Of a stretch of 64,000 nt of DNA, positions 1 through 64,000 are shown piece after piece (positions within the stretch are counted from its first letter, which is position 1; each line of letters starts with the position of its first letter). Source of the stretch: PVC group bacterium (lineage in GTDB: Bacteria > Verrucomicrobiota > Kiritimatiellia > CAIKKV01). A program made the translations under genes and the position numbers. Where the stretch lies: contig CAMDGM010000008.1 in the NCBI GenBank assembly GCA_945898015.1, positions 39,766-103,765 on the forward strand. Direction: 5' to 3'. Under the pieces are notes generated by a model, which was not told where the DNA came from, did no database searches, and saw only the letters and a list, made by a program, of their open reading frames with translations.

Positions 1-1
1 C

Positions 2-178
2 GACTTTCTCCTCGAGGACAACCGCCGGTTCCGTACCCACCTCGTCAAATCCGGGATTCCCCACGAGTATGTCGAGCATCCCGGTTCCCACAACTGGGCC
101 TATTGGGACACCCACATCCAGGAAACCCTACCGTTCGTGATGAGGCACCTGAAGGGAAGCGGTAAAACCCGCCCCTGA
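2..178 (+). CDS. C-terminal end of a putative esterase / alpha-beta hydrolase (5' truncated by window)
   Basis: Open frame from base 2 reads DFLLEDNRRFRTHLVKSGIPHEYVEHPGSHNWAYWDTHIQETLPFVMRHLKGSGKTRP*; the GSHNWAYWDTHIQETLPF segment resembles the catalytic-His end of putative esterases (esterase D-like). Confidence 0.6.
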   Translation, partial: DFLLEDNRRFRTHLVKSGIPHEYVEHPGSHNWAYWDTHIQETLPFVMRHLKGSGKTRP

Positions 179-197
179 CACGGCGGTGCACGGCACC

Positions 198-1409
198 TTA
201 TCCCGGGGGCAGCGGAGCCCCTGCCATGAGGGCGTTAAAGACGCTCTTCATCCGCGCCATATAGGGATCGAACGCGTACGCCCGGTTCACGAACTCACGG
301 CCCTGCGCGCCCAGCCGGCGCGCCTTGTCCTTATCGGCCAGCAGTTCGTCAATCCGCGCCGCCATGGCCGGAACATCCATCCAGGGGACGAGATAACCTG
401 TTTCCCCATCCCTCAGCCAGTCTCGAATGCCGCCGGCATCAAAACCCACCACCGGCAGGCCGTAGCGCAGCACTTCAAGGCCGATGGTGGCGATCGGCTC
501 CGGCCAGACCGATGGCACCGCCACCAGCGTCGCCTCCCGATAAATATCCGCCATCTTGTCGAACGACACAAAACCATGAAACCGGACGCGATCCTGAAGC
601 TTCAACTCCCGGGACAGCCCCTCGCAATACGCCTGATGGGACCCCGATCCCAGCACCGCCAGTTCAAACGGCGACCGGCAGAGCGCCAGCGCGCGCAAAA
701 GGACATCCAGCCCCTTGCCCCGGATAATCTGGCCGGCAAACACGATCAGGTTGCGCTCCGAAAACGAGCTGCTGAACGTCGTGACCGCCGGCGCCGGAAT
801 CGGCGGAAAAATCAGAATGCGGTCCGGCGGAAATCCCTGCCGGATCAGCTCCTCCCGCATATAGCGGGTAACCACGAACTGGGCCGTGAATTGACGGCTC
901 AGCTCCAGACATCGCATTTGGCGGCGATAGCTGACCCATTGCACGCCCCAGCGGCGCGTCCGGTCGCGCTTGATCGACGCCAGGCACGGGAACAGGCAGC
1001 ACGGCCCCGCCTTTTTCATGCAAATGCGCCGGTTCCACGGGAAGTACTTGTAACTGCGCATGCAGTAGATGTCATGATCATGTTCCATCCGGACTAACGG
1101 CCGGCCGGAGGCCACAAGGGCTTCGAGCACGGGAATCGCCACGCATTTGTGGACATAAATCAGGTCGGGGTTCAGCCGGGTCACGGCCTGTTCCACCTCC
1201 CGCCGCACGGCCGCCGGGGGACCATCGAAATCCACGGAAACGGCTTCGGGGAAGAGCGACTCAAAGGACGCCTCGTCCTTGCCGCTGCGCTTCCAGGTCA
1301 GGCAGGCCAGGGCAAACTCCTCGCGCAGCCGCGGCGCCGTGACGAGGATATTCTGCTCCGCCCCGGCCAGGCGCCCGAACGTTTCATGAACGAGGAGAAT
1401 CTTCTTCAT
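198..1409 (-). CDS. Glycosyltransferase family 4 (GT1/GT4-like)
   Basis: 403 aa; AGQIIRGKGLDVLLRAL, VAVPSVWPEPIATIGLEVLRYGLPVVGFDAGGIRDWL are typical GT4 C-terminal motifs. Confidence 0.9.
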   Translation of the reverse strand: MKKILLVHETFGRLAGAEQNILVTAPRLREEFALACLTWKRSGKDEASFESLFPEAVSVDFDGPPAAVRREVEQAVTRLNPDLIYVHKCVAIPVLEALVASGRPLVRMEHDHDIYCMRSYKYFPWNRRICMKKAGPCCLFPCLASIKRDRTRRWGVQWVSYRRQMRCLELSRQFTAQFVVTRYMREELIRQGFPPDRILIFPPIPAPAVTTFSSSFSERNLIVFAGQIIRGKGLDVLLRALALCRSPFELAVLGSGSHQAYCEGLSRELKLQDRVRFHGFVSFDKMADIYREATLVAVPSVWPEPIATIGLEVLRYGLPVVGFDAGGIRDWLRDGETGYLVPWMDVPAMAARIDELLADKDKARRLGAQGREFVNRAYAFDPYMARMKSVFNALMAGAPLPPG

Positions 1410-1430
1410 GACCAGCCCCCGATCCGTTGC

Positions 1431-2711
1431 TCAAAGCCGGCACGTTTCCGGCCAGATCGTCCGTTTCCGCCAGGCAAACCAATTTTCTTTTCTACTGCGC
1501 ACGGCCATCATGGCGGCATCCTCGACAAACTCAGCGGCCTCGCCCCGCACACAGACGGCCCGACAAACCGGCTCGCTCGTTCCGGCGGGAACCGGACCCT
1601 CGCCGAGGCCCGCCAGGAGGGCATACACTTTATCCGCCCAGCCGCACACCGGCAACACATCCCGCCAGTCCGGCACCCGCGGCGAGCGTGAACCGGACCC
1701 GAACCCCACGGCCGTATCGAAAGCGCCGGACGCCGTTTGCCGCTCGAGCAGCCAATGCAAGGACGGACCCAGCAAACCGGCCTCCAGCCGTTGCACCCGG
1801 TCCAGCGCCACCAGCGTGCCGGCCGTCGCGCCCGTAAACAAGGGGGTGACGCGGGCAGGCCGATTCGCATAAACCATAAACGGAATGCCGCCGTCCGGCG
1901 TCAAAGACCGCCGCACAAAGTCAACCAGCGCGACGCCGGCCTCCTCGAAACGCGCGTCCCCGGTCCGGCCATGCAGGCAAGCCAGCGCAGGCAGGCAGCG
2001 GGCGGCCAGGAAAGGCGAGGCCGAGGCGCCTTCACGATTGGAGACCGGCATCGCCCCGGCCAGAGGCCCCTTGCGGATCTGGCTTTTCAAGAGCGACTCC
2101 GCGGCCCCGGCCACATACGGCGCCCAGCGGTCGACCGTGCCCGTCAACGCCCCGTACTCGATGAGCGTTTCCACGATCGCCGCCACGGCCGGCGGGGAAT
2201 AGACGTCGAAATCGCTTTGCATCCAATTGTTGAACGTGCGAAGGGTCTTGTTCCAAAGCTCCTTGATCAGCCGCTCGTTGACAAACCGTTCCAGCATGCC
2301 GGGCACACCGTCCGGCCACGCCCGCCCCTGCTCGCCCCGATATCGCGCAGCCCGCAAAACCGCCGCCATCAAGGCGGGTTCATAGGGCATGCCGCCTTCG
2401 AGCGGATTGCTTTCAAAATAGGAATTGAGAAAGGCGCCGTTGGCCAGCTGGGCCGGGCAAAGCTCCCGCATCGCCTGCTCCATCCGGTCCAGGTAAACCG
2501 GACTGCCCGTGCGCCGGTGCAGGGTGATCCACCCGTCGAGCAGCCCCTCCCACCGCCAGTCGTGACCGGGGCCGCACCAGGCCGGGGCCACGCCACGCAG
2601 GCCCACGACCGGCCCGTAGTAACCGCCCTCGCCGCGCATCGTCTCGAACCAGGCTTCCAGGCGGCCCAGCGAAAGTCCGACCGTATCTGCTTCAGTTTTT
2701 GACAAGTTCAT
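1431..2711 (-). CDS. Hypothetical protein, possibly alpha/alpha-toroid fold
   Basis: 426 aa ORF overlapping the next gene by 20 bp; repeated aromatic/helical segments (GLLDGWITLHRRTG, ...LHWLLERQTASGAF) suggest a toroid; no firm family. Confidence 0.6.
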   Translation of the reverse strand: MNLSKTEADTVGLSLGRLEAWFETMRGEGGYYGPVVGLRGVAPAWCGPGHDWRWEGLLDGWITLHRRTGSPVYLDRMEQAMRELCPAQLANGAFLNSYFESNPLEGGMPYEPALMAAVLRAARYRGEQGRAWPDGVPGMLERFVNERLIKELWNKTLRTFNNWMQSDFDVYSPPAVAAIVETLIEYGALTGTVDRWAPYVAGAAESLLKSQIRKGPLAGAMPVSNREGASASPFLAARCLPALACLHGRTGDARFEEAGVALVDFVRRSLTPDGGIPFMVYANRPARVTPLFTGATAGTLVALDRVQRLEAGLLGPSLHWLLERQTASGAFDTAVGFGSGSRSPRVPDWRDVLPVCGWADKVYALLAGLGEGPVPAGTSEPVCRAVCVRGEAAEFVEDAAMMAVRSRKENWFAWRKRTIWPETCRL

Positions 2712-4134
2712 AAGCCAGCGAACTGCTGAAATACTTTCCTTGGCCTTCCGTCACATAGCGTTGTGCGCACCAATCGGCCAACCGATCGGCAACGGCATGC
2801 CGCCCCATCCGGCGAAACACGGCCGCCACGAACGCAACCCCTTTCAAATGCGCCGGTTGAAGCCCGGCCACCGCGGTCACCCGAAACCCGGTTTCCTCGA
2901 GAAGCCGCCGGATTTGCCCCGGCTCATACTTGCGCTCAGGGCCGCGGTTCCAGTTGCGGCCCAGCGAGTAATTCTTCTGCCGCATGCGCTTGAACCGGTA
3001 GAGATGCGGATAAAACCGGTTGGACACGACCAGCAGGACGCGGCCCCCGGGCGCCAGCACCCGGCGCATCTCGCGCAACAGCGGGCGCGGATCCTCGAAA
3101 TGCTCCAGCCGCTCATAACACGAGATGACCTGCACATGGCCATCCGGCAGGGGAATGGACACCGTTTCGGCTGCCGCATTGACCAACCCGACAACCTTGC
3201 CCGGAGGCGCCAACTGGCGGAACCGCTCGTCGATGTACCGGGCAATCCCCGGGGTCAGGTCATACGCATAAAGGGCCCCGACACCCCCCCGGCACGCGTT
3301 CAACAGTTGCAGCACCACATCCCCGTTGAAGGACAGCACATCCAGAACACGGGGCTCGGAATAGGCCGCCAGCATCATCCCGATCCGACCGATCATGTAT
3401 TGGAACTTGGGCGAGAACCGCGCATCGGAATCCACATGAAGCGTTTTCCCATCAATGTGCACGCCCTTGTACCAAAGCAGTTTGTCCCGGAAATCCGCAA
3501 TCTGGCTGAGCTTCCACAAATGAGGCCGGATATCGGCATGATAGCGCTCGTGCGCCAGCTTGAACTCGTTGAAGCTCAGGACGTCTCCCACAGGGCGGCG
3601 GTTGGGCGACGGCGGATCATCATCACGATACCCCACGCACACCAGGCCAAAGCTCCGCAGGTACGAAGGCACGCCCAGCGCTTTTGCGATTCCGGAAGGC
3701 CGCCGAATGCCGCCGAGGTAAATGGCCCCGAGCCCGTGGGCTTCCGCCGCCAGCAGAAGGGCGCCGAGGGTCATGCCCACCGTCACCTCCGCCGTCCGGC
3801 AGGGGTTGCGGGTCTCGAGCGAGGTGTCATAAAAGACCGCGATCAGCGCCGGCGCGTCATACAGGTAGGATTGCTGGGCATCGCTGAAATCGGAGACCCG
3901 GACCTTGAGCGCCGGTTCCGTCACCACCACAAAATGCCACAGCTGCCGGTTGCAGGAGGTGGGCAGGAGCGTGGCGGCCCGGATGAGCCGCTCCAGCAAC
4001 TCCCGCGGCACCGGCGTCTCCTTGAACATGCGCGTGCTCCGGCGCCGCTCGAGAATCGCCATAAACGCATCGCGGGCGGCCGGATCGCCCTCCGTTGCCG
4101 GGTACGCCTGATTCACTTTATCGACGGCTGTCAT
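2692..4134 (-). CDS. Nitroreductase-family domain fused to SAM-dependent methyltransferase
   Basis: 480 aa; N-term ERRRSTRMFKETPVPRELLERLIRAATLLPTSCNRQLWHFVVV is nitroreductase-like; C-term VISCYERLEHFEDPRPLLREMRRVLAPGGRVLLVVSN is Methyltransf_11-like. Confidence 0.85.
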   Translation of the reverse strand: MTAVDKVNQAYPATEGDPAARDAFMAILERRRSTRMFKETPVPRELLERLIRAATLLPTSCNRQLWHFVVVTEPALKVRVSDFSDAQQSYLYDAPALIAVFYDTSLETRNPCRTAEVTVGMTLGALLLAAEAHGLGAIYLGGIRRPSGIAKALGVPSYLRSFGLVCVGYRDDDPPSPNRRPVGDVLSFNEFKLAHERYHADIRPHLWKLSQIADFRDKLLWYKGVHIDGKTLHVDSDARFSPKFQYMIGRIGMMLAAYSEPRVLDVLSFNGDVVLQLLNACRGGVGALYAYDLTPGIARYIDERFRQLAPPGKVVGLVNAAAETVSIPLPDGHVQVISCYERLEHFEDPRPLLREMRRVLAPGGRVLLVVSNRFYPHLYRFKRMRQKNYSLGRNWNRGPERKYEPGQIRRLLEETGFRVTAVAGLQPAHLKGVAFVAAVFRRMGRHAVADRLADWCAQRYVTEGQGKYFSSSLAYELVKN

Positions 4135-4149
4135 CGGAACCAGTATCTC

Positions 4150-5532
4150 CTATGAGGGGGCCGACTGCAAGACCGGTCTGGCTTCGTCTCGGCGCGCATA
4201 CCAGCCCGCAATGGTGAGCCCCACAAACAACATCATCATGAAATACATAGGCGTCTGACGATAGCCCAGTTGCAGGCAGCTCTGAAGGTGATCCACGAAA
4301 ACAGCCGTGCATCCGGCCAAGCCCAGCGTATGGATCAGGTCCTTCCGGGAGCGAAAATAGAAGGGCACGGCCAGGGAAAAATACCGGATCCAGAGGATCG
4401 CCAGCGCGATCACGCCGGGCTTCCCTAGCTCGCCAAGGTTCAGGTACCAGTTGTTGTGCGCCGGCGTGCCGGGCGGCAGGTCGGGATCCACCTGCTCGGC
4501 ATAGCGAGACCAGGACCAGGCGGAAAAATTGCCGAGCCCGACCCCCCAGACGTGCTCCTTCGCCATGAGCCGGGCTTGCGCGTTATAGAGCCCCCGATAG
4601 GCCATGTCATCGGACGCGCTCTGCTGCTTCACAAAACGGTTCAGCAGCGTATCCATCGCGACCACCAGCACCACCCCGGCCAGCAGGACCCCCATCGAAA
4701 TCAGGGCGACATTCTTCAGGTTGAGGTGACGCGGAAACAGCACCAGCGTGTTGATCCAGATGCCAAAGACCAACGCGGCCAGGCCCCCTCGTGAAATGGT
4801 CAGGATCACGGAAATCGCACAGAGAAACGTCAGAAAACCAAACACGAGACTGGCCCCCATCTTCCGGCTTTGCAGCACAAACGCATACATGAACGTTCCC
4901 ATCATGGCCATGTAGGTGGCCAGGCTGTTGGGATGCCCGAGCGTGGTCCGGACACGGTTGACCCCATGCAGGTAACGGGAGCTGAGCGCGAGATACCCCA
5001 TATACAAGGCCGTCAGCGCGATCCCCCACAGCACGGCGCGCGCGGCCTTCTCGTCGCGCACATAATTGACCACCACCAGATAGAGAAGGAAGCCGCGGAT
5101 GATTTTCGCCAATTCAAAAAGGGGATAAAGCCCCACCTCGAACTGGGCGTAAGGCACCGTCGTCGCTTCTTCCGGAACCGCAAGAGAGGGCCCGACCTGC
5201 GTCCACGCGATGATCCCCACGAGCAGGTACAGGGCCGTCGGCCAGGTCAGCGGCGGAAACCAGCGCATCGGATACTGCTCCCGCTTGAGCAGCATGAACC
5301 CCAGCAACACGAGCACGCATAAATCCACCACGCTCACTTCAAACCCGCGCGTGTTGGCCCGGTAAAATTCCCGGGAGACGAAATTGATGCCAACCAGATC
5401 CGGCTCGCACGTGGCCCACACCATGACGCCCATCACCACCCGCGAAAGCGCCGGCCGGGCCAGGCATCCGGCGATGGCCAGAGGAACGCCCAGCAGCACA
5501 CTGAGGCCAAAGATGATATACTTGGCTTCCAT
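4150..5532 (-). CDS. O-antigen ligase / Wzy-like polymerase membrane protein
   Basis: 460 aa polytopic; GHPNSLATYMAMMGTFMYAF, ...GVGLGNFSAWSW...PPGTPAHNNWYLNLGELGKPGVIAL pattern of the Wzy_C/O-antigen ligase family. Confidence 0.85.
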   Translation of the reverse strand: MEAKYIIFGLSVLLGVPLAIAGCLARPALSRVVMGVMVWATCEPDLVGINFVSREFYRANTRGFEVSVVDLCVLVLLGFMLLKREQYPMRWFPPLTWPTALYLLVGIIAWTQVGPSLAVPEEATTVPYAQFEVGLYPLFELAKIIRGFLLYLVVVNYVRDEKAARAVLWGIALTALYMGYLALSSRYLHGVNRVRTTLGHPNSLATYMAMMGTFMYAFVLQSRKMGASLVFGFLTFLCAISVILTISRGGLAALVFGIWINTLVLFPRHLNLKNVALISMGVLLAGVVLVVAMDTLLNRFVKQQSASDDMAYRGLYNAQARLMAKEHVWGVGLGNFSAWSWSRYAEQVDPDLPPGTPAHNNWYLNLGELGKPGVIALAILWIRYFSLAVPFYFRSRKDLIHTLGLAGCTAVFVDHLQSCLQLGYRQTPMYFMMMLFVGLTIAGWYARRDEARPVLQSAPS

Positions 5533-5572
5533 AGGCGGTCGACCCGAAAACCCCTTTCCATTGAGAGAGCTC

Positions 5573-5581
5573 TGTTATACT
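5573..5581 (+). promoter_or_regulatory. Possible extended -10 promoter (TGT-TATACT) upstream of the GT26-STAS gene
   Basis: TGTTATACT in the divergent gap 5533-5611; no good -35 at 17 bp spacing. Weak prediction. Confidence 0.3.
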
Positions 5582-5611
5582 ATTCAAAAAAACCGGTCAA
5601 CGCGAGTGTTT

Positions 5612-7081
5612 ATGAACAACCCCATCAAGCCTCAGACCGCCGTGGTGCTCGGCATCCCTTTTAACGACGTCTCCTTTGAGGACGCCGTGGAGTGGACCCG
5701 GCAGCGGGTGCTTTCACGCCAGCCCGCCTATATTGCCACCGCCAACATGGACTTCATCATGCAGGCGTGGCGCGACCCCGAACTCCAGCGCATCCTGTTT
5801 GAAGCCGACCTGGTGGTCGCCGACGGCATCCCCATTGTCTGGCTCTCCCGGCTTCTGGGGCCGGGCCTCAAAGGCCGGGTGACCGGAAGCGACCTTGTCC
5901 CCCTGCTCGCCAAGCTGGCCGCGCGCGAAGGCTTTTCCCTGTTCTGCCTGGGCGGAGCGCCGGGCGTGGCCGAGAAAGCGGCCGCCAAACTGGTGGAGCG
6001 CAATCCCGGCCTACGGATCGCCGGCTGTTATTCCCCCCCCAAGGCTGACATCCTGAACATGGACAATCCCGCCATTCTGGCGCGTCTGGAAACGGCCGCC
6101 CCAGACATCCTGCTCGTGGCCTTCGGCGCCCCCAAGCAGGAAAAATGGGTCAACCTCCACATCCGCCAGTGGCGCGTTCCCGTATCCATGGGAGTCGGTG
6201 GATCACTCGATTTTCTGGCCGGCATACAAAAGCGAGCGCCTAAATTCGTCCAGAAACTGGCGCTGGAATGGCTGTGGCGGATGCTGTCCGACCCCCCCCG
6301 GCTGGTGCGCCGATATATCGCCAACTTCGCCTTTTTCGGAAGCGTGGTCTTCAAACTGGCGTGCTTGCGCGGGTCGCCGACTCATGCTAGCCGACACCCC
6401 GGGGCCACGCCCCCCGACCTCGCGCTTGCGGAAAAGCTCCACGCAAAATGGATGGCCTTCCCTTCCGCCGCCAGCTCCGGCGATCTGGAAACCTTCCGTT
6501 CGGCCTGCGCGGTGGAAACCACGGCCCGGACTCTGGTCCTTGATCTGGGCACGCGCACGTGGATGAACAGCCGGGAGCTGGGCATCCTGCTGGACCTGAG
6601 CCGGGTCAGCCGGGCCGCCGGACGGCGGCTCTATGTGCGGGCCCCCTGCCCGCGCGTTTCCCGCTTGCTGCGCTTTGTTCAACTGGACCGTTACCTGACA
6701 GTCGCCGAGACCCCGGCGGAGGTGATTCAGCTCTTGAAGGACCGGCGCGCCACCGAGATCGAGGGCAACGTCCACCGGGGCCCCCAACAGCGGTTGATCC
6801 TCGTGTTACCGGCGGAATTGACGGCGGCGAACGTGGCGGCATTCAAGGCCCGCGTCGACCAATCCTGGCAACAGGCCGAGGACCAGGGCGCGCTGGGCGG
6901 GGTGATGGTGAACGCGTCCGCCGTGGAGTTCATCGACAGCGCCGCCCTGGGCTTTCTGGTCGGCCTCAAAAAGAGGACCGAGCAAGCCCGCACACATTTC
7001 CAGTGTTTCGGGTTTCACGATGCGGCGCTTCGAACCCTGAAACTCGCTCGGCTGGAGTCCCTCCTGACCGAGGCACACTAG
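5612..7081 (+). CDS. WecG/TagA/CpsF-family (GT26) glycosyltransferase fused to two C-terminal STAS domains
   Basis: Start ATG 5612. GT26 motifs ADLVVADGIPIVWLSRLLG, RVTGSDL, FGAPKQEKWV; then STAS-like VLDLGTRTWMNSRELGILLDLSR and GVMVNASAVEFIDSAALGFLVGLKKR. Confidence 0.88.
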   Translation: MNNPIKPQTAVVLGIPFNDVSFEDAVEWTRQRVLSRQPAYIATANMDFIMQAWRDPELQRILFEADLVVADGIPIVWLSRLLGPGLKGRVTGSDLVPLLAKLAAREGFSLFCLGGAPGVAEKAAAKLVERNPGLRIAGCYSPPKADILNMDNPAILARLETAAPDILLVAFGAPKQEKWVNLHIRQWRVPVSMGVGGSLDFLAGIQKRAPKFVQKLALEWLWRMLSDPPRLVRRYIANFAFFGSVVFKLACLRGSPTHASRHPGATPPDLALAEKLHAKWMAFPSAASSGDLETFRSACAVETTARTLVLDLGTRTWMNSRELGILLDLSRVSRAAGRRLYVRAPCPRVSRLLRFVQLDRYLTVAETPAEVIQLLKDRRATEIEGNVHRGPQQRLILVLPAELTAANVAAFKARVDQSWQQAEDQGALGGVMVNASAVEFIDSAALGFLVGLKKRTEQARTHFQCFGFHDAALRTLKLARLESLLTEAH

Positions 7082-7317
7082 CGGATACCCGAACGGAAAC
7101 GCGCCGGGGTGTAAGACAACATTTTGACGGCCGCAAGAAAAGGTCTTCAGCGTGAGTCGTCAACCTCGAATTGCGACCGGCCCGTCATTTGCGCCCGAAA
7201 CGACGCGACCCACCACGGCGGGCACGCCCGCTCAGCCTTTCCGCCAGTCAGCCCCAATGCAGCGTGCCATACGATCCGCGTGACAGGGCGGGTTGTTCCT
7301 GTTACGATTGGAGCCAT

Positions 7318-8571
7318 ATGAACGCTGTCAAAGTTGCGCATGTGATGCGGCGCTTCGTCCCGGAGAAGTGGGGCGGCACCGAAAGCGTCGTCTTCAACCT
7401 CGCACGGGAATACGTCCAGGCCGGCATGGAAAGTCCCATTTTCTGCACCGACATGTTCGCCGACACCGGCACGGCGTCCCTGGCCCCGGTCACCATCCAT
7501 CGTTTCCGCTATGTGTTTCCCTGGTTGTTCCTGGGAAAAGAAGCCCAGGCCAAACTGCGGCTGAAAGGCGGCAGCCCCCTGTCATTCAGCCTCTTTCGCG
7601 CCCTGCTGCGGGAGCCCGGCCTGGACCTGATCCACGCGCACACCCAGCACCGCCTCGGGGGAATCGCCCGCACGGTGGCACGCTGGCGCGGCATCCCCTA
7701 TGTGGTGAGCATTCATGGCGGCGTCCTGACATTGCCGGACGAGCAGTCCAAAAAAATGCAGGCGCCCTTCCGCGGCAAGCTCGAGTGGGGAAAGGTGTTC
7801 GGCTGGCTGCTCGGCGCGCGCCGGGTGCTGGACGACGCCAACGCCATCATCTGCGTCGGCCGAGATGAACATGCCGAAATGGCCCGCCGCTATGGCAGCA
7901 AGGCGCATTATGTGCCGAACGGGGTGCAAACCGATCTCTTCCGGACGGCGGACGCGTCCGCGTTCCGGGCCCGGGCCGGGCTTAAGCCCGGGGAAAAACT
8001 GGCGCTTTGCGTCTCCCGCATCGACTACCAGAAAAACCAGCTGCTGCTCGTGAAAGCCTTCGCCCGGTTTGCCCAAACACGGCCCGACTGGAAGCTGGCG
8101 CTGATCGGGCCTGTGACCGTGGAAAGCTATCGGGACCAGATCCTGGAGGAAGTCCGGCGCTCCGGACTGGACTCCCGGGTAATCCTCATTCCGGGCTTCG
8201 CGCCCGACGACCCGCTCCTGCCCTCCGCCTACAAGGCGGCGGACGTGTTCGTGCTCCCCACCGTGCACGAACCCTTCGGCATTGTCATCCTGGAAGCCTG
8301 GGCCGCCGGCACGCCGGTCGTGGCCACGCGCGTCGGCGGCATCCCGGGCTTCACCCACGACGGCGACGACATCCTCCTGTTCAACAAAGACGACGAGGAC
8401 GGGCTCCTGTCCCGCCTGAACCGGCTGGCCGACAACCCCGGCTTGCGCGAACGACTGACCGCCGCGGCAACCCGGGAGGTTTCGCATTACGATTGGTCGG
8501 CCATCGCCACGACCATGCGCGGAATTTACGAGGCCGCCGCGGAACACCGGCTGCGGAAAGGGCGCGCATGA
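7318..8571 (+). CDS. Glycosyltransferase family 4
   Basis: ATG 7318 preceded by GGAG; KVAHVMRRFVPEKWGGTESVVFNLAREY, FVLPTVHEPFGIVILEAWAAGTPVVATRVGGIPGF. Confidence 0.92.
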   Translation: MNAVKVAHVMRRFVPEKWGGTESVVFNLAREYVQAGMESPIFCTDMFADTGTASLAPVTIHRFRYVFPWLFLGKEAQAKLRLKGGSPLSFSLFRALLREPGLDLIHAHTQHRLGGIARTVARWRGIPYVVSIHGGVLTLPDEQSKKMQAPFRGKLEWGKVFGWLLGARRVLDDANAIICVGRDEHAEMARRYGSKAHYVPNGVQTDLFRTADASAFRARAGLKPGEKLALCVSRIDYQKNQLLLVKAFARFAQTRPDWKLALIGPVTVESYRDQILEEVRRSGLDSRVILIPGFAPDDPLLPSAYKAADVFVLPTVHEPFGIVILEAWAAGTPVVATRVGGIPGFTHDGDDILLFNKDDEDGLLSRLNRLADNPGLRERLTAAATREVSHYDWSAIATTMRGIYEAAAEHRLRKGRA

Positions 8572-9707
8572 ACATCGGCTTCTCCGCCTGCGTGCTCCAG
8601 GGTGGCCGGACCGGCGTGGCGTCGTATGTCATCAACCTGCTTCACACGCTTCAAGCGGTGGACACCGTCAACCGCTACGACATCCTCATCCCGGCCGGCG
8701 ACCAGGCGCTGATCCGCGACGGGGCGGCCTCCTTCCGGAAAACCATCCTTCCGCCCGCGCTCGCCACGCCCGTCGCCAACATCCTCTGGCACAACACCGT
8801 CCTGCCGGGCCGCTCACGGCGGGAACAGTACGACCTGGTTCACGTGCCCAGCTATCGCCGGTTGCCCTGGGTGAAAGGCACGAAAATCGTCGCCACCGTC
8901 CACGACCTGGCCACCCTCCACCTGGACCACAAATACGATGCGGCCCGCATGTTCTACAATCGACGGATCGTCCCCTCCTTGATTCGCCGGGCCGATCACG
9001 TCATCACGGTCAGCCACTTCACCGCCGATGACCTGGTGAACCGGGTCGGCTACCCGGCCGACAAGATTACCGTCATCTACTCCGGCATTAACCGGCAAGC
9101 CTACCATCCCATCCCGGCCGACGAGTGCCGGATCCGACTGAAAGCCAAATACAGCCTGGAGTCGCCGTTCATTGTCTACGTGTCGCGGGTGGAGCATCCG
9201 GCCAAAAACCATCTGCGGTTGATCCAGGCCTTCGAGCAGATCAAGGCGCGAACCCCCTCGGACCTCAAGCTGGTGCTGGCCGGCGCCGACTGGAACGGGG
9301 CCGACACCGTTCGGGCCTACGCGGCCCGAAGCCCGGTGGCGCGGGACCTGATCTTCACGGGCTTTGTGCCCCTCGAGGATATCCCCTATTTCTATTCGGG
9401 CTGCGAATTCATGGCCTACCCCTCGCTGTTCGAAGGATTCGGATTCCCGATCGTTGAAGCCATGGCCTGCGGCGCGCCGGTCATCTGCTCCAACACCTCG
9501 TCCATGAAGGAGATCGCCCTCGACCTGGCGCCGACCTTCGACCCGACCGATGTTGACGCCATCGCCGGAGCGCTGGAAACCGCATTGGGTCGCGGAAAAA
9601 ACGCGGATCAGGCAGCCCGCGGCCGAGCCTACGCAAAAACTTTTGACTGGAATGAGACCGCCAAAAAAGTCATGGCCGTCTACTGCAAAACGCAGAAGGG
9701 AGCATAA
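8568..9707 (+). CDS. Glycosyltransferase family 4
   Basis: ATG overlaps previous stop (ATGA at 8568); FVIYVSRVEHPAKNHLRLIQAFEQIK, PSLFEGFGFPIVEAMACGAPVICSNTSSMKEIA. Confidence 0.92.
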   Translation: MNIGFSACVLQGGRTGVASYVINLLHTLQAVDTVNRYDILIPAGDQALIRDGAASFRKTILPPALATPVANILWHNTVLPGRSRREQYDLVHVPSYRRLPWVKGTKIVATVHDLATLHLDHKYDAARMFYNRRIVPSLIRRADHVITVSHFTADDLVNRVGYPADKITVIYSGINRQAYHPIPADECRIRLKAKYSLESPFIVYVSRVEHPAKNHLRLIQAFEQIKARTPSDLKLVLAGADWNGADTVRAYAARSPVARDLIFTGFVPLEDIPYFYSGCEFMAYPSLFEGFGFPIVEAMACGAPVICSNTSSMKEIALDLAPTFDPTDVDAIAGALETALGRGKNADQAARGRAYAKTFDWNETAKKVMAVYCKTQKGA

Positions 9708-9713
9708 TCGACG

Positions 9714-10565
9714 ATGACTGTCTCCATTATCATGCGATCGAAGAACGAAATGCCGTACGCCGTCACGGCCTTGGAACAACTGGCCCGCCAGACCTGGAAG
9801 GACTACACGCTCTACAATGTGGACTCCGGTTCGAAGGACGGAACCGTGGAAACGGTGCGGCGGGTCAACCCGGACCGCCTGACCGAAATCCCGGCCAAAG
9901 CCTATATTCCCGGCAAAGTGCTGAACGACATGATTGCGCGCACCCGCGATGACTTGATCGTCTTTCTCAATGCCGATGCCATTCCCCTCAATGAATTCTG
10001 GCTGGAGCGGCTGATCCGGCCCATCCTGGACGGAACGGCGGACGCAACCATGAGCAAGCAGCATGCGCGTCCGGAGGCCCGCTTCATCGTGGACTACGAC
10101 TACCGGCGCGCCTACGATCCCCGGAACCTCAAAGCGGAAAACGAGGATTTCTTCTCGGCCGTGGCCTGCGCCTTCCGGCGCTCCTGGTGGGATCGCGTCA
10201 AATTCCCCGAATCCGGCTACGCCGAAGACCTGGCCTGGGCAAAAGAATGCCGCGAGCTCGGGGCAACCTTCAAGCTGGTCCTGGACTCGGAAGTGGAGCA
10301 TTCCCACAACTACACGCTCAAGGAGCTTTACCGGAAAAAGTTCCGGCACGGGCAGACCTATCATCGGATATATCACCAGCAGCCGCGCCGGGGCGCCCAA
10401 ACGCGGGCCTGCGTCCGCGAACTCCTCCGCGACGTCCTCTACGCGTGCCGGCGGCTCAAGCCCTGGACGATCCCCTACAACCTCGCGTACCGGATCATTA
10501 TTCACACCGCCATTCATCAGGGGCTCCAGGAAGCCTCCGGCAAAACCCGGCCTCCGTCACGGTAA
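9714..10565 (+). CDS. Glycosyltransferase family 2 (rhamnosyltransferase-like)
   Basis: SIIMRSKNEMPYAVTALEQLARQTWKDYTLYNVDSGSKDGTVE; ...EDLAWAKECRELGATFKLVLDSEVEHSHNYTLKELYRKKFRHG. Confidence 0.9.
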   Translation: MTVSIIMRSKNEMPYAVTALEQLARQTWKDYTLYNVDSGSKDGTVETVRRVNPDRLTEIPAKAYIPGKVLNDMIARTRDDLIVFLNADAIPLNEFWLERLIRPILDGTADATMSKQHARPEARFIVDYDYRRAYDPRNLKAENEDFFSAVACAFRRSWWDRVKFPESGYAEDLAWAKECRELGATFKLVLDSEVEHSHNYTLKELYRKKFRHGQTYHRIYHQQPRRGAQTRACVRELLRDVLYACRRLKPWTIPYNLAYRIIIHTAIHQGLQEASGKTRPPSR

Positions 10566-10586
10566 CGCCGGCGGAAGAGAAATCCT

Positions 10587-11720
10587 ATGGGCAAGTATTC
10601 CATCCGAGGCTCCGCCGCATTCGATGCGCGCCTGGACCTGGATTTTTCCGCCATCGCGCGCGCGTTGGCGGAGTCGCCGGACGCCGCGTCATTCCGCGCC
10701 CTCGTGCTGATTGGCGGCTATGGCCGCGGCGAAGGCACGCCCCGGATTGTCGATGGCCGTGAAGTCCCCTTCAACGACTACGACTTCGTAGTCGTCTCCG
10801 ACGCCATGTCCCGCCGGCGCAGGGCCTGCGTCCAGGCCGGCCTCCGCCGCCTGGAGCAGCGCTTGACACAGGAGCTGGCGCTGCCGATCGACCTGTGCCT
10901 CTACCCGGACAACGCCCTGCCGCGCGCCGAATTCTCCATGCTCAACTACGAGATGAAATACGGCCACACCGTCGTCTGGGGGGATCCGCGAATCCTGGAC
11001 CGCCTGCCGGCCTATCCCCACGCCGGCATTCCCCTTTCCGAGGGCACCCGACTCCTCCTCAATCGCGGAAAACTGCTTCTGGATGTGCGCCGAGCCAGGC
11101 GATCCGGCCGACCGCTGACCGACGACGACCGGCTGCGATTCGTCAAATTCACGGGCAAAGCCTGGCTGGCGTTCGGGGACTGCGCCCTGCTCCTGAGCCA
11201 CACCTACGACCTGCGCTATGCGGTCAAGAAAGAGCGCATTGTCCGCTGCGCAACCTCCGATGCGCCGGATCCCGCCTTCCTGATCGACGGCTACCGCCGG
11301 GCCATTGCGCTCAAGGAGTGGGGGGATTATTCGTTCCTCGACGGCTACGACTGGGCCTCCGAATACGAGCGGGTGCGCCGGTATTACGTGCGGTTCTTCC
11401 GCTGGTATGAAAGCAAGCGATTGAATGCGGAGGCCGGGGACACCGCCGCCTACGCCGCGGCGCTGGCCCGGGGCCCCCGGGAATGCTCCCGGCTCAAAGC
11501 CGCCATTCAAAACCTGCAGGCCTTCGGCGCCCGCGCCCTCCACAGCGGCGCGGCGTTGCTGCGGTCCCACCCGCGCACCCGGCTCTATCTCGCCCTGCCG
11601 CTCCTGCTCGGCGACGATCCCGTCCCGCCGGCCGGACTGTGCCGTCTTCTCGGCGCGCCCGCCGGGGATCTCGAAACCGCGGAACGCCAATTTTACGACT
11701 TACAGAAGAGGTTCTCGTGA
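10587..11720 (+). CDS. Nucleotidyltransferase-fold protein
   Basis: FRALVLIGGYGRGEGTPRIVDGREVPFNDYDFVVVSD resembles a Pol-beta-type NT motif (GGxGRGEG...NDYDF). Confidence 0.7.
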   Translation: MGKYSIRGSAAFDARLDLDFSAIARALAESPDAASFRALVLIGGYGRGEGTPRIVDGREVPFNDYDFVVVSDAMSRRRRACVQAGLRRLEQRLTQELALPIDLCLYPDNALPRAEFSMLNYEMKYGHTVVWGDPRILDRLPAYPHAGIPLSEGTRLLLNRGKLLLDVRRARRSGRPLTDDDRLRFVKFTGKAWLAFGDCALLLSHTYDLRYAVKKERIVRCATSDAPDPAFLIDGYRRAIALKEWGDYSFLDGYDWASEYERVRRYYVRFFRWYESKRLNAEAGDTAAYAAALARGPRECSRLKAAIQNLQAFGARALHSGAALLRSHPRTRLYLALPLLLGDDPVPPAGLCRLLGAPAGDLETAERQFYDLQKRFS

Positions 11721-12886
11721 AGAAACCCCGGGTGGCGCTTTTCATTTTCATCGACGCTTTCGGCTGGGAAGTCTACCAGCGAAACCGGTTCTTCCTCGAC
11801 GGACTGGTTCAGGACTCCAAGCGGCTGGAAACCATCCTGGGCTACTCGTCCGCCTGCGATCCCTCCATCATTTCCGGTCTCCTGCCCAGCGAGCACCGGA
11901 TGTGGTCGTCGTTCTATTATTCGCCATCCACCTGCCCCTACCGCTGGCTGCGCCACCTGCGCTGGCTGCCCGATTCGTTCTTCAGCCGGGGGCGCGTGCG
12001 CTACTGGATGAGCAAATGGATCAAAAAGCTCCATGGCTTTACCGGCTATTTCATGATCTACAGCGTCCCCTTCAAGGTCCTGCCCTATTTCGACTACTCG
12101 GAAAAACGCAGCATCTGGCGGGAAGGCCTGGTGCGCGGCACAACTCTCTTCAACCGGCTCGACCGCCAGGGCATCCCCTACTATGTCCATGCCAGCGGCA
12201 CGTCCGACGAGGCCCGATTCGCCGCGCTGCGTGATGACCTGCGGCGGGGCGCCATCGACTTCGCCTACCTCTCGCTGGGCCGGCTGGATGCCCTGATGCA
12301 TAAAATCGGCAATTCCGGCCCGCCGGTCTCGGAGCTCCTGCGCGACTATGACCGGCAAATCCGGGACACTCTCGCCACGGCCGAGGCGGCGTACGAGCAG
12401 GTCTCCTGGTACGTCTTCACCGACCACGGCATGCACAACACCACGGGCCGGTATGACCTGATCGCCGATGTGGAGAAGCTGGGCCTCGTCTATGGCACGG
12501 ACTATGTGGCCTTCTATGACGCCACCATGGGCCGGTTCTGGACGCTCACCGACAAGGCCCGCGCCGCGCTCCCCCGCCTGCTGGCCTCCCACCCGCAGGG
12601 CCGGCTGTTGAGCGACGAGGAGCTCCGCGAACTGGGCGTATTCTTTGACGACCGCCTGTACGGCGATCTCATTTTCCTCATGAACTCGGCCGTCCAGCTG
12701 GTGCCGAGCTACATGGGAAGCGCCCAAATGCCCGGCATCCACGGATTCCATCCCCACGACCCGGATTCCTACGCCTCCATCCTGAGCAACCGCCCCCTCC
12801 CGGACTCGCTGAAACGGATTCACGAGATCTACGGGCTCATGGAGCGGGAATTGCCGGGGCTGGATTCGCCCGCCGCCAGGACATAG
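11717..12886 (+). CDS. Alkaline-phosphatase-superfamily (type I phosphodiesterase/nucleotide pyrophosphatase-like) protein
   Basis: GTG 11717 overlaps the previous stop; LFIFIDAFGWEVYQRNRF, SSACDPSIISGLLPSEH, YVFTDHGMHNTTGRYD metal-site motifs. Confidence 0.75.
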   Translation: MKKPRVALFIFIDAFGWEVYQRNRFFLDGLVQDSKRLETILGYSSACDPSIISGLLPSEHRMWSSFYYSPSTCPYRWLRHLRWLPDSFFSRGRVRYWMSKWIKKLHGFTGYFMIYSVPFKVLPYFDYSEKRSIWREGLVRGTTLFNRLDRQGIPYYVHASGTSDEARFAALRDDLRRGAIDFAYLSLGRLDALMHKIGNSGPPVSELLRDYDRQIRDTLATAEAAYEQVSWYVFTDHGMHNTTGRYDLIADVEKLGLVYGTDYVAFYDATMGRFWTLTDKARAALPRLLASHPQGRLLSDEELRELGVFFDDRLYGDLIFLMNSAVQLVPSYMGSAQMPGIHGFHPHDPDSYASILSNRPLPDSLKRIHEIYGLMERELPGLDSPAART

Positions 12887-13947
12887 GACTTCGTATCCTT
12901 CCAAATCCCCTTGAGCTGACCGCTTTTGAGGCGGCGATTGGCCGCCACCAGGATCACGACATCCATCAGGAAAGCGGCCACCGCCACGGGTAGCTTGGCC
13001 AGCGCCTGGAGAGGCGACAGGTTCCGCAATCTCGCAAATCGGACCGCGAACGCGCCGGGATACAGGACCCACCACCCGCCCTGCTTCACGCGCTCCCGGA
13101 TCAACGCCCGGTACCAGTCAGGATCTCGCGCGTTGTTCTCGGCGATGATCTGCCCCGCGTCTTTTTCCCCGGCCCGGGCGGACAGGTAGTCCCGAAGATA
13201 GACATAAATGGCATGCGCCACCTGCTGGCGGCGCTGATTGTTGAAAATATCCACCAGGCTCGTATACGACTCGAACACATGCGAGGCGTTCGGGGCGCGG
13301 ATGATCCGGCGGTTGTCGGAGGGGCGGGTGAACTGATCCGTGCACACCATGTGCTTGATGAAGCCGTCTTCCACAATCAGGCCGGGCGGCATGTGGATCT
13401 GCCGCAGCGCCGGCCCGCGGGCGACGTAGAGCTGCCCCGTCAGCTGCGCCGGAGCCGCCTGAGTCATCTGCCCGACGCCAATCGAGATACGGTCGAAAAT
13501 CGTTTTCCGGCTTTTGAACAGCACGTGTTTTTGAGGCAAATCCGTGGCGATCACGGCGTGCGCGTCCTGCTCCAGCGCCGCCAGCATGTTTTTCAGGGTG
13601 TCGGGATGAGTAAACCGGATGTCGGCGTCCATCAGGAAAATATAATCGGCCGCCGGATCACTGAACCGGTGCACGAACTGGTTCCACGCATTCGCCTTGC
13701 CGGGCTCCGCCAGCGCGATCACGCTCCAGGCGAACCGGTCGGGCGGCAGCTCCGCCGCGCCGGCCTGCAAGACTTCACCGGCAACACGCTCCGTCGGGTC
13801 CGAGCACCCATTGGGCACCACCACGATCTCCAGCCGGCGGGTGCTGCCTCCCAACTCCCGGACGAGGCTCTGCGCCAGCAACGACCGGAGCGTGGCGCCG
13901 ATCACTTCCGCTTCATTCCAGGCCATGATTCCAATGCTGATGATCAT
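12829..13947 (-). CDS. Glycosyltransferase family 2
   Basis: MIISIGIMAWNEAEVIGATLRSLLAQ, DYIFLMDADIRFTHPDTLKNML; 3' end overlaps the convergent gene by 58 bp. Confidence 0.85.
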   Translation of the reverse strand: MIISIGIMAWNEAEVIGATLRSLLAQSLVRELGGSTRRLEIVVVPNGCSDPTERVAGEVLQAGAAELPPDRFAWSVIALAEPGKANAWNQFVHRFSDPAADYIFLMDADIRFTHPDTLKNMLAALEQDAHAVIATDLPQKHVLFKSRKTIFDRISIGVGQMTQAAPAQLTGQLYVARGPALRQIHMPPGLIVEDGFIKHMVCTDQFTRPSDNRRIIRAPNASHVFESYTSLVDIFNNQRRQQVAHAIYVYLRDYLSARAGEKDAGQIIAENNARDPDWYRALIRERVKQGGWWVLYPGAFAVRFARLRNLSPLQALAKLPVAVAAFLMDVVILVAANRRLKSGQLKGIWKDTKSYVLAAGESSPGNSRSMSP

Positions 13948-14019
13948 GCGCGTCACTCCTTGCCACATCGAACCTTAGCCTCTATCATTCCCGGTGGTCA
14001 ATGGCAATGTGGGGGTTCG

Positions 14020-16566
14020 ATGCGGTATCCGTGCACCTGGGCATTCTTCCTCGGCCTTTGTTCAATAACGGCAACGCCCTCCCGGGGCGCCACGCACATT
14101 GACCGTCTCTGGGTCCTTTCTCCGCAATGGCTGGTCGTGGCCAATGACTACATGGAGGAAACGGATCAGCGGATCTATGAGTCGAACCGGCCCCGTTTCG
14201 ATCGTTTCCTGAAGGCGCAGCTGGCGCTGGAGCAGAACGGGAACCCCGACTGGACACGCCTCAAGCAAAGGCAGGCCGACTGGCGGCGAGGCTACGCCCG
14301 ATTCAGCCTTCAGCCCCAGTGGATGAAGGACCCCTCTGCCTTCATGATCGACAGCACGAACGACCCCTCGTACGCCTCCGCCGCCGCGCCCCTGGCTGTC
14401 GTCCCCTGGGTTCAGGTCCAGGGGGACCGGGCCACATCCAGCCAGTCGCCCTTGCGCGGATGCTATGACTTTGAGGTGGGCCATTATGCCTTTCTGCAGC
14501 TGCCACACGGATTGACCACCGGCGCAACCTACCGGGTGCGGCAAAAAGACGGACGGGAAAGCCAATTCCTGTTTGACGACGCCCGGCTCATCACGCCAGC
14601 CATCAAAGTCAACCAGATGGGCTACCGGCCGGATGCGCCGGAGAAATACGCCTACCTCGGCGGCTGGATCCCCGGCCAGGGCCCGGTCGATTACCAGCTG
14701 TTTCGCCGCTTTGACTTATGCCGGGAGGAAGACGGCGGCGTCCTCTTCAGCGGGGTCATCGAACGCCGCGCAATGGAATCCGAAACACGCACCGCCAAGG
14801 GGGAAAGCTATTCGGGCGAGGATGTCTGGCAGCTGGATTTCAGCCGCTTTACAAACAGCGGCTCGGTCTATCTCCGCGTGCCCGGACTGGGCCGGTCATG
14901 GCCCTTTCAAATCAGAGCCACAGTCTATGGCGAGGCCTTCTACACGGCCGCACGGGCCTTTTACCACCAGCGCTGCGGCTCCGCCCTGAGTCGCCCCTGG
15001 ACCGCGTGGGAACGCGGACGCTGCCACCCGCCGCCCGTGGGCGCCTGCCGCCTGCCCGGCAACGGCGGCGCGATCTGGTCCGATGCCGCCGGTCGCCGCC
15101 CAGACGGGGCGGACGACCTCGATTTTGCCGTCATCCAGGCCACCGCCGAACGCCCGCCGACGCTGGACATCTGGGGCGGCTGGCATGACGCCGCCGATTA
15201 CGACCGGCGACAGAGCCACCACGAGGCGGCCTGGGATCTGATGGGCCTTTACGAGTTCAATCCCGCCGCCTTTGCCGACGGCCAATTGAACCTGCCGGAA
15301 AGCGGCAACGGAATTCCGGATTTGCTCGACGAGGTGATATACGGGATTTCCGTCTGGAAGCGCGCCCAGCGCCCGGACGGCGCCGTCTGCGGGCGGATCG
15401 AGACGCCAGGCCACCCCGCCCATCCGGGCATGCCGGACCGGGATACAGCAACCTTCTTCAAAGGCCTGGAGACTCGCGAGAGCACCATGACCTACGCCGC
15501 ATCCGCCGCCCAATTGGCCCGCTTGCTTAAGCCCTACGACGCCACCAGCGCCGCCTCCTTTTTGCAATCCGCCCAACGCGCCTATGCCTGGGCCATGCGA
15601 ATCGATCCCCCCACCAACCAGATCACCGTCACCGTGTCGCTCAAGGACAAGGCCACCGGACGACTCACACCCCGGACCTTGACCTGGAGCGAACCGGCGG
15701 ACGCCCACAACTGGCCGGGCCTGCAGGCGGCCCTTCACCTCTATCAGGCCACCAGCAATGCCGTTTACCTGGCCGACGTCGAAAACCGGTTTGCGCCTTT
15801 CGTCTTGCGCTACTTTACCGCTTATCCCCATTACCTTCACTCCACCTGGGGCCTCTTCACGCTCGCCCACGGGAACTGGCCGGCGCTAATGCAGGATCTG
15901 TCCAAGGCAGCCCGACAGGCCCTGATCACCCAGGCGGACACCGTCTTAAGCTGGCAGGCCCGGACCCCTTACCGGCACCCCTGGAGCGCCGACAAAAGCC
16001 GCCGATGGGGCTTTGCGCTGGCGCCCACCTGGGCGCGGTATTCGATTTTGGCCTGGAATCTAACCGGCGAACCCCGGTACCGCTCATCGGCATTATTGAG
16101 TGCGGACTTCCATCTTGGCTGCAACGCCCTCGGCATGGCGCAAACCACCGGATTGGGTAGCGTTTATCCCGGCGCGGTTCAGGACGCGGAAACCCGGTCC
16201 GACGGACTGGCCGATCCGGTTCCGGGACTGACGCCCTACGGCGTGGTGTCCGTGCCCCGCCACGTCCAGCAGGAGGTGTATGGCCTGGATGTCCCTGACG
16301 AACGGGATCGGGAAAAATCAACCCGGCTCTGGTTCCTGCCGCCCCCGTTCGACCGGCTCGACCCGCCGATCCCCCTGTGGCGCCAGGTGGGCCCCAGCGG
16401 AAAACACGATCCCTTGAACAACGAATTCACGGTCCAGGAAACATTAAGCCCGACGGCGTTCCTGTTTGGCGCGCTGATGGAGCCGGGCTGGATGCCCCCG
16501 ACGGCGCTGCTGAGACGGGAACCGGTGCCGAGAGAAGAGCTCGGAAGCTGGTTATACCCGCCCTAA
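14020..16566 (+). CDS. Glycoside hydrolase family 9 protein with N-terminal Ig-like (CelD_N-type) domain, secreted
   Basis: Signal-like N-term MRYPCTWAFFLGLCSITATPSRGA; ITPAIKVNQMGYRPDAPEKYAYLGG (Ig-like); DIWGGWHDAADYDR and ESGNGIPDLLDEVIYGISVWKRAQRPDGAV GH9 motifs. Confidence 0.85.
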   Translation: MRYPCTWAFFLGLCSITATPSRGATHIDRLWVLSPQWLVVANDYMEETDQRIYESNRPRFDRFLKAQLALEQNGNPDWTRLKQRQADWRRGYARFSLQPQWMKDPSAFMIDSTNDPSYASAAAPLAVVPWVQVQGDRATSSQSPLRGCYDFEVGHYAFLQLPHGLTTGATYRVRQKDGRESQFLFDDARLITPAIKVNQMGYRPDAPEKYAYLGGWIPGQGPVDYQLFRRFDLCREEDGGVLFSGVIERRAMESETRTAKGESYSGEDVWQLDFSRFTNSGSVYLRVPGLGRSWPFQIRATVYGEAFYTAARAFYHQRCGSALSRPWTAWERGRCHPPPVGACRLPGNGGAIWSDAAGRRPDGADDLDFAVIQATAERPPTLDIWGGWHDAADYDRRQSHHEAAWDLMGLYEFNPAAFADGQLNLPESGNGIPDLLDEVIYGISVWKRAQRPDGAVCGRIETPGHPAHPGMPDRDTATFFKGLETRESTMTYAASAAQLARLLKPYDATSAASFLQSAQRAYAWAMRIDPPTNQITVTVSLKDKATGRLTPRTLTWSEPADAHNWPGLQAALHLYQATSNAVYLADVENRFAPFVLRYFTAYPHYLHSTWGLFTLAHGNWPALMQDLSKAARQALITQADTVLSWQARTPYRHPWSADKSRRWGFALAPTWARYSILAWNLTGEPRYRSSALLSADFHLGCNALGMAQTTGLGSVYPGAVQDAETRSDGLADPVPGLTPYGVVSVPRHVQQEVYGLDVPDERDREKSTRLWFLPPPFDRLDPPIPLWRQVGPSGKHDPLNNEFTVQETLSPTAFLFGALMEPGWMPPTALLRREPVPREELGSWLYPP

Positions 16567-17255
16567 TGCATCCCCGAATGGCTCCAGTTCGGGAAAAAGT
16601 CGATCCCCAGGGCGGATTTCAATGCATAGAGGAGCACAAACACCAGCAACCCCAGCAGGAGCGCGCCAAACAGCACGCCCAACAGCCCCACCGCAGAAAA
16701 CGCCAGGATCTTGGAAGGCGATTCGCGAAACGAAGCCGATCGCGACATCAACTTGCTCAGGGATGAGCGCAAATCCGCATTCTCTTTCCCCAGTCGGGCA
16801 TGCCGGTCCGCTGACTCGTAGGTGCGCAAGGCATCATCTACCGCGTTCTGCAATTCCTCGACGCGAAAGGGTTTCACGATATACCGGAACACGCCGCTCT
16901 GATTGATGGCGTCCAGCATCATGTCAGGGCGGGCATAGCCGGTGATCAAAAGGCGGGGGATCAGCGGATGGCTTTGCCGGATCCGCAACAGAAAAGAGAG
17001 CCCGTTTTCCCCGGGCATCATGTGGTCGCACAGGATGGCGTGAACCGGCCGCGCCCGGAGAACCGCATCCGCCTCCTGCGTGTTGTTCACGCAAACCACC
17101 TGATACTGGAAACGGAGGATATCCCGGATCAGGTTGAGCATGTCTCGTTCGTCATCGATCACCAGAACGGTCTTCTGATTCCGGATCGGCCCGGACCCGC
17201 GTTCTCCGGGACAGGGGGGCACGCGACCATCATCGTTGGCGGGAACAGGCGTCAT
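16563..17255 (-). CDS. Response regulator receiver protein with C-terminal transmembrane helix
   Basis: TVLVIDDERDMLNLIRDIL, ILCDHMMPGENG, YIVKPF REC motifs; C-term ILAFSAVGLLGVLFGALLLGLLVFVLLYAL hydrophobic segment. Confidence 0.85.
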   Translation of the reverse strand: MTPVPANDDGRVPPCPGERGSGPIRNQKTVLVIDDERDMLNLIRDILRFQYQVVCVNNTQEADAVLRARPVHAILCDHMMPGENGLSFLLRIRQSHPLIPRLLITGYARPDMMLDAINQSGVFRYIVKPFRVEELQNAVDDALRTYESADRHARLGKENADLRSSLSKLMSRSASFRESPSKILAFSAVGLLGVLFGALLLGLLVFVLLYALKSALGIDFFPNWSHSGMH

Positions 17256-17389
17256 GAAAATTACTTATAGCGCACAAACCAGGCCCTGAAAAGAATGAAG
17301 TGCGCGGCGTCGGCGCGGTCAACCGCTCGCCGCCATCCGGGACGTTTTTCTCCTTGCGGGACAGCCCCCGATCGTACGACACTCTTCCC

Positions 17390-18031
17390 ATGAAACGACC
17401 GCTCATCGTGGGAATTGCAGGGGGGTCCGGCTCCGGGAAAACAACCCTGGCCCACGGCTTGCGCGATTTGATGGCGGACGTGGACAGCGTGGTGATCTCG
17501 CAGGACCATTACTACTGGGGATTGCCGGAAGGCGTCTCGCCCGAGGCCTATAATTTCGACGATCCCGCCGCGCTGGACCTGGAAGGACTGGCGCTGGACC
17601 TGGCCGAACTGAAAGCCGGACACTCCATCAAAATACCCGCCTACGACTTCACCTCGCACCGCCGGGCGGCGGCCGTCCAGGCCGTCACCCCCCCCTCCCT
17701 GATCATCGTGGAAGGCCTCTTCCTTTTCACCCATCCCGCGCTGAGCGCCGTTTTCGATCTCCGCTTTTTCGTGGATGTGCCGTCGCCCGAACGGCTGCGG
17801 CGCCGGATGCTGCGGGACCAGCGAGAGCGCGGGCGGAACGCCGCGGAGATACGGGAGCAGTGGGATCGGCAAGTCGAGCCCATGTATGTCCGGCACATCC
17901 TTCCCGCGCGCCAGAACGCGGAGTTCGTGCTGAATCTTCCCCACCCCGACGACCTCGTCTATTGCGAGCAGATCGCAGCCCTGTGGAAAACGGTCGAAGA
18001 ACGCCTGCGCGCGAATCCCCGGACGGCCTAG
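17390..18031 (+). CDS. udk: Uridine kinase
   Basis: ATG 17390; IVGIAGGSGSGKTTLAHGL P-loop, SQDHYYWGLPE, FDDPAALDLEGL, IIVEGLFLF, RLRRRMLRDQRERGR. Confidence 0.9.
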   Translation: MKRPLIVGIAGGSGSGKTTLAHGLRDLMADVDSVVISQDHYYWGLPEGVSPEAYNFDDPAALDLEGLALDLAELKAGHSIKIPAYDFTSHRRAAAVQAVTPPSLIIVEGLFLFTHPALSAVFDLRFFVDVPSPERLRRRMLRDQRERGRNAAEIREQWDRQVEPMYVRHILPARQNAEFVLNLPHPDDLVYCEQIAALWKTVEERLRANPRTA

Positions 18032-18053
18032 CCGCCGCCCGACAGGAAGCCGG

Positions 18054-19484
18054 TCACCGGAGGCCGGCCGAGTCTCCGGCCAAGGCATCGAAAAACCGGC
18101 CGGCCAGCGTCTGGAAAAGGATGCGGCCATCCTCCGCCAGCGACCGATACCGCTCGTAATAGAGGCACTCCATGGGATCCACCGTTTCATCCCCGCGCGC
18201 GGCGCGCCGGGTGTGGTAACCGAGGGCCGCCGGAAAATACCGGCTCAACCGCTGACGGAGGGACGCGTCCCGTTCCGCATGCAACGGCGCCTGGCCGCAG
18301 AGCCAGAGGCGGCCAAACGCGGCACGCGCAATCAGCGGAAACAAATCCAACCCGAGGCCGGTGAACGCCCGCCCCAGACGCGATTGGAATTTCCACACCG
18401 TCCACACCGGAATCCGCACCGGCTTTCCTCCGGGCCCCAGCCGCTCCGACGGGTGATAGCCGCCGATTCCAAAAAATCGAACAGCCGGATACATCAACGC
18501 AAAGGGAATCCCCTGAACCATCATCAACACCACCGCGCCCGCCCACCCCGCCAACGCCCGCGCGACGTCGCCAATCCGGACGGGGGCGTCCAGTTGCGCC
18601 AGCAGCCAGGGCTCCGTGATCTCCACGGCCGCCCCGTCATCCGGGGATATGACCCGCGAGCCGCTGACAATCTTCCCCCGGAACTCCAGATTCCGCCCCA
18701 CATACACACCGTCCAGAACCACGCAGTCCGAAAGCTCGGTCTGCTGGTCGACGATCACATGATTGCCGATGACGGCATTCGGGCCGATGACCGCCATGGG
18801 ATGAATCCGGCAATCGTTGCCAATCGTCAGGGGCGGACGCAATTCAACAGACGGGGGAATCAGCACGTTGTACCCGATGGAGGCGCCGTCGTGGCTCAAA
18901 TACCCCGGCGACACATATCGCGCCCCCTCCCCCTTGACCAGGCTCATGTTCAGCTCGAAATAGGCCGCCACATCCCGGATCAGGAACGGATCCAGAGACA
19001 ACTCGGACCACGCCCGGAAGTCCGCCCCGCAACCCGCATCCAGCATCGACAGGACATCCGTTCCCGGTAGAGCAAGCAGGCACGCCGTCCGCGCCCCCGC
19101 CACAAGGCGGTAGGCGCCGCCTCCGGCGGGCGCCGGCCACGGCGGCTGGCTGAGACGATGGGGAAACACCGGGCCGCAGAGGTAAAGCAGGCCGTCCCTC
19201 CAGAGATCCGGAGCCCGGCGCAAATACGAGTCCGGATCCTCGATGGTCTTTAAAAAACCGTATTGGATGTTCAGACCCCAGCGACTGCCGTCGCCGCAAT
19301 ACGCCTCGACCTCATCGGCGCCGTCGCCGAGCACCACGCGGACCTCCTCCACATGAAGCTCGGCGGCCCACTCCAGCCAATACTCGATGAGGGGCTTCCC
19401 GCCGACCGGCGCCAGGCACCAGGCCCGCTCGCCGAGCGCCGTGCCGCAAGCCGAAACCACGCCTGTCTGGAAAACCGCCCTCAC
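18054..19484 (-). CDS. Three-part protein: degenerate nucleotidyltransferase domain, hexapeptide/left-handed beta-helix, degenerate polyprenyl-phosphate sugar transferase-like domain
   Basis: APVGGKPLIEYWLEWAAELHVEEVRVVLG (NTP_transferase-like); IGNDCRIHPMAVIGPNAVIGNHVIVDQQTEL hexapeptides; C-term PVRIPVWTVWKFQSRLGRAFTGLGLDLFPLIARAAFGRLWLCGQAPL...LYYERYRSLAEDGRILFQTL aligns by eye with bacterial sugar transferases. Confidence 0.75.
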   Translation of the reverse strand: MRAVFQTGVVSACGTALGERAWCLAPVGGKPLIEYWLEWAAELHVEEVRVVLGDGADEVEAYCGDGSRWGLNIQYGFLKTIEDPDSYLRRAPDLWRDGLLYLCGPVFPHRLSQPPWPAPAGGGAYRLVAGARTACLLALPGTDVLSMLDAGCGADFRAWSELSLDPFLIRDVAAYFELNMSLVKGEGARYVSPGYLSHDGASIGYNVLIPPSVELRPPLTIGNDCRIHPMAVIGPNAVIGNHVIVDQQTELSDCVVLDGVYVGRNLEFRGKIVSGSRVISPDDGAAVEITEPWLLAQLDAPVRIGDVARALAGWAGAVVLMMVQGIPFALMYPAVRFFGIGGYHPSERLGPGGKPVRIPVWTVWKFQSRLGRAFTGLGLDLFPLIARAAFGRLWLCGQAPLHAERDASLRQRLSRYFPAALGYHTRRAARGDETVDPMECLYYERYRSLAEDGRILFQTLAGRFFDALAGDSAGLR

Positions 19485-19822
19485 GCGGACGCCTTCAGGG
19501 CCTCGTCGACGGTGTCGAAAATCTCGAACACCTTGTAGGCGCGGGTGATCTCGAAGACCAGCCGGGCTCGTTTCTGCAATCGGGCGATCCGGATATCCCC
19601 GCCGCGTTCGCCGCAGCGCTTGAGAAGCACAATCAACAGGCCCAGCCCGGCGCTATCGATGAACTCCATCGCCCCCAGATCGAGCACCATCTGGCGGACG
19701 GAATCATGCTCGTTCATCCACCGGAAAACCTGGTCCCGGAACGAATCCACGTTGGCGGCCGTCAAGGCTCCCCCGAGCGTAACCACCCCCCGACCCTCGC
19801 GCACCTCGAACTGCAAATTCAT
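19481..19822 (-). CDS. STAS-domain anti-sigma-factor antagonist-like protein
   Basis: 113 aa; VVTLGGALTAANVDSFRDQVFRWM, MVLDLGAMEFIDSAGLGLLIVLLKRC (phosphorylatable Ser in DSAGLG). Confidence 0.93.
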   Translation of the reverse strand: MNLQFEVREGRGVVTLGGALTAANVDSFRDQVFRWMNEHDSVRQMVLDLGAMEFIDSAGLGLLIVLLKRCGERGGDIRIARLQKRARLVFEITRAYKVFEIFDTVDEALKASA

Positions 19823-19841
19823 CCCGTCCTCCTTTGTTGCG

Positions 19842-20576
19842 CTAATACGCTCCCCGGCCCAGCAAAACCGCCGGCACGGTCTTCAAGAGAATAACAATAT
19901 CCGACCCGAGATTCTGGCTGTGAATGTACTGCAGATCCAGCCGGACCTGCTCCTTGAAGGGGATTTCGGAACGGCCCTGAATCTGCCACAGGCAGGTCAG
20001 CCCGGGTTTCGCATGCAGCCGCTTCCGCTCTTCCAGCGTGTACAACGCCACTTCGCGCGGCACGGGGGGGCGCGGCCCGACCAGCGCCAGATCCCCCAGC
20101 AGGACATTCAAAAACTGGGGCATTTCGTCGATGCTGAAGCGCCGGATAAACCGGCCCACCCGCGTGATGCGGGGATCCTGCTTCATCTTGAAAATAACCC
20201 CGTCCCCGGATTCGTTTTTCGCCGCCAGCGCATCCTTCAGCTTGTCCGCATTCCGCACCATGGATCGGAATTTGTAGAATTTAAACAGCCGGCCGTACTG
20301 CCCCACGCGGGTCTGGGCGAAGAACACCGGCCACCCGTCCTCCCACACGATCGCCAGTGCCACGCCAACCAGCAAAGGCGACAAGAGCAGCAGGCCGACC
20401 GAGGCGCCGGCGATGTCCAGAAGACGCTTGAGCACAAACAGGCTGCGGAGACTGAATTCCCAGGCCGCCAGCTTGACGGCCTGCCGCCGGCGCAACCGGC
20501 GCACACTAGCCTGCGACACAGGCAGGTCCAGCGTCTTGAACAATTCCATTCGCGCCTGATAGAGAGACTCATTCAT
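19842..20576 (-). CDS. Polyprenyl-phosphate sugar phosphotransferase (bacterial sugar transferase, EPS initiation)
   Basis: KRLLDIAGASVGLLLLSPLL, FYKFRSMVRNADKL, RRFSIDEMPQFLNVLLGDLALVGPRPPVPREV. Confidence 0.95.
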   Translation of the reverse strand: MNESLYQARMELFKTLDLPVSQASVRRLRRRQAVKLAAWEFSLRSLFVLKRLLDIAGASVGLLLLSPLLVGVALAIVWEDGWPVFFAQTRVGQYGRLFKFYKFRSMVRNADKLKDALAAKNESGDGVIFKMKQDPRITRVGRFIRRFSIDEMPQFLNVLLGDLALVGPRPPVPREVALYTLEERKRLHAKPGLTCLWQIQGRSEIPFKEQVRLDLQYIHSQNLGSDIVILLKTVPAVLLGRGAY

Positions 20577-22621
20577 GACCCCTCCGCCCCTTCATCCCGA
20601 CAAGACGACTCAAAGGTGAAATCCCGCGCCACCACAAACAGGATGACATTCTCGCGCTCCCGGCGAACCACGTCAATATGTTTAGCAATCGCCCGGATAA
20701 TCCGCAATCCGCGGCCCCGGTCCGCCTTCTCGGTCTGTCTCATGGAAAAGGCCAGACGCTCCTCGAAATCCCACTCCCGCCCGTGATCCCGGAACAGTAA
20801 CCACGCGCCGTGCTCGGTCAGTCGTAGCTTTAAATCGATTCGGGAATCCCGCGGCGCTTCGGCATGATCCACCACATTCGCCCCGTGCTCCATCACCAGC
20901 AACTGGGCGGCGCCGGCGGCTTCCTCCGGCCACTGCTGCTCAATCAGGACCCGTTTCACCTCGGAGGCCAACGCCGCCACCTCGGCATGCGTGGGCGCAA
21001 TGGCCCGCTCTAGCCGAACCGAGGGCGGATCGACCGTTCGCACCACCAGAAGGGTGCAGTCATCCTGCGACAGCTGATACCCCTGATGCGCCAACCGGTC
21101 CAGAATTTCACGGGCCGGATCGACGATTTCCGGATTCCCCGACACCGCCCCCAAAACGACACCCAGATTCACATCCCCGCAGGGGTCACCGTCATCCGCT
21201 TGCCTAGCCTCCATCAACCCGTCGGTGAAGATGAACAGGCTGGCACCGGCCGGCAGGACCATTCGCACTTCATCGGCAGTCGTATACGGCGGCAAATCCT
21301 GTTCGGAAGGCAGGCCGATCGGCAATCCCCCCCGATCGGGAAACGACGGCAACACATGGCCGGACGCCTCCACCATCAGCGGCATCGGATGTCCGCAATT
21401 GAACGCCACGCACTCCCGGGCCGCAACATCAAAGACGGCCATGAACAATGTGGCGTACAACTCCGGGTTCGTCACATAATAGCGGAACCGGCGGTGAATT
21501 TCGCTGCACATGGCCGCCGGCCCGCGATCGACATATTCGCGGACCACCTCGCTGACCAGAGCCTTAAGCAAGGTGGAGATCATGGCGGGCCCCACCCCAT
21601 GCCCGGCGACGTCCCCCACGTAAACGCACACACGATCCCCGGACAATTTGATGATATCAAAGACGTCCCCGCCCACGCTCATGCTGGACTGATAGGCGCT
21701 TCGAATTTCCATCGTCCGGCTGAAGAACGGATCCGTGGTCAACAGCTTGCGCTGCAGCGATCCGGCCACCTCCAGCTCATGCGCCATGCGGGACTGCCAT
21801 TGACGGAGTTCGTCATTCTGCCTCTTGAGTTGAAGGGCATTCCGGACCCGGACCAGCAGTTCGCGGGCATGGAACGGCTTGCGGATGTAATCAAACGCGC
21901 CCTTCGCAAAGGCGTGCTCGACATCCTCCAGCGTCGAGCGGGCCGTGACCATGATCACGGGGATATGCCGCGTCGCCGGATCCTCGGCCAGACGCTGACA
22001 CACCTCGTAGCCGGACAGCCCCGGCATGACGACGTCCACCAGCGCAACATCCGGGTCCGTTTTCCGGGCCAATTCAAGGGCCTGCTCGCCGGTGTCAGCC
22101 TCAATTACCTCCGCGCCGCGCGCGGCCAGGAGCTTGCGTAAAAAAAGACGGTTCGGCAGCGCGTCATCCACCACCAAAATGCGCCCTTCCAGCCGGGCGG
22201 TGCCGGAGGGAGGCAACGCGTCCTGGCCAGGCAGCGGCGGCGCCCAGGTCTTCTGCCAGTGGTCCAGGCGCGACGTCAGGTCGGCGCAGCGGCCGAGATC
22301 GCCCTGCCGGGCATACCGGCTCAACTCCTCGCCCACCACCGAAATCTCGGGCGATCCCGCCGTTCCGCCCATCCCCTGCAACGAATGCGCCTGGGCGCGG
22401 ATGCTGTCAATGTCATGCGCGGCAATGGCAATTCGCAACACGTTGATGATCAGCCGCAACTGCTTGGCAAACAGCCCCAGAAGCTCCTCGTCCACTTCAT
22501 CCAGCGAGGTCCGAAAGGCCTGCGCGCGAGACTCCAGATCCGGGATCATATCCTGGAACCACGTGACACTCAGGCCCTGATCCGGAGGAACCAGGCTGCC
22601 GCCCTGCTCAGGAGAGGTCAT
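20573..22621 (-). CDS. HPt-REC-PP2C (SpoIIE-like) phosphatase-HATPase (RsbW-like) signalling protein
   Basis: AHSLQGMGGTAGSPE (HPt); ILVVDDALPNR, VALVDVVMPGLSGYEV (REC); VGGDVFDIIKLSGDRVCVYVGDVAGHGVGPAMIS, FIFTDGLMEAR (PP2C); LLVMEHGANVVDHAEA, FRDHGREWDFEE, RGRGLRIIRA (HATPase). ATG 22621 overlaps the glgP stop. Confidence 0.92.
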   Translation of the reverse strand: MTSPEQGGSLVPPDQGLSVTWFQDMIPDLESRAQAFRTSLDEVDEELLGLFAKQLRLIINVLRIAIAAHDIDSIRAQAHSLQGMGGTAGSPEISVVGEELSRYARQGDLGRCADLTSRLDHWQKTWAPPLPGQDALPPSGTARLEGRILVVDDALPNRLFLRKLLAARGAEVIEADTGEQALELARKTDPDVALVDVVMPGLSGYEVCQRLAEDPATRHIPVIMVTARSTLEDVEHAFAKGAFDYIRKPFHARELLVRVRNALQLKRQNDELRQWQSRMAHELEVAGSLQRKLLTTDPFFSRTMEIRSAYQSSMSVGGDVFDIIKLSGDRVCVYVGDVAGHGVGPAMISTLLKALVSEVVREYVDRGPAAMCSEIHRRFRYYVTNPELYATLFMAVFDVAARECVAFNCGHPMPLMVEASGHVLPSFPDRGGLPIGLPSEQDLPPYTTADEVRMVLPAGASLFIFTDGLMEARQADDGDPCGDVNLGVVLGAVSGNPEIVDPAREILDRLAHQGYQLSQDDCTLLVVRTVDPPSVRLERAIAPTHAEVAALASEVKRVLIEQQWPEEAAGAAQLLVMEHGANVVDHAEAPRDSRIDLKLRLTEHGAWLLFRDHGREWDFEERLAFSMRQTEKADRGRGLRIIRAIAKHIDVVRRERENVILFVVARDFTFESSCRDEGAEGS

Positions 22622-25110
22622 GGCCGGCTCCTTTCCGGCCGCGCGCCGACCGGCTGGATGTTCCAAATCCGCCCGGCATATTCCCGGATGGCGCGATCGC
22701 TGGAAAACCCGCCCATGCGAGACACGTTCAACACCGCCCGGCGAGTCCAGTCCGCCGGTTCCCGATATAGCGCCTCCACCCGGGCCTGTGCGTCCACATA
22801 GGAGCGAAAATCCGCCAGATGGAAGTATGCATCCCCCCATTCGGTCAACATGCGCCAGATATCGAGGAAAAGGCCGGGCTCATCAGGACAGAAGGTGTTA
22901 TCCCGCAACGCATTCATCACCGCCCCAAGCTCGGCGTCGCGCGCCACCCACTCCGAGGGCTGATACGTCGGACGCAGCGCGTCCAGCTCTTCCGCCCGGT
23001 GGCCGAAAATGAAAATATGGTCCAGCCCCACGGCCTGGGCGATCTCTATGTTGGCGCCATCCCAGGTGCCGATGGTCAACGCCCCGTTGAGCGCCAGCTT
23101 CATGTTCCCGGTTCCCGACGCCTCCGTCCCGGCCGCCGAGATCTGCTCCGACAGGTCGGCCGCCGGAATGATGACCTCCGCCAGCGACACCTTGTAGTCC
23201 GGAATAAAGACCACCCGCAGGCGATCCCGCAACCGCCGGTCCGCCTCCAGAATCCGGGACAGATTGTTGATCAGCTTGATGATGAGCTTGGCCATCGCAT
23301 AGGACGGCGCGGCCTTGGCGCCAAACACAAAGGTGCGGGGCACCATATCCAGGGAAGGCCGGTCCCGCAGGCGAAGATACAGAGCGATAATGTGCAGCAC
23401 ATTCAGCATCTGCCGCTTGTACTCATGCAGCCGTTTCACCTGGACGTCAAAGAGGCTGGCCGGATCCGGCGCCACCCCCAGGCGCTCGCGGATCAGGCGC
23501 GACAGCCGTTCTTTGTTGCGGAGCTTGATCCGGCCCACGAGGTCCCGGAATTGCGGATCCGCCCCGAACGGCTCCAGCCGCCGCAACTCATCCGCATCCA
23601 GAATCCACCCGTCCCCGATCCGGCCCGTGATCAGCTCCGCCAGCTCCGGATTACACTGCCGAAGCCAGCGGCGATGCGTGACCCCGTTCGTCACGTTGCA
23701 GAACTTCTCCGGCCACAGGGCCGCGAAATCCGACGCCACCCGCCGGCGCAACAACTCCGAATGCAACTGCGCCACCCCGTTGACCGCATGGCTGCCCACC
23801 ATGGCCAGATGCGCCATGCGGACTTGCTTCACGTCCCCTTCCTCAATCAACGACATCCGCCGGATACGGGCGTCGTCGTCCGGATACACCTCGGCCACAT
23901 GCCGGAGAAACCGGGCGTTGATCTCGTAGACAATCTGCAGATGCCGGGGCAGAACCCGCTCGAACAGGGGCACAGGCCACTTCTCCAGCGCCTCGGGAAG
24001 AAGCGTATGATTGGTATACGCCAGCGTCCGGGAGGTGATGTCCCAGGCCGTTTCCCAGGGAATCTCCTCCTCGTCAACCAGACAGCGCATGAGCTCCGCC
24101 ACGGCCAGCGAGGGGTGCGTGTCGTTCATCTGCACCGCCGCCGCCTCCGGCAAACGGTGCCAATCGCGGGAAGCCGCGCTGAAATTCCGCGTCATATCCC
24201 GGATGGAGCAGGCCACCAGGAAATATTCCTGGAGAAAACGCAATTCGCGACCGGCGCTGGTATTGTCGGAGGGATACAGCACCTTGGTGATGGTTTCGGC
24301 CCAGTTCTTCTCCTCGACGGCCCGCACATAATCGCCCCGGTTGAACACTTCCAGCCGGAATCCCTGGGCGGCCCGTGAACTCCACAGGCGGAGCATGTTG
24401 ACTCGCGCGCCCCCCCATCCCATCACCGGCACGTCGTAGGGAATGCCTTCGATCATCTGCCAGTCCGTCCAGACCGATTGCGCGCCACCATGCGGGCGGG
24501 GGACCGACGTCGTCCGGCCGTAGGCGAGCACGCTGACCGCGTGCTCCGGGTGGACGATTTCCCAAGGGTTGCCCAGCTTCAGCCAGTCATCCGGCTGCTC
24601 CGTTTGCCAGCCATTATCAAATTCCTGCCGGAACATGCCATGCTCATATCTCAGTCCATGCCCGACCCCCGCATACCCCAGCGTGGCCAGCGAATCGAGA
24701 TAACAGGCCGCCAGCCGGCCCAACCCGCCGTTTCCAAGCCCCGCATCCGGCTCCAGCTGCTCAAGCGCCTCCTCATCCCACTGAAGCGACTTGAAAAGGG
24801 GCCCCCACGCCTCCCCCAACCCCAGGGCCAGCACGTTATTCTTCAGCAGGCGGCCAATCAGAAACTCCAGGGAAAGGTAATGGACCTGCTTCCCGACCGC
24901 CGGGGCCCCCGCCTCGCCCGAGGCCCGCAGCATCTTCTCCAGGGCCAGCTCGCGAATGGCCAGACACACGCAAAACCAGATATCGTAATCAGTCGCCTGC
25001 GCCAACGTCTTGCCTCTCACCGAAGCAAGGTGCTGCCGAATCCGGCCCAGTAAATTATTCTGGAGCGCGCCCGAAGTTTTCCGCTTGCACAATTGACCCG
25101 GCATATTCAT
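22618..25110 (-). CDS. glgP: Glycogen/starch/alpha-glucan phosphorylase
   Basis: ATG 25110 with upstream [80 protein letters not shown] (PLP region). Confidence 0.96.
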
Positions 25111-28100
25111 GGAACTCCTGTGATCCTGCACTCACCCACGGGGTGTTCATCCGTTTTTCTCGGCGCCGGCCTCGCGAATCCGAGCCACTGCGCCAACTTG
25201 GCCGCCAACTCCTCCGGAGAAACGGGCTTGGCGATGTAATCGTCCATCCCCGCGGCCAGGCATTTCTCCCGATCCCCCTCGAGCGCATGCGCCGTCATCG
25301 CCAGGATCGGAACGCGGGGCCCGGCGCCCTCGCGCCGCCGGATCTCCGCCGCCGCTTCATACCCGTCCATCTCCGGCATCTGGCAATCCATCAGAATCAA
25401 GTCGTACGGACTGCGCCGAATCGCATCAAGGGCCTCCAGCCCGTTGCCGGCCACATCCGCCGCATACCCCAGCTTCCGGAGCTGGCTCAGGGCCACCTTC
25501 TGATTCACCGGATTGTCTTCCACCAGGAGAATCCGATCGCCGGGCCGCGCCGAAGACACCACCGCAACAGGCTTTTCCGCCGGGCTCCACACCGCGCCGA
25601 CAACCGCCCCGCTCAGAGCCGTCACAAGCGCATCCATCAGCAGCGACGGCTTGACCGGCTTGCTCAGGCAAAGCGCGAAACCCGCCTGCCGCATCTCTTC
25701 GTTCGTGCGGGTCTGCCCCATCGACGTGAGCAGGATCAGCGGCAACGCCTGCAACTCCGGACTCGCCCGGACCTGCCGGGCAAACTCGAACCCGTCGGCG
25801 CCCTCCATGATGTGATCCACCAACGCCACCGAAAAGGGCCGCCCCTCCGCCTGCGCCCGCCGCAACAGGCCGAGCGCATCCCCGGCCGTCTCCGCCAGCT
25901 CCGGAACCATGTTCCACGACCGGAACTGATGATCGAGAATCTTGCGGTTCACCGGAAGATCGTCCACTACCAACACCCGCGCCTTCTTCAGATTGCCCCA
26001 GGCCGTCGACTTCTCTGGCGCAATCGAGGCCGAAACCCCGAAGGGCGCCGTGAACCAGAAGGTCGACCCCGCGCCTTTCTCGCTCGTCACGCCGATCGTC
26101 CCGCCCATCAGCTCGACCAGCCTTTTGCAGAGCGCCAGGCCAAGCCCCGTTCCCCCGTATTGACGGGACGCCGAACCATCCACTTGCGAAAACGCCTCGA
26201 ATAAGCGCCCCTGGGCTTCCGGGGAAATGCCGATGCCCGAATCGATCACCGCAAAACGCATCCACCGCGTCGGCCCGTCTGTCCGATCAAGGGAAACGGC
26301 CAGCACCACCTGGCCCTTTTCTGTGAACTTTACGGCGTTGCTCAGCAGATTCAGCAGGATGTGCCGAAGCCGGCCCACATCGCCGTTCAACCACCGGGGG
26401 CTCTCCCGCTCAAACTCCCACAACAGCTCGATTTTCTTGGCGGCCGCGCTCCCCTCCAAAAGGTCGATCAAACTCTCCACGACACCCACCAGGTCAAAAT
26501 CCTCCGACTCCACTGTCATCTTCCCGGCCTCGATCTTGGAAAAGTCCAGGATGTCGTTAATGGTGGAAAGCAGCAGGTCGCCGCTGTTTCGGATCGTCTC
26601 CACAAAATCCCGCTGCTCGGCCGTGAGCGGCGTGTCCAGAAGCAACCCGGTCAATCCGACCACGGCATTCATCGGCGTGCGGATCTCATGGCTCATGTTG
26701 GCCAGGAACTGGCTCTTGGCCTGCGTCGCTTTCTCGGCCTGCCGGGCCAGCTCGCGGGCCTGGGCAATCAACAGCTCCAGATCCCGGTTGGACTGCTCCA
26801 GTTCCGCCTGTTGGTGGCGAATTCCCGCATCAGCCCGGCTCAAAAGCACATAGATGACGCCCATCACCAGAGCCAGCAACACCGAGCCAACCGCGCCCCC
26901 CAGGACCATCAGCCGGCCAAAAGCCTCCTTTTCAGACGAGAAATCGCGCATGACCAGCAGATTGCCAACCTCTTTTCCAGAAACGTCGTGAAGCGGGATG
27001 GCCGCGATCCGCCAAAGCTTACCATCCACCACCACTTCGCCATCCGTTTCGCCCGAGCCCGCCTCATCGGGAACCGAATCCACCCAGGCGAGAACACGAT
27101 CGGGCAAACGGCCCTGGGACGCATACACCACCGTACTCCGTGGAAAACGAGCCCAGTCGGGCGCTTGTTCCTGCAACCGCATGCCGGCTTCCCAGGCCGC
27201 TCGATTCAAATGCTCCTTTCGGACGATCACGGCCAACTGGCTGGCGGATCGGGCATGCAGTCGCCGGAGCGTGTCGCTCAACTCTTTGCCTAATTCCAGG
27301 TATCCGACCCGCCGGCCACCATCAAAGACCGGACGGACCACCCGCAACGTCAAAGCGCCCAGGGCGTCCATTTCAAGGCCGGATACCGTTTTTCCGGTCC
27401 GCTCCGCCTCCAACAGGGTGAAGCGTTCGTTCCGATCGCCCCGTTTTTCGGGCTCATGCACGCGCAGCATGTAAACCTGATTGGTATCAAAGAATGAAAA
27501 ATGACTGATCTCGTTATCCTCGCGAAGCGACTCAAAGACCGGCCGCCAGGTGTTCAGCAGGCCCTGGGCATCCCCGGCGAGCAGGGCCTTCTGAACATCC
27601 GGATCGGCGGCAATCGGGTTGGCGGTTGAGGCCAGACCGGAAGCCTGTTCATCCAGGGAGACGCGAACATCGCTGGACACATCATGAATATCAGAGGCAA
27701 TCTCGTCCGCCAGCCGTTGTTGATTCTGCCGCCAGAGCAGCACCCCGGCGCCGACCGCCAAAACGACCATCAGCACCGACAGAGACGGAAACAACCGCCA
27801 CAGGACCGGCTTGGACGAAACGTCCATGCGGCCGATCGAAAAAACGGCGGTGGCGACGCCAATGAACAAGACCACCAACAATCCCACCGGCAACGCCACA
27901 CGGGTGGCGACTTCCCATTTCCAGGTCCGGGCGTCAATATCCATCCCGAACACGGCAGCCACAGCGCCGGTGTGAGGATCGACCAACGGGACCAACGCCG
28001 TGATCCACACCCCCCAATGGTCGGCGTACGGCCCTTCCGTGGCCGGCTGCCCCGAGTCAAACGCGAGATGAAACGATTCCGGCGCCTCCTCGTACACCTG

Positions 28101-28481
28101 GCCCGGGGCCGCGTGATCCTTGGAATTCACCGGCTCCGAGTCCAGATAGAAAAACACGGCCCCATCGCTCCGGTGTCCCATCAAGTACAGCCACCGCCAC
28201 TTCACATTGACCGAACAGGCGTCCGTAATCTGCTTCGTAATCCCCGCGTATTCTGGCTTGGCCAGATCCGCCTCCGTCCCGGAAAGCGCCTGGACCTGTT
28301 CCAGGTTCATGGTTTTCGCCACCAGCTGGGCCTGCTGAAGGAGGTCATCGCGCATTTCGTGATCGACCAGCCGCAGCATCACCACGGTGCCCAGCAACAC
28401 CAAGCCCAGAAGCGCCGCAAGGGCCACCGCCCCTCGGCGCCGGGCCTCATTCCAAAGCTGATCCTGCTGGACGGTCTTCAT
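25107..28481 (-). CDS. Hybrid sensor histidine kinase: two tandem periplasmic sensor modules, HisKA, HATPase, REC, REC
   Basis: 1124 aa; [66 protein letters not shown]; dCache_3-like [22 protein letters not shown] in the second sensor. Confidence 0.95.
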
Positions 28482-31183
28482 TCCGCCCTCTTCGCCCCTG
28501 AGAGCGTGTCCCGGATTTTAGCGGCCATGTCCGCCATTGAAAACGGTTTCTGGATAAACTGGACGCCTTCCTCCAGCACGCCATGCCGGGTGATGACATC
28601 CGCCGTAAACCCGGACATGAACAAACAGTTGAGCCCGGGCCGGGACGTCATCAGCCGTTCAGCCAGTTCGCGGCCGTTCATGCCGGGCATGACCACGTCG
28701 GTCACCAGCAGGTTAATCGTTCCGGCGTGTTCGTCCGCCATGCGCAACGCGGCCTGCGGCATGCCGGCCGCCAACACCGTATACCCCAGCTTCCGGAGCG
28801 TCCGGCTCATCGTGTTCAGGATGGCGGTGTCGTCCTCCACCAGCAGCACCGTCTCGGTCCCGCCCGGGGTGGGGCTCACTGGATTTGACGCCACGCTCAC
28901 GGCCTCCGCACCCACATGCCGGGGCAGATGGATCCGGAAGGTCGTGCCTTTCCCCGGCTCGCTGTAAACGCCGATGTGCCCCCGATTCTGCCGGACGATT
29001 CCATACACGGTAGCGAGCCCGAGCCCGGATCCTTTCCCCAGCGCCTTGGTCGTGAAAAAGGGCTCGAAAATCTCAGCCATCGTCTTCTTGTCCATCCCAC
29101 AGCCAGTATCGCTGACGGTCAACAGCACATAGTCGCCGGGAAGAAACCCGTCATGACGCAAGGTCTGGAATTCGTCCACGCAGACGTTTTCCGTCTCCAA
29201 GTGAACCGCCCCGACACCGTCAATGGCGTCACGCGCATTCACGCACAGGTTGGCCAGGATCTGGTCAATCTGGCCGGGATCCATCCGGACCGGCCACAGG
29301 TTCACGCCGGGCGACCAGACGAGCTCAATGTTCTCGCCGATCAGGCGGCGCAACATCTTGAGCATGCCCGCCACCGTCTCGTTCAGGTTGATCATCCGGG
29401 GCGCAATCGTCTGCTTGCGGGCGAACGCGAGCAATTGCCGGGTCAGCTCGGCGGCGCGACGGGCCGCCACCTGGATGTCCTCCAAATCACGCCGGGTCGG
29501 ATTGGACGGGTCGAGCTGTTCGGCCGCCAACTGGGCATACCCCAGAATGGCTTGAAGAATGTTGTTGAAATCGTGCGCCACGCCGCCGGCCAGCCGCCCC
29601 ACGGACTCCATCTTCCGGGCCTGGGCCAGCTGGCCCTCCAGGCCCAGCTGATCGGTGATGTCACGCTTCACGGCGACGTAGTTGACAATCACGCCCGCCA
29701 CATCGCGCACGGGTGAAATGGTCGCCTCTTCCGTGTAAAGCGATCCGTTCTTTTTCCGGTTGATCAGTCGGCCCTGCCAGGTCTTTCCGCTCGAAATCGT
29801 CTCCCACAATCCCCGATAGAACGCGTCGGTCTGCTCCCCGCTCTTGAGCATGCGCGTGGACTGCCCCACCACCTCCGCCCGCGTATATCCCGTCACGGTC
29901 TCGAACATGGGATTGACATACACAATGATCCCGCGCGCGTCCGTAATCGTGAACACCTCCGCCGCCTGCTCAATGGCCACCGAAAGCCGTTCCCGCTCGG
30001 CTTCGGCCTGCTTGCGCTCGGTGATATCGGCAATACTGGACAAGATGCAGGGGGAATGATTCACCTTGATCCGCTCGGCGGAATATAAGCCCGCGACCAA
30101 GCCGCCATTCTTTTTCCGAAACATGAACTCCCGGGCCACGACAGGGCGGCCCGCCTGAAGATCGGCCACGACACACTGCCGGGCCGCCTCGTTCACCCAC
30201 ATCCTCAGCCCGATCGACGAATCCGCCAGAACCTCTTCCCGGGTGAATCCCGTCGACGAAAGGAAGGCGTCATTGACCTCGAGGAACCGGCCGTCTTCCG
30301 CCCGCGTGATCGCAATGCCATAGGGCGATGTCTGGAACGCCCGGGCGTATTTCTCCTCGCTATCCCGCAGTTTCTGGGTACGCTCTTCCAGCAGGTCCTG
30401 CGCACGCAAGAGCGCCCGCTCCCGGCGGGCTCGCGCGCACAGCTCAACCAGATAATCGGGCTGAAAGGGCTTCTGCAGGTAGGCGACAGCCCCCCGTTTC
30501 ATCCACGTCAGGGCCAACTCGGAACCCCGATCGCCCGTGATCATCAGGCAGACACAGTCCGGCCGTTGCGCATGAAACGCATCAAGCAGGGAATCCCCCA
30601 TGCCATCGGGCAGGTGATAATCCAGCACAGCCGCGTCATAGGCCTTTTTCGTGAATGCCTCGGACGCCTCCCGGACGGTTCCCACCGTGTCCGCCTGATA
30701 GCCGTACACCGCAAACGAGGCTTTCAGGACATTGGCCAGCGGTTCCATATCCTCGACAATCAGCACCCGGAGAAAATGGTGCGGCTGGCTGCCGCTGAGC
30801 AAATCACGCACGCGGGACAAAAACTCGGCCGGCTCGATCGGGATCGCCAGGAAGGCGTTCGCACCCAGGTCCGCGGTAATGCGTGCGGCCTCGACTCCGG
30901 CAAACGTGGCCGACACCACCAGAATGGGCACCATGTTGAACGCCCAATAATCCGGCGAACGCAGCAGCCGGCAAAAGCGCCACCCGTCGATGCCGGGCAT
31001 GAACAAGTCGGTAATAATGAGCGCGGGGGGGAGCTCCGGCGTGAGAGCCGCCAGGGCGGCCGACGCATTCCCGAAATCCCGCACCTCGTAACCCTCTTTA
31101 CGCAACAACCCGGACAAGGCCGCGCGCTGCGTGGCGTCGTCATTGACGACGATCAACCGCCTGCTGGATGGCTGGATAGTCAT
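28478..31183 (-). CDS. Hybrid histidine kinase: REC-REC-PAS-PAS-HisKA-HATPase-REC
   Basis: [47 protein letters not shown], two PAS segments, [66 protein letters not shown]. Start ATG 31183 overlaps the previous stop. Confidence 0.94.
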
Positions 31184-31797
31184 TCTGAAGCCCCCTGATC
31201 GTCCCGCACCAAGTCGGGATACAGCTTTTTCATACACTCGGTGCAAACACCATGACTGAACTCCGCCTCGGTATGCTCGTGAATATACACTTCAATTTGT
31301 TTCCAGATTCCCTGGTCGTCCCGGATCTTCTTGCAGCTCGCGCAAATGGGGATGAGGCCGCGCAGGGTGCGAATGTCCGCCAAAGCCGCCTGCAAGGCCA
31401 GAACCTTGGCGGCCACGGTGGCTTGGATCTCCAGCATCCGCACTCCCACATTGATCCGGGCGCGCAATTCTCCGGCATCAAAGGGCTTGGCCAGATAATC
31501 GTCGGCCCCGGCATCCAGCCCGGCAATCAGGTCGGCCTTATCCCCTTTGGTGGTCAGCATGATCAGGTATGGCGGCTGATCGGTCTGCACGGCGCGGGCG
31601 CGACGGCACACGTCCAGCCCGCTGAGCTCCGGCATCATCCAGTCCAGGATGACCATCCGGGGCGCATCGGGCTTCTGCATGGCCTCCCAGGCCTCCGCCC
31701 CGTTGACCGTCGCCACCACGTCATGGCCCTGCTTTTTAAGGATGTTCATCAGGACAATCCGGGAGGTCAAGTCGTCTTCCGCAATCAGGATACGCAT
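31180..31797 (-). CDS. Response regulator: REC plus C-terminal Cys-pair module
   Basis: RILIAEDDLTSRIVLMNILKK, VILDWMMPELSG, DDYLAKPFDAGELRARI; C-term IPICASCKKIRDDQGIWKQIEVYIHEHTEAEFSHGVCTECMKKLYPD. Confidence 0.93.
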   Translation of the reverse strand: MRILIAEDDLTSRIVLMNILKKQGHDVVATVNGAEAWEAMQKPDAPRMVILDWMMPELSGLDVCRRARAVQTDQPPYLIMLTTKGDKADLIAGLDAGADDYLAKPFDAGELRARINVGVRMLEIQATVAAKVLALQAALADIRTLRGLIPICASCKKIRDDQGIWKQIEVYIHEHTEAEFSHGVCTECMKKLYPDLVRDDQGASE

Positions 31798-31840
31798 GGG
31801 AACCGCTCCGCTATCAAGTTCTGTCCTCGACCCGTTTTCA

Positions 31841-34800
31841 TCATCCCTTGAGACCCTTCTCCATGGCTTCTTTCAACCGGGCAAAATCCGCTTCCAGCCG
31901 GACCATGCGGACCGTCACGGCGGCCAGGTCGCCGGTTTTGGCCGCCTTCTCCATCTCCAAGGCGGTCACCCGCAAAACTTCGCCGCCCAGGCTGGCCGAC
32001 GCGCCCTTGATCGTATGCGCCTGACGCTCGACACTGACGGCATCCGCCTTCCTCAAATAGCCCCGCAACGCCTCGATCTGCTTGGGGATGTCCTCCAGGA
32101 AAGCATGGATAATCTCGCCCGCCAGCTTCTCGTCATCCATCAGGCGGGCCAACATGCCGGCCTTGTCAAACACCGGAACAAAGCGATCCGCCAGCGGCAC
32201 GGGCCCGCCACCCGGGGCCGCCGGCACGGCCCCCCGATCCTGTTTTTTTTCCTTCAGCCATTTCCTCAATACTTCCGACAGGGTCGCAGGATCCACCGGT
32301 TTTGGAACGTAGTCGTTCATGCCCGCCTCCAGGCAGCGTTCCCGATCGCCCAGCATGGCATGGGCGGTCATGGCAATGACCGGAATGGCATGATTAAGCA
32401 CAGCGGAGTCGGCGCTGCGAATTTGGCGGGTGGCCTCAAACCCGTCCATTTCCGGCATCTGCACATCCATTAAAACCAGATCATACGGAAGCATTTCCAG
32501 GGCCTTGACCGCTTCGGCGCCGTCCGCCACGGCATCCGCATGCAGGCCCATCCTTTTGAGAATGCCCATCGCCACCTGCTGATTCGTGATATTGTCTTCG
32601 GCCAGCAGAATGCGAACCGCACTCAGGCGCACCTCTGACCACCCGGGTGGCATAACCCCGGCCGCCTTCGCGTGCCGCGGAGCTGGACCCGCCAGAACGG
32701 AGGCCAGACTGTCGAAAATCTCGGACTGCCGGGCCGGCTTGGTCAAACAGGCAAAAAACCCGGCCTCCTTGACTTTCCGGAGTTCGCCTTGCACGCCCAG
32801 GGAGCTCAACAGCATCAGCTGCGTATCCTTCAGCGTGGCATCCGCCTTGATGGCCCGGGCCAGCGTCACGCCATCCATGTCCGGCATCTGCATGTCCAGG
32901 AGCGCCGCCACGAACGGAGCGCCGGCATCCCGGGCCCGCCGAAGCGCCTGCAGCGCGGCCGGGCCGTCTGGCGCCTCTTCCGGCCGCGCCCCCCAGGCCT
33001 GAAGCTGGATCATCAACACCTCGCGGTTGGTCGCATTATCGTCCACCACCAAAACGCGGGCTCCGCGAATCGTGCCCCGGAGTTCGGTGGCCGGGTCCGG
33101 CTTGCTTTGCTTGACAAACCGGGCCGTGAACCAGAATTCGGAGCCCATCCCTTTTTCACTCTCCACCCCGATCGTGCCGCCCATCAGCTCCGCCAACTGC
33201 TTGGCGATCGCCAGCCCCAGCCCGGAGCCGCCATACCGGCGCGTTGTCGAGGAATCCGCCTGGACAAACTTCTGGAACAACCGGTCCCGCTTCTCCGCCG
33301 CAATCCCGATGCCCGTATCCCGAACGGAAAAACGAACCACCACCTGGTCCGCGCTTTCCGACACCCGGCTGACCCGCACCACAATTTCCCCCTCATGGGT
33401 GAACTTCACCGCATTGCCGGCCAGATTGACAAGCACCTGACGCAGACGCCCGGAATCGCCGTACAGGTAATCCGGCACATCCGGCGCCACGGCGCAGATG
33501 AATTCGATCCCCTTGTCGTGCGCGCGAAGCGCGAGCGGGGCGACGAAGTCGTCCAGCAGGGCCCGCAACTTGAAGTCCAGCATTTCCAGCTCGAGCTTGC
33601 CCGCCTCGATCTTGGAGAAATCCAGAATATCGTTGATGATGGCCAGCAGGGATTCGCCGCTGGCGCGCACGGTCTCGGCATACCGGCGCTGCTCCTCGCT
33701 CAGGTCCGTATCCAGCAGCAAGCCCGTCATGCCGATCACCCCGTTCATCGGCGTGCGGATTTCATGGCTCATATTGGCCAGGAACTCGCTCTTCGCCAGG
33801 CTGGCCATCTCGGCCTGGGCAATGGCGGCTTCCAGCTTGTGATTGGTCTCTCGCAACAAATCCTCCGCCTGCTTGCGCATCAACGCCTCGCCCAGGTGTG
33901 CCGCGAACCCCTCCAGTTGCTTGATCGTCCCCGGGGAAAAACACCCCTTCCGGCGGTCGTTGAACTGAATCAATCCCACCACTTGCTCCTTGTTCCGGAT
34001 GGGCACCAGCGCCAGGGACGCATAGCCTTCCTGCATGCATCGATTGCGCGGGCGAAGCCGGGGCTCATCCCCCGGGGGAATCTCCAGAAGCGCGAACGAA
34101 TCGTTCGTCCAGCAGCTCCCGCTCGGCATCAAAAGCGGATGCACCGGATCAGAGGTTCCGGAAATCACCAGGCCGCAGGTGCATTCCAGGCAGGGCTTGT
34201 TGTCTTGGCCCCGACAGACCCCGCCGTTTTTATCGCGGGCCATAAGCGAGTTTTCCGTTAACAGGAAATCCTGGGAAAAGCCGTCCTGGGCGGCATACGG
34301 AAAGTCGTCCCCGTCCCGCAGGCGGATGCCCACGGCGTCGAACCCGGTTCGCGCCTTCACCGTGGCCAGAACGCGCTGAACCAACTCCCGCAACGAACCC
34401 GGCTCGTTGAGAATCTGCAAAGCCTCCGCGCTCATGTCGCGATAAACCTCGAGCCGCTTGCGCTCGGTGATGTCGGTGTCGCTGCCGCTATAGCCCCGCA
34501 AGGTCCCGTCGGGATTCAAAAGCGGGATCCCGTTGGTGGAGACCACCACGTGACGTCCATCCTTGGCCTGAACCATGTTTTCCAGGTCCCGAAACGACTC
34601 CTTTCGTTCAAAGACTGAAAGGGCCACCTTCTTAAACGCCTCGCGACCTGCTTCGGGATGAATCTCATAGAAATGCATCCGGCCCACCAATTCGTCCGGA
34701 CGGTACCCCAGCATCGCCTCCGACACATGGCTGACATACGTATAAAGCCCCTGCGGATCCACTTCCCAGACCATGGTGCCGCTCTGTTCCGCCAACTGGG

Positions 34801-36523
34801 TAAAGCGAATCTCGCTGTCGCGCAACACCGCCTGCTGGAGGCGAATACCACGGTCCGTGCGATAAAGCAGGACATAGATCAAACCCATCACCATCGACAG
34901 CAGCACCACCCCGGCCATGCCGCTCAACACCAGCAACCGCGAAAACGCCGCTTTCTCCGTGGTCACATCGCGCATCATCAGCAAGACGCCCACCGACTTC
35001 CCCGACGCGTCCGGTAACGGCAACGCGTAGACCCGCCACTCCTTCCCTCCGAATTTGGCCGCCCGATCCGCGTCACCGGGAACCAAAGACGCCAAGGCCC
35101 CGTTCTGTTCCACGATCGTCGCAAAAACATCCGGCAGATGACCCTGGGACGCATAGCTCACCACATACCGGGACAGGCGATCCCAGTCGGCCGGTCGGCC
35201 CTGAAACCGCCGTCCATCTACCCACTCGCGCCGGTCCAGGAACTCCTTGCCCACCAGCACGGCCAATTGATTGCCGGAGCGGACATACAAGGACTGCAAC
35301 ACCTCCTCGATCTCCTTGCCCAACTCCACATAGCCGACCCGCACACCGTCGACCACGACCGGGTCCACGACCCGCAACGTAAACGAGCCCATCGGCCCCA
35401 GTTCAAGCCCGGAGGTCCGCTGGCCGGTTCGCTCGGCCTCGGTCGCCGTAAATCGCTCAATCCGGTCACCCCGCCTGTCCGGCGCGTGGATCCGCAACAG
35501 ACAGACGCGCCGGGCATCCGTAAAATAAAAATGCGTGAGATTGAAATCCCGGTGCAACCGCTCAAACACGGGTTGCCAGGTCGCAATCAACCGGGCGACA
35601 TCCCCCTCGCGCAAGGCCGCTTGCGAAGCCGGATCGGCCGCAATGGGATCCAGCGCCACGGACAGGCCAAGCGCCTGCTGGTCCAAGGCGCTGCGCAAAT
35701 CCCGCTTTACCTCGGCAACAAAGCTTGACGCATTCCCGATAAACCGCTGCTGCTGCCATAGAATCACGCCCACTCCCCCTGTCAACAGGAGCACCAGGCT
35801 TGTCAGGGGCAGCAACAATCGCCTCAACACCGGCTTGGGGGAAACATTCGCGCGACGAACCGAGATCATGAAAGCGGCCGCACCGATCAACATCACCAGC
35901 ATCAGGCCCGTGGGCAAAGCGGCGCGGGCGGCGATGTCCCACGTCCACGCGCGGGCGTCAACATCCATCCCCAGCACGGCCAGCACCGTGCCGCTGTCCC
36001 GGTCCACCAGCGGAACCAGAGCGGTCACCCACGTTCCCCATCGATCGGACACGGGCCCCTCCACCGAGGACTCCTTGCGGTCGAAAACGGTCCGATACCC
36101 CGGCGGCGCTTCCTCGTAGACCTGCCCGGGAGGACTGGCGTCCTCAACCTCTGGCGATTCGCTGTCCACAAAGAAAAAGAGGTCCCCCGCCGGCTTGCGG
36201 CCCATCAGGTAAAGCCACTTGCAGCTTGGATTGGCGGAGCCAATGGACATCAGCTGCGTTTTCAGCTGCTGATAATCCAGCGAGGCCCGGTCGGCCTCCG
36301 TGCCGGTCAGCGCCTTGACGCGATCCACGTTCAGGGACTGCGCCACCAGACGCGCCTGCAGCAGAAGGTCGGCGCGCATCGCATGATCGGCCCGCATGAC
36401 CAGCCACCCGACAAACAAGGCGCCCGCCAGAACGCCCAGCCCCAACGCCAGCGTCAATGGCGGGGCCTTCCCCCCACCCCCGGATAAGCGGTCCGCTTTC
36501 TTTTCATTCCCAGGAAAAGTCAT
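31841..36523 (-). CDS. Large hybrid histidine kinase: tandem periplasmic sensors, PAS, GAF, HisKA, HATPase, REC, REC, HPt
   Basis: 1560 aa; SEIRFTQLAEQSGTMVWEVDPQGLYTYVS (PAS), Cys-rich GAF-like region, [78 protein letters not shown] (HPt). Confidence 0.95.
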   Translation of the reverse strand: MTFPGNEKKADRLSGGGGKAPPLTLALGLGVLAGALFVGWLVMRADHAMRADLLLQARLVAQSLNVDRVKALTGTEADRASLDYQQLKTQLMSIGSANPSCKWLYLMGRKPAGDLFFFVDSESPEVEDASPPGQVYEEAPPGYRTVFDRKESSVEGPVSDRWGTWVTALVPLVDRDSGTVLAVLGMDVDARAWTWDIAARAALPTGLMLVMLIGAAAFMISVRRANVSPKPVLRRLLLPLTSLVLLLTGGVGVILWQQQRFIGNASSFVAEVKRDLRSALDQQALGLSVALDPIAADPASQAALREGDVARLIATWQPVFERLHRDFNLTHFYFTDARRVCLLRIHAPDRRGDRIERFTATEAERTGQRTSGLELGPMGSFTLRVVDPVVVDGVRVGYVELGKEIEEVLQSLYVRSGNQLAVLVGKEFLDRREWVDGRRFQGRPADWDRLSRYVVSYASQGHLPDVFATIVEQNGALASLVPGDADRAAKFGGKEWRVYALPLPDASGKSVGVLLMMRDVTTEKAAFSRLLVLSGMAGVVLLSMVMGLIYVLLYRTDRGIRLQQAVLRDSEIRFTQLAEQSGTMVWEVDPQGLYTYVSHVSEAMLGYRPDELVGRMHFYEIHPEAGREAFKKVALSVFERKESFRDLENMVQAKDGRHVVVSTNGIPLLNPDGTLRGYSGSDTDITERKRLEVYRDMSAEALQILNEPGSLRELVQRVLATVKARTGFDAVGIRLRDGDDFPYAAQDGFSQDFLLTENSLMARDKNGGVCRGQDNKPCLECTCGLVISGTSDPVHPLLMPSGSCWTNDSFALLEIPPGDEPRLRPRNRCMQEGYASLALVPIRNKEQVVGLIQFNDRRKGCFSPGTIKQLEGFAAHLGEALMRKQAEDLLRETNHKLEAAIAQAEMASLAKSEFLANMSHEIRTPMNGVIGMTGLLLDTDLSEEQRRYAETVRASGESLLAIINDILDFSKIEAGKLELEMLDFKLRALLDDFVAPLALRAHDKGIEFICAVAPDVPDYLYGDSGRLRQVLVNLAGNAVKFTHEGEIVVRVSRVSESADQVVVRFSVRDTGIGIAAEKRDRLFQKFVQADSSTTRRYGGSGLGLAIAKQLAELMGGTIGVESEKGMGSEFWFTARFVKQSKPDPATELRGTIRGARVLVVDDNATNREVLMIQLQAWGARPEEAPDGPAALQALRRARDAGAPFVAALLDMQMPDMDGVTLARAIKADATLKDTQLMLLSSLGVQGELRKVKEAGFFACLTKPARQSEIFDSLASVLAGPAPRHAKAAGVMPPGWSEVRLSAVRILLAEDNITNQQVAMGILKRMGLHADAVADGAEAVKALEMLPYDLVLMDVQMPEMDGFEATRQIRSADSAVLNHAIPVIAMTAHAMLGDRERCLEAGMNDYVPKPVDPATLSEVLRKWLKEKKQDRGAVPAAPGGGPVPLADRFVPVFDKAGMLARLMDDEKLAGEIIHAFLEDIPKQIEALRGYLRKADAVSVERQAHTIKGASASLGGEVLRVTALEMEKAAKTGDLAAVTVRMVRLEADFARLKEAMEKGLKG

Positions 36524-39366
36524 CCCCGTTGCTCCTTGCTTCCGGAACTATCCGGCCCCATCAAATCGATCCACGTGGCCAGCTTGGCCGCCAGCTCGTC
36601 CGGGCGGACCGGCTTGGCAATATAATCATCCATCCCCGCCGCGAGGCATTTTTCCCGATCCCCTTCGAGCGCATGCGCGGTCATGGCCAGGATCGGCGTG
36701 CGCGGCCCGGCCCCCTCGCGCCGCCGGATCTCCGCCGAGGCTTCATACCCGTCCATCTCCGGCATCTGGCAATCCATCAGCACCAGGTGATAGGGAACCC
36801 GCCGAAGCGCATCGAGGGCTTCCAGCCCGTTGCCCGCCACGTCCGCCGTGTACCCCAGCTTGCGGAGCAGACTCAAGGCCACCTTCTGGTTCACCGGATT
36901 GTCTTCCACCAGGAGAATCCGGGCCGCGTGCCGCACCGGCGGCGGCACCACAGCAGGCGCCTTCACGAGCTTGCCACCGCCCGCCGAGTGGCCCGGCGTC
37001 ACCGGGCCCGTCGCCGCCCCGAAAGGCGCCGTGAACCAGAAGGTCGACCCGACCCCCTTCGCACTCTGCACGCCGATCGTTCCGCCCATCATCTCGACCA
37101 ACCGCTTGCAGATCGCCAGGCCCAGCCCCGTCCCCCCGTAATGCCGCGAGGCGGATCCGTCCACCTGCGAAAACGCCTCGAACAGCCGCCCCTGGGCCTC
37201 CGGGGAAATGCCAATGCCCGTGTCCATCACCGCGAAGCGCATCCAGGACGTCGTTCCCTCCACCCGGTCGAGCGAGACCGCCAGGACCACCCTCCCCTTT
37301 TCCGTAAATTTAACGGCGTTGCTCAGCAAATTCAGCAGGATATGCCGCAGCCGCCCCACATCGCCCTTCAGCCATCTCGGAATCGACGGCTCCACATTCC
37401 ACAGCAGCTCGATTTTCCTGGCGGCGACGCTTCCCGCCAGCAGATCGGCCAAACTCTCCACGACGCCGGCCAGTTCAAAATCCTCGGACTCCAACATCAT
37501 CTTGCCGGCCTCGATCTTTGAAAAATCCAGGATGTCGTTGATCGTGGAAAGCAGCAGGTCGCCGCTGTTGCGGATCGTCTCCACAAAGTCACGCTGCTCG
37601 ACCGTGAGCGGCGTGTCCAGCAGCAAGCCGGTCAATCCGACCACGGCATTCATCGGCGTGCGGATTTCATGGCTCATATTGGCCAGGAACTGACTCTTGG
37701 CCTGCACGGCCACCTCCGCCTTCCGGGTGAGCTCGCCGGCCCGGATAATCGACGACTCCAGCTCGCGATTGGACTGCTGAAGACGATGGCGCGCGCGCTC
37801 CGCGTCTTCCATCATACTCATGACGATGCGCCGGTTTCGCTCCAGCTCCGAGGCTCGGGCGGCCAGCTCCGCCGTGCGCTCCTGAACGCGCTGTTCCAGC
37901 TGTTCGTTCAGGTGATGGAGCTCGTTTTCGGCCCGTTTCCGCGCGGTGATGTCGATGGACACCTCAAACCGGACCTGGCGGCCATCCGGCCAGAGAATCA
38001 CGCGATCCATCACATGAAACGTCGAGTCGGCGACCGGGTCGTGGCGCTCCCATTCGAACGGGGCGCCGGCCAGCTGGCGAATGTGCGCGTTGGTGCAGAA
38101 CGGACATGGGGCACGAAGCCCGTACAAGGCCTCGTAACAAAGCCGTCCGCGGACCTCGCCCCCGCATTTATCACGAAGAAAGCGATTGGCATACAGGACG
38201 CCATAACCGTCCATGTCGGCCACATACACCGGTTGATTGATGCCGTCGAAGAGGGAAAGCAATTGCTCCCGCTCCGTCTCCACTTTCTTTTCGCTCAACT
38301 CGAGCCGGGTGGTCCGTTCCCGGACCTTCTCCTCAAGCGATTCATTGAGGCGCGCCAGCGCCTGTTCCGCGTCGCGGCGCCGGCGCAGGATATTGGCGAA
38401 GGCGATCGTCAGCAGGAGGCACACCACGCCGGCCAGCAGGCCCATCGTCCACGCCGTTTCGTTGATCGGCCGGAACAGGGAGCGGCGATCCGCGGCGATC
38501 AAGAGCCCCACGGCCCGATCCTCGATGGTCAACGGATAATAGGCCACCACCGCGGGAACCGGCAAGTCATGCCCCCGCACGGTGCCCGACCCGACAAACT
38601 TGAAATGATTCCGGATATCGGCCGCATGGGCCGCGAGGTCCACCGAAACGTTGTCGACCGCCTCCGTCGTCTTCGTGACGGCCAGCGTGGCCAGCGGGCG
38701 GCCGTGTTCATCCACCAGAACAACCCAGGACTTCACGCCGGCGGTGAAGGTCGGAAGCGCCGCTCGCATCAAACTCGCGGCATCCATAAACAGGACGCAG
38801 GAATAACGGTTTGACCCCTCCCCCGCAACCGCCGCCTTGGCGTGCCGCAACAGGCGGTACTCGGCCGGCGTCCACGCGTTCCGCGTGACGGCCATTTTCT
38901 CCGCGTCGCCCTCCACGATTTCAAGATAGCTTCCCTCGCGCAGGCGCGCCGCCTTGCCGCCGCCGGAGGCGTTGGTGATCACCACGAACGCCAGCGCGTC
39001 ACCCTGGCGCACCAGATGCCGTTTCCACCGGGACAACAAGAACGGCGTATACGGCTTAGCGCTGACCGCCAACTCGCGCATCAAGCCCTCGTCAATAGCG
39101 CTGCCGCACTCCACCTCAATGTCCCGGACCATCTGGGCCACATGATTGCCCATGGCGGTGGTCCTGTCCAACAACGACGTCGACAACCGGACCCGTTCGT
39201 TCCGTGCGTACCACGCCGCATAAAAGGCCCCGGCGGCCATCACGCCAAGCACCAGGAACAGGGAGACCTTGGACAGCCAAAGCCTGACGATCGCCGCGAA
39301 AAACGCGAACGCGCCAACCCCCGCCCCGGCATCCCTCTTGTTCCGTTGAAAAACCATCGCCTGCAC
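36520..39366 (-). CDS. Hybrid histidine kinase: membrane sensor, PAS, HisKA, HATPase, single REC
   Basis: 948 aa; PAS with [81 protein letters not shown]. Confidence 0.95.
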   Translation of the reverse strand: MQAMVFQRNKRDAGAGVGAFAFFAAIVRLWLSKVSLFLVLGVMAAGAFYAAWYARNERVRLSTSLLDRTTAMGNHVAQMVRDIEVECGSAIDEGLMRELAVSAKPYTPFLLSRWKRHLVRQGDALAFVVITNASGGGKAARLREGSYLEIVEGDAEKMAVTRNAWTPAEYRLLRHAKAAVAGEGSNRYSCVLFMDAASLMRAALPTFTAGVKSWVVLVDEHGRPLATLAVTKTTEAVDNVSVDLAAHAADIRNHFKFVGSGTVRGHDLPVPAVVAYYPLTIEDRAVGLLIAADRRSLFRPINETAWTMGLLAGVVCLLLTIAFANILRRRRDAEQALARLNESLEEKVRERTTRLELSEKKVETEREQLLSLFDGINQPVYVADMDGYGVLYANRFLRDKCGGEVRGRLCYEALYGLRAPCPFCTNAHIRQLAGAPFEWERHDPVADSTFHVMDRVILWPDGRQVRFEVSIDITARKRAENELHHLNEQLEQRVQERTAELAARASELERNRRIVMSMMEDAERARHRLQQSNRELESSIIRAGELTRKAEVAVQAKSQFLANMSHEIRTPMNAVVGLTGLLLDTPLTVEQRDFVETIRNSGDLLLSTINDILDFSKIEAGKMMLESEDFELAGVVESLADLLAGSVAARKIELLWNVEPSIPRWLKGDVGRLRHILLNLLSNAVKFTEKGRVVLAVSLDRVEGTTSWMRFAVMDTGIGISPEAQGRLFEAFSQVDGSASRHYGGTGLGLAICKRLVEMMGGTIGVQSAKGVGSTFWFTAPFGAATGPVTPGHSAGGGKLVKAPAVVPPPVRHAARILLVEDNPVNQKVALSLLRKLGYTADVAGNGLEALDALRRVPYHLVLMDCQMPEMDGYEASAEIRRREGAGPRTPILAMTAHALEGDREKCLAAGMDDYIAKPVRPDELAAKLATWIDLMGPDSSGSKEQRG

Positions 39367-39368
39367 CC

Positions 39369-40379
39369 TTAGTCCATCGGCTCCACCAGCAAGGCGGTCC
39401 AGCGCAGGATAGCCACCGGCTCCGCTAACACCAGGAACGGCTTGCCACGAAGGACAATCCGCACCGACGGCGCCCCCTGCTGGAGCACCTGCACGGCCAT
39501 CTGCCGCACCTCTTTTGTTTTCGCTTTGAGCAAATTGTAGTCGTCCGGCAGGTAATGATCGCTCTTGATCGTCTCCAGATAGCGATGATCCTTCAGCGGC
39601 GGCATTTCAAATAAATCGATCAAGTGCGGGTCGGCCGCCACAATGATTCCCCGATGATCCACCAGCAGAATGTTCTTCTGGGCAAACGACAGATACCGGT
39701 CCACGATCTTTTGAACCGTCACATCGAGGCCCACCACCCCCTCCAACCGGTTGCTCACATAAACCGGCGCCACCGATGAAATCATCCACCCGCGCCCGGC
39801 CGGATCCACATAGGGTTCATCCACCCAGACCGGACCGCGATTCGGATTGTGGCGCTCGTCCGCCAGGTAGTAGAAATTGAACGAGGTGATGTCCATCTTG
39901 GGTTCATACTGCGCCAGAACGTCAAACGCGGGATAAATACGATTCAACGAATGCCGGTCATTATAATACGCTTGAGAAACCTCAGGGAGCTCCCGGACAA
40001 TCCGCATGAGCTCGTCATCCAGGCTCTCGGTAAGCCAGGCCACCCGCTTCACCTCCTCATCCACGGGAACAATGCCGGAGACCCATAACGCCGGACCTTT
40101 GTCCTCGACCACCTTATAATATCCCCCATACCCGGTCATCCGATAGTGGTTCGTGTCAACGCCCGGAATCCGGGCCTCCGCGTGGACATAGGCGGCCGCC
40201 GTGCCGGCCGCCAGGCGCTCCGTCTGCGCCGCAATCCGCTGCATATCCCCTCGGATGCCGGCCACCACCGTGTGCAGGGTCGCCGCCCGGGCCGTGGCGG
40301 GACGCTCCCGGCGCGAACAGGAGAGGAACAGCGTCAACGCGGCGCACCCGCACAGCCCCCATAGAAGTCGTCTATTCAT
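39369..40379 (-). CDS. Stand-alone Cache-domain sensory lipoprotein
   Basis: Lipobox-like LFLSC near N-term; PAYYNDRHSLNRIYP-type segment, GPVWVDEPYVDPAGRGWMISSVAPVYVSNRLEGVVGLDVTVQKI is dCache_1-like; no cytoplasmic domain. Confidence 0.8.
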   Translation of the reverse strand: MNRRLLWGLCGCAALTLFLSCSRRERPATARAATLHTVVAGIRGDMQRIAAQTERLAAGTAAAYVHAEARIPGVDTNHYRMTGYGGYYKVVEDKGPALWVSGIVPVDEEVKRVAWLTESLDDELMRIVRELPEVSQAYYNDRHSLNRIYPAFDVLAQYEPKMDITSFNFYYLADERHNPNRGPVWVDEPYVDPAGRGWMISSVAPVYVSNRLEGVVGLDVTVQKIVDRYLSFAQKNILLVDHRGIIVAADPHLIDLFEMPPLKDHRYLETIKSDHYLPDDYNLLKAKTKEVRQMAVQVLQQGAPSVRIVLRGKPFLVLAEPVAILRWTALLVEPMD

Positions 40380-40403
40380 GCCGAACCCTCCTCCGACAAA
40401 CCC

Positions 40404-41492
40404 TCAGATCAGATCGTACTCCGGCGACAGCCCCGCCCCGACCCGCAACGCGTTAATATCCCGCTTCAGCTCCAAAATGCGTTCCTCGCGCCCCATCGTG
40501 AGCGCATTCATGGCCTGCATGTCCTGGAACAGGGCCGCCATTTTCCGCTCCGTCTCCTTGCGCTCAGTGATATCCTCAAAACTCTCGACGCCACCCACTA
40601 TCATTCCCGCCTCGTTGCGGATGCAGTCGGCATTTTTCACAATAACACGGCGCTGCCCGCTTTTGGTCATAATCGTGCATTCGCGTTGCCGGATCGGCTT
40701 GAGTATGTCCGCGGCATAAAGCCCGCACTTGTCCCGGCAGGGCGACTCCGCAAACACCCGGCAGGTCTTGCCCATCACCTCCGCCGCCGCATACCCGGAA
40801 ATCTCTTCCGCGCGCCGGTTCCAACTGGTCACCAGCCCGTCCGTATCCACCGTGAACACGGCGCTGGGCGTGATCCGGTTGATCAGCTCCGCGCGCTCCT
40901 TCGCCTCGCGCAACGCCGCTTCCGCCCGTTTGCTCTCCGTCAGATCCCTCAAAATGTGCACCGCCCCGGCCCCGGCCTTCAGCAAGGACGTCACCACCTC
41001 CAGCGGAAAGGACTCCCCCGTGAGGCGCCGGCCCCTGGCGGATTCCACCCGAAACCCCGACTTCTCAAAGGCCTCCGGCGCCAGGCGGAGCTTCCCGTCC
41101 GGCGCCTCCTCGTCGAATAAGCGATCGGTTTTCAACCCGATCATGGCGGCCGCGTCATACCCGAACAACGCGCTGGCGGCGGCGTTGCACAACGTCACCG
41201 TGCCGGTGTGATCCACCACGATCAACGCCACCGAGCGCACGCTGGTGATGACATCCTCCAGGGAATACTCCCGCTGGACCGAGCCGGCCCACCTCCGATA
41301 CGCAATCCACAACAGCGCCAGCACCCAGAAAAAAAGGAGGTTCAGCAGCCAGTCCGTCAACGGCGGCGTCAACCCGGGAGCAATCGGCTGCCGGGAATAG
41401 CCGATCAGATCCGCAAACAGGCGATAGCCGGCCAATGAAAAAGCAATGGCAATGGACAGCCAGAGGCGGGTTTGTTCTTGCTCCGATTTCAT
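40404..41492 (-). CDS. Membrane PAS-PAS protein without kinase domain
   Basis: N-term TM segments; EDVITSVRSVALIVVDHTGTVTLCNAAASALFGYDAAAMIG and ITPSAVFTVDTDGLVTSWNRRAEEISGYAAAEVMGK; ends TMGREERILELKRDINALRVGAG. Confidence 0.85.
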   Translation of the reverse strand: MKSEQEQTRLWLSIAIAFSLAGYRLFADLIGYSRQPIAPGLTPPLTDWLLNLLFFWVLALLWIAYRRWAGSVQREYSLEDVITSVRSVALIVVDHTGTVTLCNAAASALFGYDAAAMIGLKTDRLFDEEAPDGKLRLAPEAFEKSGFRVESARGRRLTGESFPLEVVTSLLKAGAGAVHILRDLTESKRAEAALREAKERAELINRITPSAVFTVDTDGLVTSWNRRAEEISGYAAAEVMGKTCRVFAESPCRDKCGLYAADILKPIRQRECTIMTKSGQRRVIVKNADCIRNEAGMIVGGVESFEDITERKETERKMAALFQDMQAMNALTMGREERILELKRDINALRVGAGLSPEYDLI

Positions 41493-43513
41493 GATGGCTC
41501 CCCTGACAAGGCCGGGACCGCCCCCCCCGGCTGCGGCAACCCTGGCAGGCCTTCCTCCGACTTGGCAACCCGATACGCATCCTCCCGGCCCAGCGCCCGG
41601 CCCAGCGCATTGACTTCGGCCTTCAGCTCGAGCACCCGCTCCTCCCGCCCGGTCATCAGGCGGTTCATCTGTTCCATTTCGGCCGCGGCACGCCTCATTT
41701 GCTCCTCCGTTTTCCGACGCTCCGTAATGTCCTGCTTGACGGCCAGAAACCGGATCATCCGCCCCTGCGAGTCGAAGATGGGGGAAAGAACCGCATGTTC
41801 CCAGAACACACTTCCGTCTTTACGCCGGTTCTCGAAATCCCCGCGCCACGTCCGTCCGGCCCGGAGGGTATCCCACAAAAGACGATAAAACTCGGTCGAT
41901 TGCTTCCCGCTTTTCAGGATGGACGGCTTCCGGCCCATCGCCTCGGCGGCCGAAAACCCGCTCACCTCCGTAAAAGACGGGTTTACATACAGGATCACGC
42001 CCTCCAGGTCCGTAATCACCACCGACGCGGGGCTCTGCTCCACGGCCTGCGACAACTCGCGGAGCTTCCCGTCCGTCTGCCGATGCTCCGCAATCTCCGC
42101 CTGAAGACGGTGGTTGCTGGCTTCCAGGTCTTCCATCACGCTGCTCATATTCCGAACCGGATCCACCACAGGAGCAGGACCGCCCGCCGGAATCGGATCC
42201 ATCCCCGCCCCTTCCCTGTACCGCGCGGGATGCCCCCCATCCACGAGCAGCCGGTTCATTTCGTCCTTCAATTCCACGATGCGCCCTTCGCGCTCATTCA
42301 AAAACCGGTTGGACCGCTCCAACGCATCCGCCCGCTCCTGAAGCATCTTTTCGGCCCGGCGCCGCGCCGTGATGTTCTGAAGGGTCCCGGTCATCCGAAC
42401 CGGTTTCCCGTCCACCGCACGTTCGGTCACCAGCCCATGCTCGGAAATCCACACCCAGTCCCCGGATTTTTCTCGGACTCGATACTCCGCCTCAAAGGGC
42501 AAGGTCTCGGACGCGGCCAGGGTGGAGCGAAAAACGTCCAGCATGGCGGCCAGGTCGTCCGGATGAATCAAGCCGCGCCAGGCGGCCATATGACCCGGCG
42601 CCTCGGCCGGTTCATAACCGAGCAAAACGCCCCACTGCAAATCCACATAAAGCGTGTCGTCCCGCAAATCCCAATCCCATAAACTCTGCCGGGCGCCGGA
42701 TAACGCCGCCTTCATGCGGTTTTCACTCACCTGCAGGCGTCGCGCCGAAAGGGCCATGCGATGGCCGGATAATTTCACCGCCCGCAGCCACAGCACCAGG
42801 ACACCCCACAGTAACGCCGCCAGCAGCGTCATCGACAAAGGCGCCAGCCAGCTCCTGTAACGGGCCATTTTCCAGTTCCGGGCATCGCAATCCAGGCCCA
42901 GCGCCGCCAGCACGCGCCCCGTTTTCGGCGCGCGCACGGGCGCCACCGCCGTCACCCACACCCCGTATTGATCCGCCAACGGTCCTTCCATGAAAGACCG
43001 GCCGGAAAACACCGCCTCCTTGAGCCCGTCACTGGCCTCGTCATACACCATCCCGGGTGGCGAGTGATCCGCCGACTCTTCCGGCTCGGATTCGGCCAGG
43101 AATACGACTTGTCCCTGGCGCTCCGTCAGCAGATATAGGTAACGAATATCCGGGGACGCCAGGCGAATTCGTCTCAACTGGTCACAAAGGGCCTGATAGG
43201 CCGGACTCGTGGTATCCGCAAGGGAAGCGGTAAGCGGCGACACGCTCTCCGGAGAGACGGCCGCGGCGGCCAGCTGGGCCTGCCTCAACAGATGGTCCCG
43301 GCGAAATTGATCGCCACGAATCCCCATCCAGACCGTCATCGTCACGCCCACCAAGACGATCACGATAAAACCGGGTACCGCAAAAACCTTCACGCGCGCC
43401 TCGTCCTGCGACGAACGCTCATGACCTCTCTCACGGAACATCCATCGTTGGAAATTGCGCATTTGTTCAATCATAGCAACAATTAAAATAAATTGCATGC
43501 TGTTTGTGCGCAA
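41489..43513 (-). CDS. Periplasmic sensor-PAS-PAS protein without kinase domain (start uncertain)
   Basis: Cache-like HLLRQAQLAAAAVSPESVSPL...DQYGVWVTAVAPVRAPKTGRVLAALGLDCDARNWK; two PAS; ends MTGREERVLELKAEVNALGRALGREDAYR. Confidence 0.85.
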   Translation of the reverse strand: MRTNSMQFILIVAMIEQMRNFQRWMFRERGHERSSQDEARVKVFAVPGFIVIVLVGVTMTVWMGIRGDQFRRDHLLRQAQLAAAAVSPESVSPLTASLADTTSPAYQALCDQLRRIRLASPDIRYLYLLTERQGQVVFLAESEPEESADHSPPGMVYDEASDGLKEAVFSGRSFMEGPLADQYGVWVTAVAPVRAPKTGRVLAALGLDCDARNWKMARYRSWLAPLSMTLLAALLWGVLVLWLRAVKLSGHRMALSARRLQVSENRMKAALSGARQSLWDWDLRDDTLYVDLQWGVLLGYEPAEAPGHMAAWRGLIHPDDLAAMLDVFRSTLAASETLPFEAEYRVREKSGDWVWISEHGLVTERAVDGKPVRMTGTLQNITARRRAEKMLQERADALERSNRFLNEREGRIVELKDEMNRLLVDGGHPARYREGAGMDPIPAGGPAPVVDPVRNMSSVMEDLEASNHRLQAEIAEHRQTDGKLRELSQAVEQSPASVVITDLEGVILYVNPSFTEVSGFSAAEAMGRKPSILKSGKQSTEFYRLLWDTLRAGRTWRGDFENRRKDGSVFWEHAVLSPIFDSQGRMIRFLAVKQDITERRKTEEQMRRAAAEMEQMNRLMTGREERVLELKAEVNALGRALGREDAYRVAKSEEGLPGLPQPGGAVPALSGEPS

Positions 43514-43521
43514 AATTCAGC

Positions 43522-43541
43522 CGTATTCAAACGTATTCAAA
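43522..43541. repeat. Two perfect 10-bp tandem direct repeats CGTATTCAAA CGTATTCAAA
   Basis: Read directly at 43522-43531 and 43532-43541, in the intergenic gap upstream of the minus-strand sensor run. Confidence 0.85.
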
Positions 43542-43574
43542 CGCGGCGGATCAACCCCCAAACCGGCGGCGCGT

Positions 43575-44777
43575 TCAAAGAACCCGGGCCAGGCACGCCC
43601 GAGCTTTGTCCAATCGGCCAAGGAGCTCCCCCCGGACCGCCCGGCTACGCTCGACAAAGGCGTCCTTGGCATCCAACAGCCGGAACGTTTCCGCCTGCAA
43701 CGCGTCAAAATCACATTGCTCCACGCTGCCGACGGAGCGAAGGCCAAAGGGCGCCAGAAAATTATCCACCTTCGAGCCGCGGCTGATGCCAATGACGGGC
43801 ACCGACACAATGGACGCGAAAATAAGCAGGTGAAGCCGGCTGCTGGCGATCACATCCATGCGCGACGCCACCGCCAGGATCTCCCCCGGGTCATACCGGC
43901 CCTCCAGCACAAAGCCCCGGTCGGGCCGTTTCATCCGCTGGCGCAAACCCGCCATCAGCCTCGAATCCGTCACCGGGTTCATCGGAATGAACACGATTTG
44001 CGCTCCGCGCTCTTCGACCAGGCGGTCGAAAACGGCAATCAAGCCTTCCTCCCGGCGAATCGCCCGCTGCGCCGAGACGCAAAACCCAACCCGGGGCCCC
44101 GGGCCTCCCAGCGCGCTCCGGAAGGCCTCCGGCAAGGGCGCAAAATCCAGCGCGGCCGGCTCCAGGATCAGCGCGGAATCCGCCCCCACGACAATCTCCC
44201 GTATCACGCCGCAGCCCTGCAATTCGCGGGCGCTTTCCGGATCGCGCACCACCACCCGATCAGCCGCGTTCACCGCCGTGGCGATAAGTCCCTTGGCCCG
44301 CCTGACCCGACGCCGTTCCTCCCAGGCAATCGGATCCAGGAGGCCCCCGGACCCCTTCTGGATGGCGCTCAGCAACGCCCGGCGGCGGCCGGGCAGCACG
44401 GAATATTTGGCCGGATTCAAGGCGTCATTCATCCCCACCGACCAGACAATGGTTTTACGCCCAGCCGCCTGGGCCAGGCGGAGCATCTCGACGGGGATCT
44501 CCGGGTAATCCGACAGCCCGGTCGCACCCGCCCACATGAAGACGTCGTGGGCGCCAAGCTCGTCCTTCATTTCCCGGCGGCTATAGGGCGGCTCAAAACC
44601 GAACAGCGGCACCGTCCGCACCCCGAGTTTCCGGGCCGTCGCGGGCCCGTCATCCGTGCTGACACTGATCTCCGCGTCGGGGCGTGCCGCGCGCACAATC
44701 CGGACCACGCATTCCAGAATGGCCTCATCCCCCACATTGTTACGCCCGAAGGGCACCCCGCCCAGAAGAATGTTCAT
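43575..44777 (-). CDS. Polysaccharide pyruvyl transferase family protein
   Basis: MNILLGGVPFGRNNVGDEAILECVVRIV, VVRDPESARELQGCGV, ASSRLHLLIFASIVSVPVIGISRGSKVDNFL typical of the family (CsaB-like). Confidence 0.9.
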   Translation of the reverse strand: MNILLGGVPFGRNNVGDEAILECVVRIVRAARPDAEISVSTDDGPATARKLGVRTVPLFGFEPPYSRREMKDELGAHDVFMWAGATGLSDYPEIPVEMLRLAQAAGRKTIVWSVGMNDALNPAKYSVLPGRRRALLSAIQKGSGGLLDPIAWEERRRVRRAKGLIATAVNAADRVVVRDPESARELQGCGVIREIVVGADSALILEPAALDFAPLPEAFRSALGGPGPRVGFCVSAQRAIRREEGLIAVFDRLVEERGAQIVFIPMNPVTDSRLMAGLRQRMKRPDRGFVLEGRYDPGEILAVASRMDVIASSRLHLLIFASIVSVPVIGISRGSKVDNFLAPFGLRSVGSVEQCDFDALQAETFRLLDAKDAFVERSRAVRGELLGRLDKARACLARVL

Positions 44778-46363
44778 CGTCCCGCTCCCGTCGCCGGCGC
44801 CCGAACCGGCCCGATTACAAGGTCCAAGACGCGATTCACACGCGCCAGTCCCAGTGCACGCAGCTCCGTCACATCCTCCGGCCTCACCAGGCGCAGGAGC
44901 CGGATCAACACCGGATAAAGCGCCAGGTAGGCGCCGCCCAGCAGGACCAGCATGACCAGGTTAAGATGGGGCGCCAGCGGACTTAACGCCGCGGCCAGCA
45001 CCACCGTGACCGCCACCTGGCGCAGGAAAAAGCCGGTCGGGAAATGGATGCCGCCAAGAATGCCTCGCACGGCTTTCAGCCGCCAGGGGATGGTCAGCAC
45101 AAAGGTTCCCGCCACCGCGGCCACCGCGCCGGCCATGCCGAAACGCGGAATCAGCAGCCAGTCCAGCAGCAGGTTCACGCCAACCTGCAGGAGCATGTAG
45201 GGCAGCATCTGCAGCACCTTCTCCTTCACGGTGATGGCCATCGACAGGGGCGCCGAAATGAGCGGCAGGACGTGCAGCACGCAGAAGGCCGCGGCCACGG
45301 GGCCGGCCGGGGCCATGGCCTGGCCGTACAGCAGAACCAATCCCCGTGAGGCAAAAAAGACGCCAAACGCGGCCAGCGGCGTCACAATCAGGATGGTCAG
45401 CTTGTACACCGAATCAATCAGACGCCCGAGGCAGTCGGGATCCCGCGTATACGCCTGGGCGAAAGCCGAGGTGAAGAGGGTTTGCAGGGCGGCGGGAATC
45501 AGGGTCAGCACCAGCAGGGGAGTCGTGTACCCCAGATCGTAGTATCCGACCACCGCCGGAGTGAAATACACGCCCAGGAAAAACACTTCCGTGTACTTCA
45601 TCATCAGCATCCGCAGGACCGTGTTCAGCATGGTCGGAAGAGACAGCTTCAGCGTGCGCTGCCGGCCAATGCCCCGGGGGGGCGAACGCCAGGGCAACCC
45701 GCGGACCAACCGGGTCAGCAAAACCAGGCTGACGCCGTAGACCAGGAGCAACGCAACCGACTGGGATGCCAGAGCCAGGGCCGCCTCCGGCCGCCACCGC
45801 AAAGCCCCCGCCAGGCACGCCAGCCAGAGCACGCCATTGACCAGGGACAGCAACGCCACGGTCCGCGCCCGGAACAGGGCCGTGAAGGCATTGTTAAGCG
45901 AATCCTTGAGCACCGTGGCCGCCAGCAAAATACCCGCCGGAACCAGAAGCCCCCGGAAATCCATGTGGAACCACCGGTCCAGCCACGGCTTCATGCCGAT
46001 CAAGGCCAGCAGCGCCAGCACCGCCGCCACCTGCTGGAGCGCCAGGGAGCGAACCAGCAGCCGGCTCAATCCGGCGCGGTTGTGGTGGGCGGTCAGCTCG
46101 GGGATGAAGCGAAGCAGAGCCACATCGAAGCCCAGGGCGCAAATCACCACCAGATAATCCGTGATGTTGCGGATCAGGCTGAGGCGGCCATATTCCTCCG
46201 GTCCCAGCCAGCGCACCGTCAACACGGACAAGCCCATGTAGACAAACAGCATCAGGCCCTTGTTCAGGACCATCCAAGGCAGCCCCCCCACCGCCTCACG
46301 CGAAAAATAGACGCCCCCTTCCGAAGGGGGCCGGGCGGTGGAGATGGGCGGAGTGTCTTCCAT
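44774..46363 (-). CDS. Polysaccharide flippase (Wzx/MATE-like)
   Basis: 529 aa polytopic; VLTVRWLGPEEYGRLSLIRNITDYLVVICALGFDVALLRFIPEL. Confidence 0.9.
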   Translation of the reverse strand: MEDTPPISTARPPSEGGVYFSREAVGGLPWMVLNKGLMLFVYMGLSVLTVRWLGPEEYGRLSLIRNITDYLVVICALGFDVALLRFIPELTAHHNRAGLSRLLVRSLALQQVAAVLALLALIGMKPWLDRWFHMDFRGLLVPAGILLAATVLKDSLNNAFTALFRARTVALLSLVNGVLWLACLAGALRWRPEAALALASQSVALLLVYGVSLVLLTRLVRGLPWRSPPRGIGRQRTLKLSLPTMLNTVLRMLMMKYTEVFFLGVYFTPAVVGYYDLGYTTPLLVLTLIPAALQTLFTSAFAQAYTRDPDCLGRLIDSVYKLTILIVTPLAAFGVFFASRGLVLLYGQAMAPAGPVAAAFCVLHVLPLISAPLSMAITVKEKVLQMLPYMLLQVGVNLLLDWLLIPRFGMAGAVAAVAGTFVLTIPWRLKAVRGILGGIHFPTGFFLRQVAVTVVLAAALSPLAPHLNLVMLVLLGGAYLALYPVLIRLLRLVRPEDVTELRALGLARVNRVLDLVIGPVRAPATGAGR

Positions 46364-46374
46364 AACGGGACTTT

Positions 46375-47604
46375 CTACGGCACCACGAGCGGCCGCTGCG
46401 AATTTCCTTTCGACCCGCTGGTGTTCTGGTACAACTGCGCCGCGGAGTCGGAGGACACCGTGGTGGCATAGGCCGACAGGGCGGCCTCGACAATTTCGCG
46501 CAGGAACGCAAACCGGCGCGGCGGCACATACACGATATCGCCCGGCGACAGCCGGATGTCGACCTCCTTGCCCTGGATGATCCGGTTGAAGTTGACCACC
46601 CGCGCCTCCGGCCGGGACAGCGATCCGCGCACCACCACAATCCGGCCATCGGACGTGGCCTTCAAGCCCCGGGCCTCCGTGAGCGCCTGGATGAGGGAGA
46701 CGGCCGAGAAGAACCCGATCGTGCGAGGAAAGTTCACCTCGCCCAGCACATAGATGCTCCGGACGAGCGAGGACGGGATGGTCACGATATCCCCATTCCT
46801 CAGCTCCACATTCTGCCGGTTATCGCCCTGATGCAGGAGCCCGTCAAAATCCAGGGGCACCAGCTGGCCCCCCCGCATCAGGGTGGCATGCTGGAAATCG
46901 GCCATCTCCGCGGTCGAATTCCGGAAATAACCGGTGCGGATCCCGCGGGCCTTGGCAATGGCGTCCAGCACCGTGGTGCGGCCCTGGAGCAAATAGGTGC
47001 CGGGATAATTCAGCTCGCCCAGGATGGTGTACGTCTGGCTTCCGAAGCGCACGGGCACCACATTGATAATCCCCCGGTTGAGCGTGGCGGACACCCGCTT
47101 TTGCAAATCCGCGCGCAGTTCGTCGAGCGTCCGGCCCGCCGCCGGCACGGTGCCGACCAGCATATAGGCCACGTTGCCGTTGGGGTCCACCGGCGCCTCG
47201 CGCGTGCTCCCCTCTTCGCCGTAGATGGACAAGCTCAGCACATCGCCCACGCCAAGGCGGTAGGGCCCCGCCGCCGCCTCGGCCGCCACGACGTTGCTCG
47301 CCGGCGGGGACGTGAAATCAAACCGCTCATAGGCCGGAGCCTGAGCGGCTTCGGACGGCGGCGCCACGCGGCCCCGATCCGGCGAGGCGCACCCGCCCGC
47401 CAGCATCAGCGCGGCCGCCAGGACCCGCAGGCCTTCACGGCTGAGGCGCCGGAGCGGACGGCCCCGGAATAGGCAGAATAGTGGATTCAGAGGATGTTCC
47501 TTGGTTGTTACCCGTTCCCGACGAAACGCCAGTCCCCGTGTTGACGCTGAAAAAAGTATCCGAAACCAGCGCGGCGCCATACTCGGAGGCGAACGTCTTG
47601 ACAA
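46375..47604 (-). CDS. Polysaccharide export protein (Wza-like) lipoprotein, copy 1 (start uncertain)
   Basis: ALMLAGGCASP lipobox; YRLGVGDVLSLSIYGEEGSTREAPVDPNGNVAYMLVGTVPAAGRTLDELRADLQKRV (Poly_export), SLBB-like IYVLGEVNFPRTIGFFSAVSLIQALTEARGL. Confidence 0.92.
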   Translation of the reverse strand: MSRRSPPSMAPRWFRILFSASTRGLAFRRERVTTKEHPLNPLFCLFRGRPLRRLSREGLRVLAAALMLAGGCASPDRGRVAPPSEAAQAPAYERFDFTSPPASNVVAAEAAAGPYRLGVGDVLSLSIYGEEGSTREAPVDPNGNVAYMLVGTVPAAGRTLDELRADLQKRVSATLNRGIINVVPVRFGSQTYTILGELNYPGTYLLQGRTTVLDAIAKARGIRTGYFRNSTAEMADFQHATLMRGGQLVPLDFDGLLHQGDNRQNVELRNGDIVTIPSSLVRSIYVLGEVNFPRTIGFFSAVSLIQALTEARGLKATSDGRIVVVRGSLSRPEARVVNFNRIIQGKEVDIRLSPGDIVYVPPRRFAFLREIVEAALSAYATTVSSDSAAQLYQNTSGSKGNSQRPLVVP

Positions 47605-48619
47605 ACGTCAACACCACGCTGCGTGCCAATTCCCGGGCAAACCGGAACGGCTTCTCGGGAATATACACGATGTCGCCGGGCAGCAGGGCCACATCCGACT
47701 CCCGCCCCTTCAGGATGCCCGCCATATCCACTTCAATCGCCTGCGGATCGTTGAGCGCCCCCCGGAGGATCAGCACCTGGCTGAGGCGGGCGTTCGGCTG
47801 ATACCCGCCGCCCCGGTCGGACGAGCCGGACAGCAACTGCACCAGCGTCAACCCGTCCGTATAGGCCGCCGTTTTCTGCTCGGCCACAGCGCCCATCAGG
47901 TACACCTCCTGCCCCAGCCCGGAGGCAATGTAAAGAATGTCACCCGGCCGCATGTAAACATCCTGGGACGCGTCATTGCGGTTCACCAGCGCCTCAAAAT
48001 TGATCGGCAGCCGCTGACCCTCCCGCAGCAGGTAGCTGTCCTTGAGCGAGGCCAGCTGAATGGTGCTGCCCCGGTAAATGCCCTGGGCCAGCCCGCCCGC
48101 CCGGGCCAGCGCCTGCCTCAACGTCAGCGAACTTTCCAGGGGGTACGTGCCCGGATAGACCAGCTTCCCCAGCGCCAGGAACTTGTTCTTGGCAAACTGC
48201 CGGGGCAAAATCGACACGCTCGGCTGATTGAAGAGCCGCGCCAGCCCGCGCTCGATGTCCCGCTCGACCTCGGCCGGAGTCCGGTCCACCGCCGGAATCC
48301 CCTCCATAAACAGGTAATACAGCTTGCCATCCGGCGCAACGGGCGTCATCGCCACCGTGTCGTTAAATCCAAAAACGGAAACATCCACCACATCGCCGAC
48401 CGAAAACCGGTAGGACGTCGGATCGTACGGCAGGAAACAGCTTGCGGGCAGCGGCTCCGGCCCCCGCGCCGGGGCGGCGGCGTTCGTCACGGCCGGAGCG
48501 GGCGGGTTCGCCACCCCGGCCGGCGGCGCCGCCGTGCGGCACGACACCCCCGCGCCGAGCAGGACAACGATCCCCATCCGGCTCAACGCAGCCCCGAAGC
48601 TCCTCATGTCCTCCCTCAT
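47435..48619 (-). CDS. Polysaccharide export protein (Wza-like) lipoprotein, copy 2
   Basis: LLGAGVSC lipobox; YRFSVGDVVDVSVFGFNDTVAMTPVAPDGKLYYLFMEGIPAVDRTPAEVERDI; VYLMGAVAEQKTAAYTDGLTLVQLLSGSS. Confidence 0.92.
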   Translation of the reverse strand: MREDMRSFGAALSRMGIVVLLGAGVSCRTAAPPAGVANPPAPAVTNAAAPARGPEPLPASCFLPYDPTSYRFSVGDVVDVSVFGFNDTVAMTPVAPDGKLYYLFMEGIPAVDRTPAEVERDIERGLARLFNQPSVSILPRQFAKNKFLALGKLVYPGTYPLESSLTLRQALARAGGLAQGIYRGSTIQLASLKDSYLLREGQRLPINFEALVNRNDASQDVYMRPGDILYIASGLGQEVYLMGAVAEQKTAAYTDGLTLVQLLSGSSDRGGGYQPNARLSQVLILRGALNDPQAIEVDMAGILKGRESDVALLPGDIVYIPEKPFRFARELARSVVLTFVKTFASEYGAALVSDTFFSVNTGTGVSSGTGNNQGTSSESTILPIPGPSAPAPQP

Positions 48620-48629
48620 GCCGGGATCC

Positions 48630-50669
48630 CTATCCTCTTCCATGCGCGGCCGATGTCGGCTCGGCAAAGTTCAGAATAATACCCTGGGGCCGGATGCCGG
48701 CGCGATCCAGCTCGTCAAAAGCCAAATTCACGACCGCTTTCGCCGTGCGCGACGCATCGATCACCCAGACGGAATGCTCCGTCATCCGGGCCAGCATTTC
48801 CGCGCTCCGGCTTTCCAGGAAGGCCGGCGTATCCAGCACCACAAAGCCAAAATCGGCCCGAAGCTTTTCAAGAAGACGGGCCATGGCTTTCCCGTGCAGC
48901 CGCTCCGGCAGATCCCCGGCGTCGGCCATCAGCTTCAGGCAGGTCACACCGTCCTGCACAAAACACACCTCATCCCACACCGCCTGCTCCGACAGGTACG
49001 CCTCCAGGCCCAGCCGGGACGCCGGCGGGCACAGGGTGGCATTGGGGGCGCCATCGAAGTCGAGGTACGCCGTCTTCACCCCCAGGCCGGCCCAGTAGCG
49101 GGCCAGCTGAAAGGCCAGTGTGCTTTTGCCCTCCCCGCCCTGCGCGCTCAGGACCGCCGCCAGGCGCACCGGAGCCGCTTCGGAATCCTGGCGCCACCGC
49201 TGATAAACCGACCGGCAAACCGGCAGGAACGCGTCTCCCAGCGCGGCCGGCGCCATCACCTCCACCACGCCCAGGCAGGGCGCCTGATACGCCAGCTCGA
49301 TCTGGGTGGCCGTTCTCAACTTGGGATCGAGCAACTCCAGCGCCACGCACACCGCGGTTCCCCCGAACAGCCCCGCCAGCAGCGCCAGCAGCGGAAACAG
49401 CAGCGCCAGCTTGGAACGATCGGCCGTTGCAGTCCGCGCCGGTTCCAGCAATTCAAAGTCACCCAGATCCAGCTCGGCCGCCAGCCTCGCATTGTCGGCG
49501 CTTTTTTCCAGCGCCTGGCACATCTCGCTGGCGGCCACCCGGCGCTGAAGGAAGCCGGCCAGCTCGATCTGCTGGCGCGGCAGGTAGGCGAATTTTTTCT
49601 CCACCACCGCCATCTCCTCGGCGACCTGCGTGACGGTTTGATCCAGGACACTCTTCTCGGCTTCCAGGCGCAGCAGCTCCTGCGCAAACTGCCGCTTGGC
49701 CGGATTCGGCTCATACACGCGCTCGCGATTTTCGTCATAGGATTTATCCGCCATCGTCCGGCGCATTTCCTTGATTTCATCTTCCAGCGTCTGGACCCGG
49801 GGGTTGTCCGGGCCATACTTGGTGCGCGCCTCCATCAGCGCCACCTCCGTGTTGGAGATCCGCCGCTTCATGGGATTGTCTTCCATCGACTCCCGCAGCA
49901 CCTCGTCCGGCAGGCCGGCCACGATCGTGCGGTAGTTTTCAATCCGCAACCGCTGGGCATTCGCCGCGATCTTCGCCGCGCTGAGGCGTTCCGAAACCGC
50001 GGCCACGCTGTCCAGGAACGCCGCCGTGTCGGCCGCCGCCTCCAGCAGGCGGTTGGTGGCCTGGAACGCGGACAGCTGCTCGCTCAGCACCATCAGGTCC
50101 TTGCGCCCCTGAAGCGCCTGCTGGTGGAACTGCTCGGCGGCCTGGACGGCCTGGGAGCGGTAAAAATCGCGGTTGTCCTCCAGGGCCACCCGGATGAACT
50201 CGTTGACGACCCCCACCGCGGAATCCGCCGTGGGCATGTTTTCCACCGTCAGCAGGATGATCTCGGAGTTCTTCTCGGACTTGGTTTGGATCCGCCACCG
50301 CAAGTCGTCCGCCGTCATGGACAGGGCCAGCTTCGTCCGGACCGCCTCCATGTTGCTGGTCCGGCGGAGCAGGCTGAGCGCCGTGTTGCGGGCAAAGCCC
50401 TTGATCACAAACGCGGAACCGGAGGCGGCGAGCGCCTGCTCCTGGCGCGCGGTTCGGTACAGGAGGCTGGCCCGCGCGTCATATTTGACGCGGCTGGCCC
50501 GAAGGGCCCCCAGCAGGCCCAGGATCACGCAACCCGCGGTCACCAGGGCGATCAGCCAGCCCCGGCGCAGCACCCCGCGGCGCAATTTAACCCAATCGAT
50601 TTGCTGGAGCATCGTCTCCGCCGTCACGGGACGGCGAAGCGGCGTCAAACTGGCGTCTTGTTTCGGCAT
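48630..50669 (-). CDS. Chain-length determinant (Wzz-like) fused to BY-kinase-like ATPase
   Basis: Wzz-type N-term TM and coiled coil; VLSAQGGEGKSTLAFQLARYWA (Walker A), TAYLDFDGAPN, FGFVVLDTPAFL (Walker B). Confidence 0.9.
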   Translation of the reverse strand: MPKQDASLTPLRRPVTAETMLQQIDWVKLRRGVLRRGWLIALVTAGCVILGLLGALRASRVKYDARASLLYRTARQEQALAASGSAFVIKGFARNTALSLLRRTSNMEAVRTKLALSMTADDLRWRIQTKSEKNSEIILLTVENMPTADSAVGVVNEFIRVALEDNRDFYRSQAVQAAEQFHQQALQGRKDLMVLSEQLSAFQATNRLLEAAADTAAFLDSVAAVSERLSAAKIAANAQRLRIENYRTIVAGLPDEVLRESMEDNPMKRRISNTEVALMEARTKYGPDNPRVQTLEDEIKEMRRTMADKSYDENRERVYEPNPAKRQFAQELLRLEAEKSVLDQTVTQVAEEMAVVEKKFAYLPRQQIELAGFLQRRVAASEMCQALEKSADNARLAAELDLGDFELLEPARTATADRSKLALLFPLLALLAGLFGGTAVCVALELLDPKLRTATQIELAYQAPCLGVVEVMAPAALGDAFLPVCRSVYQRWRQDSEAAPVRLAAVLSAQGGEGKSTLAFQLARYWAGLGVKTAYLDFDGAPNATLCPPASRLGLEAYLSEQAVWDEVCFVQDGVTCLKLMADAGDLPERLHGKAMARLLEKLRADFGFVVLDTPAFLESRSAEMLARMTEHSVWVIDASRTAKAVVNLAFDELDRAGIRPQGIILNFAEPTSAAHGRG

Positions 50670-50841
50670 GAAAAAGACAACGCCCCTTCAGGTTGGGAGA
50701 GAGCCCCTACCCCCTCCAATCGACTTGTGGGGGGAAGCGTAACACGCACCAAGCCTCCTGTCGAGTATTCGACTTCTGGTGGATTTTCATTGCTCCCGGA
50801 ATCATTTTCCCGATAATGAGCGGTCAAACGGAGATCGCCCG

Positions 50842-52449
50842 ATGCACCCCCCCAGAAAAGGCCGCGCCGCCGCCCTGATCGTCAGTTCGGCGGTCATGGG
50901 CTCGCGCGTCCTCGGACTGATCCGCGAGCAGGTATTCGCCGCCATGTTCGGTGCCGGGCAGCATCTGGACTCGTTCCTGGCAGCCTTCCAGATTCCCAAC
51001 TTGTTGCGGGACCTGTTTGCCGAGGGGGCCCTTTCCACCGCCTTCACAACCGTGTTTGCCAAAACGGCGGAAAAAGAAGGCGATGCCCCGGCCTGGCGTC
51101 TGGCCAACCTCGTCATCACCACCATGATTCTGCTCCTGGGCGTCATCTGTGTGGCCGGGGTGTGGTTAAGCCCTCTTCTGGTTAACCTGACGAGTTACGG
51201 ATTCCACACGGTTCCCGGAAAATTCGAGCAAACGGTTGCCCTGACCCGCATCATGTTTCCCTTCATCCTGGTGATTTCTCTTTCCGCCGTGGTCATGGGC
51301 ATGTTGAACGCGCGTTTCGTATTTGGAATTCCCGCCATGGCGCCCATGGCCTACAACCTCGTCTCCGTCGCAACCGGAGTCGCGATGGCCTTTCTATTCG
51401 ACCCCCAGGAGAACTGGCGGCATCCCCATTTCACCTCCCGGGCGCTTCTGGGGGTTGCCACCGGCGTCATGCTGGGGGGCCTGGCCCAATTGATGGTCCA
51501 GCTTCCCACCCTGTGGCGGCAAGGATTTCGGTTCCACTGGAAAATCAATTTCAAGGATCCCCGCCTGCTGGAGGTTTGGCAGTTGATGTGGCCGGCTTTG
51601 ATCGCCGCCTCGGCGGTCGAAATCAACATCCTGATCAACAGCCAATTTGCCTCGGGAATCGATGGCGGCCGCTCCTGGCTGACCTGCGCATTCCGGCTGG
51701 TGTACTTTCCCATTGGCATGTTCGGCGTGGCCATCGCAACCGTCCTCCTTCCCTCCGTAGCCCGGTTCGAGGCCAACCACGATCGGACCTCGTTCGGCCG
51801 GCATGTGGAAGAGTCCTTGCGCCTTTCCCTGTTCATGACCATTCCGGCCGCCGTCGGACTCTTTGCCCTGGCGCCACAGATCATCAAGCTGATTTACCAG
51901 CACGGCGCCTTCACCGCCGAAGCCACCTCGCAAACGGCGGCCGCCTTGCGCGCGTACACCTTTGGGCTCGCCGGGTATGCGGGCAGCAAGGTGCTCATTC
52001 CCTGTTTCCAGGCCCTTTCAAAGCCCACCATCCCGTTGCGCGTCAACGCGATCGCCATCGGCGTCAATCTCGCGCTGAACGTGACGCTGGTCATGGGCTT
52101 TCATTTTGGTCATATCGGGGTGGCCTCGGCCACCGCCGGCGTGTCGCTTGTCAATTTCGCCCAACTGGCCTGGATCCTCCGGCGGGATGTGCCGCTGGGC
52201 AGCCTGAAAAGCTGGCTCAACCTGTTGGTCGTTCTCAGCGCAGGGGGCTTGCTAGGCGGCCTCGGGGCGTGGGGGGCGGCCCGTTTCCTGGATTCGGTCC
52301 TGCCGGACACCCTGGCCGGCCAGACGCTACAGGTCATCGGCAGCGTGGGAATCGGAGTCAGCCTGTATGGCGCATTTACCCTGGCATGCCGGCTGCCGGA
52401 ATCCAGGCTGGCCCTCCGGCTCATTCTGAACAAGCGGATCCGCCGGTAG
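50842..52449 (+). CDS. murJ: Lipid II flippase MurJ (MviN)
   Basis: ATG 50842; SSAVMGSRVLGLIREQVFAAMFGAGQHLDSFLAAFQIPNLLRDLFAEGALSTAFTTVF. Confidence 0.95.
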   Translation: MHPPRKGRAAALIVSSAVMGSRVLGLIREQVFAAMFGAGQHLDSFLAAFQIPNLLRDLFAEGALSTAFTTVFAKTAEKEGDAPAWRLANLVITTMILLLGVICVAGVWLSPLLVNLTSYGFHTVPGKFEQTVALTRIMFPFILVISLSAVVMGMLNARFVFGIPAMAPMAYNLVSVATGVAMAFLFDPQENWRHPHFTSRALLGVATGVMLGGLAQLMVQLPTLWRQGFRFHWKINFKDPRLLEVWQLMWPALIAASAVEINILINSQFASGIDGGRSWLTCAFRLVYFPIGMFGVAIATVLLPSVARFEANHDRTSFGRHVEESLRLSLFMTIPAAVGLFALAPQIIKLIYQHGAFTAEATSQTAAALRAYTFGLAGYAGSKVLIPCFQALSKPTIPLRVNAIAIGVNLALNVTLVMGFHFGHIGVASATAGVSLVNFAQLAWILRRDVPLGSLKSWLNLLVVLSAGGLLGGLGAWGAARFLDSVLPDTLAGQTLQVIGSVGIGVSLYGAFTLACRLPESRLALRLILNKRIRR

Positions 52450-52464
52450 CGCCGCACGCGGCAT

Positions 52465-53310
52465 TCACCGGGCCACTTCAGCCGCCGAAACCAGATAATC
52501 GGCGCCGCACATATGGCAAATCACATGCTGCGCATTTCCCGCGCGGACGATCTCGTCAATATCGGTGGCCGAAAAGGAGTCAAACGAGGCCACCGCCTTG
52601 TCCCGCGAGCACCGGCACTGAAACCGGAGTTCGCGAGTCTCGCGCACCGCCAGATCCTCGAGCCCGAAAAGGCGGGACAACGATTCCAGCGCGGCGTCTT
52701 TCTCCAGGCAGGCTCGAACCCGACCTTCCTGAATGGCCTCCAGAACCGGAACAAAATCCGCCGGCTTTCCGTCCGGCATCCGCTCGGCCACCAGCGCGCG
52801 GGCCGACAGCACGCCGCCCGAATCGGCTATCACCGCCAACTCCACCCCGGCGGGAACCTGGAGCGATTTATTGAAATACCGGGCCAGCAAAATCCTGTAG
52901 TCGGGCGGCGTGAACGAGAGCGGCGTCTGACCCAGCATCCGTCCCGGCAAACTGCGCTGAACAAGGGCTGTCCCGGACACGCCAAACCCGGTTTCGGAAC
53001 GGACCGGGGTTTCGCCATCCAAATCGCCCAGCACCTTCTCGTGCGGATAGCCCCTCAAATGACCGGCGCCGGTCGCTTCTGTCACGATCCCCTTCACGGG
53101 CCCATCCACACGAATCTGGATCAGCACCGCCTCGTCCGCCTCGCTATCGCCGGACAACAGGCTCACCGCGGCAAGCCCCTCGGCGAGAATACGGCCGGCC
53201 ACCGGCCCACACAGATGGCGGGCCTCCAAGGTTTTGGCCGTTTGCGTGATATCCACCACGGTAACCCGGATGTGGGCCCGATCTGACAGCATTTTCGTCA
53301 TGCGATCCAT
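52465..53310 (-). CDS. hslO: Hsp33 redox-regulated chaperone
   Basis: C-term CRC...CHMC zinc/redox Cys motif (FQCRCSRDK...HVICHMCGADYLV), GYPHEKVLGDL region. Confidence 0.93.
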   Translation of the reverse strand: MDRMTKMLSDRAHIRVTVVDITQTAKTLEARHLCGPVAGRILAEGLAAVSLLSGDSEADEAVLIQIRVDGPVKGIVTEATGAGHLRGYPHEKVLGDLDGETPVRSETGFGVSGTALVQRSLPGRMLGQTPLSFTPPDYRILLARYFNKSLQVPAGVELAVIADSGGVLSARALVAERMPDGKPADFVPVLEAIQEGRVRACLEKDAALESLSRLFGLEDLAVRETRELRFQCRCSRDKAVASFDSFSATDIDEIVRAGNAQHVICHMCGADYLVSAAEVAR

Positions 53311-53409
53311 AAAAACTCCTCGTAACCGCTATCATGCCCGCTAGCCCTCTCCATATCAAGCGGCATCCGTGCCACAAAATTCGGCTACCCCTGCCGCCGA
53401 GTTTATCCT

Positions 53410-54219
53410 ATGATGCGTCGCGTGAAAAACATCGACATCAAGTTGCTCCTGGACGAATGGCCCTACCAGCCGGATCAAAATATCCGCATGGTTCGCTTTT
53501 CCGACGGGCGCATGCTGCTCCAGGTGCGACTGCCCATGGGCCTCGAGCAACATGAAGTGGACGGGCGGCCGGACGGAAAAAAACCGCACGAGATGACAAC
53601 CGCCCTCGCCTTCCATCTCGACCGTCTTGAGCAGGCAAAAAAGGCCGGCATCGAACCCGCCTTCCGCCTTGAGCATGTCGCCTGCGAGGAACTTTTCGAG
53701 GAGAGCACGCTCTACTACCTGAGATACATCCGCTACCTCGAAATTGAAGATTGGGAACGCACCCGCGCCGACACCGAACACAATCTCAGCCTGTTCGACC
53801 TGATCGCCCGGTACGCGGAAAAGCCAGAGGACCGCCTGCACCTGGAACAATGGCGCCCCTATCTGCTCCGGGTCAATGCCCTCGCGAGCGCAATGCTCCA
53901 CATGCAGAAAAAAAAGCCCGCCAAGGCCCTGCAGGTGCTCCAGGAGGCGCTCCTCCGGATCAAGGCGCTGCCCTCACTCGACCTCCCGTCTTATGCTCAG
54001 GAAATCCGGCGTTCTTTCTCCGAACTGAACGGCCTCCTCAAGCGGATTCGCGAAGAGACCCCACCCAGCCCGTCCGATGCGCTGGAAAAGGAATTACTGA
54101 AAGCCATCCGGGCCGAGGACTATGAACGGGCCGCCGTGCTGCGGGATGAGATCCAGGCGCTTCAGGCAAAAAAAACTAGACGGAAGCCAAAACCGAAACC
54201 GGACACAGGCCCTTTTTGA
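53410..54219 (+). CDS. UvrB/UvrC (UVR) motif-containing protein
   Basis: C-terminal LEKELLKAIRAEDYERAAVLRDEIQALQAKK UVR motif. Confidence 0.8.
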   Translation: MMRRVKNIDIKLLLDEWPYQPDQNIRMVRFSDGRMLLQVRLPMGLEQHEVDGRPDGKKPHEMTTALAFHLDRLEQAKKAGIEPAFRLEHVACEELFEESTLYYLRYIRYLEIEDWERTRADTEHNLSLFDLIARYAEKPEDRLHLEQWRPYLLRVNALASAMLHMQKKKPAKALQVLQEALLRIKALPSLDLPSYAQEIRRSFSELNGLLKRIREETPPSPSDALEKELLKAIRAEDYERAAVLRDEIQALQAKKTRRKPKPKPDTGPF

Positions 54220-54229
54220 CCGCTCAGGT

Positions 54230-55486
54230 TCATCTCACGACGCGATAAGCTTGCTTCCCCCAATCGACGACCTCGTCCGGAAACAGGACCGCCCCCCCCG
54301 CCCGCCACGTCACGCCGCTTCTAACGGCCTTCATCACGGATTTTTGCAGGGTGGTCATGCCGGTTTCCGGCTCGTTTTCGCCCGGCCGACGATTGGCAAA
54401 CACCCGCTCGAACAACGCATAGTCGGTCGCGCCCGGCAAAGGGTGCAAATAGAGTTCCCGCAAAACCCGAACCACATTGGAGGATTCCGGTAACCGCCCC
54501 TCGAACTGGGGATCCAGCAGCCAGGAACTGCAGGTCATCGCCGTCACCGGATGCTCCGGCACATGGCTCCCGAAAAAGGCCCGGACACCGGAAAGGGATC
54601 TTCCGCACGCCTCGAAATCCATCGGGCTTCCCCCCGGAATATGAATGCCCACGGTGGCGTCCCCTTTCCCCAGCACGCGAACCCAGTCCGACCGCGGCAG
54701 CGTCACAGGCTCGCGAATAACCAGGCCGCGGGGATCCACCGGCATGCCTCGGACCGTGTTGCCATCCTCCGCATAACCCGCTTTCCAGGAACCAGGCGCT
54801 GGATGGGTCTGGCGATCCGCATCGGCAAACAGGCCATCCGGACGGAACATCATGCCGTCCCCGGCCAGAAGCCGCACCCGCCCCGTGGAGCGCTGGCGCC
54901 AGCCATGAAAATCAAACTCGAATTTCTCCATCCGGAACTGGAGCCGGCCGAGGGCAAACAGACGGGCTCGAAGATGATGCTGGAGCCAGCCCAAATTCCA
55001 CAGCCCCCAGACGCCATGCGCCTGCCGGAAATCCTCGACCCACCGGGTAAAATCCCGCAGCGTGTCAAGCGCCACGTCGTCCGGAACGCCCCGCTCGCGA
55101 AACCGGTGTTGCGCCGTCCGAAACAGATCCAGGAAAACCAGCGCGTAGCCCATGCCGGCAGCCGGGGAAGCATCGGGCCGGATCACCGGAAACCCCGCTC
55201 CCATCACCGGCCAGCCTGAATCCAACTCCGACAAAAGCCAACGACAATGCCACACGTACCGGAACAGCGCCTCCTCCGCCGGAAGGTCCTGGCGCGCCTT
55301 TAACACGCCCTCCACGAACCCCTCGGGCATGCCAAGAACCCGGCACGCCTCGTCCAATTGCGGAGGATCCGCAAAACGGGTGCGTTCGTGTTCGAACACC
55401 ATCTGACTCGCCGCCCACGTCTCCCGCAACGCCGGAGCAGGGTTGTTGAGCCCCAGTTTTATGGCCACCGCCTCAAAAGACATCAT
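54230..55486 (-). CDS. Putative acyltransferase-domain protein (GNAT-like C-terminal)
   Basis: 418 aa; IHIPGGSPMDFEACGRSLSGVRAFFGSHVPEHPVTAMTCSSWLLDPQFEGRLPESSNVVRVLREL resembles a family often annotated as acyltransferase domain-containing protein. Confidence 0.6.
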   Translation of the reverse strand: MMSFEAVAIKLGLNNPAPALRETWAASQMVFEHERTRFADPPQLDEACRVLGMPEGFVEGVLKARQDLPAEEALFRYVWHCRWLLSELDSGWPVMGAGFPVIRPDASPAAGMGYALVFLDLFRTAQHRFRERGVPDDVALDTLRDFTRWVEDFRQAHGVWGLWNLGWLQHHLRARLFALGRLQFRMEKFEFDFHGWRQRSTGRVRLLAGDGMMFRPDGLFADADRQTHPAPGSWKAGYAEDGNTVRGMPVDPRGLVIREPVTLPRSDWVRVLGKGDATVGIHIPGGSPMDFEACGRSLSGVRAFFGSHVPEHPVTAMTCSSWLLDPQFEGRLPESSNVVRVLRELYLHPLPGATDYALFERVFANRRPGENEPETGMTTLQKSVMKAVRSGVTWRAGGAVLFPDEVVDWGKQAYRVVR

Positions 55487-55563
55487 GCTTCACCGCTTCC
55501 TGAATGGACGGCTACTCTATCGGTCTTTTCAAGCAACGTCAATTGTGCCATCATGCCTTCAAT

Positions 55564-56649
55564 ATGAAAAAAATAATGACCTCGAAAGAGCGCGTCATCA
55601 CCGCCCTGCATCATCAAGAACCGGACCGGGTGCCGCTGAATTATGCCTCCAACCCGGTCATCGACGGGCGGCTGAAAACCCATTTCGGGCTGAAGCCGGA
55701 CGACCAGGAGGGGCTGGATCGGGCTCTGGGCATCGATTTCCGCGGAGTCTGGGCGAACTACACCGGCCCGCGCCTGCATGCCGACCTTCCGGAACGCAAC
55801 GTCAAGGTGGATGACTGGGGCATTCACCGGCGGTGGGTGGAGAACCCGTCGGGTGGCTACTGGGACTATTGCGACTTCCCCCTGCGCGAGGCCACCGAAG
55901 AACAGGTGGCGGCCTGGCCCATGCCAAACCCGGATCATTTCGATTACAGCCAGGTGGCCGACTTCTGCGGGAAAAACAGCGCCTTTTGCATCACCACGGG
56001 CGGCCCCGGAATCGGTGACATCATCAACAGTTCGGGCATGCTCCGAAGCATGGAACAGACCCTGGTGGACCTGATTACCGACGAGCCGGCCGGCTTGCTT
56101 CTGGCGAAACGACGCTGCCAGATCTACCTGGCCCTCCTGGAACGCACTCTGGCCGCCGCCAAGGGCGGGGTCGATCTGCTCTGGATGGGCGAGGACCTGG
56201 GCACCCAGATCGCCCCGATCATCAGCCTGGAGCTCTACCGGAAGCACATCAAACCCCTGCACAAAAGCTTCATCGATTTGGCGAAAAGCTTTGACGTTCC
56301 CGTCATCATCCACACCTGCGGCTCAAGCAGCTGGGTGTACGAGGATTTCATCGAGATGGGTGTGACCGCCGTGGACACGCTGCAGCCGGAAGCGGAAAAC
56401 ATGTCCCCGGAATACCTGAAAAAGCGGTTCGGCGGCCGGCTGGCCTTTCACGGCTGCATCTCCACGGCCGGTCCACTGGCCACCGGGACACCCGACACCG
56501 TGCGCGCCGTGTGCCGGAAAACACTCGACATCATGATGCCGGGCGGCGGCTACTGCATGGCTCCGACCCACCAGATCCAGGACAACACGCCTGTGGAAAA
56601 TGTGCTGGCCATGTACGAAACCGGGAAAACCTACGGGCGCTATGCCTAA
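55564..56649 (+). CDS. Uroporphyrinogen decarboxylase (URO-D) superfamily protein
   Basis: MTSKERVITALHHQEPDRVPLNYASNPVIDGRL; DLLWMGEDLGTQIAPIISLELYRKHIKPLHKSFID; IIHTCGSSSWVYEDFIEMGVTAVDTLQPEAENM. Confidence 0.88.
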   Translation: MKKIMTSKERVITALHHQEPDRVPLNYASNPVIDGRLKTHFGLKPDDQEGLDRALGIDFRGVWANYTGPRLHADLPERNVKVDDWGIHRRWVENPSGGYWDYCDFPLREATEEQVAAWPMPNPDHFDYSQVADFCGKNSAFCITTGGPGIGDIINSSGMLRSMEQTLVDLITDEPAGLLLAKRRCQIYLALLERTLAAAKGGVDLLWMGEDLGTQIAPIISLELYRKHIKPLHKSFIDLAKSFDVPVIIHTCGSSSWVYEDFIEMGVTAVDTLQPEAENMSPEYLKKRFGGRLAFHGCISTAGPLATGTPDTVRAVCRKTLDIMMPGGGYCMAPTHQIQDNTPVENVLAMYETGKTYGRYA

Positions 56650-56653
56650 TAAT

Positions 56654-56739
56654 TGGTGCCGGGGAAGGGACTTGAACCCTTATGCCCTTGCGGGCGCGAG
56701 ATTTTGAGTCTCGTGCGTCTGCCATTTCGCCACCCCGGC
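56654..56739 (-). tRNA. tRNA-Leu (CAA)
   Basis: Minus strand GCCGGGG...CGAGA-CTCAAAA-TCTCG...GGTTCAAGTCC...CCCCGGC-A-CCA; acceptor stem pairs, class II variable arm, loop CTCAAAA gives anticodon CAA, CCA encoded. Confidence 0.93.
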
Positions 56740-56776
56740 AGGAAAGTGTTACTTTCTATCATATACGCCGAAGACT

Positions 56777-57247
56777 TCAACCTTTTTCAAGGTTTCTGGA
56801 AAAAAGAGTGCTCGACCACCGGGCCGATCCCCGGCCCCGCAACCAGACCGGCACCTGCTTGCGTAGTGTCCAAGGCTCCAGGCATGACCCTTTCAACGCT
56901 CGCAAGGGATGCCATTCAAACTCAATATGCCCCTCGCAGGAGTCCGGCTGACGCCCAGTCGTAATCCCCTCGATCACCACCTCAAACACCAGGTTAATCT
57001 CCACATGCTTTTTGCCGCTTTGGACAAAAGCATGCTCCACGGCCCCTAAAAACCTCTTTACCCGGGCGCGCTTCCCCATCTCTTCCTCAATTTCCCGGCA
57101 GACCGCCACCTCTGCCCCCTCGCCAAACTCAACGTGTCCGCCCGGCAAATACGTGTTCGACGCCCCCTTGCCGTGACAAAGCAACAACTTCCCGGATCGC
57201 ACGCACACGGCGCGCGCCAAAATTTCAATCGAATGCTCTTTCTTCAT
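56777..57247 (-). CDS. NUDIX hydrolase
   Basis: Nudix box GGHVEFGEGAEVAVCREIEEEMG. Confidence 0.93.
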   Translation of the reverse strand: MKKEHSIEILARAVCVRSGKLLLCHGKGASNTYLPGGHVEFGEGAEVAVCREIEEEMGKRARVKRFLGAVEHAFVQSGKKHVEINLVFEVVIEGITTGRQPDSCEGHIEFEWHPLRALKGSCLEPWTLRKQVPVWLRGRGSARWSSTLFSRNLEKG

Positions 57248-57268
57248 TCCCCCGCCCCCGTTTTCCGC

Positions 57269-58588
57269 CTACCGCTTATTCACCGGCTCCGCCGCCAGCA
57301 CCTCGCCCGCCAGGAATAGCGACCCGGCCACACAAACCACACCCCCCGCCTCCAGCGCCCATTTCCGGGCCGCTTCCCGGGCTTCGGAAAGCGTGGCCGT
57401 TTCCGCTCGAAGCCCGAACGCAAAAGTCGTTTCCACGATTCGCGCGGGATCCACGCTGCGCGGAGTAGTCAACCGGACCGCCCACACCCGCTTCAATCTC
57501 CGGGCAATGGGACCGAAGAAGCCCGCCATATCCTTATCTCCGCACATGCCGCAAATCAAGCCCACCGGCTTCTTCCCGGCCAGTTCCTTCAGCGCCTCGG
57601 CCAGCGCCTGCGCGGCTCCCGGATTGTGGCCTCCATCCAAAATCGTCAATGGCTCTTTTTCCAGGATCTGCAGGCGGCCCGGCCACACTGCGTCTTCCAA
57701 TCCCGCCCGGACCGCCTCAACCGGCACCGGCAATCCCATGGCGGCAAACGCCTCCTCCATCGCCGCCACCGCCAGGGCGACATTCACCAGTTGGTGCCGG
57801 CCCAGAAGCTTGATCCGAACGACGCCATAGGATTGATCCGCCGATTCAATCCGCACTTTTTGTCCGTCCAGATCCTGACGGATCCGCTCCACCCGGACGG
57901 CCTCCATGGCATTAATGCACCGGCAGCCCCGTTCGGACGCCACACGGATCACCACCGCCGCCGCCTCGGAATCGGGCTGGGCATACACCACGGGCCGGCC
58001 CGGCTTGATGATTCCACACTTCTCACCGGCGATCGTCGCCACATCCCGCCCCAGATACTCCATATGCTCAAGGCTGACGGGCGTGATCACGGACACCAGG
58101 GGCGTCACCACATTAGTGGCGTCAAGCCGTCCCCCCATGCCGACCTCGACAACCCCAACTTGCACGGCGCACCGCCGGAAATACTCAAACGCCAACGCCG
58201 TTGTAAATTCAAAGAATGTGGATTCCGTCCCGTCGTGTCCCCCGGCGACCTGCCGTTCCGCCTTTTCACCCACCTGCCAGAGTTCAAGCAAGTCCGCATC
58301 CGGCACGGGTTTGCCGTTCACCTGAATGCGTTCATTGAACCGGACAAGATGAGGCGACGTGTAAAGCCCGGTGCGCAATCCCGCGCGACGGAAGATCGAC
58401 TCCAGCATCGTGCAAACCGAGCCCTTGCCGTTCGTCCCCGCCACATGGACGGGAAGAAAGGCGCGCTCGGGATTTCCCAGCGCCTTGAGGAGCGTTTCCT
58501 CAACCTCCAGCCCCAGCTTGATGCCAAACGTCCGCCGCGCATAAAGCTGCTCCAGCCGGACCGCCAGCGATTTCGTTTCAGTGGGCAT
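57269..58588 (-). CDS. folC: Dihydrofolate synthase / folylpolyglutamate synthase
   Basis: VHVAGTNGKGSVCTMLESIFRRAGLRTGLYTSPHLVRFNERI; VEVGMGGRLDATNVVTPLVSVITPVSLEHMEYLG; ILDGGHNPGAAQAL. Confidence 0.95.
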   Translation of the reverse strand: MPTETKSLAVRLEQLYARRTFGIKLGLEVEETLLKALGNPERAFLPVHVAGTNGKGSVCTMLESIFRRAGLRTGLYTSPHLVRFNERIQVNGKPVPDADLLELWQVGEKAERQVAGGHDGTESTFFEFTTALAFEYFRRCAVQVGVVEVGMGGRLDATNVVTPLVSVITPVSLEHMEYLGRDVATIAGEKCGIIKPGRPVVYAQPDSEAAAVVIRVASERGCRCINAMEAVRVERIRQDLDGQKVRIESADQSYGVVRIKLLGRHQLVNVALAVAAMEEAFAAMGLPVPVEAVRAGLEDAVWPGRLQILEKEPLTILDGGHNPGAAQALAEALKELAGKKPVGLICGMCGDKDMAGFFGPIARRLKRVWAVRLTTPRSVDPARIVETTFAFGLRAETATLSEAREAARKWALEAGGVVCVAGSLFLAGEVLAAEPVNKR

Positions 58589-58710
58589 AGGACTCACGTC
58601 TCTAGACTCTCCGTGTTTCGCGTTCCGCCTGGGTCAATTTCCGGCCGAGCACCGGCTTGTCGACCGCCAACCTGCGGCCCATCAGGCGAATCACCGTGCC
58701 CACAGCATGG

Positions 58711-58785
58711 GTCTTCCTTCCCCCGGGTCCCTACCGTCACATGATAAATCGCCCCCGCATATTTAACTCGTAAGGGCCTTGCCAT
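58711..58785 (-). pseudogene. 5' relic of a REP-associated (Y1/RAYT-type) transposase
   Basis: Translated MARPLRVKYAGAIYHVTVGTRGKED matches the conserved N-terminus of RAYT transposases (MARPLR-[IV]-x-Y-x-GA-x-YHVT); downstream catalytic domain missing. Confidence 0.6.
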
Positions 58786-58921
58786 TTCCGAGATGATTAC
58801 CTTATTCGCGTGCTCATTTCAACCTTTTCGGACTGACCCCTACCGCCTTCTGACTGATGAAAAATCTTTTTTTGATTTAAATCGACTTGCGATGAAAAAG
58901 TCCGCGAATAGAGAAAGTCGG

Positions 58922-59731
58922 CTAAGCGTTCCCAACGACGAACAGCGTGTTCCGGGTCGGCTCCACATGCCGCGGCCGACTGTAGTGATTAGCCGAGACG
59001 CCACGTCCGATCGCCATCGGCGCATTGATGATGAACTCCGCCCAGTCCGGCCGGTGCCAGGCTGAATACGCCAAGTCAAACACCTCGATCTCCAGCTTGG
59101 CCGATTTCACCCGCTCGGGCGACAGGTCCGGCACGATGATCGGGCCGGTGTCCGTCTGCATCAACTCGTCGCGTTCGGCAATGTTGATCGTCTTGACGGG
59201 CTGATCAATACGCACATCGAACTCCCCATCCGCGTAAGCAATCCGCGAGATAATCGGCCGCGACCCAAGGATGGCCCGCGTAACACTGTCAAAGTCCGTC
59301 AACGGAGCCGCTTCAACCTCCGCAACTTCGAGCGCAGCGGCGTCAAAGTTATCATCGGTCCGGAAGAACATCCGTTCCGGCTGAGGGCCCAGCGATTCCG
59401 GAAACCGCATGACCCCCGGATTATTCTTATGCCAGCTCTTGATGATTCCCGCCTGCCCATCGTTGGAAATAACGAAGATCACATCGGCATTCGGCATCAG
59501 CCAGAGCGCGTTCTTGCCGGCACCCACCTGCTCGGTTTTGCACGCTGCCGACAACGCGTAGGTCGTCGAGCGTTTTGTCGGCCGGTGGACGATCTCGCAG
59601 ATGGATTCCAGCGTGATGCGCGTGCGGTTTGTTCGCGTCGGAGGTTTGTGCGACAACGAAATGGCCTGCCGCCCCTCGAAGTCGATGTAGAAACGAAAAT
59701 AGCTTTTCGAAAAGTCGGGGATCATCGTCAT
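58922..59731 (-). CDS. Hypothetical protein
   Basis: Internal start MTMIPDFSKSYFRFYIDFEGRQAISL, about 269 aa; no recognised family. Confidence 0.6.
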   Translation of the reverse strand: MTMIPDFSKSYFRFYIDFEGRQAISLSHKPPTRTNRTRITLESICEIVHRPTKRSTTYALSAACKTEQVGAGKNALWLMPNADVIFVISNDGQAGIIKSWHKNNPGVMRFPESLGPQPERMFFRTDDNFDAAALEVAEVEAAPLTDFDSVTRAILGSRPIISRIAYADGEFDVRIDQPVKTINIAERDELMQTDTGPIIVPDLSPERVKSAKLEIEVFDLAYSAWHRPDWAEFIINAPMAIGRGVSANHYSRPRHVEPTRNTLFVVGNA

Positions 59732-59854
59732 GCTAGGATCCTTATTACCGTTATACCGCGTAGCTTCTTCCCTCCTCGCCAACAAAGGGATTAGTCCAAA
59801 AAATAACAAATACGCGTTTTAAAGAAAAGCCCTATGGTCTACCGCCACACGCGT

Positions 59855-60604
59855 TTATCCCCGCGCCACCGTGGCCACCAACACCCGCCAGGCGCCGGCG
59901 GCTTTGAGCGAGGCCGCCGCCTCCCGAAGCGTGGCGCCGGTGGTCATCACATCGTCCACCAGCAGAAAGGTTTTCCCCTCCACCCAGCGGGGTTCCGTCA
60001 CCGAAAAAGCGCCCTTCACGTTTTCAGCGCGGGCCGCCATGTGAAGGCGCGTCTGCGTGCCCGTATCGCGCAACCGCCGGATTCCCCGCAAAACCGGCTT
60101 GCCGTAGCGCCGGCCCAGGCATTCGGCCAGCAGGCGGGCCTGGTTGTAGGACCGCTCACGCTCCCGCCTGTGAAAAAGCGGCACATACGCCACCATGTCG
60201 ACCTGCTCGGGATCATAATGCGTTTCCACGCAAGCGGCCAGCAAGCGCGATAAATCGCCCGCCAGGTGCGTGCCCTCCGCATATTTGAATTGATGCAACA
60301 GGGGTTTCAGGGGGCCGCGGTACCGGGCCGCCGATCGGGCCAGATCAAAAGCCGGTTCCGCCTTCACGCAGAGTGAACAGGTGAATACTTTTCCGGCCAC
60401 GCCGTCGATCGGATCTCCGCAGCGGGCGCAAAACGGATCGGTGACCGGCAAAATGTCCATCAGACAATCGGTGCAGACGTACCCGTCCTGCCGATCCACC
60501 TCCCCTTCACAGGCCGCGCAATGCCGGGGAAACACCAGGTCGAGGGCCGTCCGCCACCAGGCCGCTAATCCACCCCCGCGTGCCCCCTCCACCCAGTCCT
60601 TCAT
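59855..60604 (-). CDS. ComF family protein (phosphoribosyltransferase-like)
   Basis: N-term CAAC...CTDC, CARC...CSLC zinc ribbons; PRPP motif TFLLVDDVMTTGATLREAA. Confidence 0.92.
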   Translation of the reverse strand: MKDWVEGARGGGLAAWWRTALDLVFPRHCAACEGEVDRQDGYVCTDCLMDILPVTDPFCARCGDPIDGVAGKVFTCSLCVKAEPAFDLARSAARYRGPLKPLLHQFKYAEGTHLAGDLSRLLAACVETHYDPEQVDMVAYVPLFHRRERERSYNQARLLAECLGRRYGKPVLRGIRRLRDTGTQTRLHMAARAENVKGAFSVTEPRWVEGKTFLLVDDVMTTGATLREAAASLKAAGAWRVLVATVARG

Positions 60605-60608
60605 GCCC

Positions 60609-61493
60609 CTAGCCCTTGATATATTTGCCGATCAGGGGTGCCAACCGCTGTTTCGCGTCCGCCGGAATGGCGTCCGGATGCGTCATGATCGCGTATTTCA
60701 GGGATTCCCGGCACCCGCAGGTCCTCGGTTGCTTCTCCAGGGCCGGACACAACCGGGCCAGTATTTTCCGGGCCAGAGTCACGTTGGCATTCAGATGACC
60801 GATAATCATCTCCACGGACACGGCTTCTTCCGAAGTGTGCCAGCAGTCGTAATCCGTCACCAGGGAAATCGCCTGATAACACAGCTCCGCCTCCCGGCAC
60901 AGCTTGGCCTCTGCCAGGCTGGTCATGCCGATCACGTCGCACGCCATGGCACGATAGGAGTTCGACTCCGCCCGGGTGGAAAAAGCCGGCCCTTCCATGT
61001 TCACATAAGTTCCCTGATCAAACAGCCGGCTTTCGCTTTTTTCCTCCTTCAAAAGCCCGCGGATCACGGTCGTAATGGCCGTCCGGAAGCCCGGACAGGT
61101 TGGATCGCCAAACTGGACATGCGCCACCACGCCCTTTCCAAAAAAGGTGTGTTCCGCGCTATTCTTGGTGCGATCGAAATACTGGTCCGGCAGGACCACG
61201 TCACGGGGTCGCATGTCCTCGCGCAAGCTGCCCACCGCGCTGACCGAAACAACGGCATCCACACCCAGCAGCTTGAACCCGAAAATATTGGCCCGGTGCG
61301 GAATTTCCGCCGGAAGCAGCCGGTGCCCGCGTCCGTGCCGGGGCAAAAAATACAACTCATGCCCGCCCAGCGTGCCGCACACGTAGTCGTCCGAGGGGTC
61401 CCCGAACGGGGTCTCCAGCCTCCGCGACGAAACATTTGTCAACCCCGCCAGATCGTACAACCCGCTTCCCCCGATAATGCCCAGCTTGATCAT
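60609..61493 (-). CDS. mtnP: S-methyl-5'-thioadenosine phosphorylase
   Basis: IKLGIIGGSGLYDLAGL; FLPRHGRGHRLLPAEIPHRANIFGFKLLGVDAVVSVSAVGSLREDMRPRDVVLPDQYFDRT; NMEGPAFSTRAES. Confidence 0.93.
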   Translation of the reverse strand: MIKLGIIGGSGLYDLAGLTNVSSRRLETPFGDPSDDYVCGTLGGHELYFLPRHGRGHRLLPAEIPHRANIFGFKLLGVDAVVSVSAVGSLREDMRPRDVVLPDQYFDRTKNSAEHTFFGKGVVAHVQFGDPTCPGFRTAITTVIRGLLKEEKSESRLFDQGTYVNMEGPAFSTRAESNSYRAMACDVIGMTSLAEAKLCREAELCYQAISLVTDYDCWHTSEEAVSVEMIIGHLNANVTLARKILARLCPALEKQPRTCGCRESLKYAIMTHPDAIPADAKQRLAPLIGKYIKG

Positions 61494-62461
61494 GACATCC
61501 TCCCCTTCGGATCCACCGCCGGGTGGGCATAAAACGGAAGCTCGTCCGCGTTACCCCCGGGCGGCACATATTTCCAACGCCGATACATCCACAGCCACTG
61601 GGCCGGAAATTTCCGGATTTCGGCCTCGAACACATCGGCAATGCGCTGGTTCAGCGCCACCTCGTCCCCGTCGACGCCCGGGATCAGAAGCGGGCACGCA
61701 TAACCGTGATAGGTCCCATCCGGATACGCCTGGCAAAACACCGGAACGATCGGCGCGCCGGTGCGCACTGCCAGCACGGAGGCCGCCGGCGACATGGTCA
61801 CGGGCTTCCCGAAGAATTTCACAAACACGCCACCTTCGGCCACGCGGGTGTTCTGGTCCATGATCAAGGCTACCCGGCCCCCGTCCTTCAACGCCCGGAA
61901 AAGCGCGCGCATGGCGCCTTCCCGGGAGGCAATCGTCATGCCGTTCCGCTCGCGAAGCCGCGTGATAAAACGGTTCACCCGCTCGTTCAGGAACGTCGCC
62001 GCCACGCTGACCGGCGGATTTCCAAAAAGGGAACCGGCCTGCCCCAGAAGCTCCCAATTCCCGAAATGCGCGGTCACCACAATCACCGGCGAATGGGCCC
62101 GGTACAAATCCATCGAGGAATCAAACCGGAACCAGCGTTCCAACCGGCCCCGGGACCGGTCGGAAAACCAGGCGAAATCTAAAATCGCCCGGAAAAAGGA
62201 AGCATAGGAGGCCTTGGCAATGGCCCGCTTCTCCGCCGCGCTCTTGGTGTCGCCAAAAGCCAGATCGAGATTGGCCAGCGCCACGCGCCTCTGCGTCCAG
62301 GCCACATGAAAGGCCAGCGTGCCGACTCCCCGGGCCAGCCCCATCAAAACGGGACGCGGCAACCGGGTAATCACGAAAAAGGCCACATGGACAAGGGCCA
62401 TTTCCAGCCCGAACCGGCATTCCCGGATCGCTTTCAAGATAGAGGGTTTCCCGCTCGCCAT
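61490..62461 (-). CDS. LpxL/HtrB-type lysophospholipid/lipid A acyltransferase
   Basis: VIVVTAHFGNWELLGQAGSLFG (HxxxxxE-type motif), ALIMDQNTRVAEGGVFVKFFGKPVTMSPAASVLAVRTGAPIVPVF, W.YRRWKY C-term. Confidence 0.92.
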   Translation of the reverse strand: MASGKPSILKAIRECRFGLEMALVHVAFFVITRLPRPVLMGLARGVGTLAFHVAWTQRRVALANLDLAFGDTKSAAEKRAIAKASYASFFRAILDFAWFSDRSRGRLERWFRFDSSMDLYRAHSPVIVVTAHFGNWELLGQAGSLFGNPPVSVAATFLNERVNRFITRLRERNGMTIASREGAMRALFRALKDGGRVALIMDQNTRVAEGGVFVKFFGKPVTMSPAASVLAVRTGAPIVPVFCQAYPDGTYHGYACPLLIPGVDGDEVALNQRIADVFEAEIRKFPAQWLWMYRRWKYVPPGGNADELPFYAHPAVDPKGRMS

Positions 62462-62474
62462 GGTCACCGGTCCA

Positions 62475-63773
62475 TTATTTTCGGGTCAGCGCTTCCATTA
62501 CGGCCCGGCTCCGCTTGACCGCGCACAACGACCCGCACATCGTGCAGACATCGGGGTCGTGCGGGGCCGAGGAGTCCCGGTACCGCTGGGCTTTATGCGG
62601 GTCCAGCGCCAGCCGCACCATCCCCTTCCAATCGAGATTTCCCCGCGCCTGGCTCATGGCGTGATCCCAGTCAATCGCCCCGGGGAGGCCCTTGGCAATG
62701 TCCCCGGCATGCGCCGCAATGCGCGAGGCGATGATCCCCTCCCGCACGTCATCCAGATCCGGCAACCGCAGGTGCTCGGCGGGCGTGACATAGCAGAGAA
62801 AATCCGCGCCAGCCATGGCGGCCAGCGCGCCGCCAATGGCCGAGGTGATATGATCGTAGCCCGGGGCGACATCCGTGACCAGAGGCCCCAGCACATAGAG
62901 CGGGGCGCCATGCGTCAGCTTCTTGGCCACCTGGATGTTGGCCGATACTTCATGCAGCGGAATATGGCCGGGCCCTTCGATCATGACCTGAACGCCCGCC
63001 GCCCAGGCCCGCTGGGTCAGTTCGCCCAAAATAATCAACTCCTGGAACTGGGGCGCATCCGTGGCGTCATGCAGGCTTCCCGGCCGCAGGCCATCCCCCA
63101 GGCTGAGGGTGATGTCATACCGGAGGCACAGCTCCAGCAGGCGGTCGAAATGCTCGAAAAACGGGTTTTCCTGGCCGTTGGCCTGCATCCAGGACAACAG
63201 CAACGCCCCGCCCCGGCTGACAACATGGGTCAGGCGCCCGCAGACCTTCAGGCGCTCGACGCAAGTCCGGGTCAACCCCGCGTGGATGGTCATGAAGTCC
63301 ACCCCATCCTCGGCATGGGCTTCGACCGTTTGGAAAAGCTGGTCCACGGTCAACTGCTCGAACTCGCACCCGAACTGATGGGGCGCGTCATACACCGGCA
63401 CGCTGCCCAGCACCAGCGGACACGCCCGGGCAAGCTGGGCCCTGAACTGGCGCGACGCGGGGCTCAGGCTCAGGTCCATCAGCGCGTCCGCGCCATACTG
63501 GACGGCCATCGCCGCCTTGGCCAGCTCCTGGTCCCAGTTGACGCAATCCCCCGAAACGCCGAGATTCACGTTAATCTTAGTCCGCAAGCCGGCGCCGATC
63601 CCGCAGGACATCCGGCCTTGCCGAGTCCGGTTGGCCGGAATCACCGTCCGCCCTTCCGCCACATCCTTCATCAACCGGTTGCGATCCACCTTCTCCTGCG
63701 TTGCCACCGAATCCAGCTCAGGCGTCACAATGCCCTTCCGCGCCGCCTGCAATTGAGTCATCTGCTTGTCCAT
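62475..63773 (-). CDS. thiC: Phosphomethylpyrimidine synthase ThiC
   Basis: 432 aa; GIGAGLRTKINVNLGVSGDC, EGPGHIPLHEVSANIQVAKKLTHGAPLYVLGPLVTDVAPGYDHI, C-terminal CTMCGSLCAVK Fe-S motif; AGGTGAGG upstream of ATG. Confidence 0.96.
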   Translation of the reverse strand: MDKQMTQLQAARKGIVTPELDSVATQEKVDRNRLMKDVAEGRTVIPANRTRQGRMSCGIGAGLRTKINVNLGVSGDCVNWDQELAKAAMAVQYGADALMDLSLSPASRQFRAQLARACPLVLGSVPVYDAPHQFGCEFEQLTVDQLFQTVEAHAEDGVDFMTIHAGLTRTCVERLKVCGRLTHVVSRGGALLLSWMQANGQENPFFEHFDRLLELCLRYDITLSLGDGLRPGSLHDATDAPQFQELIILGELTQRAWAAGVQVMIEGPGHIPLHEVSANIQVAKKLTHGAPLYVLGPLVTDVAPGYDHITSAIGGALAAMAGADFLCYVTPAEHLRLPDLDDVREGIIASRIAAHAGDIAKGLPGAIDWDHAMSQARGNLDWKGMVRLALDPHKAQRYRDSSAPHDPDVCTMCGSLCAVKRSRAVMEALTRK

Positions 63774-63838
63774 GAACCCTCACCTTTATTTCACAATCTC
63801 TTATGATAGCGAACCCTCCCATGCACGACCAGAAACAA

Positions 63839-63861
63839 ATGCGGCCCCCGAAAGGGCGCAT
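63839..63861 (-). promoter_or_regulatory. Hairpin in the thiC 5' leader
   Basis: ATGCG-GC-CCC-CGAAA-GGG-CGCAT (read on + strand) forms a stem with a small bulge, 66 bp upstream of the thiC start. Confidence 0.35.
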
Positions 63862-64000
63862 CTCTGAGTTTTGGCGCTTTGTCCGAAGCCGACCAAAATC
63901 CAGCATGAAGGAGACTCTTGAGCCGCAGACCGCGACGGGATGCTGAGAGGCCGCGACGGACACCGGACCGGAACAGCCCGGCTTGACGGTCGGCGCTATC

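Follow-up and report, generated by a model that had tools for sequence, protein, structure and literature searches.

A conserved pseudoenzyme with a phosphoglycosyl transferase fold, encoded beside an active phosphoglycosyl transferase and a partner-switching gene set in Kiritimatiellia

The window, a stretch of 64,000 nucleotides from a PVC group bacterium of the class Kiritimatiellia, encodes a protein, here termed pseudo-PGT, that has the fold of a monotopic phosphoglycosyl transferase (PGT) and yet, judged by its residues, fails as an enzyme both of this type and of the sugar nucleotidyltransferase (NTase) type. Its gene is the last in a minus-strand run encoding, in order, a SpoIIE protein, an intact PGT, a STAS protein and the pseudo-PGT. 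The pseudo-PGT is probably a catalytically dead, membrane-associated regulatory subunit of the intact PGT, operating within a partner-switching cassette.

Domain Organization and Predicted Fold

From the N- to the C-terminus, the pseudo-PGT consists of a truncated NTase-like domain, a left-handed beta-helix, a hydrophobic helix and a monotopic PGT fold, encoded at the following window positions:

18054..19484, minus strand: pseudo-PGT gene, 476 aa, GTG start, overlapping the stop of the STAS gene by 4 nt
18990..19484, minus strand: NTase-like domain, residues about 1-165, without the GxGTR loop, PKPLLP lysine or NGD Asp
18594..18905, minus strand: left-handed beta-helix, residues about 194-297, with no family-wide conserved His
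18474..18575, minus strand: 34-residue hydrophobic helix, residues 304-337
18075..18473, minus strand: PGT-like domain, residues about 338-470
18342..18347, minus strand: D380-L381, at the site of the catalytic Asp-Glu dyad

The motifs quoted in the original prediction, which described this protein as a possible pseudoenzyme from the DNA letters, are all encoded in the minus-strand ORF at 18054-19484. An AlphaFold2 model of the whole protein, built with 43 homologues, has a mean pLDDT of 90, and its Foldseek matches in the PDB include 8x7s (tlr0611, E 1e-15), Arabidopsis VTC1-KJC2, eIF2B subunits and GMPPA/GMPPB. The NTase homology of the N-terminus is significant by family profile, with PDB 8x7s matched at E 1.2e-27 and eIF2B-epsilon, GlmU and RmlA also recovered. 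Residues 1-78 and about 161-297 align with 8x7s, and the stretch between is shortened, at about 82 versus about 146 residues. Pfam identifies the beta-helix as Hexapep (E 7.5e-12), as had been predicted.

The C-terminal 181 aa were also predicted alone (AlphaFold2, pLDDT 92.5), and the only PDB matches of this model below E 0.001 in Foldseek are PglC (8g1n and 8e37) and WbaP (8t53), with E 6e-6 to 4e-5 and TM-scores of 0.60-0.66 by query length. Profile searches of the PDB with the pseudo-PGT family likewise recover PglC (E 3e-8) and WbaP (E 4e-7 to 1e-6), and hhalign of the family against the active PGTs of the cassettes gives 96.3% (E 1.5e-9). Bac_transf is matched by relatives at E 9e-6 and 5e-3. 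In the window protein it escapes a single-sequence Pfam search, and family profiles are required to detect the PGT domain. The resemblance to bacterial sugar transferases, originally noted by eye, was therefore not an obvious one, and both the profiles and the fold bear it out; a C-terminus without a PGT fold had been named as an outcome that would refute the pseudoenzyme prediction. The substitutions of DE by DL and of GPRP by GQAP were read correctly in the window protein. The proposed equivalence of KFQSR in the window protein with KFRSM in the active enzyme was rejected, as no relative carries KxRSM and the profile alignment has a gap at this position.

Loss of Catalytic Residues

The pseudo-PGT alignment comprises 67 rows representing 65 proteins (L082 and L092 are included twice), all from Verrucomicrobiota. 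At the position of the PGT catalytic Glu, Arg is found in 31 rows, Leu in 14, Lys in 11 and other residues in the remainder, with Glu in 0/67 rows and 0/65 proteins. The dyad Asp is kept in 51/67 rows (about 50 of the 65 proteins) and is missing as well in sister clades, a pattern indicating that the site has been stripped but not fully erased. Neither KxRSM nor GPRP occurs in any of the 67 rows. An Arg at the position of PglC R111 is present in just 6/67 rows, such that the substrate-orienting Lys and Arg of PglC (K59 and R111) are not a feature of the family. P327 of the hydrophobic helix is kept in 45/67 rows, and the Asp of the DX12P motif is replaced in most rows by Trp or Arg. D452, in the last helix, is Asp in 48/67 rows; its counterpart in PglC is an Asp reported to stabilise the re-entrant helix. 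The PGT neighbours within the cassettes keep KxRSM, DE and GPRP in 26/26 cases.

The N-terminal half is similarly depleted, confirming the prediction of an NTase-derived domain without its nucleotide loop or metal site: the GxGTR loop and the metal Asp of NGD are each present in 0/67 rows. Distant members carry "NG" followed by Leu, Phe, Tyr or Val at the metal site (e.g., ILNGYFF), showing a route by which the NGD motif decayed; no active ancestor with the same NTase/beta-helix/PGT architecture was found among these members. A few members contain DExP, and NGD is matched twice in the family, but these matches are located at other positions and were rejected as a retained dyad and a retained metal site, respectively. 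Acyltransferase activity of the beta-helix was also rejected, given the lack of a conserved His; the best His column (242) is His in 34/67 rows.

Selection and Distribution

Across six related pairs, dN/dS ranges from 0.08 to 0.26 for the whole pseudo-PGT gene and from 0.02 to 0.27 for its C-terminal part, indicating that the gene is under selection and the dead domain is maintained. Together with the absence of catalytic residues in 65 homologous proteins, these low ratios identify the pseudo-PGT, at the level of sequence, as a member of a conserved pseudoenzyme family and not a sequencing error; the loss, which was to be discounted if peculiar to this genome, extends to all homologues.

Within the class, 83/346 genomes match the family profile at E 1e-20, with about 50 of the matched places being of the window type and many others matching in the beta-helix part alone. 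The family is also found in other families of the phylum and includes the cultured Pontiella sulfatireligans (Kiritimatiellota). Full-length matches in a pattern scan belong mainly to Verrucomicrobiota, Kiritimatiellota and Lentisphaerae records. One match labelled Neomarinimicrobiota (L058) has the same coordinates as that of a genome placed in the window's own class (G021).

The Putative Partner-Switching Cassette and Its Neighbourhood

The remaining features of the cassette are located as follows:

19481..19822, minus strand: STAS-domain protein of the anti-anti-sigma type, 113 aa
19652..19654, minus strand: Ser57 of the STAS protein (DS[A/S]GLG), the expected phosphorylation site, invariant in STAS alignment A5
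19842..20576, minus strand: intact small monotopic PGT (Bac_transf), 244 aa, two genes upstream of the pseudo-PGT
20124..20129, minus strand: D150-E151, catalytic dyad of the active PGT, invariant in 26/26 cassette PGTs
20442..20576, minus strand: residues 1-45 of the cassette PGT, an N-terminal extension that other PGTs of the same genomes almost entirely lack
20573..22840, minus strand: protein with Hpt, response regulator, SpoIIE PP2C phosphatase and HATPase_c_2 kinase domains

A STAS protein with the conserved Ser, a HATPase_c_2 kinase and a PP2C phosphatase thus occur together as a partner-switching gene set, and the phosphatase and kinase motifs of the SpoIIE/HATPase proteins are intact in most members. 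The original prediction of a dead scaffold or regulator of the transferase two genes upstream gains support here and extends further than was foreseen, as the intervening gene encodes a switch protein of the STAS type, the leading gene of the run encodes the phosphatase/kinase for this protein, and a pseudo-PGT paralogue is fused to such a kinase. The true start of the SpoIIE protein is probably downstream of 22840. Directly upstream of the cassette, a glycogen/carbohydrate phosphorylase gene (window 22618-25131) overlaps the annotated start of this ORF, and a uridine-kinase-like gene on the opposite strand converges on the pseudo-PGT end. Scans for promoters and terminators gave no clear signal, with 2 promoter-like and 10 terminator-like sites compared with 0.7 and 4.8 in shuffles.

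The conserved extension of the cassette PGT places about 45 aa, with an invariant Trp39, ahead of the Bac_transf domain. The same ten genomes contain 23 further PGT matches, of which 21 begin at a profile position of at least 42 and the others at 39 and 23. This extension is a candidate docking segment.

In the first set of loci, an intact PGT directly adjoins the pseudo-PGT in 25/25 cases, with the STAS gene between or beside them and the SpoIIE protein usually upstream. A further 20 loci from across the phylum have an adjacent PGT in 17/20 and a STAS domain within the fetched region in 13/20; the PGT adjacency fits a scaffold or regulator of this enzyme. The exceptions to PGT adjacency are L112 (STAS present, PGT not found), L116 (a 3.6-kb contig) and L122 (neither found); a second pseudo-PGT copy in L091 also has no PGT beside it. 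Within Kiritimatiellia, a STAS gene lies no more than 2.5 kb away in 51/52 pseudo-PGT places, and no more than 200 bases away in 48; the lone place without a near STAS gene is the end of a 4.9-kb contig. STAS-SpoIIE pairs are also found without a PGT.

Several hybrid sensor kinases (dCache, PAS, GAF and Hpt domains; up to 1560 aa) are encoded upstream on the same strand (window 25107-39366), and are possible inputs to the receiver and Hpt domains of the SpoIIE protein. Also on this strand is a polysaccharide export protein (Poly_export, SLBB; window 46375-47604). In several related loci its homologues are found close to the cassette, in keeping with a polysaccharide locus.

Fusions and Related Architectures

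Relatives within Pontiella (L089, L090 and L091) encode a pseudo-PGT paralogue of about 650 aa with a C-terminal HATPase_c_2 kinase domain (E 1e-15 in L090). This paralogue has its own STAS gene, and its own PGT in L089 and L090. The joining of a pseudo-PGT to a kinase that is elsewhere separate supports a place for the pseudo-PGT inside the partner switch.

In a sister family (L130-L134), the NTase/beta-helix protein adjoins a PGT and has no PGT-like domain, which is therefore not needed in every case. In the members whose sequence was read at this point (L130, L132 and L133), the next ORF encodes a polymerase-beta-like nucleotidyltransferase (GGGYGRGEGG, NDLDFF), which is fused on in L094, indicating that the NTase/beta-helix module is constant and its C-terminal partner variable.

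Other combinations of these domains were observed. At L110:9674-11062 (minus strand) and L111:5460-6794 (plus strand), the immediate neighbour of the active PGT is a WecG/TagA glycosyltransferase joined to a degenerate PGT half of another kind; that of L110 matches Bac_transf at E 3e-6 and lacks DE and GPRP. Directly after the pseudo-PGT, L072:9418-10872 and L129:5636-7090 encode a WecG/TagA-type glycosyltransferase with a STAS-like C-terminus (WecG E 1e-58 and STAS E 1e-20 in L072; STAS by profile in L129). Next to the pseudo-PGT at L126:8833-9534, STAS and a response-regulator receiver are combined in one protein.

Proposed Role and Alternative Explanations

The pseudo-PGT is almost always found beside a working PGT and usually beside a phosphorylation switch, suggesting that the switch controls the PGT through its dead relative. 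In the proposed mechanism, the SpoIIE phosphatase and HATPase kinase would set the phosphorylation of Ser57 of the STAS protein, which in its unphosphorylated form would dock either on the pseudo-PGT or on its pair with the PGT. Docking would switch the first committed step of surface-polysaccharide synthesis, in which undecaprenyl phosphate receives a sugar-1-phosphate. At the membrane, the pseudo-PGT domain would lie beside the active PGT as a heterodimer partner or allosteric lid. The dead NTase/beta-helix part would bring about oligomerisation of the complex and might also sense a nucleotide sugar, as GMPPA does for GMPPB. Physical contact, the direction of control and any sensing of a ligand are inferred, and the specific proposal that the partner switch acts directly on the first polysaccharide-synthesis enzyme by way of a double pseudoenzyme (dead NTase and dead PGT) is plausible, at slightly below even chances.

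Several observations count against a regulatory subunit. Gene adjacency is no proof of contact, and the Asp kept in about 50/65 proteins could allow residual chemistry or substrate binding. The PGT-like domain is missing in L130-L134, some members of the phylum have no near STAS gene, L122 and the second copy in L091 are without a PGT, and STAS-SpoIIE pairs exist that are free of one.

The last of these points also suit the strongest rival, itself unlikely at roughly one chance in five, that the pseudo-PGT is a passive scaffold or membrane anchor gathering the PGT and downstream glycosyltransferases outside the switch, with the STAS and SpoIIE proteins acting elsewhere, for example on a sigma factor. 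Beta-helix and NTase folds are frequent oligomerisation platforms, and some Verrucomicrobiota pseudo-PGT/PGT loci have no STAS gene nearby; however, the almost unbroken association with STAS genes in the class and the HATPase kinase domain of the pseudo-PGT paralogue favour a place within the switch. Less likely again is a GMPPA-like feedback sensor, in which the dead NTase binds a nucleotide sugar, the C-terminal domain relays this state to the PGT and the STAS gene is merely co-expressed. The whole-model Foldseek matches to GMPPA/GMPPB, VTC1-KJC2 and eIF2B are in keeping with such a sensor, as is the nucleotide sensing assigned to the accessory domain of WbaP (PMC10942596), but nucleotide binding is doubtful in a domain that has lost the nucleotide-binding loop and lysine and is shortened in its middle relative to 8x7s.

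A little less probable still is a changed enzyme, in which Asp380 and the family-specific Arg, Lys or Leu next to it carry out another phosphosugar reaction (e.g., hydrolysis, or transfer to another acceptor). The frequent retention of D380 (about 50/65 proteins) and the strong conservation of G397, P400 and Y443 are compatible with this, whereas the absence of the Glu, KxRSM and GPRP from every member, the loss of the Asp itself in sister clades, and the assignment of K59, R88, D93-E94 and R111 as PGT active-site residues (PMC12802240) argue against it. A decaying pseudogene or assembly error, to which the missing catalytic motifs might point, is already refuted by ORFs that are open in dozens of genomes, a dN/dS well below 1 and a conserved operon.

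Comparison with Known Systems

Post-translational control of the committing step in bacterial polysaccharide synthesis is poorly known. If the partner switch does act on the PGT through the double pseudoenzyme, the pseudo-PGT would represent a PGT pseudoenzyme family, and a STAS protein would have a target outside transcription. Many genomes encode the switch, the enzyme and the candidate adaptor next to one another, including that of the cultured Pontiella, making the question of the STAS target directly testable. No earlier description of the pseudo-PGT family or the cassette was found in the literature searched, in which "phosphoglycosyl transferase" was joined with neither "pseudoenzyme" nor "STAS domain".

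The C-terminal half of the pseudo-PGT resembles the small monotopic PGTs (PglC, Bac_transf PF02397) in its fold, the Gly-x-x-Pro turn, the last-helix Asp (D452) and, usually, the nucleophile Asp. It differs in lacking the Glu, KxRSM, GPRP and the DX12P Asp, in the shortened segment before the dyad, and in being fused behind a dead NTase/beta-helix. This N-terminal part shares the order and fold of its two domains with sugar nucleotidyltransferases that carry a beta-helix (8x7s tlr0611, GlmU and GMPPB), from which it departs by the loss of the nucleotide loop, lysine and metal Asp and by truncation of the domain middle. GMPPA/GMPPB and eIF2B gamma/epsilon are likewise NTase/beta-helix proteins, and GMPPA, itself non-catalytic, regulates its active paralogue; the pseudo-PGT differs from these in adding a dead PGT domain and in that the adjacent active enzyme is a PGT and not an NTase.

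Two signalling systems offer precedents. STAS control of polysaccharide has a precedent in the syp locus of Vibrio fischeri, where SypA, a STAS protein of unknown target, is controlled by SypE (PMC4517449, PMC10120452). SypE similarly combines a receiver, a PP2C phosphatase and an RsbW-like kinase in one protein, and SypA consists of a lone STAS domain bearing the serine that is conserved in the cassette STAS proteins; the domain order is different, a pseudo-PGT is not described there, and the window cassette encodes a candidate target. A signalling protein that controls a PGT directly is EpsW of Myxococcus xanthus, which binds and activates the PGT EpsZ (PMC12802240). As proposed for the cassette, a small signalling protein acts post-translationally on an initiating PGT, although EpsW is a response regulator, EpsZ is a large PGT, and no pseudoenzyme adaptor stands between them.
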